A DNA stretch of 40,287 nt from Opitutaceae bacterium (GTDB lineage: Bacteria > Verrucomicrobiota > Verrucomicrobiia > Opitutales > Opitutaceae). Shown here in pieces: positions 1-40,287 of this stretch. The notes beneath the pieces are model-generated. The model made no database searches. It was not told where the DNA came from and saw only the letters and a program-made list of their open reading frames with translations. The DNA lies in NCBI GenBank assembly GCA_027482505.1, contig JAIXVY010000167.1, positions 1-40,287 of the forward strand, read 5' to 3'. Position numbers and translations under genes: made by a program. Every line of letters starts with the position of its first letter. The stretch's first letter is position 1.

Positions 1-152
1 CCCTCGAAGCCGGCCGCGCCCGTATCCGCGGCCGCGCTACGCCAGCCGGCGTTCAGGCTCGTCTCGCGGCGGGGTGAATCAGCCGCGCGAACACCCGCGG
101 CGACGAGACCGAGCGCGAGCCCGCATAACAGCAGAAATCGGCGGGGCTTCAT
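1..152 (-). CDS. Partial GH2-like glycoside hydrolase, N-terminus only (runs off left edge)
   Basis: Only the first 50 codons are present. The start ATG (152..150) overlaps the TGA of the upstream GH2 gene as ATGA, so the two are very probably co-translated. The visible protein has a basic start, a hydrophobic core rich in Leu/Ala/Gly/Val and an Ala-x-Ala type end near residue 24, which is a secretion signal. It continues with a stretch of the form ETSLNAGWRS, typical of the beginning of the GH2 sugar-binding jelly-roll domain (compare LDAGWRF in the GH2 gene at 11088..13496). The GH2 assignment rests on this short motif and on the neighbour, so it is tentative. Catalytic residues lie outside the window. 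Confidence 0.7.
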   Translation of the reverse strand, partial: MKPRRFLLLCGLALGLVAAGVRAADSPRRETSLNAGWRSAAADTGAAGFE

Positions 153-2956
153 GGCTGGTCAAGGAGCCGGATCACGATCGAGCCGCGCACTTCGCCGGCG
201 ATCTCTCGCGCCTGGCCCTGCGGGCCGAGATTGGACGGCTCCGACTGCTTGGTGCCGATGGCCGGAATCACCTGATAGACGCCGAGGCCCAGGCGCGGCA
301 GCACCAGCACGGGGTTGTTCTTCCCATCGCGCGGCGCATAGACGCCGACATAGGGCTGGCCGCCGTCGTTGAGCAGCGCGAAGCGGCCCTCGGTCGTCGT
401 GAAGGACATCCATTCCCAGCGCGAGAACCAGCCCTTGAACTCGGGGAAGCTCCAGGTGAAGCCGGGGATGTTGTCGTTGTATTCGGTATCCCAGCGATTG
501 AGCACCCCGCCCTTCAGGCGATTGGCCCACACGCGATAAGGGCCGGCGCCAAACCACTCCTTCGACTTCATTTTTTCCTCGGGATAATCGAAATCCAAGC
601 CGAGCAAATCCACCGCGCCCGGTCCGGGAAACGCATAATCGAGGCGCAGATCGCCTTCGGGAGAAACCGTCCAGCGCGTCTCGCGCACGCCGGCATCGTG
701 CTTCGCCACGATCACGACGGATTCCCCGTCCATGTTCGCGATGAAACTCAGCAGGCGTCCCGTGCTTTGGGCGACGGGCTCAAGGACGCGCTTGTCGCGC
801 CTGTAGGCCACGAGCCGCGGCCCGGCGCCTAACGAAACACGACGTCCGTCGCGCTCGAGCGAAGCCAGCAAGCCGGTCGCGCGATCGAAGCGGAACCGGT
901 TCCGCCCCGCCGTCACCACCGTCTCAGCGGCCTTCTCCGAAAAGGCCACCGCGGCCCTGCCGGGAAACGCGTTTCCAATCGCGGTCGCGCCGCCCTTCCA
1001 GCGCCAGGACCAGGTCCAAAGCTCGCGCGCCTGCGCGTCTATCGCCGTGAGGAGCAGCGCGTCCGCCTCCCGCCAATCCGACGGCAAGGGCAGCGCAAGT
1101 TCGCCGTCAGCGCGCGCCTCCACGTCAGGCCCGGCCACGCGCCCGTGCGCGAGCAGCGAGCGATGAAACATCAGCGCCCCGGGCGGCGCGTAGCGCATGA
1201 GACGCCACTCGAAGGTGACGCCCTTGAGGTTGAGAAAGTCGTAGCGGTTTCGAACCGGCAGCCTCCCCGAAAAATCCGCGGGCAGCGTCTCGAGGGGAAT
1301 CTGCACCGGGCACCAGATCTCGCGCACGGTGAAGAAACTGCCCTCCTTTTCGTGTCGCGGCCCCAGAATGCCGTCCGCGCCGAGATCGCGGTTGGCGTCC
1401 AGCCGGCCTCCCTGGTCGGTCCGCGCGATCGCCTCGTCCATCCAGCACCAGAGGAAACCGCCGGCGGCGTGAGGCTTCTCGCCCATCAGCTTCCAGTAGT
1501 CGTCGAGCCCGGCGCCATGCCCGCCGTCGAAAAGCCCGTGGAGAAACTCGGTGGGCATGAAGGTGTCGGCGCCTTCGACGTATTTCGCGGTGTCGGCGTA
1601 TTCGCGGTAGTGGTAGGTGTTCAGGTTGCGAAAGGACAAGGCCCACGGGTGCAGGACGGGACGCCCCTGCGGATCGTGCTTCGCAAACTCGTCGTCGTTC
1701 TCGGGATTCTCGCCGCCCTCGTTGCCGTTGGCCCAGAAGAGGACGCTGGGATGATTGACGTCCCGCGCGACCATCTGGCCGATCAGGCGACGCCCGGTCG
1801 GCGTGTCGTAGCAGCGCTGCCATCCTCCCAGTTCGTCGATCACGTAAAGCCCCGCCTCGTCGCATAAGTCGAGAAACTCGGCGTCCGGCGGATAGTGCGA
1901 CATGCGCACCGCGTTCATGTTGGCCTCCTTCATCAGGCGAATGTCCTCGCGATGCCGCTCGGCCGAAAGGGTGCGGCCGGTGTCGGCCCAGAAACTGTGT
2001 CGGTTGACGCCCTTGAAGACCACGCGCCGTCCGTTGAGGAAAATTCCCTCGCCCGCGCGCACCTCGAAGGTCCGGAACCCGAAGCGTTGCGTGACCGCGT
2101 GCTCGACGCCGGCGCCGCTCCGAAGGGTGAAGTCGGCGCGATACAGGCTGGGGGTCTCGGCGCTCCAAAGCGCGGGCGCTTCGACACGGGCGCGGATCCG
2201 CGCCCTGCCCGCCCCCGCGTCGAGACGCCGCGCGACCGGCGCCCCCGCCGGCCGCCCTTCCTTGTCGCGCAGCTGGAGCACGAGCTCAGCTCCCTCGGCG
2301 ATCCCGCCGCCCAGAAAAACATCGGCGGCGAAGGAGCCGTCGGCCCGGGCGTCTATCGCCACGCGCTCGATATGACGCGGCGGCAGCGCCTCTAGCCGGA
2401 CGGGACGGAAGATGCCGCCAAAATTCCAATAATCCGCGTAGCGCTCGGCGCGGTTCACGCTGTCGTTGGCGGAGCGTTTGGATACGGCGACCTCGAGAAG
2501 ATTGGGCGCGTCAAAACGCAGTTTGTCCGTGATGTCGTAGGAGAAGCGATAGAAGCCGCCCTGGTGCGCCGGACCCGCGCTCACGCCGTTCACCTTCGCC
2601 TCGGTGTCCGTCATCACGCCTTCGAAAACCAACCGCACCACGCGACCGCGCCAGGCCTCGGGCACGGTGAACTCGCGCCTGTAAAGGCCGCGTTCCTCCG
2701 GCGGCGGAGGGCGGACCGGCATGCGCTCGGTGCCGCGCGACTCCACGCCATACTCATAGGCGCCAAAGCCCTGCTGTTCCCAGCAGGAAGGCACGGCGAT
2801 CTTCGTCCAAAAGCCGCTGTTTCGACCTTCGGTGCAGAAAAAATCCCACTGCACCGCGTCGTCGCCGCCACGGCCGGAAAGATACAACGATTCGGTCGGC
2901 AGCGCGCGGGCCGCGAGGGCGAAAAAAAACAGCGTGAAATGGAGGAATGCGCGCAT
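149..2956 (-). CDS. Secreted GH2 glycoside hydrolase (beta-galactosidase/beta-glucuronidase type)
   Basis: The product is 935 aa. It should hydrolyse terminal beta-galactosides, beta-glucuronides or similar with retention of configuration. The start at 2956 was chosen because it opens with a hydrophobic signal (residues 1-19); the frame stays open up to 3349 but that extension has no protein-like character. A GH2 jelly-roll domain covers about 30-190, an immunoglobulin-like domain about 195-300, and the TIM barrel begins near 305 with FLNGRRVVFKGVNRHSFW. The acid/base is Glu413 in WANGNEGG and the nucleophile is probably Glu470 in MPTEFLHG. The C-terminal 350 residues form further beta domains. 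The gene ends in an ATGA overlap with the next GH2-like gene. Substrate cannot be told from sequence. Two palindromes lie 141-188 bases upstream of the start. Confidence 0.93.
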   Translation of the reverse strand: MRAFLHFTLFFFALAARALPTESLYLSGRGGDDAVQWDFFCTEGRNSGFWTKIAVPSCWEQQGFGAYEYGVESRGTERMPVRPPPPEERGLYRREFTVPEAWRGRVVRLVFEGVMTDTEAKVNGVSAGPAHQGGFYRFSYDITDKLRFDAPNLLEVAVSKRSANDSVNRAERYADYWNFGGIFRPVRLEALPPRHIERVAIDARADGSFAADVFLGGGIAEGAELVLQLRDKEGRPAGAPVARRLDAGAGRARIRARVEAPALWSAETPSLYRADFTLRSGAGVEHAVTQRFGFRTFEVRAGEGIFLNGRRVVFKGVNRHSFWADTGRTLSAERHREDIRLMKEANMNAVRMSHYPPDAEFLDLCDEAGLYVIDELGGWQRCYDTPTGRRLIGQMVARDVNHPSVLFWANGNEGGENPENDDEFAKHDPQGRPVLHPWALSFRNLNTYHYREYADTAKYVEGADTFMPTEFLHGLFDGGHGAGLDDYWKLMGEKPHAAGGFLWCWMDEAIARTDQGGRLDANRDLGADGILGPRHEKEGSFFTVREIWCPVQIPLETLPADFSGRLPVRNRYDFLNLKGVTFEWRLMRYAPPGALMFHRSLLAHGRVAGPDVEARADGELALPLPSDWREADALLLTAIDAQARELWTWSWRWKGGATAIGNAFPGRAAVAFSEKAAETVVTAGRNRFRFDRATGLLASLERDGRRVSLGAGPRLVAYRRDKRVLEPVAQSTGRLLSFIANMDGESVVIVAKHDAGVRETRWTVSPEGDLRLDYAFPGPGAVDLLGLDFDYPEEKMKSKEWFGAGPYRVWANRLKGGVLNRWDTEYNDNIPGFTWSFPEFKGWFSRWEWMSFTTTEGRFALLNDGGQPYVGVYAPRDGKNNPVLVLPRLGLGVYQVIPAIGTKQSEPSNLGPQGQAREIAGEVRGSIVIRLLDQP

Positions 2957-3096
2957 GGGGAAACGGAGGGGATGGAAGCGGGCGGACGCGTGGCGGGTGA
3001 TAACGCGGACCTCCCGGGCGCGAAAGGGGACGCCGGGGGAATCGACCCGCGACTTTTTGAAACAAGCGGCGAAAGCCAACTCCTTTCGTCTTACAA

Positions 3097-3115
3097 GTAT
3101 CCAATCATAGGATAC
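3097..3115. promoter_or_regulatory. Near-perfect 19-bp palindrome, candidate operator of the GH2 operon
   Basis: The sequence GTATCCAATCATAGGATAC has 6-bp perfect arms (GTATCC/GGATAC). Including inner positions, 16 of 19 bases match their reverse complement. It lies 141 bases upstream of the GH2 start, in AT-richer DNA than its surroundings, and the minus-strand reading contains TATGAT, a possible -10 element. A dimeric repressor or activator site is the natural reading; no cognate regulator gene is adjacent. Confidence 0.5.
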
Positions 3116-3125
3116 CAGTGCGCGC

Positions 3126-3144
3126 GCCCGGAAATTTTCCGGGC
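3126..3144. promoter_or_regulatory. Perfect 19-bp palindrome (9-1-9) next to the first
   Basis: The sequence GCCCGGAAATTTTCCGGGC is a perfect inverted repeat around one central T. It sits 10 bases from the palindrome at 3097..3115. It could be a second protein-binding site or, if transcribed, a compact hairpin. A tight one-base loop argues for a DNA-binding site rather than a terminator, and no gene ends nearby. Confidence 0.45.
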
Positions 3145-3554
3145 CCCCTGACTGTCGGGCCGACGCGACAGTGACGGAAAAACCGGCGTCTTGGACACCC
3201 CGGGGGGCTTGCGGCGAAAGACGCCCGCGCGCGACGGGACCCGACTTGCCCGAAACGGGAAATCGGCGGCCGCTCCACAACCGCCCGAATATCACCGAAA
3301 ACAGCGTTTGGGCGCGGACTCTCCCATGGAAAAAGCGCCTTTCCCACATTCCTACGCGTTTTGATAAATATTGTGCAGGATTCTAAGGCATTCTCCTCTA
3401 AAAACCATGCACGCGAGTCCGGCTTGCGCGGGCAATACCGTTGACCATTCGGACGCCTAATTTACCCCATCACATCGACGGCCCACCCCGATCTTCAGGC
3501 CTTTTGTTTCCTACCCCCATTCCAACCCCGTCGGACTTCAGTCCAATTTTGGTC

Positions 3555-4307
3555 ATGCGTTTCCATCCCCAAAGCCCCCGCCGCCGGCCTCGCTCCGGCT
3601 TCACTTTGATAGAACTTCTGACGGTCATCGCGATCATCGGAATTCTGGCCGCCATTTTGATACCGACGGTGGGCAAGGCTCGCAGCATGGCGAAAAAGGC
3701 CCAGTGCGTGGGACGCCTCCGGCAATGGGGCACGATCGTGAGCGCGTGCGCCAACGATTACCGAAACAACATCCCCTTGTTTTATCAGGATGCCAACAGC
3801 GGCTTCATTTTCGATCCCTACATCACCAAGGGCAACGCCATGGTCGTGGAAGACGCCAAGAACTCCACCTCCAGCCGCAGCCTGAAGCCAACCGAGGCGA
3901 TGACCCAGTGCCCCAACGGCCTCAACGGCGGCAACGGCAGCAACCGCCAATACGCCTTCGTCGTCCCGATCGGCGTGGCGGACAAGGACGCCAGGCTCTT
4001 CGGATTCTTCGGCACGCAGAAGCCCTACTACAAAATTTCGGACGCCTCTTCCCCCGCGCAGCTTCTGCTAATGATCGAGAACAACCTGGGCGGCACCCAG
4101 ACCGTGCTTAAGCCCCAGAATCTGGGCGGCATCAAGACCGAGCTCGACAAAGTCCGCCCCCTCCAAACCAGCGCCGATCAGATTCGGCATGGCGGTCAGG
4201 CCATGGCTCTTTTCCTCGACGGCCATGTTGCAGGCCTGAGCGTCACCGACACCGATTACACCAACGCCCAGTCAAAGCTCAAACTGGACCAGTGGTTCTC
4301 GCTTTGA
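3555..4307 (+). CDS. Type II secretion pseudopilin-like protein with H-X9-DG domain
   Basis: The product is 250 aa. Residues 15-40 are a class III signal: cleavage after Gly15 before Phe16 (GFTLIELL), with the conserved Glu at mature position 5 (Glu20), followed by a hydrophobic helix ending near residue 38. The C-terminus carries His212 followed by nine residues and Asp222-Gly223, the H-X9-DG signature of prepilin-type proteins abundant in Verrucomicrobiota, Planctomycetota and Lentisphaerota. The ATG at 3555 was preferred to a TTG at 3441 because it gives the usual short basic leader. It is transcribed alone and followed by a strong hairpin. Such proteins are thought to be surface or secretion-related; their precise role is unknown. 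Confidence 0.88.
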
Positions 4308-4343
4308 TCCGACTTTCAAGACCGCGATAGCCCTTACCTGCAG

Positions 4344-4385
4344 CACGACGAGGCTGACCGGTCCCGGCCGGTCAGCCTCGTTGTG
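4344..4385 (+). terminator. Strong hairpin terminator after the pseudopilin gene
   Basis: An 18-bp stem (4344..4361 pairing with 4368..4385, one G-U wobble) encloses a six-base loop. It begins 36 bases after the stop codon. There is no T-run on the right, so it may stop transcription by another route or act as a stability hairpin, but its length and perfection exceed anything else in the window. Confidence 0.75.
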
Positions 4386-4418
4386 CGTAGCGGCATCTCC
4401 AACATCTAAACTAATCCG

Positions 4419-5507
4419 ATGAAAACTCTCGGCCTGGGTGTCCTCGGTCTGGGTGAAGGACGCAGCATCATCTCCGCCGGTCTCTCCAGCCCTCGCTGGA
4501 AGGTGGTCTCGATCTGCGACATGAACGAAAAGCTGGGCGCCGAGCGCCTCGCGGAATTCAAGCTCCCCGCCACGGCCTTCACGACGTGCTACGACGACCT
4601 GTTGTCCGATCCGGGCATTGACGTGATAGGCATCTATACGCCCGACCACCTGCACGCGGAGCACGTCATCCGCGCCCTCTCCGCCGGCAAACACGTCGTC
4701 TGCACCAAGCCCTTTATCGACAGCCTCGCCTCCGCGCGCGACGTGCTCGCGGCGGTGAAAAAAAGCGGGCGACACGTCATGGTCGGCCAGAGCTCGCGTC
4801 ACTTCGCCCCCTTCGCCCGCCAGCGCGAGCACTACGAAAAGGGCGTCCTCGGCGAACTGATCTGCGTCGAGGCCTGCTACAACGCAGACCACCGCTGGTT
4901 CCTCGCCAAACCCTGGGCCCGCAAAGCCGAGTTCAAGTGGCTCTACGGCGGCCTCAGCCACCCGGTCGACTTCGTGCGCTGGTATTTGCCGCGCATCACC
5001 GAGGTCTCCGGCTACGCTCTCCTCAGCCCCAACGGCAAAAAGCACGGCCTCGTGCACGCCGACACTTTCCAGTTCGTCATGCGCGACGCCGAGGGCCGCG
5101 TCGCCCGCGTCAGCGGCGCCTACTCCGGCCCCGTCGTCCCGACCGCGCGCGACAGCAACATGAGTTGCGTTCTCCGCGGCACCAAGGGCGCCAGCCAGGG
5201 CGATTACTACGACCTGCGCTACGCTTGGAAGACCGACAAGCAGGCGATGGTCGAGACCTTCGAGGATCAGGACGCGCACTTCTTTCGCTTCGGCGGCCAC
5301 TCCCACCACGCCGGCGAATACCAAAACTACCTCGACTATTTCGCGCGCTGCCTCGCCAAGGGAGAGAAACCCCGCCCAGACGCCGAGGAGGGCATCGTCA
5401 CCGTGGCCCTCATGCAGGCCATGGACGAAGCCGCCGCTTCGGGGCGACCGGTCAAAGTCCGCGACCTCCTGGCCCGTCACAAGCTCGCCCACCTCTTTCC
5501 CGCCTGA
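4419..5507 (+). CDS. Gfo/Idh/MocA family NAD(P)-dependent oxidoreductase
   Basis: The product is 362 aa, normal for the family. The N-terminal Rossmann fold starts at residue 4 with GLGVLGLGEG, and the nucleotide-binding domain runs to about residue 120. The conserved dinucleotide/substrate motif GKHVVCTKPF is near residues 90-99. The C-terminal alpha/beta domain contains GGLSHPVDFVRWY, with the usual catalytic-site His. It has no signal peptide and is cytoplasmic. The family oxidises sugars, inositols and sugar acids; the substrate cannot be read from sequence. It starts a three-gene plus-strand group with a sugar symporter and a beta-helix protein, which suggests that it oxidises the imported sugar. 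The start lies only 33 bases after the preceding hairpin. Confidence 0.92.
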   Translation: MKTLGLGVLGLGEGRSIISAGLSSPRWKVVSICDMNEKLGAERLAEFKLPATAFTTCYDDLLSDPGIDVIGIYTPDHLHAEHVIRALSAGKHVVCTKPFIDSLASARDVLAAVKKSGRHVMVGQSSRHFAPFARQREHYEKGVLGELICVEACYNADHRWFLAKPWARKAEFKWLYGGLSHPVDFVRWYLPRITEVSGYALLSPNGKKHGLVHADTFQFVMRDAEGRVARVSGAYSGPVVPTARDSNMSCVLRGTKGASQGDYYDLRYAWKTDKQAMVETFEDQDAHFFRFGGHSHHAGEYQNYLDYFARCLAKGEKPRPDAEEGIVTVALMQAMDEAAASGRPVKVRDLLARHKLAHLFPA

Positions 5508-5599
5508 GTCCTGAAAAGCGGCGCCCCCGCCGCCGCCCTGGATAAGCCGACGCGACGGTTCTCCCCGCCCGCTTCGCCAGCAACCCATTGCCTAGCCCC

Positions 5600-6964
5600 A
5601 TGTCCGCTCCTTCCGGCCGCACCTCGACCACCGTCCGCCTCAGCTACGCCGCCAGCGATGTCGGCGGCCAGCTGCTCTTCTGCTGGATCATGTGGTATCT
5701 GCCCTTCTTCCTCACCGACACGGTGCGGATCTCGGCCGCCGCAGTGGGCACGATTCTCCTCACCGCCCGCTGGATCGACGCCATCGACGCGCCCATCTGG
5801 GGCCTGATCTTCGACCGCACCCGCAGCCGCTGGGGAAAAAGTCGCCCTTGGTTCCTCTGGCTCTGCGGCCCCTTCGCCCTCTTCGGCCTGCTTTCCTTTT
5901 TCACGCCCGACCTGAGCTACGGCGCGAAGGTAGCCTACGCCGCCATCACCTACATCGGCTGCAATATCCTCTACACCGGCATCAACACCCCGGTGACCTC
6001 GATTCTCTCCGCGCTGACGCCCGATCCCGCCGAGCGTGTCACGCTCACCACCTTTCGCATGCTTGGCTCCAAGCTGGGCGTGCTGGCGGTCAACCTCACC
6101 GGCCTCGAGCTCGTCCGCATTCTGGGCCAGGGCGATGATCGCCGCGGTTTCATGCTCGCCGTGCCGATCTTCGCCGCCCTCTCCGTCGCCCTCTTCCTGT
6201 TCGCCTTCCGCAACCTCCGCGAAACCGTGCCGGTCGAGACGACGCCCCTCCCCCTGCGCGGCAGCTTCCGCGCCCTTCGCGGCAACTGGCCCTGGTTCAT
6301 CATTTTCGCCAGCAGCCTCCTGTTCTGGGTTGGTTTCATCGCCCGCGTGACGGTCGCGCCCCACTTTTTCGAATACGTTCTCCATCGCCCCGACCTGCTC
6401 AAGCTGGCCAACGGCCTCGACTTCGCCTCGCTCGCCACCGCCCTGCTCCTGCCCTGGTTTTGCCGCCGCCTTTCCAAGAGCGCCATATGGTCGCTCGGCC
6501 TTGCCGGCATGGCGCTCGGGCAACTCATCGTGTGGCTCGGCCTGCGCGGCGACGCCGCCTCCGTAGGCCTTGTCATGACCGGCTGGACGGTCTGCTTCGT
6601 CGCCAGCGGCGCCGCCATGGCGATGCCCTTCTCGGTCATTTCCGAGAGCGTCGACTACGGCGAATGGAAAACCGGCGTGCGCGCCGCCGGCCTCCTTACC
6701 GCCGTCGGCGCCGCGTTCTGCCTCAAGGCCGGCGCAGGCCTCGGCGGAGCGCTTCCCATGTGGATGCTCGACGCGGCCGGCTACGTGCCCAAGGCCGCGC
6801 AAGGCCCTGCCGCCCTGCGCGCCATCACGATCGGCGTCGTCTGGCTGCCCGCGATCTGTTTCGCCCTCAGCATCGTCCCCGTGCTCTTCTACCGGCGCTT
6901 CGAGAAACTCGAACCGCGCATACGCGAAGAGCTCGATCAGCGCCGGCGCCAGGCGGCGGTCTAG
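5600..6964 (+). CDS. GPH-family (MelB-like) sugar:cation symporter, MFS fold
   Basis: The product is 454 aa with about 12 hydrophobic segments, the length of glycoside-pentoside-hexuronide symporters. The family signature after helix 2 is clear: Asp60, Asp63, then WGLIFDRTRSRWGKSRPW at about 67-84. A second family feature, VISESVDYGEWKTGVRAAG, follows in the C-terminal half. It imports mono- or oligosaccharides together with Na+ or H+ across the inner membrane. The ATG at 5600 was chosen over a TTG at 5588. It sits 92 bases after the oxidoreductase gene and 55 before the beta-helix gene. The substrate is unknown; neighbours suggest a sugar released from plant or host glycans. Confidence 0.92.
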   Translation: MSAPSGRTSTTVRLSYAASDVGGQLLFCWIMWYLPFFLTDTVRISAAAVGTILLTARWIDAIDAPIWGLIFDRTRSRWGKSRPWFLWLCGPFALFGLLSFFTPDLSYGAKVAYAAITYIGCNILYTGINTPVTSILSALTPDPAERVTLTTFRMLGSKLGVLAVNLTGLELVRILGQGDDRRGFMLAVPIFAALSVALFLFAFRNLRETVPVETTPLPLRGSFRALRGNWPWFIIFASSLLFWVGFIARVTVAPHFFEYVLHRPDLLKLANGLDFASLATALLLPWFCRRLSKSAIWSLGLAGMALGQLIVWLGLRGDAASVGLVMTGWTVCFVASGAAMAMPFSVISESVDYGEWKTGVRAAGLLTAVGAAFCLKAGAGLGGALPMWMLDAAGYVPKAAQGPAALRAITIGVVWLPAICFALSIVPVLFYRRFEKLEPRIREELDQRRRQAAV

Positions 6965-7019
6965 GCGGGAAGCTTCGAAACGCCTTCCCGCGTCCATCGT
7001 CATCGCTCAGCATCTCGCC

Positions 7020-8951
7020 ATGAAGACGCGCCTCCTGCCCCTGGTCGCCGCCGCCCTGCTTGCGGGCCCGTTTCTCCCTGCCGCCGACGCCGCCGAGTTC
7101 TGGGCGGCTCCCGCGGGCGGCGAGAAAGCCGCCGGCACCGCCGAGGATCCGCTCTCGCTCGTCGCCGCGCAACGCCGCGCGCGCGAACTTCGCCGCCTCG
7201 CGACCGAACCGCTGACCGAGCCGGTGCGCATCATCCTCCGCGGCGGCGATTACGCGCTCGATGCCGCGTGGTGCATCCGCCCCGAGGACTCCGGCAGCGC
7301 CCAAAGTCCGACCATCTTCGAAGCCGCCCCCGGCGAGACTCCCGTCATCGACGGCGGTCTCGCCCTCGGCGCCTGGCAAAAGCTCTCCGCCTCTTCGAGA
7401 TCCGCCGCCTCCGCGGCCGCCGCCGGCCTCCCCGCCGCCGCCCTCGATAAAGTCTGGGTCGCCGAGGTTCCGCTGGTCGGCGGACGCCCGCGCGAGTTCC
7501 GCCAACTCTGGATTCAAGACCGCAAGGCGGTCCGAGCCCGCACACCCAACACCGGCGAGATGGACCGCCTCCTCACTTGGGACAAGGTCGACCAGCACAC
7601 CACCATCCCGGCCCGACCCGGCATGACCGGCGACCTTGGCGCGCTCGAGATGGTGATCTACCAGCAGTGGGAAATCGCCCTCGTGCGCGTGCGCGAGTTC
7701 ACCCGGATAGGCGAGGGGGCAAACGCCGCCGTCCGCCTGCGTTTCCACCAGCCGGAGAGCCGCATCCAGTTCGAGCACCCCTGGCCGGCGCCGATCATGA
7801 CGGAGGCCTACCGCGCGCCCTTCTTCCTGCAAAACGCCCTTTGCCTGCTCGACGCCCCGGGCGAGTGGTATCACGACATCGCCGCGCGCCGCATTTACTA
7901 CTGGCCGCGCCCCGACGAAGAACTCGCATCAGCGCGCGCCGTCGTTCCAGTGCAGGAAACCCTGCTCGAGGTCATCGGCTCGCTCGAGCGCCCCGTCCGC
8001 CACGTCGAGTTCCGCGGCCTGCGTTTCGCCCACACCGCTTGGATGCGCCCCGCGCTCGCCGGCCACGTGCCGCACCAGGCCGGCCTCTACATGACCGAGG
8101 CCTACAAGATGCTACCGCCGGGCACGCCCGAGAAAAAGGGCCTCGAAAACCAAGCCTGGGTCGGGCGCCCTCCCGGTGTGGTCCGCGTCGAGGCCGCGCA
8201 TAACATCCGCTTCGAGCGCTGCCGCTTCGAGCGCCTCGCCTCCGCCGGCATCGACGCCGAGCGCGGCCTGCGCGACTTTGCCGTCGAGGGCTGCGTCTTC
8301 CGCGACATCGCCGGCAACGGCCTCCAGCTCGGCAAGTTCATGGACGGCGGCGAGGAAACCCACCTGCCCTACAACCCCGCCGACGACCGCGAGGTCAGCG
8401 CCCGCCTCCGCGTCGCCAACAACCTCATCACCGATTGCGCCAACGAGGACTGGGGCTGCCTCGGCATCGCCGCCGGCTACATCCGCGAGTCCGTAATCGA
8501 GCACAACGACCTCAGCGACTTGCCCTACTCCGGCATCAGCCTCGGCTGGGGCTGGACCTACCTCACCACCGCCCAGCGCGACAACCGCGTCCACGCCAAC
8601 CGCATCACCCGCTTCGGCCGCATCCTCTACGACTTCGGCGGCATCTACCACCTCTCCGCCTCGCCCGGCACCTGGATCACCGAGAACGCGCTCGGCGGCG
8701 TAGTCCTTAATCCCTACGCCGAAAAACCGCACTGGGGACACATCTACCCGGACGAGGGTTCGTCCTACATGATCGTCCGCGACAACTGGACCGAGACCGA
8801 CCAGCGATTGATCAACACGAAAGCCTACGGCCTCACGTGGGAGCGCAACGGCCCGGATACCTCCGCCGCCATCCGAGACGCCGCCGGCCTGCAGGAGCCT
8901 TATCGCGATCTGCTCAGGCTCCTGCCCGCCCGGACCGCGCCAACGCCCTAG
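7020..8951 (+). CDS. Secreted right-handed parallel beta-helix protein (polysaccharide lyase/hydrolase-like)
   Basis: The product is 643 aa. Residues 1-25 are a signal peptide (MKTRLLPLVAAALLAGPFLPAADA). The mature start EFWAAPAGG, with GTAEDPLSLVAAQRRARELRR, is the entry typical of beta-helix proteins annotated with the NosD/PbH1 or DUF1565 families. Residues about 330-590 hold the helix rungs, with many short His/Asn-rich turns such as RFERCRFERLASAGID and NNLITDC. A central insert (about 230-320) contains the conserved stretch WYHDIAARRIYYWPRP. Many relatives are found in polysaccharide-degrading loci, and some related folds are pectinases, but no catalytic residue can be assigned here. 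It is the last gene of its operon and ends 9 bases from the convergent GH42 gene. Confidence 0.85.
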   Translation: MKTRLLPLVAAALLAGPFLPAADAAEFWAAPAGGEKAAGTAEDPLSLVAAQRRARELRRLATEPLTEPVRIILRGGDYALDAAWCIRPEDSGSAQSPTIFEAAPGETPVIDGGLALGAWQKLSASSRSAASAAAAGLPAAALDKVWVAEVPLVGGRPREFRQLWIQDRKAVRARTPNTGEMDRLLTWDKVDQHTTIPARPGMTGDLGALEMVIYQQWEIALVRVREFTRIGEGANAAVRLRFHQPESRIQFEHPWPAPIMTEAYRAPFFLQNALCLLDAPGEWYHDIAARRIYYWPRPDEELASARAVVPVQETLLEVIGSLERPVRHVEFRGLRFAHTAWMRPALAGHVPHQAGLYMTEAYKMLPPGTPEKKGLENQAWVGRPPGVVRVEAAHNIRFERCRFERLASAGIDAERGLRDFAVEGCVFRDIAGNGLQLGKFMDGGEETHLPYNPADDREVSARLRVANNLITDCANEDWGCLGIAAGYIRESVIEHNDLSDLPYSGISLGWGWTYLTTAQRDNRVHANRITRFGRILYDFGGIYHLSASPGTWITENALGGVVLNPYAEKPHWGHIYPDEGSSYMIVRDNWTETDQRLINTKAYGLTWERNGPDTSAAIRDAAGLQEPYRDLLRLLPARTAPTP

Positions 8952-8960
8952 CGCCCTGGG

Positions 8961-11075
8961 TCAGGGCAAGGCCCGGCTCAACACCGCCACGCCGTAGCGC
9001 GGCAGCTTCACGCTCGTCAACTGGGCGCCGCCGGCCGCGAGCACATCCGTCATCGCTTCTGGCAACGCGATCTCCTGCGCGCCCTTCGAGAAATTCGTGA
9101 TCACGTAGACCTCGCGGCCCGCGCCTACACGGCGGCTCACCTTCACGCCTGCCGGCGCCGTGATCACCCCTTGCGTCGCGACTCCCGTCTCCGCCACCCA
9201 GCGGCGCGCGAGTTCGTTCATCAAGGCCGCGTCCACCACCGAGCCGAGCAGACTGATCGTGCCTTGCCCTAGCTTCCGCTTGATCGCCGCCGGCGCGCCG
9301 CTCAGCCAGTCGTTGCCCGAGCCGAAACGCAGCACGACCTCCACGTCCGGCGCGAGCCGGTCCAACCGCTCCGCCCAAACCGTCGCCTTGCCCGCGCCCC
9401 AATCGCCGGCCAGCGGCACATCTTCGAGCAGCGCATAAAACTGCTCCACCCGCGCGCCGACGCTCGGCAAAAGCGGCCCCGGCTGACGCTCCCGGTTGAG
9501 CGCGTTAAACGCGTCCTTCATTCCCGTGCGCGGCCCGAGCACGAGATGCCCGCCCGCGCGCACGTAGTCGGCCAGCTTCGCCGCCAGCTCCGGCGACACG
9601 ACGTTCAAACTCGGCGCGACCACCAGCTTGTAGCGCGAGAGATCCATCGCGGGCGTCACGATGTCCACCGCCTGCGTCCGCTCCCGCAGCGCGCGGTAGT
9701 AGTCGATCAGGATCTGCATCTGATCGTAGCGATTGCTGAAGGGATTGAATTCGATCGCCCAGCGGCTGTCGTAGTCGTGGATCACCGCGACCTCCGACAC
9801 CGGCTCGGTCCCCGCCAGCACCGGGCCCGCCTTGGCGAACTCCACGCCGGCCTGCGCCGCCTCGGCATAGACCGGCACCGGCTCGCCGTCAGGCCCGACC
9901 AGCGAGCCATGATACTGCTCCTGCCCGTTGAGCGCGCTGCGCCACTGCCAGTAGGCGATGCAATCCGCTCCGTGCCCGACCGCATGCCAGGCCATCGCGC
10001 GCGTTTCACCACGATCAAGCGAGTTGCTCACGGAGCCCCAGTCCACAAAGCCCGGCGGCATTTCCATCACCCAAAAATTCTTCTGCTTCCAGCCGCGCAC
10101 CAAGTCGTGCGACGCGCCGCTGCGCAGCGGGTCGAGATGCCCGGTGCCGTTCTTGGTTTTATCGAACCAACCCGAGCCGAGATACTCGTCCCACGAGATC
10201 ACATCGAGATCCGCGGACACGAGCTGACGGTTAAAGCGGTTCGCCCAGCCCAGCCCGCCCAGATTGGTCGTGATCAACTGGCGCGGCTCCACATGACGGC
10301 GCAGCACCTCGGTCTGGTTGCGCTGAAAATCCCGCCACGTGTCGGTGACGAAGCGCTTGTGCTCGAGCAACAAGCCCGGGTTCGCGCGGCCGGTCGTCAT
10401 CGGCACCTGGCTCCACTTCGTGTAAGTCTGGCTCCAATACGCCGTCATCCAGGCCTGGTTGAGCGCGTCCAGCGTGCCGTATTTTTTCTCCAGCCAACGA
10501 TGGAAGCGCGTGCGCGACTCCGTATCGAAGGAGTCCTCGGTGTATTCGTTTCCGATCTGCCAGGCCACGACGTTCGGATTCTTGCCGAAGCGCAACGCGA
10601 GTTGCTCGACGATGCCCCGGCAGAGCTCGCGATACTTCTCGCTGCCGATGGAAAAATGCCGGCGCGAGCCGTGCTGCAGCCGCGAGCCGTCCTCCGCCAC
10701 GCGCAGGATCTCCGGATACTTCGTCGTCATCCAGGCCGGAGGCGTGTCGGTAGGCGTGCCGATGATCGTCACCATGCCGCGCCGGGCCGCGGCAGCGACC
10801 GCGCGCTCCATCCAGTCGAGTTCGTAGCGGCCCTCGGCCGGCTCGAGCGAACTCCACGCAAATTCGCCGATGCGCACCATGTTCAGTCCGGCCGCCTGCA
10901 TGCGCGCTAGGTCCGCGTCCCACTCCGCCTCCGGCCACTGCTCGGGATACCACGCCGAGCCATACATCAGCGGCGGAATCGGCTTCGGCTCGCCGCTCGC
11001 CGCGCCAGGCTCGGCGGCGAGATGGGCGGCGAACCCGCACAGAACAAAAAACAGAAGGCGGATGGGGTATTTCAT
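8961..11075 (-). CDS. Secreted GH42 beta-galactosidase
   Basis: The product is 704 aa, matching GH42 (about 650-700). Residues 1-21 form a signal peptide, which is unusual because many GH42 enzymes are cytoplasmic. The TIM barrel starts at MYGSAWYPEQWPEAEWDADL (37-56). The acid/base is Glu177 in WQIGNEYT and the nucleophile is Glu338 in WVMEMPPGFVDWG. The trimerisation, glutamine-amidotransferase-like domain covers about 420-620 and a small beta domain ends the protein. It releases terminal beta-galactose (some members act on arabinosides). It is the last gene of the IclR-MaoC-GH2-GH42 minus-strand group, 12 bases after the GH2 gene, and converges on the beta-helix gene. Confidence 0.94.
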   Translation of the reverse strand: MKYPIRLLFFVLCGFAAHLAAEPGAASGEPKPIPPLMYGSAWYPEQWPEAEWDADLARMQAAGLNMVRIGEFAWSSLEPAEGRYELDWMERAVAAAARRGMVTIIGTPTDTPPAWMTTKYPEILRVAEDGSRLQHGSRRHFSIGSEKYRELCRGIVEQLALRFGKNPNVVAWQIGNEYTEDSFDTESRTRFHRWLEKKYGTLDALNQAWMTAYWSQTYTKWSQVPMTTGRANPGLLLEHKRFVTDTWRDFQRNQTEVLRRHVEPRQLITTNLGGLGWANRFNRQLVSADLDVISWDEYLGSGWFDKTKNGTGHLDPLRSGASHDLVRGWKQKNFWVMEMPPGFVDWGSVSNSLDRGETRAMAWHAVGHGADCIAYWQWRSALNGQEQYHGSLVGPDGEPVPVYAEAAQAGVEFAKAGPVLAGTEPVSEVAVIHDYDSRWAIEFNPFSNRYDQMQILIDYYRALRERTQAVDIVTPAMDLSRYKLVVAPSLNVVSPELAAKLADYVRAGGHLVLGPRTGMKDAFNALNRERQPGPLLPSVGARVEQFYALLEDVPLAGDWGAGKATVWAERLDRLAPDVEVVLRFGSGNDWLSGAPAAIKRKLGQGTISLLGSVVDAALMNELARRWVAETGVATQGVITAPAGVKVSRRVGAGREVYVITNFSKGAQEIALPEAMTDVLAAGGAQLTSVKLPRYGVAVLSRALP

Positions 11076-11087
11076 AAAGCGAGAGGC

Positions 11088-13496
11088 CTAGGGCCGAACG
11101 GTTTTCAGTTCCACCTTAACGGGCTCAAAGCCCGGCGCGGACACCGTCACAACGACCGGCCCGGCCTGATCGGTCGCGCGAACCACCGCCAGCGCGCGAC
11201 CTTCATGCAGCGCACGCTCAGGCCCGGCGTAGGAGTCGAGCGAGGTCAGATCTCCCGAACCCAGCGCGGCCAAGTTTCCGGCGCCACTCACCTCCACACG
11301 GACGCGCGGCGTCGCCCAAGGCTGCCACACGCCGCGCCGGTCCAGCGCTTCGATCGTCACGAAAGCCAAGTCCTGCCCGTCCGCGCGTAGGCGGGAACGA
11401 TCCACGCTCAGGCGCAGCTTCGTCGCCTCGCCCGCGCTGCGCAGAACAAATCGCTCCACGGCGCGCCCGCCGCGCAGCCCGACCGCCTTCAGCTCGCCCG
11501 GTGCGTAGGGCACATCAAAGGCGGCCTTGAACTCCTCCGCGCGCGTCGTCGGCTTTTCGCCGATCACGCGGCCGTTCAGCTCCAACCGCACCGCGTCGTA
11601 ACGCGAATACACTTCGACCCGCAGCACCTGGCCTTCACGTCCCGGCCAGGTCCAGGTCGGCAGCATCGGAACGACCGACCACGGCGTGGTATTCCACTCT
11701 CCCGCGCCATCGCCGGGAGGCCGCACGCGCACGGCCGCATAGAGTTTCTCGCCGCGGTCCCACACGATCTCGCGGTAGTGCGATACGGGCTTGCGCCAGC
11801 CGGTCAGGTCGATGTCGCCGCAATAGGCGCCATGCCAGGGAAACATCTCCATCTCCCAGTGCTTCTTCGCCTCCTGCCCGGGCGGAAACACTCGCCCGAT
11901 ACCGGCCTCGCCGAGGTAATCTATCGCGCTCCAGACGAAGTCGCCGATCACGTAAGGATGCTCCGTCATCGCGACCCAGTTGGCGAAGGCCTCGGTCTGA
12001 TACGACTCCGAAGCCATGATCACGCGGGCCGGCACGCGCGCATGGTCCGCCGCGTGATGCTGCAGCTCGTAGTTGTAGCCCGCCACATCGAGCGCGGCGA
12101 ATAGCTCATCCAGCTGCGGCCACTTTTCCGACTCGCCGAGTCCGTTCACCCCCGCGGTCACCGGCCGACTCGTATCCTGCTCGCGAATCCGCGCCGCGAG
12201 TTCGCGCGCGATGCGCCGGCCGGAGGCGCCGCCGCGCTCAAACATCTCGTTGCCCGTGCTCCACATCACCACCGAGGCGTGATGGCGATCGCGTCGCACC
12301 CACGCGTCTACGTCGCGCCGCCACCAGTCTTTGAACAACACGCTGTAGTCCTGCTTGTTCTTCGCCTTCTCCCAGCCGTCGAAAATCTCGTTCACCACCA
12401 ACAGCCCGAGCCGGTCGCAGGCCTCGAGAAAGGCCGTCGAGGGCGGGTTGTGCGCGGTGCGCGCGGCATTAAAGCCGGCCGCCTTCATCAACTCGACCTT
12501 GCGCTCCTCCGCGCGGGCAAAGGCCGCCGCGCCGAGAGGTCCGGTATCGTGGTGCACGTTGCCACCAAGCAGCTTCACCGGCCGGCCGTTCAACTCGAAG
12601 CCGCGCTCCGCCGAAACGCTCACGGTGCGGATGCCAAAGTCATACGAGGTCTCGTCGAGCACCCGCGCTCCGTCCGCCGCCAGCACCCGAGCGACGACGC
12701 GGTGCAAAATTGGCGACTCGGGCGACCAGAGCCGCGGATCGCGCACCGCCAAGTCGAATTCCCCGCGCCACTCCCCCGACGCCGCCACCGACGCGGCACG
12801 GCGATCCTTCGCCAGCACACGCCCGCGCGCATCGCGCAGCTCCGTCTCGACCAGCACCTCGCGCGAGGCAGCGGACGCGTTGGCCAGTTCCGCATGCACG
12901 CGCAGGCGCGCCTGCTTTTCGGACAACTCTTCCGTTGTCACCCAAAGTCCGCCCGCCGGCACGTAAACGGGATCCGTCACGCGCAACCAGACCGGCCGAT
13001 AGAGTCCCGAGCCCGAATACCATCGGCTGTTCGGCTGCGCGCTGTTGTCCACCCGCACCGCGAGCGTGTTGCCCGCGCCGAGCCGAAGATGCGGCGTCAG
13101 ATCAAAACGGAAAGGCGTGTAGCCATAGGCCCAGCGTCCGAGCGAGGCGCCATTGAGCCAGACCTCCGCCCCCATCGCCGCGCCTTCAAACTCGATTTCC
13201 ACCCGCCGTCCCGCCCAAGCCTCCGGCGCGTCCAGGTTCAGTCGATACCAGCCCGCGCCGGTCGGAAAATACCCGCCGTGCCCCGCCGTCGGCGCCGCCG
13301 CATCCACCGGACCGGCGATGCTCCAGTCGTGTGGCAAAACCACCGCCGACCACGTGGCGTCGTCAAACCTAGCCGCCTCCGCCCCGGCCGCCTCGCCTCG
13401 GTGAAAACGCCAGCCCGCATCGAGCCGACGCTCCTCGCGCGCCGCCGAAAAGGCAGTCAGGGTCGAAATCAGAGCGCAGATCATCCAGCGAAGCAT
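11088..13496 (-). CDS. Secreted GH2 beta-galactosidase with C-terminal DUF4982-type domain
   Basis: The product is 802 aa. A short signal peptide covers residues 1-19. The jelly-roll domain starts at RRLDAGWRFHRG and includes LPHDWS and GWYR; an Ig-like domain follows to about 300, then the barrel from GFELNGRPVKLLGGNVHHD. The acid/base is Glu417 in MWSTGNEMFE and the nucleophile is probably Glu497 in IMASESYQ. The C-terminal 200 residues (WTWPGREGQVLRVEVYSRYD onwards) match the domain often annotated DUF4982 plus an Ig-like bacterial domain in GH2 beta-galactosidases. It should cleave non-reducing beta-galactosyl residues outside the cytoplasm. It lies 42 bases downstream of the MaoC gene and 12 upstream of the GH42 gene, so the two galactosidases are probably co-expressed. 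Confidence 0.94.
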   Translation of the reverse strand: MLRWMICALISTLTAFSAAREERRLDAGWRFHRGEAAGAEAARFDDATWSAVVLPHDWSIAGPVDAAAPTAGHGGYFPTGAGWYRLNLDAPEAWAGRRVEIEFEGAAMGAEVWLNGASLGRWAYGYTPFRFDLTPHLRLGAGNTLAVRVDNSAQPNSRWYSGSGLYRPVWLRVTDPVYVPAGGLWVTTEELSEKQARLRVHAELANASAASREVLVETELRDARGRVLAKDRRAASVAASGEWRGEFDLAVRDPRLWSPESPILHRVVARVLAADGARVLDETSYDFGIRTVSVSAERGFELNGRPVKLLGGNVHHDTGPLGAAAFARAEERKVELMKAAGFNAARTAHNPPSTAFLEACDRLGLLVVNEIFDGWEKAKNKQDYSVLFKDWWRRDVDAWVRRDRHHASVVMWSTGNEMFERGGASGRRIARELAARIREQDTSRPVTAGVNGLGESEKWPQLDELFAALDVAGYNYELQHHAADHARVPARVIMASESYQTEAFANWVAMTEHPYVIGDFVWSAIDYLGEAGIGRVFPPGQEAKKHWEMEMFPWHGAYCGDIDLTGWRKPVSHYREIVWDRGEKLYAAVRVRPPGDGAGEWNTTPWSVVPMLPTWTWPGREGQVLRVEVYSRYDAVRLELNGRVIGEKPTTRAEEFKAAFDVPYAPGELKAVGLRGGRAVERFVLRSAGEATKLRLSVDRSRLRADGQDLAFVTIEALDRRGVWQPWATPRVRVEVSGAGNLAALGSGDLTSLDSYAGPERALHEGRALAVVRATDQAGPVVVTVSAPGFEPVKVELKTVRP

Positions 13497-13538
13497 AGGG
13501 TATGGGGTATTAAAAGGAGAACCGAGCGCCGGCTGCGC

Positions 13539-13991
13539 TCAGGCCGCCGCCACCGGCCGACGTTTCACGAGCAGCAGATGCTCGGCCGCGAGCACCGTCT
13601 CGCCGCGCTGGTTCATCGACTCGACCAACTCCACCACGACGCCATGGTCCGCTCGCTTCGGGTGGTCGCGCTTCTCTTTCACCGTGCAACGCGCGGTGAT
13701 CGTGTCGCCGATGAAGACCGGCTTGATAAAGCGCATGCGGTCGTAGCCATAGGAAAACGCGACCGGGTTTATCTCGCCGGCCGTCTGCCCGACCGCGACC
13801 GAGAAGATCAGCGTGCCGTGCGCGATGCGTTGCTTGAAATCCTGCGTCTTGCACCACTCCGCATCCATGTGATGCGGGTAAAAATCGCCCGTCTGCCCGG
13901 CGTGCATCACGATGTCGGTTTCGGTAATCGTCCGCCCGCCCGAGCGACGCTCGGAGCCGACGACGTAGTCTTCGAAATAGCGTGGGGTCAT
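13539..13991 (-). CDS. MaoC-like (R)-specific enoyl-CoA hydratase/dehydratase
   Basis: The product is 150 aa, the size of single hot-dog MaoC hydratases. The catalytic loop [10 protein letters not shown] gives Asp36 and His41, equivalent to the Asp/His pair of R-hydratases, followed by the family motif RIAHGTL (56-61). It is cytoplasmic. Family members hydrate enoyl-CoA or dehydrate 3-hydroxyacyl-CoA, including branched C4-C5 acids such as mesaconyl-CoA. It is encoded between the IclR regulator (15 bases) and two galactosidases. Its natural partner is the class III CoA-transferase encoded in the divergent operon at 17079..18221. The substrate is unknown; a CoA-linked hydratase in a glycan-degradation operon is unexpected. 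Confidence 0.92.
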
Positions 13992-14006
13992 GGTCGGAAA
14001 ATCGAT

Positions 14007-14774
14007 TCAGGGTTTGGAAAGGCCCAGCGAGCGCGTGATCTCCTCCGCCGCGACCTGCAACGCCTTCACCAGCGCGCTCTCGTCCTCGCGCGTGCCGCGC
14101 TTCATGAGGCGCGTCACCGCCAGCGCCGCGCCACCCGCGCCGGCCCAGCCCACGCGCACCGCCACATCGCGCACGCCCTCGATCGTCTCGCTCTCCGCGG
14201 TCGACACGCCGGCGCGCCCGATCTCGACCAAGCCCGCGCGAAACGTCGTCCGCGCCCGGCCCGCCAAGGCCTTGCCCGCCGCCGAGGCCCCCAAGGCCTC
14301 CTCGAGCGCCGCGTCCTCCAGGCCCGACAAAAGCAGCCGCCCGGAGGCCGTCGTCACGGGGTCGAACTCGCCGCCGACCTCGATCGAAACCCGCACTCGC
14401 GCCGGACTCTCCTGCTGCGCCACCACCAGCAGGCGCCCGCGCTCCAACACGCTCAGATGACACGACTCGCCGATCTTCTCGGTGAGCGTCTGCATCGGCC
14501 GCCGCGCCGCCCCGAGCAGTTTGGCCATCGGCGAATGCGCGTGCGTCAGCGCATAGAGCTTTAAAGTCAGCGCGTATTTGCCCGAGAGCTCGTCGCGCGA
14601 GAGATAGCCGCGCTGCTCCAGGCAAGCCAGCATGCGAAACAACTCGCTGCGACTTCGCTCCAAACGCGTCGCCAGCTCGGCCAGCGATTGCGGGGAATCG
14701 GCCGCGGCAAGCGTCTCAAGAATATCGAGGCCCTTCTCCAAGGCCGGCACGGGGTAGGCGGGGCTTTTGGCCAT
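14007..14774 (-). CDS. IclR-family transcriptional regulator
   Basis: The product is 255 aa, the family's usual length. The N-terminal winged helix-turn-helix covers about 10-70 (VPALEKGLDILETLA, then SLAELATRLERSRSELFRML as the HTH). The effector-binding domain covers about 75-250 and includes GESCHLSVLERGRLLVVAQ and the conserved TASGRLLL. The ATG at 14774 was chosen over an upstream in-frame ATG at 14846, which would run through the divergent promoter region. It is the first gene of a minus-strand operon and is divergent from the Gfo/SBP/CoA-transferase operon, 53 bases apart. Local regulators in this position normally control both operons and themselves. A sugar acid or acyl compound is the probable effector. 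Confidence 0.93.
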   Translation of the reverse strand: MAKSPAYPVPALEKGLDILETLAAADSPQSLAELATRLERSRSELFRMLACLEQRGYLSRDELSGKYALTLKLYALTHAHSPMAKLLGAARRPMQTLTEKIGESCHLSVLERGRLLVVAQQESPARVRVSIEVGGEFDPVTTASGRLLLSGLEDAALEEALGASAAGKALAGRARTTFRAGLVEIGRAGVSTAESETIEGVRDVAVRVGWAGAGGAALAVTRLMKRGTREDESALVKALQVAAEEITRSLGLSKP

Positions 14775-14801
14775 TTTATGCTTGCCGTTACGTTCGCTAA
14801 T

Positions 14802-14826
14802 AAAACTGTGTTTTGCAAATAAAAAC
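14802..14826. promoter_or_regulatory. Candidate IclR operator between divergent operons
   Basis: In the 53-base divergent gap there is AAAAC-TGT-GTTTT (14802..14814), an inverted repeat with 5-bp arms. The right arm GTTTT is also paired with a second AAAAC at 14822..14826. The AAAC...GTTT shape resembles binding sites of IclR-family regulators such as KdgR. TAATAA at 14798..14803 could be the -10 of the plus-strand operon. The site is at the place expected for control of both operons. Confidence 0.45.
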
Positions 14827-14827
14827 C

Positions 14828-15916
14828 GTGGATTTGCCCCGTCCATTGGCCGCTCTGCTGCCTCGCAGCCCCCGCCCGATCGTGATCATCGGCGCCGGAG
14901 GAATCGTGCGCGACGCCCATCTGCCGGCCTACCGCCTCGCCGGCTTCCCCGTCGCGGCCGTCCACGACCTGGACTTCGACCGCGCCCGCGCGCTCGCCGC
15001 CGATTTTGGCATCCCCAAGGCCCACCCCACGCTCGCCGAGGCCGTCCACGAGGCTCCCGCGGGCGCGGTTTACGACGTCGCCGTCCCCGCCTCCGCCCTG
15101 CCCCACGTGCTCGCCGCCCTGCCCGACGGCGCGCCCGTGCTGATCCAGAAGCCTTTCGGGGAAAACCTCGCCCAAGCTCGCGAGCTTCTCGCGCTTTGCC
15201 GACGCAAGCGCCTTCGCGCCGCGGTTAACTTCCAGCTCCGCTACGCCCCCGCGGTGCTCGCCGCGCGCGAGCTCATTGCATCGGGCGCCATCGGCGAGGT
15301 GCATGACATCGAGGTCCGCGTCACCGTTCACATGCCCTGGCACTTGTGGACCTTCCTCGAGAAGTCGCCTCGCGTCGAGATCCTGTATCATAGCGTTCAC
15401 TACCTCGACTTGATTCGCTCTTTCGCCGGAGAGCCGGAGGGCATCTATGCGAAGACGCTCCGATCCCCGCTCGCCCCGCGCCTGCACTCCACGCGCACCG
15501 CGATGATCCTCGACTACGGAGAGCGCATCCGCGCCACCGTCACCGCCAACCACGGCCACGACTTCGGCCTCCGCCACCAAGAAAGCTACATCAAGTGGGA
15601 AGGCACCCGCGGCGTCATCAAGACGCAGCTTGGTCTGCTCATGGATTACCCGCGCGGTGTGCGCGACTACCTCGAGGTCTGCTCCTACGATCCCGCCGCC
15701 CACTCGGCTACGCCCCCGGTTTGGCGCGAAGAGCCGCTCGGCGGTTCCTGGTTTCCCCACGCCTTCATCGGCACCATGGCCGAGGTCATGCGCCACGCCA
15801 ACGGCGAGACCGGCGAGCCGCCCACCCGCGCCGAGGACGCCGCCCGCACCATGGCCCTCGTCGAGGCCGCCTACGCGTCGAGCGCGCAAGCCGCCACGCC
15901 CATTCCATCCCTATGA
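14828..15916 (+). CDS. Gfo/Idh/MocA family oxidoreductase
   Basis: The product is 362 aa from a GTG at 14828; an in-frame TTG at 14813 would add five residues and overlap the candidate operator. The Rossmann motif is PIVIIGAGGIVRDAHLPAYR, and the nucleotide domain extends to about residue 120 with a VLIQKPFGENL motif corresponding to the EKP loop. The C-terminal domain carries VEILYHSVHYLDLIRSF, with the usual catalytic-site His pair. It is cytoplasmic and should oxidise or epimerise a sugar or sugar acid using NAD(P). The stop overlaps the next start as ATGA, so translation is coupled to the solute-binding protein. It shares little with the paralogue at 4419..5507 beyond fold motifs, so the two probably act on different substrates. 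Confidence 0.9.
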   Translation: MDLPRPLAALLPRSPRPIVIIGAGGIVRDAHLPAYRLAGFPVAAVHDLDFDRARALAADFGIPKAHPTLAEAVHEAPAGAVYDVAVPASALPHVLAALPDGAPVLIQKPFGENLAQARELLALCRRKRLRAAVNFQLRYAPAVLAARELIASGAIGEVHDIEVRVTVHMPWHLWTFLEKSPRVEILYHSVHYLDLIRSFAGEPEGIYAKTLRSPLAPRLHSTRTAMILDYGERIRATVTANHGHDFGLRHQESYIKWEGTRGVIKTQLGLLMDYPRGVRDYLEVCSYDPAAHSATPPVWREEPLGGSWFPHAFIGTMAEVMRHANGETGEPPTRAEDAARTMALVEAAYASSAQAATPIPSL

Positions 15917-17082
15917 GCCAGCCCACCCGCCTCCGCGGCATGACCTGGGGGCACACGCGCGGCTACCTGCCCGTCGTAGCCACCGCCCAGCGTTTCCAGG
16001 AAATGCACCCAGACATCGAGATCGTCTGGGAAAAACGGTCCCTCAAGGCCTTCGAGGAGTTCCCGGTGGAGAAACTCGCCGCCGATTACGACCTGATGGT
16101 GATCGACCATCCTTTCGTCGGCTACGCCGCCGCGCACGGCCCCTTGCTCCCGCTCGATGAACACCTCCCGGCCGACTTCCTAGCCGATCAGGCGGCAAAC
16201 TCCGTCGGCGCCTCCCATCCGAGCTACACCTACGGCGGCAACCACTGGGCCCTTGCGATCGACGCCGCCACGCCGGTGGCCTTCTGGCGCGCCGATCTGC
16301 TCGCGCGTTTCGGCTTCGCCGCGCCCCGCACATGGGACGAGTTGATCGCGCTCGCCCGCGCCGGCCACGTCGAGATCCCGGCCGCTCCGATCAACTGCCT
16401 GATGAATTTCTACACGTTCTGCGTGGCCGTCGGCGAGACGCCCTTCGCCACCCGCGAACGCGTCGCCTCCCTCGACACCGGCCGCGTCGCCCTCGCCCGC
16501 CTGCGCGAGCTGATCTCGCTCTGCGATCCCGGCTGCTGGACGCGCAACCCCATCGCCTCGCACGATCTGGTCGCCTCCGCCGACAACACCCGCATCGCCT
16601 ACTGCCCGCTCGCGTATGGCTATTCCAACTACGCCCGGGCCGGCTACGCCGCGCACCGGCTCGTCTTCGGCGCCCCTCCCTCGCTGAACGGCGCCGCGCT
16701 CCACACCACGCTCGGCGGCACCGGACTCGCCGTCTCCGCCCTGCGGCCCAATCGCGCCGCCGCCCTCGCCTACGCCGAGTTCACGGCCTCCCCCGAGGTG
16801 CAGCGCACGCTCTACGCCGCCGCCGGCGGCCAGCCCGGCCACCGCGCCGCCTGGCTCGACGCCTCGAACAACGCGAGCAGCGGCGACTACTTCACCCGCA
16901 CCCTCCCCGTGCTCGACAACGCCTTCCTCCGCCCGCGTCACAACGGCTACATGGAGTTCCAGGAACGCGGCGGCCCGATCGTGCACGCCGCCCTGCGCGG
17001 CACGCTTTCCGATGTCGAGGCCCTCGCCCGCCTCGACGCCCTCTACCTGCACTCGCTCGCCTCCGCTCCCCTTTTCGCATGA
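15913..17082 (+). CDS. Family 1-type solute-binding protein lacking a signal peptide
   Basis: The product is 389 aa and resembles ABC-type sugar-binding proteins: WGHTRGYLPVVATAQRFQEMHP at the start, DLMVIDHPFVGYAA, GGNHWALAIDAATPVAFWRADLL with FAAPRTWDELIALA near the hinge, and GGTGLAVSA in the second lobe. The N-terminus (MSQPTRLRGMTWG) has no hydrophobic core and no lipobox, so it should stay in the cytoplasm. The start is fixed by the ATGA overlap with the upstream Gfo gene, and its own stop overlaps the CoA-transferase start in the same way. No ABC permease or ATPase is present in the window. It may be a cytosolic binding protein or carrier for the compound handled by its neighbours, or an exported protein that uses another route. 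Confidence 0.85.
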   Translation: MSQPTRLRGMTWGHTRGYLPVVATAQRFQEMHPDIEIVWEKRSLKAFEEFPVEKLAADYDLMVIDHPFVGYAAAHGPLLPLDEHLPADFLADQAANSVGASHPSYTYGGNHWALAIDAATPVAFWRADLLARFGFAAPRTWDELIALARAGHVEIPAAPINCLMNFYTFCVAVGETPFATRERVASLDTGRVALARLRELISLCDPGCWTRNPIASHDLVASADNTRIAYCPLAYGYSNYARAGYAAHRLVFGAPPSLNGAALHTTLGGTGLAVSALRPNRAAALAYAEFTASPEVQRTLYAAAGGQPGHRAAWLDASNNASSGDYFTRTLPVLDNAFLRPRHNGYMEFQERGGPIVHAALRGTLSDVEALARLDALYLHSLASAPLFA

Positions 17083-18221
17083 AGCCGCTCGAAGGCCTCC
17101 TCGTTCTCGATTTCGCCCAGTTCCTTGCCGGGCCCTGGGCCGCCACGCGCCTCGCCGATCTAGGCGCGCGCGTCATCAAGATCGAGCGCCCCGGCGGCGG
17201 CGACATCTGCCGTCAGCTCTACATCTCCAACCTCTCGCTCGACGGCGACAGCACGCTCTTCCACTCGATCAATCGCAACAAACAGAGCTACGCCGCCGAC
17301 CTCAAAAACCCGGATGACCTCGCGAAGGTTAAGCAGCTCATCGCCCGCGCCGACGTGGTGATCCAAAACTTCCGCCCTGGCGTGATGGAGCGCATCGGCC
17401 TCGGCTACGAAGCCTGCGCCGCGCTCAATCCGCGTCTCGTCTACGGCGTCGTCACCGGCTACGGCCCCACCGGCGAATGGGTTGAAAAGCCCGGCCAGGA
17501 CCTGCTCGCCCAAGCGCGCTCCGGTCTCGCCTACCTCAACGGCAACGCCGACCAGCCGCCTTTGCCCTTCGGCCTCTCCGTCGCCGACCTCACCGCCAGC
17601 GCCCACCTCGTGCAGGGCCTCCTCGCCGCGCTCGTGCGCCGCGGCGTCACCGGCAAGGGCGGCCTCGTCGAAGTCAGCCTGCTGGAGTCGATCCTCGATC
17701 TGCAGTTCGAGCTCACCACCACCTTCCTCAACGACGGCGGAAAGGCCCCCGAGCGCAGCGCGATCAACAACGGCAACGCCTACCTCGGCGCGCCCTACGG
17801 CATCTACGCCACCGCCGACGGTTTTCTCGCGCTCGCGATGGGCTCGATCCTGAAGCTGGGCGAACTCCTCGAACTGCCCGCGCTCGCCGCCTTCTCCGAT
17901 CCGCAGACCTGGTTCACCCGTCGCGACGAGATCAAGCGCCTCATCGCCGCGCACCTCGCGACGCAGCCGACTACGCACTGGCTCTCGCGTCTCGAGCCCG
18001 CCGACTACTGGTGCGCCGAGGTGTTGTCCTGGGAAAAGCTCTGGCGCACCGACGCGTTCAAGACGCTCGATTGGGAACAGCCGATCACGCGCGAGGACGG
18101 CCCGACGATGCGCACCACCCGTTGCCCGATCACCATCGACGGCCAGCGCTTCAAGTCGCCTCTCGGCTCCCCGCGCGTCGGCCAACACACCGCCAAGATC
18201 CAGGCCGAATTCGGCCTTTAA
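17079..18221 (+). CDS. Class III (CaiB/BaiF) CoA-transferase
   Basis: The product is 380 aa, the usual family size. It begins with the family opening PLEGLLVLDFAQFLAGPWAA, followed by DLGARVIKIERPGGGD and NRNKQSYAADLKNP. The catalytic Asp is Asp141 in PGQDLLAQARSGL, corresponding to the residue that forms the acyl anhydride in formyl-CoA transferase. GKGGLVEVSLLESIL is the usual second motif. It moves CoA from an acyl-CoA to a free carboxylic acid. It is translationally coupled (ATGA) to the solute-binding protein gene and followed after 72 bases by rhaT. With the MaoC hydratase across the divergent promoter it could activate and dehydrate a hydroxy- or sugar-derived acid. The acid is unknown. 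Confidence 0.94.
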   Translation: MKPLEGLLVLDFAQFLAGPWAATRLADLGARVIKIERPGGGDICRQLYISNLSLDGDSTLFHSINRNKQSYAADLKNPDDLAKVKQLIARADVVIQNFRPGVMERIGLGYEACAALNPRLVYGVVTGYGPTGEWVEKPGQDLLAQARSGLAYLNGNADQPPLPFGLSVADLTASAHLVQGLLAALVRRGVTGKGGLVEVSLLESILDLQFELTTTFLNDGGKAPERSAINNGNAYLGAPYGIYATADGFLALAMGSILKLGELLELPALAAFSDPQTWFTRRDEIKRLIAAHLATQPTTHWLSRLEPADYWCAEVLSWEKLWRTDAFKTLDWEQPITREDGPTMRTTRCPITIDGQRFKSPLGSPRVGQHTAKIQAEFGL

Positions 18222-18293
18222 GCTAAAATCCCCGTTTCCTGCGCTCCTTTCTTAGCTCCCTGCTCCTCGCTCCCTTCTCCCAGCTCTTACCCC

Positions 18294-19376
18294 ATGTCCC
18301 CCGAAGCCTCCCCCCTCGTCGGCACGCTCCTGCACACCATCGGAGCCGGCTCCGCCGCGCTTTGCTACGCGCCGCAACGCTACGTCAAACACTGGAAATG
18401 GCAGACCTACTGGCTCGTCCAGGCCGCCGCCTGCTGGCTCGTGCTGCCCTGGATCTTCGCCGTCGCCACCATTCCCCAGCTCGGGACCGTGCTCGCCGAG
18501 GCGCCCGGCGCCGCGATGCGCAACTCCTACCTCCTCGGCGTCCTCTACGGCGTCGGCGGCATCGCCTTCGGCGCCGCGATCCGCCACCTCGGCTTCTCAC
18601 TCACCTACGCGCTCGCCATCGGCCTCTCCTGCGTGCTCGGCACGCTCATTCCGCCGATCATGGCCGGAAAACTCGGTGAAACCCTCGCCAACACTGGCGG
18701 CACCTACGTGATTGGTGGAGTTGTCCTCGGCGCGATCGCGACCTTCGTCACCGGCCTCGCCGGCTTCCGCAAGGAGCGCGAACTGACGAAGGTGGAAGAC
18801 GAGTCCATCGCCCCTTTCGATGTTCCCACCTTCAATCCCCGCCTCGGCCTGCCCATCGTGATTCTCGCGGGCGTCCTCTCCGCCGTCTTCAGTTTCTCGC
18901 TCGCCGCCGGACAACCGGTCGCCGACGTCGCCGCGAAATACGGCGCCGGCGATTTCCAAGGCAACGTCATCTACCTCTTCTCCCACTCGGGCGCCTTCAC
19001 CACCACGCTCATCTACTGCCTCTACCTCATCATCCGCGACCGCTCCGCGGGGGAGTTCCGCTCCGCCGGCGGCGCCAGCCTCGCGCGCAACTACGCACTC
19101 TCGGCCCTCACCGGCCTGCTCTGGTATTTGCAGTTCTTCTTCTACGGCCTCGGACACGTCCGCATGGGCGAGTTCAAGTTCTCCAGCTGGGCGATCCACA
19201 TGATCATTCTTATTCTCCTCAGCTGCGGCTTCGGCGTGGCGATCGGCGAATGGAAATCCTGCCGCCCCGCCACCAAGTTCGTCATCACCGTCGCGATCAC
19301 CCTGCTCTTCGCCGCCGTCGGCCTGCTCACCTACGGCAACTACCTCGCCGCCCCGCCCGCTCCGGCCGCGCACTAG
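18294..19376 (+). CDS. rhaT: L-rhamnose:H+ symporter RhaT
   Basis: The product is 360 aa with about ten hydrophobic segments, close to the 344 aa of Escherichia coli RhaT. Recognisable stretches include GAGSAALCYAPQRYVKHWKW after the first helix, LYGVGGIAFGAAIRHLGFSL, ALAIGLSCVLGTLIPP and FFYGLGHVRMGEFKFSSW. It sits in the inner membrane and imports L-rhamnose (E. coli RhaT also takes L-lyxose) with protons. The gene is 14 bases upstream of the lactonase gene. Its presence makes L-rhamnose the best-supported sugar of this operon, although some RhaT-family members may carry other deoxy sugars. Confidence 0.92.
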   Translation: MSPEASPLVGTLLHTIGAGSAALCYAPQRYVKHWKWQTYWLVQAAACWLVLPWIFAVATIPQLGTVLAEAPGAAMRNSYLLGVLYGVGGIAFGAAIRHLGFSLTYALAIGLSCVLGTLIPPIMAGKLGETLANTGGTYVIGGVVLGAIATFVTGLAGFRKERELTKVEDESIAPFDVPTFNPRLGLPIVILAGVLSAVFSFSLAAGQPVADVAAKYGAGDFQGNVIYLFSHSGAFTTTLIYCLYLIIRDRSAGEFRSAGGASLARNYALSALTGLLWYLQFFFYGLGHVRMGEFKFSSWAIHMIILILLSCGFGVAIGEWKSCRPATKFVITVAITLLFAAVGLLTYGNYLAAPPAPAAH

Positions 19377-19390
19377 GCAACCTGTTCGCC

Positions 19391-20222
19391 ATGCACCTGA
19401 TCGACACCCACCTTCACCTCTGGGATCTCGAGCACCTGCCCTACTCGTGGTGCGCCGGCATCCCCGCGCTGAACCAGAGCTTCCGCCTGCACGACTACCT
19501 CGCCGCCTCCGCCGGCACGCCGATCACGAAGGCCCTGTTCATGGAGTGTGACGTCGACGACCCGCGTCAGCTCGACGAAGCCCGCGCCATCCAAGCGCTC
19601 GCCGACGCGCACCCGCTCATCGCCGGCATCATCGCCAGCGCCCGCCCCGAGCGCGCCGATTTCCCCGCGCAGCTTGAGCAACTCTCCGCCCTGCCCAAGC
19701 TCCGCGGTCTGCGCCGCGTGCTCCACGTCGCGCCCGACGCGGTTTCGCGACAAACGCTCTTTCGCGAAAACCTCCGCCGCCTGCCCAGGCTAGGCCTGAC
19801 CTTCGATCTCTGCGTGCTCGCGCGCCAGCTGCCGCTCGCCCGCGAGCTCGTCGACGCCTGTCCAGAGGTGAGCTTCATCCTCGACCATTGCGGCGTGCCC
19901 GACGTAAAGGCCGGCGCCGGCGCGCTCGACCCTTGGCGCGACGAAATCCATGACCTCGCCGAGCGCCCCAATGTCCATTGCAAGATCAGCGGCCTCGTCG
20001 CCTACACCGCCGCCGACTGGACCGTCTCCGACCTGCACCCCTGGGTCGACCACGTCGTCACCTGCTTCGGCTGGGATCGCGTTGTCTGGGGAGGCGACTG
20101 GCCGGTCTGCACGCTCGGCGCCCCGCTCTCCCGCTGGGTCGCCGCCACCGGCGAGCTTTTCTCCGGCGCCGGCACCGACGAACGCGCCCGCCTCTACCAC
20201 CGCAACGCCGAACGCCTCTATC

Positions 20223-20230
<8 letters not shown>
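19391..20230 (+). CDS. Amidohydrolase-family sugar lactonase (L-rhamnono-/L-fucono-lactonase type)
   Basis: The product is 279 aa and belongs to the COG3618/amidohydrolase-2 group. The metal-site motif DTHLHLWD gives His7 and His9. His166 follows in SFILDHCGVPD, and Asp236 lies in VVWGGDWPVC at the end of strand 8. No signal peptide is present. Characterised relatives open the lactone ring of L-fucono- or L-rhamnonolactone to the free acid. The next two genes encode an SDR and an FAH-fold hydrolase, exactly the enzymes of the later steps of the non-phosphorylating deoxy-sugar pathway, and rhaT precedes it. The stop overlaps the SDR start by eight bases. L-rhamnono- versus L-fuconolactone cannot be separated by sequence reading. 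Confidence 0.88.
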
Positions 20231-20978
<748 letters not shown>

Positions 20979-20998
20979 TCCGTTTCCTACCCCTCTTC

Positions 20999-21808
20999 AT
21001 GAAGATCATCCGCTACATCGATTCCGCCGGCGCCACGCACCACGCCGCCGAACAAGCCGACGGCTCCGCGCTCCGCATCGAGGGCGACATCTACGGCGCA
21101 CACCGCGTCACCACCGAGCGCGCCCAAATCGCCAAGCTCCTCGCGCCCATCGCGCCCACCCAGATCCTCTGCATCGGGCTCAACTACCGCCAGCACGCCG
21201 CCGAGACCAACGCCAAGGTCCCCGAGCGCCCCATCCTTTTCGTGAAGGGCATCAACACCCTCCAGCACCCCGGCGAACCGATCCTCATCCCGCAGCACCT
21301 GCGCAGCGACGAGGTCGACTACGAGTGCGAGCTTGCTGTCGTCATCGGCAAGGCGGGCAAAAACATCCCGCGCGCCCGCGCGCTCGACCACGTGCTCGGC
21401 TACACCTGCTGCAACGACGTCTCCGCCCGCGATCACCAGATCAAGCTCGGCGGCGGCCAATGGTGCCGCGGCAAGTTCTTCGACACCTTCGCCCCGCTCG
21501 GCCCGCGCCTCGTCACCCCCGACGAGATCCCCAATCCCAACGCGCTCAAGATCGCCACCATCCTCAACGGCGAGCGCGTGCAGGACTGGAACACGAACGA
21601 CATGATCTTCGACGTGCCCGCCCTCATCGAATATCTGAGCGGTAGCACCACGCTCGTCCCCGGAACCGTCATCCTCACCGGCACCCCCCAAGGCGTCGGC
21701 ATGGCCGCCAAGCCGTCACCGCGCTGGCTCCGCCCCGGCGATCAGGTCAGCATCGAGATCGAAAAAATCGGCACGCTCACGAACCCCGTGGCGCTCGAGC
21801 CGGTCTAA
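20999..21808 (+). CDS. FAH-fold hydrolase (2,4-diketo-3-deoxy-L-rhamnonate/fuconate hydrolase type)
   Basis: The product is 269 aa. It has the fumarylacetoacetase C-terminal fold: ILCIGLNYRQHAAE at 56-69, metal ligands Glu109, Glu111 and Asp140 (DYECELAVVIG and CNDVSARD), GKFFDTFAPLGP at 158-169 and GTPQGVG near the C-terminus. The ATG at 20999 was chosen because MKIIRYI is the usual beginning. Family members cleave a C-C bond in beta-diketo acids using Mg2+ or Mn2+. The context (lactonase, SDR) points to hydrolysis of 2,4-diketo-3-deoxy-L-rhamnonate or -fuconate to pyruvate and lactate. It follows the SDR by 20 bases and precedes the propeller glycosidase by 13. Confidence 0.92.
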   Translation: MKIIRYIDSAGATHHAAEQADGSALRIEGDIYGAHRVTTERAQIAKLLAPIAPTQILCIGLNYRQHAAETNAKVPERPILFVKGINTLQHPGEPILIPQHLRSDEVDYECELAVVIGKAGKNIPRARALDHVLGYTCCNDVSARDHQIKLGGGQWCRGKFFDTFAPLGPRLVTPDEIPNPNALKIATILNGERVQDWNTNDMIFDVPALIEYLSGSTTLVPGTVILTGTPQGVGMAAKPSPRWLRPGDQVSIEIEKIGTLTNPVALEPV

Positions 21809-21821
21809 GTTCTCGAACTCA

Positions 21822-22976
21822 ATGAATCCTCTCCGCAAAACGGCGGCCGCGCTCCTCGCGCTTGCGACGCTTGGCCTGCTCGTCGCAGCACCCGCCGCCA
21901 TTTTGCGAGCCGAAGGGGAACAGGTCCGCCCCGCCGTCGCCCCCTTCCCCGCCGGCAAGCCTCGTCTGGTCTCCGCCAAACTCATGCGCGAGATCCACGA
22001 GCAGGTGAAAACGCCTCACAAGGTCGGCGTCGTCATTCCCGCCGAGCCCGGCGAACTCCTCGATTGCCCAAACGTCTTCCGCCACGGCGGACGCTGGTTC
22101 ATGGTCTTCGTCGCGAACAAGGATAAGGTCGGCTACGAGACCCACCTCGCCGTCAGCGACGACCTGCTCACGTGGAAACGCCTCGGCGTCATCCTCCCCT
22201 TCGCCAAGCAGGGCTGGGATGCCTGGCAGGCCGCCGGCGGTCTCGCCCTCTACGATACCCGCTGGGAGGGTGCCACTCACGAACTCGGCACCCACGAGGG
22301 CCACTACTGGCTCTCCTACCTCGGCGGCGCGCTCCAAGGTTACGAGACCGACCCGCTCGCCATCGGTCTTGCCCAAAGCGACGATCCTTCCGCGCTCCGC
22401 CCCTGGTCGCGCATCGCGGAAAATCCAGTCCTCTCCCCCGCCCAGTCCGACACGCGCGACTTCGAGCACACCACGCTCTATAAAAGTGCCGTCGTGCGCG
22501 ACGAGGCCCGCACGCTCGGCGCCGAGTTTGTCATGGCCTACAACGGCAAGGCTCCGCCCTACGGCCAGGAGCAGATCGGCCTCGCCATTTCCGACGACCT
22601 CCGCACCTGGCGCCGCTTCGGACACGGCCCGGTGGTGAACAACGTCGGCGCCGCGCCCTGGTCGATCAGCGGCGACCCGCAACTCGTCAAAATCGGCGAC
22701 ATCTGGGTGATGTTCTACTTCGGTGCCTTCTGGAAACCCGGCGCCTTCGACACCTTCGCCGCCTCCTATGATCTCATCCACTGGACCAAGTGGGACGGCC
22801 TGCACCTCGTCGAGCCGAGCGAGCCATACGATCAACAATTCGCCCACAAGCCCTGGGTCTTAAAACACGAGGGCGTCGTCTATCACTTCTACTGCGCCGT
22901 CGGCGACAAAGGGCGTGTTATCGCGCTCGCGACCTCCAAAGATCTCCGCGCTCGCGACGTCGCGATTTCGCCATGA
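21822..22976 (+). CDS. Secreted five-bladed beta-propeller glycosidase-like protein (GH43/GH32/GH130-like)
   Basis: The product is 384 aa. A signal peptide covers about residues 1-30. The body shows repeated propeller blades with the pattern xWxMxFxx followed by [18 protein letters not shown], for example [39 protein letters not shown] and [10 protein letters not shown]. Acidic residues at blade starts ([31 protein letters not shown]) are candidates for the catalytic pocket, but I cannot assign a family with certainty. It would act outside the cytoplasm on short glycans, possibly arabinose- or galactose-containing. Its stop overlaps the GH95 start as ATGA, so the two are translationally coupled and probably act on the same substrate. 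Confidence 0.85.
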
Positions 22977-25432
22977 TCGTCCGACTCCTCTCCGCCCTCT
23001 CGCTCGCGTTCGCGACCACGACCACGTTCGCAGCCACCGCAAATGCTCCGCGCGACGAGGCGCGCTACGTCGTCCTGACCTCGCCCGGCGAACACCTCTT
23101 CGAGTCCACCCCGCTCGGCAACGGCCGCCTTGGTGCCGCGCTCTACGGCGGCATCACCGAGGAACGTATCGTTCTCAACGAGACCGGCCTGTGGTCCGGC
23201 TCGCCCCAGGAGGCCGACCGCCCCGACGCGCACAAGGCCCTGCCGGAAATCCGCCGCCTCCTGCTCGAAGGCAAAAACCACGAGGCCGAGGCGTTGGTGA
23301 ACTCCAACTTCACCTGCGCCGGCGCAGGCTCGGGCAAAGGCTCCGGCGCCAATGTCCCCTACGGTTGCTACCAAACCCTTGGCAACCTGCGCCTCATCTT
23401 CACCGATTCGTCCGCCACCAAACCTGTCACAAACTACCGCCGCACCCTCGACCTCGTCGAAGCGGTCGGCCGGCTAGACTACGAGCAAGACGGCGTGCGC
23501 TTCACCCGCGAGGCCTTTGTCAGCGCGCCCGACGAGGTCATCGTGATTCGCCTGGGCGCCAGCGCGCCCGGCCGCATCTCTTTCGATGCCCGCCTCGACC
23601 GCCCCGAGCGCTTCGCCGTAGAATCTTACGGTGCCGGCGACCTGCTGATGCACGGCCAGCTCAACGATGGCCGAAACGGCGACGCAGGCGTGCGCTACGC
23701 CGCCGCCTTGAGGATCATCCAGCGCGGCGGCTCCATCGAGAACATCGAAAACACAGTCCGCGTGCGAGGCGCCGACGAGGCGCTGGTGTTCGTCACCGCC
23801 GCCACCGACATCAAGACTTTCGCCGGTCGCAAAATCACCGCAGCAAGGGACGCGGCGGTGGACGACATGGATCGCGCCACCGGCCATGTCCCGCCAGGCC
23901 CGCACGACTTGATTTCGTCCGAGTATAGGGCGGCCCGCGCCGCCGAGAAATCCTACGGAAAACTCCGCGCCGCGCACGTCGCCGACTACCGTCGCTATTT
24001 TGATCGCGTCGCCCTCGAGCTCGGCGCGCCCGACCCCGTCGCCGCCGCGCGCTCCACGCCCGAGCGGCTCAAGGCATTCTACGAGGGCGGCGCCGATCCC
24101 TCGCTCGCCGCGCTCTTCTTCAACTTCGGCCGCTACCTGCTCATCTCCTCCTCGCGCCCCGGCGGCCTGCCGGCGAATCTCCAAGGCATCTGGGCCGACA
24201 AGATCCAGACCGCGTGGAACGGCGACTGGCACACCAACATCAACGTGCAGATGAACTACTGGCCCGCGGAGACCACCAATCTCTCCGAGCTGCACGAACC
24301 GCTCTTCGCGCTCATCGGCTCGCTCGTCGCGCCGGGCGAAAAAACCGCCAAGGCCTACTACGGAGCGCGTGGCTGGGTGTCCTTCTTGCTCTCGAATCCC
24401 TGGGGCTTCACCTCCCCCGGCGAATCCGCCTCCTGGGGCTCCACCGTATCCTGCTCCGCCTGGCTCTGCCAACATCTCTGGGACCACTATCTCTTCACCG
24501 GCGACCGGGTTTTCCTTGAGCGCATCTACCCGATTCTCAAGGGCTCGTCCGAGTTCTACCTCGACATGCTCATCCTCGAGCCGAAGAGCGGCTGGCTGGT
24601 CACCGCGCCGTCCAACTCGCCGGAAAACGCCTTCCTCCTCGACGGCAAACCCGCCCACGTCTGCCTCGGCCCGACCGCCGACCAGCAGATGTTGCGCTAC
24701 CTCTTCGCCGCCACCCGCGAAGCCGCCACACTGCTCGACCGCGATCAGTCTCTCCGCGCCGAACTCGCCGCCGCCCGACCTCGCCTCGCGCCCACCCGCC
24801 TCGGCGCGGACGGCCGCGTGATGGAGTGGCTCGAGGAATACCCCGAGGCCGATCCGCAGCACCGTCACATCGCCCACCTCTGGGGCCTTTATCCGGGCAA
24901 CGAGATCACTCCGCGTGGCACGCCCGAGCTCGCCGCCGGAGCGCGCAAGACCCTCGACGTCCGCGGCGACGGCTCCACCGGCTGGAGCCTCGCCTACAAA
25001 ATGGGCATGTGGGCCCGGCTCGGCGACGGCGACCGCGCGCACAAAATCTTCCGCAACGCGCTCAAGCCCGCAGACGCCGCCACGACCAAGGTCCGTTTCA
25101 GCGGCGGCACCTACGCCAACCTCTTTGGCTCCCACCCGCCCTTCCAGATCGACGGCAACTTTGGCGGCGCGGCCGCCATCGCCGAGATGCTGCTCCAAAG
25201 TTCCGCCACCGGGATCGAGCTGCTCCCCGCCCTGCCCACGGCCTGGCCCGAAGGCTCGGTTCGCGGCCTGCGCGCCCGCGGCGGCTTCGAGGTCGATCTC
25301 AGCTGGCGCGAGGGAGGCCTGACCACCGCCACGATACGCAGCGTTGGAGGCGCCAAGACCACCGTGCGCCATGGTGATAAAATCATCCCGCTGGAGCTGG
25401 CTCCCCGCGAAACCCGCGAACTGCGCTTCTGA
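22973..25432 (+). CDS. Secreted GH95 alpha-L-fucosidase / alpha-L-galactosidase
   Basis: The product is 819 aa, normal for GH95. A signal peptide covers residues 1-20. The N-terminal beta domain begins with [17 protein letters not shown] and [12 protein letters not shown]. The (alpha/alpha)6 barrel contains [13 protein letters not shown] and [19 protein letters not shown]. Asn422 and Asn424 correspond to the paired catalytic Asn residues of Bifidobacterium AfcA; Glu551 in SPEN and Asp727 in FQIDGNFGG are the likely acid and Asn-activating residues. [15 protein letters not shown] retains a His which, if it is the one separating fucosidases from L-galactosidases (Thr in the latter), favours fucose. 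The start was chosen from the ATGA overlap and signal peptide. It ends the plus-strand operon. Confidence 0.95.
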
Positions 25433-25468
25433 GCGGCCGAAACGCCGAGCCGTCGCCCCGCCGGGCCT

Positions 25469-28400
25469 TTACCGAAACTCCACCCGCACCGGGTTGAGCA
25501 AACGCACCGGACCGAGGAGACCGGAAGCCACGAGCGGCTCGTCCGCGTCGTAGAAATTCCAGGTCGAGAAAGTCGTGCGGCCACCGGGCGGCTTCGGCCG
25601 GCCGTCCTTATACCAATCGGGCAGCTTCACGATGCCGTGCGGGTCGTTGCCGTGCTCGTCGCGCAGACCGAACTCGTCCTCCGCGGGCAGCGACTGGTCG
25701 CCGATCAAGCGATTCGTCCACAGATTCGTCACCCGCACCTCGAGATCGTTGTCCCCCGCGCGCACGAGCTCGGTGATGTCGGCACGATAAGGCTCCTTCC
25801 AAACCACGGGCACGGCACGGCCATTGACCAAGATCTCGGCGAGCACCTCGACGCGCCCAAGATCGAGCACCACGCGACGGCCCGCCTCGAGCCACTCGCG
25901 TGGCACGGTCATGCTCTTTCGATAAGTCGCCGTGCCGGAGAAATGCCGCACGCCTGGATCCTCGTGCAGGTGCAGGGAACGCAATTCGGGCAACTCGATC
26001 CGCGCCGGCGCGCCGCGCCCGGCTTGAAACTCCACCTTCCACGCGCCGTCGAGGTCGCGCGGCTCACCTGGACGGGCCTCGACCGCTTTTCCGTCCAAAC
26101 CCAGTTGGTAACGCCCCGGCTCCCACGCGAGCAGGCTCGCGCCACCGGCCGCGTTGCGCGTCACGTCGCCCACGACCGGCAAGACAGGCGCGGGCACGCC
26201 CTCGGAGACCAGCTCGCGCAGATCCGCCTCGCCTAGCGCGCGGTCGAAGGAGCGCACGCCGGCGGAGTTACCCTCGAAGTAAAACACGTTGCCGCGCGAG
26301 GGCGGCGCCGTCTCCTTCGCCGCCTTGGCGAGGGACTCAAGGCCGGGGAAATAGAGCGTGTAGTCGACCGGCGGCGGCGGAGAGCCGACTCCTCCGTGGA
26401 CCTTCTTGCCCGAGCGCAGACCCTCGCGGACGAACTCGCCGTTCACGTAGAGCGAGGGCGTGCCGTCGCGATAAACGACCGCGACATGCGTCCAGCCGGA
26501 CACCGGCCGCTCCGACACCAAAACCGCCGGACAGGAATCCCACGCGCGCTCGACCACGAAGATGCCGTTGCGCCCGACCGCGAGTCCGGCCGTGGCCGCA
26601 CCGGCGCCAAAGCGCGCTTCGCCCGGATCGGCCGGGATCGCGTAGAACTTGCCCACCTCGTCGATGCGACCGCTCACGCTCTCCTTCGGCATGGCGCGCA
26701 GATCGGTGTCGGGCTTCACCCAGATCGCCATCGTGAAACCACCCGCCGGCGCGGGGGCCGTGACGGGCGGCAACGGAGCCGCGGACAAGATCGGCCGGCC
26801 ATCCTTGCGCAGCTCGGCCGCGAGCGGCTCACCCGGGCGGCGGAAAAGCACGAAGACCGACTCGCCGGGCTCCAGACGCAGCGGCAGATCGGCGCGATCG
26901 CCACGCGTGGAGAAAATCGCCGCGTCGCCGCGTTCGCCCGTTTCGGGACGCCAGAGCTCCGGCTGACGGCCGGCCATGCCGCGGAAGGAGGCGAGGCCTT
27001 CCTCGACCCGGCGCTGACGATTGGAAACGAAATAGAGATCGCCGTCGTCGAGACGCCGATGCTGCCAGGACAAGGCGCTGTCGGGCTGCGGAGACTCGAA
27101 AAAGAAATCCGGAGCGACCTTCGCCCGGGCGAGCGCCTCGCCGATAGTCTTCACCTCGCTCCACACGCGCCGCCGGGCCTCGCCCTCGCGCGACGCGCGC
27201 CAGATCTCGGCCACATCGGCCAACATCGCCGCCTCGCTATCGGGAAAGCCGCGCAGTGTGGGCGAGAAGCTTGGACGCGGCCCGAACAGCGCCGCGCCCG
27301 CCTCGACAAACCCGCGCAAACGGCGGGCCAGCTCCGGGCGCATCGCCTCCATCTCTTTCGGCAAAACCAATAGGCGGTAGCGGCCGCCCTCGGGCAGCAC
27401 GTAGTCGCCGTTTTCCACGCGCAGGCGGTTCAGCAGCACGTCGGCGTTGACCAGATCGTAGGTGTAGCCGGGCGGCAGCACCGGCATCGCCATCTGCGAG
27501 GGATCGGGCGCGCGCTCACCGGTGAAATACAACACGTCGGCGACCGGCCGCCCGTGACGAAGCACCTGCTGCGTCCGGGCGAGGTAGCGGGTCCACTCGC
27601 CGGCCTTCTCATACCAAGTGTTGGTGCGCTCGAGGTGCGAACCGTAGGGCCCCATCGTCATGCCGGGCACCGCGTCCGGATGCGGCTGGTGCGCATAGCG
27701 GTGGAAGTAAAACTGGTTCACGCCCGCCGCCATCATGTCGTCGCCGAGAATTTTGAGCGCGTAAGGATACTCCAACCAACGCGAGGTGCGGAACTCGCCG
27801 GTGAAAGCCTCCGCCGCCACCACGGGCCTGCCGTAGATGTGCGCGGCGGACGTCACCATCTTAACCGGGCGATTCGGAGTCCACGGCGTGCGGGTCCAGA
27901 ACTCGGTCATGGGCACGTCGGGCAGGCCGCAGACGCGCAGCTCGTCGAAATTGCCCGGGCCGTAGCCTTCCACGTAGAAGGTCAAACCGTGCTCGCGGGC
28001 GAGCGAGGCGGCGCGGCCGTAGTAATACTCGGCCATCATGTCGGCCTGCACGCGGCGAAAGTCGTAGAGGAAGCGCTCGGTGCGCGCCGCGTCGCCGACC
28101 ACGCGGCCGAGCAGCGCGGGCATGTAACCGAGAATCGAATACCCGGCTCGGCGCTCAAACTCGTCCGGAAAATTCCGCGTCCAGTTCTGCATGCCCGCCT
28201 CGTAGCTGTCGATTTCAAGGGAGCGTAGCGCTCCGGCGCCGGCGGCTTTAGCGTCCGCCATCACCTGATCGATGACGGTCTTAAAGTGCAGCTCGATGCC
28301 GGCGGGGTCGAGTTTGTCGCACTCGAGGCCGCGGCCGGCTTCGGAGGCGGCGACATTTTCTTTGCCGGTCGTGGTGTGGCCGAAACGCAGCACGGTCCAC

Positions 28401-29494
28401 GAGCCCGGGGGCGCTTCCCAGCGGAGGCGGCCATCGCGCATGAAAGTGCCCAGGTCGCGCACCGTGGTCGGGTCGATTCCCGCTGGGTTCCTCTCCGGCA
28501 GTCGGAGCTGCCCGGTGACGCGGTAGTCGAAGTTGGCTTTCGCGCCCCAGTCGTGGACGCGGGGCGAGCGGTGAAAAACGAGTTCGCCGATCGAGCCCGA
28601 ACGCGTGGGCGTTAGCCGCAGGAAGCGCGCGGTCACCGGCTCGGCAAAGTCGCGCACGGTCGGCCCCGCAATGCCTTGGCGAGGCGGATTGGCCACGCGG
28701 CCGAGCGACGTGAAATTTTGTCTGTCGGCCGAGACCTCCAGGTTGAGCGTGGCAAAACGTTTTCCCTCGGCAGCCCAGGCGCTGAGCCCATGCAGGGCAA
28801 CCGGGCGAACAAACTCCAAGGTCAGCGGCCGCCCCTCGGTGAACTCGATCGAAGTGGACGCGAGGCCGTCGCTCAGCGTCGCCGCGGGCAGCTCGGCGCC
28901 GTCGGCGGTGGCGAGGCGGGCGATCTCGTCCTCGTAGCGCGTCTCCTCGCCGGGCTGCGCCGGGAAGGCGATCACCGTGGCGTCCGCGTAGTAGCCTCGG
29001 TTGGCCTGCGGACGGGCGAGAGCGAGATCGACGAGGCCTCCGCCGCGCACCGTGGTCTCGGTCCAGACGAGTTGCTGCATCGAGCGCTCGGGCGTGATCC
29101 AGGGACCGCCGGAGGACGACCAGCCGGGACCGTTTTGCATGCCGGCGTCGAGCCCGAGCCGATTCGCCTCGCGGATGGCGTGGGTCATCAACTCGCGCCA
29201 GCGCGGCTGCAGATAGGCCGCCGGCCCGGCGGGCAGATAGGTGCTGCCGTCGTAGGCGAAAAAACCGCCGACGCCGGCCTGCTTCATCGCCTCGAGGTCG
29301 CGCGTGATGCCATCCGCGGTGACGTTGCCGTTCATCCAGAACCAGAAGGTGCGCGGGCGGGCGGAATCGGGGGGCGCGTCAAAGTCGCGGGCCGGATTCG
29401 CGCCTTCGCCCGCGCGCGGGGCCGCGGCCGACGCTCCGCCGCAGGCCAAAAGGAAGGCGGCGACGTAGCGGGAGACGCGGGCGAAGGGAATCAT
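25469..29494 (-). CDS. Secreted GH106-type alpha-L-rhamnosidase with inserted LamG-like domain
   Basis: The product is 1341 aa. A signal peptide covers residues 1-24 and starts at the ATG at 29494, 17 bases after the transporter gene; the longer open frame overlaps that gene and was rejected. The barrel starts with RTFWFWMNGNVTADGITRDLEAMKQAGVGG, the GH106 opening, and includes GMQNGPGWSSSGGPWI. The region around WEAPPGSWTVLRFGHTTTG and the FYVEGYGPGN segment are family hallmarks. Residues about 915-1100 form a concanavalin/LamG-like domain (FTMAIWVKPDTD, GWTHVAVVYRDG, LYVNGEF), and residues about 1170-1341 a GH2-type sugar-binding jelly roll. It should remove alpha-L-rhamnose from pectic glycans. 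It is last in the minus-strand operon and converges on GH95 with 36 bases between. Confidence 0.92.
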   Translation of the reverse strand: MIPFARVSRYVAAFLLACGGASAAAPRAGEGANPARDFDAPPDSARPRTFWFWMNGNVTADGITRDLEAMKQAGVGGFFAYDGSTYLPAGPAAYLQPRWRELMTHAIREANRLGLDAGMQNGPGWSSSGGPWITPERSMQQLVWTETTVRGGGLVDLALARPQANRGYYADATVIAFPAQPGEETRYEDEIARLATADGAELPAATLSDGLASTSIEFTEGRPLTLEFVRPVALHGLSAWAAEGKRFATLNLEVSADRQNFTSLGRVANPPRQGIAGPTVRDFAEPVTARFLRLTPTRSGSIGELVFHRSPRVHDWGAKANFDYRVTGQLRLPERNPAGIDPTTVRDLGTFMRDGRLRWEAPPGSWTVLRFGHTTTGKENVAASEAGRGLECDKLDPAGIELHFKTVIDQVMADAKAAGAGALRSLEIDSYEAGMQNWTRNFPDEFERRAGYSILGYMPALLGRVVGDAARTERFLYDFRRVQADMMAEYYYGRAASLAREHGLTFYVEGYGPGNFDELRVCGLPDVPMTEFWTRTPWTPNRPVKMVTSAAHIYGRPVVAAEAFTGEFRTSRWLEYPYALKILGDDMMAAGVNQFYFHRYAHQPHPDAVPGMTMGPYGSHLERTNTWYEKAGEWTRYLARTQQVLRHGRPVADVLYFTGERAPDPSQMAMPVLPPGYTYDLVNADVLLNRLRVENGDYVLPEGGRYRLLVLPKEMEAMRPELARRLRGFVEAGAALFGPRPSFSPTLRGFPDSEAAMLADVAEIWRASREGEARRRVWSEVKTIGEALARAKVAPDFFFESPQPDSALSWQHRRLDDGDLYFVSNRQRRVEEGLASFRGMAGRQPELWRPETGERGDAAIFSTRGDRADLPLRLEPGESVFVLFRRPGEPLAAELRKDGRPILSAAPLPPVTAPAPAGGFTMAIWVKPDTDLRAMPKESVSGRIDEVGKFYAIPADPGEARFGAGAATAGLAVGRNGIFVVERAWDSCPAVLVSERPVSGWTHVAVVYRDGTPSLYVNGEFVREGLRSGKKVHGGVGSPPPPVDYTLYFPGLESLAKAAKETAPPSRGNVFYFEGNSAGVRSFDRALGEADLRELVSEGVPAPVLPVVGDVTRNAAGGASLLAWEPGRYQLGLDGKAVEARPGEPRDLDGAWKVEFQAGRGAPARIELPELRSLHLHEDPGVRHFSGTATYRKSMTVPREWLEAGRRVVLDLGRVEVLAEILVNGRAVPVVWKEPYRADITELVRAGDNDLEVRVTNLWTNRLIGDQSLPAEDEFGLRDEHGNDPHGIVKLPDWYKDGRPKPPGGRTTFSTWNFYDADEPLVASGLLGPVRLLNPVRVEFR

Positions 29495-29511
29495 CGGGCT
29501 GCGAACACGAT

Positions 29512-30792
29512 TCACGGGGACGACGTGGCTGAGTCGGTCGGCCGACGGCGCCAGTAGTTGGCCAGGAGCGAGCCGGAGATGTTCATCCACGGGCTGAAGA
29601 CGGCGGCGGCCAGGCCGACCGTGGCCAGTTTGCCCATCGCGCCGGCCAGGCCAGAGGCCATGCCGCCGTTCTGGAGCCCCACCTCGATCGCGACGGTGCG
29701 ACACGAGGCGCGGTCCAGGCGGGCAAGACGGGCGAGCCAATAGCCGAAGAAATAGCCGGCGCCATTGTGCATCGCGGCGGTCACGAAAAGCAGGCCCCCG
29801 ACCAGCAGCAGGTTGTTGCGACCCGCCGCCGTGGTGATCGTGGTGAAATAGACGATGCCCGCCATCGAGAGAAAGGGCATGAACTTTTCGAGACGGGGCA
29901 GAAGGCGGACCAAATGATGATAAAAGACGCCGAAACCCGCCGCGCCGAACACGAAGCCGGCCAGCTCCAGACCGAGCGCGCCGCCGTCAGGCCCATGCCC
30001 CCAGACATCGCGCGTGAAAAGCATGCCCAGCGCGAACATCCCGGCGACCGCTCCCGCCATCGTCACGCGGCGCGCGGTCGCCGGCGCGGCGTTTTTCAGG
30101 TAGTCGTGCAGCAGAGCCGCGCCGATCGGCACGATCACGATTTTTATGATCTCCGTCATCATCGGCAGGAACCGCACCTCGACCAGTTCGCCCGCGAGAA
30201 TCTTCATCCACATCGGGGTCATGATCGGCGCGATCATGGTCGTGATGGCGGTCGCGGTGATGGAGAGGGCAAGATTGGCGCGGGCGATGTAGCACATCAC
30301 GTTCGAGGCCAAACCGCTAGAACAGCAGCCGATAAGGATGACTCCCGCCGCGATCTCGTCGGGCAGAGGAAAAATCCTGGTCAGCGCCCAGCCCGACAGG
30401 GGCATGACCAAAAACTGGCAGCCCACCGCGACCACCACGCCCCAGGGCATCTTCATCACGCCCACGAAATCCTTCAGGCTCATCTGCGTGCCCATGCCGA
30501 ACATGACCGTCTGCACCACGACCAGGACGAGCCACTTGTGGCGCAGATCAAATTCGCCCCACTTCAGGAAGGCCGCGGGGTAAATCATCGCCGCGACGAC
30601 AGCCACGATGATCCAGGCGGTGTATTGATAGCTCTTGAGCGACGGAACGGCGCCGAGACCGAGCGCCAGCGAAAGCGCGGCCGCGACGGCGGAGGGCGCC
30701 CAAACGGCGGGCGCCCCAAGTGCCAGCCCCAGCAGGAGCGCGATCAGGGCGGGCGCGGCCAGATAAAGGCAGACTTTGCGAATCAGGAGCAT
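29512..30792 (-). CDS. BASS-family (bile acid:sodium symporter-like) transporter
   Basis: The product is 426 aa with about ten hydrophobic helices. Characteristic stretches are VQTVMFGMGTQMSLKDF, FLVMPLSGWAL, GVILIGCCSSGLASNVMCYIARANLALSI and TVAIEVGLQNGGMASGLA, the conserved core of the bile acid:Na+ symporter fold. The ATG at 30792 was chosen because the upstream extension lacks hydrophobic helices and overlaps the hydrolase gene. In bacteria without bile acids this family carries organic acids such as pyruvate or pantoate, and sugar-acid transport is a fair guess here. It lies 23 bases after the alpha/beta hydrolase gene and 17 before GH106. It is one of three unrelated sugar or acid carriers in the window. 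Confidence 0.9.
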   Translation of the reverse strand: MLLIRKVCLYLAAPALIALLLGLALGAPAVWAPSAVAAALSLALGLGAVPSLKSYQYTAWIIVAVVAAMIYPAAFLKWGEFDLRHKWLVLVVVQTVMFGMGTQMSLKDFVGVMKMPWGVVVAVGCQFLVMPLSGWALTRIFPLPDEIAAGVILIGCCSSGLASNVMCYIARANLALSITATAITTMIAPIMTPMWMKILAGELVEVRFLPMMTEIIKIVIVPIGAALLHDYLKNAAPATARRVTMAGAVAGMFALGMLFTRDVWGHGPDGGALGLELAGFVFGAAGFGVFYHHLVRLLPRLEKFMPFLSMAGIVYFTTITTAAGRNNLLLVGGLLFVTAAMHNGAGYFFGYWLARLARLDRASCRTVAIEVGLQNGGMASGLAGAMGKLATVGLAAAVFSPWMNISGSLLANYWRRRPTDSATSSP

Positions 30793-30815
30793 GGGGCGGG
30801 GTGGGTTTAATCGGG

Positions 30816-32054
30816 CTAGATACGCCCGCCGTCGGGCAGAAACAGGCGTTCGCGCAGGTAGGCCATGAGTGGTTCGATCACATCGACGGCGATCGGCATC
30901 TTGTGCCCGCGCGGCTCTTTTTCGGGGTGAAAAACATAAGGGCTGCCCAGCTCCGCAAGACGGCGGCGGAGCACCTCCATTTGATGCAGGGCCTCGGGCG
31001 ACTCGGTCGCGTTTATGGTGAGGAAAAGCGGGACGGTCGGCCCGCGCAGATAGTCCAACGCACCCTGCTTTCGCCACATGTCCCCGTTCGTCGAGCGCTC
31101 GCCCCAAGATTTTATGTAGCGCGGGATCATTTTATCCTCCGGCAGAAGGTCGAGATAGGTGAAGCGGCCCGACATCACGACCGCGCCCTGCACCACGTCG
31201 GACACCCCGGGATGCTCTCCTTTGGGCTGGAATTCGCCGCTGTCGCCGGTCGTGGCGGCAAGGAGCGCCATGCCGCTGCCGCGGGAAAACCCAAGCGAGA
31301 CGACGCGGCCGTTGAGCCCGAGTTCGGGAGCGAGGGCGCGGAGCGAGCGCACCGCCGCCTTGGCCTTCCATGCGCTCTCGGGCATCGGATCGAGGCCCTT
31401 GTAAGGAGCGGAGACGGGATGATCCGACATCGCGGCCGCATGGCCCTCGATCGCCGCGACGGGAAGCGCGATGTCGGTGCAGAAAACGAGCGAGAAATTC
31501 CCCATGCGGTCCGCGTTGTCGCAGGAGAACTCCAGCACCGAGCCAACGGGCCTTTCGGGACGGGAAGGATAGACCACATCTAGCGCCAGCGCGCGTTTTT
31601 CCTCGCGAAAAAAGACCACGTCTCGGCGCAGCCGGCACCCCGCAGGGACGATGAATACGCGCGCCTCGTCGATCTTGCGGTCGCCAAGCAGCCGCTTCGC
31701 GCGCAAATCCTCGCGCAAGCGGACCAGGTCGGCGCAAAGCCCGGGCAGGACGGAGCGCGGATGCCGAGCGTAATCGATCACGACAACCAGATGGCCGGCG
31801 GCGCGGAGATCCCGAAGGATGGACTCGTCGGGCTCGGTGCCGACGCGAGGCGCAGCAAGATTAGCCAGATACAAAACCACCGGGGGACCGGCCTCCGCGG
31901 GGACCGCGGGTTCGGGCTCCAGAAGCTCCAACGCCAACTCGGCGCCCGTGGCCGGACTCGACCAAGTCGCCGCCGTAGTCTGGCGGGGCAAGGCGAGCAA
32001 ACCCGCGCACGCGAGCAGCAGGCGGACGAGGAGGCGCGGCAGGCAAAGGTTCAT
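30816..32054 (-). CDS. Secreted alpha/beta hydrolase (esterase-like)
   Basis: The product is 412 aa with a signal peptide to about residue 29. The nucleophile elbow is GFSRGSG with Ser257. His384 in PRGHKMP is the likely catalytic His. The acidic partner position is NATESPEALHQ (Glu351), where most relatives have Asp. The layout VVVIDYARHP, GFSRG, PLFLTINATESP, GHKMP resembles carbohydrate esterase-like proteins of the BD-FAE/acetylxylan esterase group, so removal of acetyl or methyl groups from glycans is possible. It overlaps the racemase-like gene by one base (TGATG). The substrate is unproven. Confidence 0.8.
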   Translation of the reverse strand: MNLCLPRLLVRLLLACAGLLALPRQTTAATWSSPATGAELALELLEPEPAVPAEAGPPVVLYLANLAAPRVGTEPDESILRDLRAAGHLVVVIDYARHPRSVLPGLCADLVRLREDLRAKRLLGDRKIDEARVFIVPAGCRLRRDVVFFREEKRALALDVVYPSRPERPVGSVLEFSCDNADRMGNFSLVFCTDIALPVAAIEGHAAAMSDHPVSAPYKGLDPMPESAWKAKAAVRSLRALAPELGLNGRVVSLGFSRGSGMALLAATTGDSGEFQPKGEHPGVSDVVQGAVVMSGRFTYLDLLPEDKMIPRYIKSWGERSTNGDMWRKQGALDYLRGPTVPLFLTINATESPEALHQMEVLRRRLAELGSPYVFHPEKEPRGHKMPIAVDVIEPLMAYLRERLFLPDGGRI

Positions 32055-32722
32055 CAGGAGGCTTTCAGCACGGTAGCAAGGTGGTCGATCGCCAGCGGCG
32101 GACTGGCGAAGATCGGCACGCGTTTCTCCGCGGCAGGCAAGGCGTCCACCACGCGGGCCATCGAGGCCTGCGCGAGCAGGATGACATCGACTTGGGAGGA
32201 CAACTCGCGGAGCGCGGCGGCGACGAGCGCGTCATGGGTGGCGGCGTCACCCGACATGAGCGCCTCGAATGCGCCGTTCACAAGACGGGCGGTAAGCTCG
32301 ATTTCCCTGCCGGCCAGAACCGCGCGGCGGCGCACCAAATCCGAGGTGGGATTGAGCGTGGTGGGCAGCGTGGCGATGACGCCGATGCGGCGGCCGGCGG
32401 CCACCGCGGCGTCGGCCATCGGCTGGTCCACGCGCAGCACCGGCACGGCGCAGAAGGGCGCGGAGGCCTCGACCGCGGGCCCGATGGAGGAACAGGTGAC
32501 GAGAATGTGGTCCGCGCCGCCCGCCTCGGCCGAGGTGATGTAGGCCTCGACGCGACGCGCGATGTCGGCGGTGAGCGACCCTCTCGTCCCGATGGCGCGC
32601 ACGAGACTGTCATCCACGATGTTGAAGGTATCGACGTTCGGCAGCTTGGTTTTGCAGAGCTGCTGAAAAACCGGGACCAAGGTCGCGGAGGTGTGGATCA
32701 GGGCGAGCGTTTTACGCGACAT
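32054..32722 (-). CDS. Asp/Glu/hydantoin racemase-family protein with one of two catalytic Cys
   Basis: The product is 222 aa with the family's alpha/beta/alpha core. Cys77 in HILVTCSS matches the first catalytic Cys. At the second site, where racemases have L(A/G)CAGM, this protein reads LLAQASMARV, so the Cys is replaced by Gln185. A normal two-base racemisation is therefore unlikely. One-Cys members of this superfamily include arylmalonate decarboxylase, so a decarboxylase, isomerase or lyase role is worth considering. It lies 29 bases after the DUF1537 kinase gene and overlaps the hydrolase gene by one base. The substrate is probably a sugar-derived acid from the kinase/RuBisCO-like branch. 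Confidence 0.85.
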   Translation of the reverse strand: MSRKTLALIHTSATLVPVFQQLCKTKLPNVDTFNIVDDSLVRAIGTRGSLTADIARRVEAYITSAEAGGADHILVTCSSIGPAVEASAPFCAVPVLRVDQPMADAAVAAGRRIGVIATLPTTLNPTSDLVRRRAVLAGREIELTARLVNGAFEALMSGDAATHDALVAAALRELSSQVDVILLAQASMARVVDALPAAEKRVPIFASPPLAIDHLATVLKAS

Positions 32723-32751
32723 GAGAGGATGGGGTTAAAGAGACTTGAAAA

Positions 32752-34026
32752 TCAAACCGCGCCGCAGGCGACGCCGCCGAAGAAATCAGGCGCGCCGACT
32801 TGGCCGCCCTTAAAGACGATCTCGAGTCCGTCGGCCGGCGAAGAGGGTGCATGGACGCGACAGAGCGGAGCGCCGGGCACGAGCGGGGCGATCATCTCGA
32901 GCGATTCGATCCCGAGCGCGCGGCCGGCGTAGCTCGAGGTATCGCCGCCCGCGAACAACACGCGGCGAATGCCGGTGTTGGCAACGACTTGGCCCGCGAG
33001 GCGGCCGAGCTGCGTGCCGAGTTGATCCGCGTGCACGTTGGCCTTCGGGTGGTTGCCGAGGCTCGTGTAGGCAACGACGTTTCGCCCGGCGCGCAGGCTG
33101 TTCATGATCGGAACCAGCGCGGAGGAGAAATCCCCTGCGTCGGCCTGCAGGGCAAAGCCGTCGAAGCCGTTCGCCCGCGCCCACGCGATCTGCCCGCCGG
33201 TGACCGGCGAGCAACTCCCGGAGAGCACGAGCAGCGGGCTGCCGGCGGATTTCGCCGCGGGCAAGGACACCGACGGCGCGCCCCAGTGGGCGGCGAGCGC
33301 CGCGCCCACGCCGGAGGAGCCGACGGAGAACAGTGGAGTTGGGCCGGCAAGGCCGTCGATGAGGGCGCCGACCCGCGCGAGGTGGGCGGCGTCGAGACTG
33401 TCGAAGAGCACGATCTGCTGGCCGGCGGCGACGAGGCGATTGAGGACCGCGGCGCTTTCCTCGGGCGTGCGCTCGAGCTCGGTCACGTCGATGAGGCCGA
33501 TGGATTTCGCAGTCTGCTTCGCGAGATGCGCGCGCAGATCCGCTTCCGTCATCGGAGTGACCGGGTGTTTGCTCACCGAGGGATGACGGTCGAGACGGTG
33601 GATCGAGCCGGCGCTGCCGATGCCGTAGCGCGCGAAGAGATTTCCAAAAACGCAGAAGCGTCCGAGCGCAGGCGCGGCGACAAGCAGAGGGACGACAGGC
33701 CCACCGAAGATCTCCGAGCCGACCTCGATCGCACGACCAATGCTGCCCACCGTGGGTGAGGAGTCGAAGGTCGAGCAAACCTTGTAGTGCACATGCGTCG
33801 GGCCGAGCGCGCGCAGCGCGGTGAAGGCCGGCCGCAGGACTGTCTCCATCGCCTCGGGTGCGAGCGCGCGAGTGAGACCGGCGACGCCAACCGCATCCAG
33901 ACCGACGCAACGCTCGGCGGAAGGCGCGTCGAGGAAGAGACGAGTCCGCAGACCGGCGCGGGCGAGCGACTCGAGCGCGTCGGTCGCGCCCGTGAAATCA
34001 TCGGCGAAGTAGGCGAGGCGTATCAT
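32752..34026 (-). CDS. DUF1537 four-carbon acid sugar kinase family protein (OtnK/OiaK-like)
   Basis: The product is 424 aa, the family's usual length. The N-terminal substrate domain opens with the signature AYFADDFTGATDALES (6-20), and KVCSTFDSSPTVGSIG (82-97) is the second conserved stretch. The C-terminal nucleotide domain contains SGSCSPVTGGQI and the ATP-binding FAGGDTSSYAGRALG near residue 360. Members phosphorylate hydroxy-acids such as erythronate, threonate, 2-oxo-tetronate and 3-oxo-isoapionate with ATP. It begins 3 bases after the stop of a RuBisCO-like gene. That pairing is known from D-apiose catabolism, where 3-oxo-isoapionate kinase feeds a RuBisCO-like decarboxylase or transcarboxylase. 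Specificity is inferred from context only. Confidence 0.93.
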   Translation of the reverse strand: MIRLAYFADDFTGATDALESLARAGLRTRLFLDAPSAERCVGLDAVGVAGLTRALAPEAMETVLRPAFTALRALGPTHVHYKVCSTFDSSPTVGSIGRAIEVGSEIFGGPVVPLLVAAPALGRFCVFGNLFARYGIGSAGSIHRLDRHPSVSKHPVTPMTEADLRAHLAKQTAKSIGLIDVTELERTPEESAAVLNRLVAAGQQIVLFDSLDAAHLARVGALIDGLAGPTPLFSVGSSGVGAALAAHWGAPSVSLPAAKSAGSPLLVLSGSCSPVTGGQIAWARANGFDGFALQADAGDFSSALVPIMNSLRAGRNVVAYTSLGNHPKANVHADQLGTQLGRLAGQVVANTGIRRVLFAGGDTSSYAGRALGIESLEMIAPLVPGAPLCRVHAPSSPADGLEIVFKGGQVGAPDFFGGVACGAV

Positions 34027-34029
34027 CGT

Positions 34030-35274
34030 TCAGGAGCCGCCGAACTTGGCGGCGGATTTCGCCAGCGCGGGATAGTTAACCATCGCCTGTTCGTAGCTTA
34101 GACCCTCGACGGCCGCCTCCCACCAAAGCTGAAGCGAACGCACTCCGGCCGCGGGGCCGTCGGGATGCGCCTGGATGCCGCCGCCCGCCATGTAGAGCAG
34201 ATCGGTGGTCTGGGTGCGGCGCCAGGTCTCGGGCGCCTGCCCGCCCCACTGGCCGGAGGAGACGACCGGCAGGAGGGGCGTGCCTAGCGGCTCGGCCGAC
34301 AAACAGGAGCGGATCGAGCGCACGACAGAATCATCGGGCTCCCAGAACTTGTTGGCGATGCCATTGACGTGGAGCTGGTCCACGCCGACGAGGCGCCAGA
34401 GCTTCTGGTAGGCGGGAAACTCCATGCCGAGCATCGGGTGGCGACTGAGCATGCCCCAGCCATTGCGGTGGGCGTGGACCGCGAGCTGGCCCCGGTCGCA
34501 AAGCTTCTTCGCGGCCGGCATGCCCACCCAGTTGATGCTCATCATCGCGCAGGTGCCGCCGCTCTCCACGATCTTGTCGTAATGACGCTGCATGGCGTCG
34601 AGCTCGTCGCTGCAGTTGAAGGCATACATCGCCTTTTTTCCGGTGCGCTGGGCGTGGTCGTTGATCACACGCATGACGGCGTCGACGCGCGCGTCGAAGG
34701 GCGAGTGCGGCGGATTGGCCATCAGCTCGTCGTCCTTGAGAAAATCGATGCCGGCCTCGACGAGCTCCTTCACCATCGCGGCGGTCTGGTCAGGCGAGAG
34801 CCCGATGCTCGGCTTGATGATCGTGCCGATCAGCGGCCGACCACGCACGCCGGTCAGACGCCGGCAGCCCTCGACCCCGAAGGCCGGTCCCCGGAAAGCG
34901 GCGGCAAAGCCGGGTGGAACGTCAAAGTCCCGCAGCTTAAGCCCAGAAAACTGGCAAAGCTCGTAGAGGTTGCCTTGGAGCGTGGAGACCAGCGCGGGCA
35001 GGTTCGCGCCGAAATTCTCCACCGGCCAGGAGATCACGATTTCCGCCCGGCGATACACGGACGCCGGGGGACGTCCGGTCGGCAGCGAGGGCGTGGAAAC
35101 GGTTTCCAGCTCGGTGATGCGCTCCACGCGGGCGGCGAAGCGCTCCTTCAGCTCGGCCGTCTCGCCCGGCACGGCGACGAAGGTGCCGGAAGACTGCTCG
35201 CCGGCGAGCGTGGCGGCGGCCTTGGCGATCGGGAGGGCGGTCTCGATGAGGTAGGTGGCGGTGACGCGTTCCAT
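34030..35274 (-). CDS. RuBisCO-like protein (form IV large-subunit homologue)
   Basis: The product is 414 aa, shorter than form I RuBisCO (about 475) but usual for RuBisCO-like proteins. The N-terminal domain covers 1-130 with GEQSSGTF (Glu26, spinach Glu60 position) and Asn102. The barrel retains Lys154 (Lys175), the carbamylation site Lys180 with Asp182 and Glu183 in FLKDDE, His269-Arg270 (294/295), His302 (327), Lys309 at the Lys334 position, Ser340-Gly341 and GGG at 364-366. The Lys177 position is Ser156. Retention of the metal site suggests enolate chemistry on a phosphorylated ketose acid. The adjacent DUF1537 kinase fits 3-oxo-isoapionate-4-phosphate decarboxylase or transcarboxylase/hydrolase. 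It is 9 bases downstream of the enolase-family gene. Autotrophic CO2 fixation is not implied. Confidence 0.94.
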   Translation of the reverse strand: MERVTATYLIETALPIAKAAATLAGEQSSGTFVAVPGETAELKERFAARVERITELETVSTPSLPTGRPPASVYRRAEIVISWPVENFGANLPALVSTLQGNLYELCQFSGLKLRDFDVPPGFAAAFRGPAFGVEGCRRLTGVRGRPLIGTIIKPSIGLSPDQTAAMVKELVEAGIDFLKDDELMANPPHSPFDARVDAVMRVINDHAQRTGKKAMYAFNCSDELDAMQRHYDKIVESGGTCAMMSINWVGMPAAKKLCDRGQLAVHAHRNGWGMLSRHPMLGMEFPAYQKLWRLVGVDQLHVNGIANKFWEPDDSVVRSIRSCLSAEPLGTPLLPVVSSGQWGGQAPETWRRTQTTDLLYMAGGGIQAHPDGPAAGVRSLQLWWEAAVEGLSYEQAMVNYPALAKSAAKFGGS

Positions 35275-35283
35275 GGTCGTGCT

Positions 35284-36396
35284 TCAGGCGAGATTGATTT
35301 TGGCGAGGGCTTCCGCGCTGGGCTCCATCCCGGCGCCGGGCGTCTCCGGGGCGACGAAATGGCCGTCGCGCACCTGCGCGGGATGGCGCATCCAGTCGCG
35401 CAGCCAAGGAATGTATTCGAGCAGGCGGCAGGCCGGATGGGCGAAACAAAGATGCTGGTGAACCTGGCACATGTCGCCCACGTGCGGCACGACTGGCAGG
35501 CTGTAACTGTGCGCGAGGTCGGCGACCTGCCAGAACTCGGTCACTCCGGCGAGACGGACGACGTCCGGCTGCACAAAGTGGACGGCGCCGGCGTGGATGA
35601 AATCGCGGAACTGGTGCGCGAGGTAGAGCTGCTCGCCCAGCGCGATAGGGGTTTCGATGGCCTCGGCGAGGCGGCGATGCGCAAGCACGTCGTCGAAAGT
35701 CGTCGGCTCCTCGAACCAGACCACGTCGAAGTCGGCGAGGCGTCGCCCGAGCCGGATCGCCTCGGGCAGGCTGAGTTTTCCGTTGGCGTCGGTCATGATG
35801 CGCACGCCGGGCCCGAGCGCGGCGCGCACCGCCTCGAGGCGGCGGAGGTCGGTCGAGAGATCGGGGCTGCCGACCTTGATCTTCACCGCGCGATACCCCT
35901 CGACCTCGACCATGCGCTTGCAGTCGGCGACGAGCGTCTCGAGCGGCCAGTTGAGCCAGCCGCCGTCGGTGTTGTAGGCCTCGACCTTCTTGGCGGCGGA
36001 ACCACCGAGGAGTTTCCAGAGCGGCAGGCCGGCGGCCTTGGCCTTCAGGTCCCACAGCGCGATGTCGATGGCACCCAGCGCGAGATGCGTGATACCGGAG
36101 CGGCCGACCCACTGCACGGGCGAGTGCTTGTGCAACTTCTCCCAGAGCGCGCGCACCTCGCGCGGATCCTCGCCGAGCAGGAGCGGGCCATAGCTGTGGA
36201 CCGCGCAGTCGACGATCAAGCGATCGGTCGGCAGGTGGGCATGCGTGCCGGAAAAGCCATAGCCTACCAGACCATTGTCGGCGCGGATGGCCACGCCAGG
36301 CGCGCCCCAATGCGTGATGCTGTGGGTGCTGTCCGCGATGCCGCCGCGCGTGACGGGGGCGTGCAGGATGATCGGAGTGATTCCGGTGATCTTCAT
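35284..36396 (-). CDS. Enolase-superfamily sugar acid dehydratase (mandelate racemase/L-fuconate or L-rhamnonate dehydratase type)
   Basis: The product is 370 aa. The capping domain covers 1-120. The barrel has the KxK motif Lys172-Ile-Lys174, metal ligands Asp203 (MTDANG), Glu229 (WFEEP) and Glu255 (ALGEQ), and the His-Asp dyad Asp278 and His305 (PHVGDM). This set marks the mandelate racemase subgroup, whose members dehydrate sugar acids to 2-keto-3-deoxy acids. The start is fixed by the ATGA overlap with the GH78 gene. It can supply the missing dehydratase step of the lactonase-SDR-FAH set encoded 14 kb away on the other strand. The direct coupling to GH78 alpha-L-rhamnosidase favours L-rhamnonate. 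Other sugar acids remain possible. Confidence 0.93.
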   Translation of the reverse strand: MKITGITPIILHAPVTRGGIADSTHSITHWGAPGVAIRADNGLVGYGFSGTHAHLPTDRLIVDCAVHSYGPLLLGEDPREVRALWEKLHKHSPVQWVGRSGITHLALGAIDIALWDLKAKAAGLPLWKLLGGSAAKKVEAYNTDGGWLNWPLETLVADCKRMVEVEGYRAVKIKVGSPDLSTDLRRLEAVRAALGPGVRIMTDANGKLSLPEAIRLGRRLADFDVVWFEEPTTFDDVLAHRRLAEAIETPIALGEQLYLAHQFRDFIHAGAVHFVQPDVVRLAGVTEFWQVADLAHSYSLPVVPHVGDMCQVHQHLCFAHPACRLLEYIPWLRDWMRHPAQVRDGHFVAPETPGAGMEPSAEALAKINLA

Positions 36397-39092
36397 GACG
36401 CGACGCGGCAGGTGCTGATGAAGGTGTAGCGGCCGGCGGGCGCATCGGCGACGACGGCGAAACGGCCCTCGCGACCGGAGAGCGTCAGCCCATCGCTCGC
36501 GACCGCCGTGCCCGGCTCGCTCGGAATAAGGATGCGAGCGGTGGTGTTGGGCGGAACAACCACGGTCCAAGTGAGACGGTCGCCCGCGAGTTTCCACTCG
36601 CTGCGGATCTCACCGTGAAGCGTGCGATAGGAGGCGCGCGCAAAATCAAGGCCCGCGCCGAGAAAGGGCTGAAGCGTGAAGCGCTTGAAGCCCGCCTGTT
36701 CGGGATCGAGCTCGATGCCCGCGACGTGGCGGAACAACCACTCGCCCACGGAACCAAGCGAGTAGTGGTTGAAGGAGTTCATGCCGTCCTTGTGGAAACC
36801 GCCGGCGATGGTCCAGCTGTCCCAACGCTCCCAGATGGTCGTCGCGCCCTGCATGACGGGGAAAAGCCAGGACGGATAACCCTCCTGAAGCAGCAGCCGG
36901 TAGGCGACGTCGGCGTGGCCTGTAAGCGTGAGAATGGGGTTGAGATGGCTGATGCCGACAAAGCCGGTGCTGAGATGCCAGCCGAGCTCGCGGATGTTGG
37001 CGACGAGCCGTTCGGCGGCGCGGGCGCGAACCTCGGCCGGCAGCAGATCGAAGGCGAGCGCGAGCAGGTAGGCGGTCTGCGTCTCGACCGCGATCTGGCC
37101 GTCGGGGAGCAGCCACTCTTTCTGGAAGGCGGCGCGGACGCGCTCGAACATGGCTTGGAAACGAACGGCCTCCGCCTCGCGTCCGAGGGCGCGAGCCATG
37201 CGCGCCATCTTGGCGGCGTCGTCCGCCCAGTAGGCGGTGGCGAGCAGGTTCTTCATCGGCGAATGCGTGCCGAAGGAGGTGTCGCTCGGGATGCACAGCC
37301 AGTCGCCGTAGTTGTTGGCGAGCTTGTTGAGGCGGAGCCCGTCGGGGTTGTGACGCTCGATCCAGTCGAGCCAGCGAACCATCGAGCCCCAGTGGCGCTC
37401 GATGACGCGGAGATCGCCATAAACGCGCCACAGCGTATGCGGAATAATGATACCGGCGTCGGCCCAGGCGGCGGCGCCGCCGAGATTTCCAAGTCCGACG
37501 AAGTTGATGTCCTCGCGCAGGCGCGGCGCGACGTCGGGGAAAATTCCCTCCGGCGTCTGCGCGTCCTCGACGTCGATCAGCCACTTGGTAAAGAAGGCGG
37601 CGACGTCCATGTTGCACATGGCGGTGCGGCAGAACACCTGCGCGTCGCCCATCCAGCCGAGGCGCTCGTCGCGCTGCGGGCAATCGGTCGGCACGCTGAG
37701 GAAGTTGTCACGCTGCGACCAGAGTCCGTTGAGCCAGAGGCGGTTCACGCCGGCGTGCGAGCACTCGAAACGGCCGGCGGGCGGCGTGGCGGAGTGGATG
37801 ACGCAGCCCGTGACCGCGTCCGCCAGCGGAGCGCCCGGCAGGCCGGTGAGCTCCACGTATTGGAACCCGTGGAAAGTGAAGCGGGGCTCGAAAATCTCCA
37901 CGCCTCCGCCACGGCAAACGTAGACATCCGCGGCCTTCGCGCGGCGCAGGTTGGCGGTGTAGAGCGTGCCGTCGGCGTTGAGGCGCTCGCCATGGCGCAG
38001 CTGCACGCGCGTGCCGGCGGGCGCCTCGACCTTGAGCCGGACGTAGCCGGAGATGTTTTGGCCGAGATCGTAAAGGTGGACACCCGGGCCGACCTCCGTG
38101 TGCGAGACCGGCGCGAGCATTTGGGTGACGCGAACCGGTTCCGAACGCTGGGCGACGAGCGAAGCCTCGGGCGCGGCGACCTCGCGCGCGGGCAACCAAT
38201 CGCGCGGCTCTCGACGGGCGTCGTAGATTTCGCCCATCTGAAAATCGGAGGACAGGATCGGACCGGTGGCGCATTGCCAGGAGCCGTCGGTGCCGAGCGT
38301 GAACCGCGAACCGCCGGCGAGCTCGACCTCGATCTGCACGAGCAGGCTGTTTTCGAGCGAGCCGTAGCGGCCGCGCTGCTCCTGCCAACCGACATAGCCT
38401 GTCCACCAGCCGTCGCCGAGCGTGGCCAAGATCTCGTTGCGGCCAGCGACGAGCATGGCCGTGACGTCGTAGGCGCGGTAGTGGATGCGTTTGAAATAGT
38501 CGGTCCACTCGGGAGCGAAGAGATCCTCCCCCACCCGCTTCCCGCCGAGGTGCAGTTCAAAAAGTCCGCGCGCGCTGGCGTAAACGGTGGCGCGACGGAC
38601 TTCGGAAACGGAGGGCAACTCGAATGCACGACGAAACACGGCGGGCGTGCCCGGCTCGATGAGCGTCGGCGCGATTGCCTGCGGGTCGCGACGGAGAATC
38701 TCCGGATCCGAGGCAATCCAGCGCGCGGACCAGTCGGCTTTTTCCAGCAGGCCCATGGTCCAGAGCGCGGGGGCGGAGCGGATGACGGCCCCGGTCTCGT
38801 CCCAAAGCTCGACGTTCCAGTGGCAGGCGTCGCGGGAGCGGAGCGGCGCGCCGGCGTAGACGACGTGCGCGGTGGCGTCGCTCTCGACCCGGCCGCTGTC
38901 CCAGCGATCGCCTTCGCCTGCGGCGAGCTTGGCGGCCGTGCTGGCCACGCGGATACGGTAGGCCAGCTGGCGCGCGCCTTGGCGCTCGGTTTCGAGGCAC
39001 CAGCTCAGGCGCGGCGCGGTTTCGTCGATGCCGAGCGGATCGACGAGGTATTCGCAACGGAGGCGGCCGACGGAGGTGGACAAGGCGGACAT
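36393..39092 (-). CDS. GH78 alpha-L-rhamnosidase, no signal peptide
   Basis: The product is 899 aa. Domain order is the usual one: N-terminal Ig-like domain (about 8-130, LRCEYLVDPLGIDETAPRLSW), Bac_rhamnosid_N jelly roll (about 135-310, RATVYASARGLFELHLGGKRVG), concanavalin-like domain (about 320-420), (alpha/alpha)6 barrel (about 425-770) and C-terminal beta domain. The catalytic acid is likely Glu476 in CPQRDERLGWMGD and the base Glu755 in TTIWERWDSW. The N-terminus MSALSTSVGRLRCEY has no secretion signal, so it should work in the cytoplasm on imported rhamnosides. The stop overlaps the dehydratase start as ATGA, tying rhamnose release to sugar acid catabolism. It lies 15 bases downstream of the DUF1593 gene. 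Confidence 0.96.
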   Translation of the reverse strand: MSALSTSVGRLRCEYLVDPLGIDETAPRLSWCLETERQGARQLAYRIRVASTAAKLAAGEGDRWDSGRVESDATAHVVYAGAPLRSRDACHWNVELWDETGAVIRSAPALWTMGLLEKADWSARWIASDPEILRRDPQAIAPTLIEPGTPAVFRRAFELPSVSEVRRATVYASARGLFELHLGGKRVGEDLFAPEWTDYFKRIHYRAYDVTAMLVAGRNEILATLGDGWWTGYVGWQEQRGRYGSLENSLLVQIEVELAGGSRFTLGTDGSWQCATGPILSSDFQMGEIYDARREPRDWLPAREVAAPEASLVAQRSEPVRVTQMLAPVSHTEVGPGVHLYDLGQNISGYVRLKVEAPAGTRVQLRHGERLNADGTLYTANLRRAKAADVYVCRGGGVEIFEPRFTFHGFQYVELTGLPGAPLADAVTGCVIHSATPPAGRFECSHAGVNRLWLNGLWSQRDNFLSVPTDCPQRDERLGWMGDAQVFCRTAMCNMDVAAFFTKWLIDVEDAQTPEGIFPDVAPRLREDINFVGLGNLGGAAAWADAGIIIPHTLWRVYGDLRVIERHWGSMVRWLDWIERHNPDGLRLNKLANNYGDWLCIPSDTSFGTHSPMKNLLATAYWADDAAKMARMARALGREAEAVRFQAMFERVRAAFQKEWLLPDGQIAVETQTAYLLALAFDLLPAEVRARAAERLVANIRELGWHLSTGFVGISHLNPILTLTGHADVAYRLLLQEGYPSWLFPVMQGATTIWERWDSWTIAGGFHKDGMNSFNHYSLGSVGEWLFRHVAGIELDPEQAGFKRFTLQPFLGAGLDFARASYRTLHGEIRSEWKLAGDRLTWTVVVPPNTTARILIPSEPGTAVASDGLTLSGREGRFAVVADAPAGRYTFISTCRVAS

Positions 39093-39107
39093 TCGGAGGA
39101 AAAGATA

Positions 39108-40287
39108 TCAGGGTGAAGGCGCGAGCGGCGCCGGACGCGCGCAGCGTTCCATGCGAGCGGCGAAATCGCGAAGATAATCCTCGCGCCACCGGCTGACGCC
39201 GCGAGCGCCATGATGAACGCCCTCGGCGGCCTCGGGCGCGGGATCGTCGGTCCACCAGTTGGGGAAACGCGGCGAGGGCCGCTCGGCGCATTCAGGCGCG
39301 GGAAGATAGGCGGTGATCTCGCCGGCGAGGCCGTCGATGCCGGGGAGATTGCTCGCGATGGAGTAGGCGAAGACCTTGGGATCGCGCGGGCAAAAGCGGA
39401 AGCGCAGGCGGCCGGCGCCGTCGGCGTGGGCGGCGATGGTTTGGTTGCCCAGCGTGAGCCGCGCCTCGGGGGGGCCGGGGGTCTTGAACCCGGGCGGGAT
39501 CGGCAGAACGAGCTCCACGATGCTGAAAATTTCCACGCGGTCGGCGGCGGTGGTCAGCCGATCAAAACGGGCTTGCGGACGATCCCAGGCGCGAACGAAG
39601 CGGCCGCCCCAGCCGGGGGCGGCGGGATCGGAGGGATGGCCGCACAGGAGCCAGTTCACGGAGGGCGTGTCGCCCATCTTGATCGTGCCGCCGAGGTGTT
39701 GCGCGAAGTATTCGCCGAGCGCCCCGCGGCCCGCGATGTGGCGGGCGACGAAGCTTTGGTTTCCCCACTCGCCCGATTGGTTTCCGCCGAGAAAATAACC
39801 GCGATAGGTTGAGTTGGCCTCGATGATCCAAAGCGAAGGGCGGTGATCGACGAGATATTGGTAGGCGTCGGGACCCCATTTTTTATTCGGTCCGCCGATG
39901 TAGTAGACGCGCAGCCTAGGCAAAATGTCGGGCGCGTCGTGCAAGGCCTGCGCCAGCTCCTCGAGCGCGCCCCAGACGAGCACATGCAGCGGGCGCGAGT
40001 CCTCACGGCGGGCGCAGCGAACGATCCAATCCGAACCTTCCGTGGCGCCGCGCAGACCCGAGTAGGGCGCGGGTTTGACGCCGCCCTGCTTGGTCACGGC
40101 GCGCAGGGCGCCGGGCTCGGGATAGTCGGAGGACCAAGCGCGAAGATTGGAAAAATCCCGCGCGTAGGCGTCGATCACCTCGAGAATCCTGTCCTTCCCC
40201 GCCCCCTCGAAGGGCGAGGACACGAGGCCCTCGATCTCAAGCACGTCCGCATAGAGCAGCAGGTGCGCCATCGACTGGTAGTCGTCG
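39108..40287 (-). CDS. DUF1593 nucleoside hydrolase-like protein, 5' end cut by right edge
   Basis: At least 392 codons are present and the frame continues beyond the window: the first visible residues are DDYQSMAHLLLYADVLEIEGL, matching the internal DUF1593 stretch normally preceded by a TDI-x-NEPDD motif. The apparent Met at 40271 is therefore internal, not the start. The nucleoside-hydrolase-like Rossmann region runs to about residue 280 (LHVLVWGALEELAQALHD, LRVYYIGGPNKKWGPDAYQYL, WIIEANSTYRGYFLGG), followed by a C-terminal beta domain (TLGNQTIAAHADGAGRLRFRF). Relatives are secreted proteins often labelled cellulose-binding. Signal peptide and calcium-site Asp residues lie outside. It is the first visible gene of the operon that continues with GH78. 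Confidence 0.88.
   Translation of the reverse strand, partial: DDYQSMAHLLLYADVLEIEGLVSSPFEGAGKDRILEVIDAYARDFSNLRAWSSDYPEPGALRAVTKQGGVKPAPYSGLRGATEGSDWIVRCARREDSRPLHVLVWGALEELAQALHDAPDILPRLRVYYIGGPNKKWGPDAYQYLVDHRPSLWIIEANSTYRGYFLGGNQSGEWGNQSFVARHIAGRGALGEYFAQHLGGTIKMGDTPSVNWLLCGHPSDPAAPGWGGRFVRAWDRPQARFDRLTTAADRVEIFSIVELVLPIPPGFKTPGPPEARLTLGNQTIAAHADGAGRLRFRFCPRDPKVFAYSIASNLPGIDGLAGEITAYLPAPECAERPSPRFPNWWTDDPAPEAAEGVHHGARGVSRWREDYLRDFAARMERCARPAPLAPSP

Follow-up and report, generated by a model that had tools for sequence, protein, structure and literature searches.

A conserved unit of a RuBisCO-like protein, a DUF1537 kinase, a one-cysteine racemase homologue and a BASS transporter with a probable role in L-aceric acid catabolism

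Which substrate is handled by a RuBisCO-like protein (RLP) encoded beside a DUF1537-family kinase in an Opitutaceae bacterium, and which of the adjoining genes belong to the same pathway, are the questions raised by the locus described here. The window, i.e. the whole stretch of DNA analyzed, comprises 40,287 nucleotides (GenBank assembly GCA_027482505.1, contig JAIXVY010000167.1, positions 1-40,287). Four genes were claimed in an earlier note to lie back to back with gaps of 9, 3, and 29 bases, and this was confirmed on the minus strand, where they are transcribed in the order enolase-superfamily protein, RLP, DUF1537 kinase, and Asp/Glu racemase-family protein, with products exceeding the Pfam gathering scores of MR_MLE_N/C, RuBisCO_large N/C, SBD_N plus NBD_C (DUF1537), and Asp_Glu_race, respectively (Table 1). 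The gene run extends past the four, with a GH78 gene, found close to the block in many relatives, and an Sde182-like gene upstream, and a hydrolase-like gene, a BASS transporter gene, and a GH106 gene downstream. The hydrolase-like protein had no match in Pfam or NCBIfam, and its gene is absent from the position between racemase homologue and BASS gene in loci L021-L040, where a 32% homologue occurs nearby in L023 and L024. To judge from their best models, the RhaT, lactonase, SDR, and FAH genes form a probable non-phosphorylative L-rhamnose route, and the BT0996-type match beside them presumably represents an enzyme acting on chain B of rhamnogalacturonan II (RG-II).

Table 1. Features of the window and the matches on which their names are based.
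Feature	Position	Strand	Basis
RhaT symporter, lactonase, SDR, FAH-family hydrolase	18294..21808	+	Best models under equivalog cut-offs
BT0996-type beta-L-arabinofuranosidase, N-terminal match	21822..22976	+	NF049877 347 bits, model positions 15-356 of 1400 (cut-off of 1800 bits is for the whole protein)
GH106 alpha-L-rhamnosidase	25469..29500	-	Pfam; start approximate
BASS-family (sodium/bile acid symporter) transporter	29512..30789	-	SBF, Pfam 108.9 bits; start approximate
Hydrolase-like protein	30816..32054	-	Signal-like start by eye; between racemase homologue and transporter
One-Cys Asp/Glu racemase-fold protein	32054..32722	-	Asp_Glu_race; conserved Cys77, Gln185; AlphaFold model
DUF1537-family kinase	32752..34026	-	SBD_N/NBD_C; NCBIfam OiaK best
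RuBisCO-like protein (RLP)	34030..35274	-	Pfam RuBisCO_large; NCBIfam OiaX best; PDB 3nwr best
Enolase-superfamily (mandelate racemase group) dehydratase	35284..36396	-	NCBIfam best 254 bits, cut-off 500; PDB best 3tj4
GH78 alpha-L-rhamnosidase	36393..39092	-	Pfam; same gene run, upstream
Sde182 nucleoside hydrolase-like protein	39108..40271	-	Pfam

Carter et al. in 2018 reportedly described an OiaK-OiaX/OiaT route of D-apiose catabolism, and this route is summarised in PMC6302742. Assignment of the RLP and kinase to the OiaX/OiaK kind was borne out by scores of 511.9 bits on OiaX (NF042437) and 367.1 bits on OiaK (NF042436), each under the cut-off of 700 (curated for OiaX), while methionine salvage was rejected at 118.4 bits on MtnW (TIGR03332; cut-off 513.6). 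The RLP carries RuBisCO-type active-site residues (Lys of IIKP, KDDE, His, loop Lys, GGG), and the positions invariant in 20 aligned RLPs (K154, K180, D182, E183, H267, H269, K309, G364-G366) are ones we take to be RuBisCO active-site positions. OiaX-type decarboxylation of 3-oxo-isoapionate 4-phosphate would be a candidate function. On the RLP tree, the window's protein falls in a group of 65 (SH-aLRT 100), 63 of which have a racemase homologue as a partner, upholding the claim that the one-Cys protein is a conserved companion. The tree and the racemase alignment omit L021, L023, L024, L035, L059, L058, and L030, each of which is either partial or a contig already present with a different locus id. 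The sole OiaX-named RLP in the tree comes from Rhizobium sp. CCGE532 (L044) and sits on a long branch; the contig scan, which retained the 80 top-scoring of at least 579 RLP loci, did not include the two OiaX/OiaT enzymes that have been characterised. Fourteen RLP positions that mark the racemase-bearing group were considered as substrate markers and rejected, since the Chloroflexota members L112 and L118 have just one of the 14 each.

What is conserved is a unit, the block, that encodes the RLP, the DUF1537 kinase, the one-Cys racemase homologue, and a BASS-type acid transporter; in the majority of block loci the transporter gene comes after that of the racemase homologue. The block was found in Verrucomicrobiota, Bacteroidota, and Planctomycetota, with a varied form in Chloroflexota. 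A GH127 gene of the aceric acid hydrolase family (AcerH) heads it in part of the loci: the single-strand order AcerH, RLP, kinase, racemase, BASS occurs in 28 of 66 racemase-bearing loci, and in 17 of 33 loci no more than 150 bases separate the end of the AcerH gene from the RLP match, with L069, which lacks kinase and racemase, among the 17. L-aceric acid, 3-C-carboxy-5-deoxy-L-xylose, is a rare branched sugar acid in side chain B of RG-II, the most complex plant pectin. Among 95 relatives, AcerH (called at 690 bits or more on NF049879, cut copies included) was present in all 18 genomes with the block compared with 4 of the 77 without it. The suggestion of a route for another branched sugar, offered second in the earlier note, is the best reading. 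Within the window's genus, AcerH and block occur in exactly the same six of 15 genomes. When no AcerH flanks a named racemase-bearing locus (22 cases), the genome or record still contains one, at 832 bits or more, in 17. In Chloroflexota L112 and L118, whose RLPs fall outside the main group, RLP, kinase, and racemase homologue once more have AcerH with them; L108, the sister RLP of these members, has the oxidoisomerase ApnO instead. We consider it probable, from this genomic context, that the unit catabolises L-aceric acid from RG-II.

The threshold used for AcerH is lower than the curated cut-off of NF049879 (950 bits), which was passed in 14 of 40 genomes or records. The window's own genome has a copy on another contig (C495) with 867.6 bits, below 950, in a scan where generic GH127 proteins reached at most 603 bits. 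Verrucomicrobial AcerH of block genomes all fall under the family cut-off, and the sole copy above 950 among the 95 relatives is in a genome without the block (G048). When ten AcerH-like genes were scanned, five from outside Verrucomicrobiota passed (997-1170 bits), two scored 888 and 943, and three were generic (82-109). There were some loci that do not fit the aceric acid proposal: acidobacterial L116, L120, L123, and L124 combine RLP and kinase with a racemase homologue (49-52%) in genomes without AcerH, the best match being 498 bits in L116. AcerH was likewise not found in the genome or record of L099, where the block is present, and two ApnO-type genomes, L101 and L104, do have AcerH, with a 638-bit match in L109. 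Because RG-II enzymes travel together, their co-occurrence does not by itself identify aceric acid as the substrate; a gene resembling the apiose transketolase gene aptB also tracks the block (17 of 18 block genomes), and the RLP tree offered too few independent pairs for a significant result (median p 0.5).

Export of the hydrolase matches presence of the transporter. BASS is present in 33 of 34 cases in which AcerH looks exported and absent in all four in which it does not, by a cut-off of 1.6 set after inspecting the N-termini; this comparison omits L052 (cut N-terminus) from 35 AcerH loci and adds four genome copies from 17 (L064 and L090 without BASS; L073 and L086 as controls). A hydrophobic N-terminus occurs in 33 of 33 AcerH from BASS-bearing loci, and is lacking in four of five from loci without BASS, in two lineages, the fifth being L069, also without kinase and racemase. 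The BASS protein scored 206 bits on the PanS model (cut-off 400). Neither the transporter nor the link with aceric acid hydrolase was part of the earlier note's finding.

The racemase homologue scored 68.2 bits on Asp_Glu_race (cut-off 31), and its AlphaFold model (pLDDT 94.8) has the Asp/Glu racemase fold at Z about 21, with 3s81_D matched at Z 21.1 (rmsd 2.8, 215 aligned). With the superfamily of aspartate, glutamate, hydantoin, and allantoin racemases, maleate isomerase, and arylmalonate decarboxylase, it has in common the whole fold (Z 15-21) and the first catalytic Cys, retained as Cys77 in 69 of 69 aligned homologues. The second catalytic Cys that defines the two-Cys racemases is, however, replaced: profile alignments to 2eq5 and 3qvj place their second Cys opposite Gln185, invariant in all 69 and followed by Ala in 68 and Gly in one. 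The protein is proposed to be an aldose-ketose isomerase of aceric acid; we know of no such isomerase of the Asp/Glu racemase fold.

Gene content, conservation, co-occurrence, and the correspondence of export and transporter are observed here; we infer the substrate from context, as well as each reaction and the order of the steps, which could run as follows. The GH127 hydrolase, usually exported, would free aceric acid, and the BASS protein would import its anion. The single Cys of the racemase homologue would move one proton, converting the aldose to the 2-ketose HOCH2-CO-C(OH)(COOH)-CHOH-CH3, which would be 3-oxo-isoapionate with CHOH-CH3 replacing CH2OH, the reacting group being common to both. 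The kinase would place phosphate on the ketose CH2OH, and the RLP, via a RuBisCO-type enediolate, would release CO2 to leave 5-deoxypentulose 1-phosphate, which an aldolase could then split into DHAP and acetaldehyde. The RLP step may alternatively be an OiaT-like cleavage to 3-phosphoglycerate and L-lactate. The fuller reading, of a complete redox-neutral aceric acid pathway in at least four phyla, with the one-Cys racemase-fold protein as a new aldose-ketose isomerase and the RLP performing carbon loss or C-C cleavage on a branched ketose phosphate, is advanced tentatively, a little short of an even chance.

An unlikely alternative keeps the substrate and changes the chemistry, with the racemase homologue as an epimerase or decarboxylase, the ketose made by a rhamnose/fucose-type isomerase of the host, and an OiaT-kind RLP yielding 3-phosphoglycerate and lactate. 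It would be consistent with the fold relatives named above, among them racemases as well as maleate isomerase and arylmalonate decarboxylase, and with the result that no aldolase is a constant part of the block. All 29 block genomes searched contain class II aldolases, and 12 of 14 control genomes do too, an uninformative count because the family is near-universal; one such gene, named by eye, lies upstream of the RLP in L077 only. A GlcD/GlcF-type 2-hydroxyacid oxidase pair follows BASS in L036, its first gene overlapping BASS by 4 bases, but a conserved oxidase was rejected as this was the only pair in 105 scanned loci, and the racemase homologue is the sole enzyme kept in the block without an assigned role.

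Less likely again is the main idea of the earlier note, a variant of the D-apiose RLP route through 3-oxo-isoapionate 4-phosphate in which the racemase homologue or dehydratase replaces a known step. The block does resemble the OiaK-OiaX/OiaT system in its adjacent RLP and DUF1537 kinase, best family models, and HOCH2-CO-C(OH)(COOH)- group in the proposed substrate, GH140 apiosidase-like genes occur in block loci L032 and L088, and L120 and L123 have racemase homologue and ApnO together. It differs in lacking ApnO, in having the racemase homologue, acid transporter, and AcerH partner, in an entry that would be redox-neutral, in scores under the OiaX and OiaK equivalog cut-offs, and in a separate RLP tree group. 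Among RLP loci, an ApnO-like gene accompanies 13 of the 21 that lack the racemase homologue and just two of the 58 that have it; three of 18 block genomes have such a gene, away from the block; no ApnO-like match was found in the window's own genome (79% complete). An apiose transketolase pathway with genes apsI, aplK, aptA, and aptB is given in PMC13001218; that pathway itself has no RLP, but similar genes occur in the same loci or genomes as the block, including the AptB-like gene already noted. Identities to the E. coli SE15 proteins are about 50% for AptA, 40-45% for AptB, and 33-36% for AplK, and the AplK-like gene beside those for AptA and AptB passes the NCBIfam glycerol kinase subfamily cut-off, so that the names given to the apiose set reflect similarity only; a search of plasmid records with AptB gave no match above 60% and was unused. 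If this set serves apiose, it would free the RLP block for another sugar, and apiose is disfavoured as the block substrate on these gene distributions.

The enolase-superfamily dehydratase did not hold up as a pathway member. Of the 18 relatives that carry the block, seven have the enolase beside the RLP (six from the window's genus and one other), and the remaining 11 lack it (E 1e-120). The expectation that the four genes stay together in related genomes failed for the enolase gene only. In six further enolase loci examined, the gene adjoins a short-chain dehydrogenase in five and has a GH29 fucosidase-type gene nearby in two, a setting that suggests breakdown of deoxyhexonates, and the enolase is a local neighbour, probably from a 6-deoxyhexonate route. 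That the block itself serves L-rhamnose or another 6-deoxyhexose acid, with the enolase in the pathway, is very improbable in spite of the GH78, GH106, RhaT, lactonase, SDR, and FAH genes around it and an enolase gene 9 bases from the RLP, given the enolase's patchy presence, its identity of at most 32% in Bacteroidota loci, and no known role there for a kinase and RuBisCO-like enzyme.

Catabolism of aceric acid by the block would extend what is described for its release. The best PDB match of the block-adjacent GH127 is 5mqo, which we take to be BT1003. BT1003 is the GH127 aceric acid hydrolase of Bacteroides thetaiotaomicron (PMC10850190). The block's GH127 neighbour is of the same family, but BT1003 only releases aceric acid whereas the block would continue catabolically. 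Many RG-II glycosidases are known. RG-II is present across plants (PMC12168206), and no description of the microbial fate of freed aceric acid was found among the literature titles listed. The block occurs in the named cultured genera Pedobacter, Flavobacterium, Mucilaginibacter, Runella, Niabella, Rufibacter, and Sphingobacterium and is therefore open to direct testing; of 365 plasmid records with an RLP relative, five among 30 listed were opened, and one (Rufibacter) has the block. If the proposal is true, the block would supply a step for freed aceric acid and add to the physiological roles of RuBisCO-like proteins, and the racemase homologue would be, as far as we know, the first racemase-fold protein to act as a sugar isomerase.

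On the minus strand of the window contig (C405), part of a 4.28 Mb genome that is 79% complete, there was a run of Sde182-like, GH78, enolase-superfamily, RuBisCO-like protein (RLP), DUF1537 kinase and one-Cys racemase homologue genes, followed by a hydrolase-like gene, a BASS transporter and GH106. Coordinates and intergenic gaps in the earlier note were correct for its four genes, and its pairing of RLP and kinase as in apiose catabolism was borne out by the best NCBIfam models, OiaX for the RLP (511.9 bits, cut-off 700; RuBisCO III next at 214.8 and MtnW lower in the list at 118.4) and OiaK for the kinase (367.1 bits, cut-off 700; 3-oxo-tetronate kinase 182.1). By sequence both are proteins of the apiose kind, yet they fall under the OiaX and OiaK equivalog cut-offs. 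The racemase-family protein does lack its second Cys: its predicted structure (pLDDT 94.8) has the Asp/Glu racemase fold (Z 21.1 to 3s81_D), with Cys77 invariant in 69 homologues, as is Gln185, which in alignments lies opposite the second Cys of 2eq5 and 3qvj.

Of the four genes, whose separation in related genomes the earlier note would take as a refutation, the RLP, kinase and racemase homologue stay together, and the enolase, adjoining the RLP in 7 of 95 relatives, does not. An RLP was matched in 20 of the 95 relatives' genomes and was of the window's type (at least 68% identity) in 18, here called block genomes; G056 and G090 had another type and G033 had both. The racemase homologue (at least 67%) occurred in 17 relatives, all block genomes and near the RLP, while in the eighteenth, G043, the contig stops inside the kinase. 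A scan of genome contigs supplied named RLP loci, the best 80 of at least 579. Over 97 loci examined, 65 had the racemase homologue at 45% or more, and the cluster of BASS genes was represented in 57 of these vs none of the other 32, that of the GH127 aceric acid hydrolase family (AcerH, NF049879) in 33 vs 2; the order RLP, kinase, racemase homologue, BASS on one strand was kept in 55 of 66 racemase-bearing loci, AcerH disregarded. In an RLP tree of 100 rows made by a quick method, a branch with SH-aLRT 100 set 65 apart, 63 of them with a racemase partner; the other two, L069 and L115, also lack the kinase in the locus and are possibly broken or split blocks. Rufibacter tibetensis, a Bacteroidota soil strain (L041, NZ_CP012644.1), carries the four-gene block amid pectin genes on a plasmid; this plasmid is classed as mobilizable and also bears an aceric acid hydrolase gene.

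Membership of the enolase in the pathway is not supported by its distribution: it was found (E 1e-120) in 14 of 95 relatives, half of them without RLP adjacency. Six of the enolase loci away from the RLP were examined (L131-L136), and in all except L132, whose contig stops just past the gene, the enolase adjoins a short-chain dehydrogenase 44-57% identical to that of Verrucomicrobia bacterium IMCC26134, a member of the window's genus; there the enolase adjoins RraA-like, galactarate/altronate dehydratase-like and short-chain dehydrogenase genes. A GH29 fucosidase-type gene is nearby in L131 (by Pfam) and L133 (a copy named from its near-identical N-terminus), and the enolase is read as a deoxyhexonate dehydratase. 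Elsewhere in the window is a cluster (see table) in which CoA-transferase and MaoC genes are odd for a rhamnose route.

Features observed in the window and in related loci (L, locus)
Location	Content	Remarks
Window 13539-21808	MaoC-like, IclR, Gfo/Idh/MocA, CoA-transferase III, RhaT, lactonase, SDR, FAH	Single cluster, parts of which are seen again with RhaT in L028, L029, L037, L094 and Rufibacter (L041)
L116:8352-9962	GH127-like, outside AcerH family	Immediately before RLP-kinase pair; Acidobacteria
L124:3924-5816	GH127-like, outside AcerH family	Immediately before RLP-kinase pair; Acidobacteria
L042:8175-9986	GH127-like, outside AcerH family	Immediately before RLP-kinase pair; Croceibacterium
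L036:2734-5507	GlcD/GlcF-like oxidase pair	Behind BASS gene, first one overlapping it
L077:6583-7335	Class II aldolase-like (by eye)	2.7 kb upstream of RLP, same strand; no homologue among 104 other loci scanned
L133:3438-7808	Second one-Cys racemase homologue, RpiB, Dak1-type kinase, more ORFs	
L134:7294-11627	Second one-Cys racemase homologue, RpiB, Dak1-type kinase, more ORFs	

Apiose, degraded by the RLP route, is disfavoured as the substrate. GH140-like genes in L032 and L088 would suit it but are equally compatible with breakdown of rhamnogalacturonan II (RG-II). Against it, an AptB-like split-transketolase gene (at least 59%) goes with the block: 19 of the 95 relatives have it, 17 of the 18 block genomes among them. 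Homologues of the E. coli SE15 genes, named in passages of PMC13001218, were about 50% (AptA), 40-45% (AptB) and 33-36% (AplK) identical, and the AplK-like kinase also exceeds the NCBIfam glycerol kinase subfamily cut-off. Full-length ApnO-like genes occurred in 7 of 95 relatives, three of them block genomes with the gene on contigs other than the block's. Among 79 RLP loci with adequate flanks, out of 98, an ApnO-like gene was present in 2 of the 58 that have the racemase homologue vs 13 of the 21 that lack it; in the block-free RLP loci L038-L040 ApnO adjoins the kinase.

AcerH points to L-aceric acid as the probable substrate. The GH127 gene near the block scored 897 and 906 bits against NF049879 in two relatives (cut-off 950), 997-1170 in L070, L118, L112, L072 and L088, and 888 and 943, below the cut-off, in L067 and L077. 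Its top PDB chain was 5mqo (690 bits; next chain 365), which we take to be BT1003. Passages of PMC10850190 describe BT1003 as an aceric acid hydrolase. Matches in the 95 relatives formed two groups, 22 genomes at 691-960 bits, three of which hold truncated or divided copies, and generic GH127 scoring no more than 603. The 22 comprised all 18 block genomes plus G028, G032, G048 and G067 (Fisher p 7e-16, ignoring kinship), with G048, which lacks the block, the only one above 950; in the window's genus AcerH and block coincide in the same 6 of 15 genomes. The window's own genome has AcerH (867.6 bits) on contig C495 with AplK-, AptB-, AptA- and ApsI-like genes, and because C495 stops just beyond an MFS gene that relatives place between AcerH and GH78, C405 and C495 may be neighbouring.

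Of the 79 loci, AcerH lay inside 32 of the 58 that have the racemase homologue vs 1 of the 21 that lack it. A search through 40 entire genomes or records, picked from loci without AcerH in their flanks and leaving out five short-contig racemase-bearing loci (L063, L075, L080, L083, L087), found AcerH (at least 832 bits) for 17 of 22 racemase-bearing loci, for L115, and in 2 of 17 genomes without the racemase homologue (L101 and L104; L109 reached 638 bits). It did not find AcerH for L099, L116 (best 498 bits), L120, L123 or L124. The last four are Acidobacterial, with racemase homologues at 49-52%, so this protein is not exclusive to AcerH genomes; in L116, L120 and L124 it adjoins an MFS-like gene. 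The GH127-like genes preceding the RLP in L042, L116 and L124 reached 82-109 bits to the AcerH model.

Co-occurrence alone is insufficient because RG-II genes travel together. Were BASS the importer of free aceric acid, it would be needed only with exported AcerH. By a crude rule (mean Kyte-Doolittle at least 1.6 over a 12-residue stretch at the N-terminus, a cut-off chosen after the sequences had been inspected) applied to 38 AcerH with complete N-termini, all 33 from BASS-bearing loci had a hydrophobic stretch and 4 of 5 from BASS-less loci had none, these four representing only two lineages, Phycisphaerae (L064, L090) and Chloroflexota (L112, L118). The fifth, L069, also lacks kinase and racemase homologue. 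Between racemase homologue and RLP, L112 has three putative ABC transporter genes, identified by eye, the first without a match in NCBIfam.

3-Oxo-isoapionate is HOCH2-CO-C(OH)(COOH)-CH2OH. Aldose-ketose isomerisation of aceric acid would give HOCH2-CO-C(OH)(COOH)-CHOH-CH3, in which CHOH-CH3 replaces CH2OH and kinase and RLP would meet the same reacting group as in the known route. No oxidoreductase was conserved within the block over the 97 loci, in keeping with entry by an isomerase. That role would fall to the racemase homologue, the block's one enzyme without another assigned step, since having just one Cys to shuttle a proton is a better match for a 1,2-shift than for two-base racemisation. 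A one-Cys relative in L133 and L134 (31-32% identity, Cys and Gln conserved) lies beside RpiB- and Dak1-type genes, again the company of a sugar isomerase and a kinase; this group appears to belong to a further route for a ketose or tetrose. The oxidase pair in L036 would suit a 2-hydroxyacid as RLP product. Among the titles listed by literature searches, none concerned aceric acid catabolism, and passages of PMC12168206 give the enzyme of L-AceA synthesis as likewise unidentified. We infer the mechanism as a whole, with its isomerase, kinase and RLP roles; what argues for aceric acid, beyond co-occurrence, is gene adjacency, the match of AcerH export with the transporter, recurrence in Chloroflexota and the chemistry.
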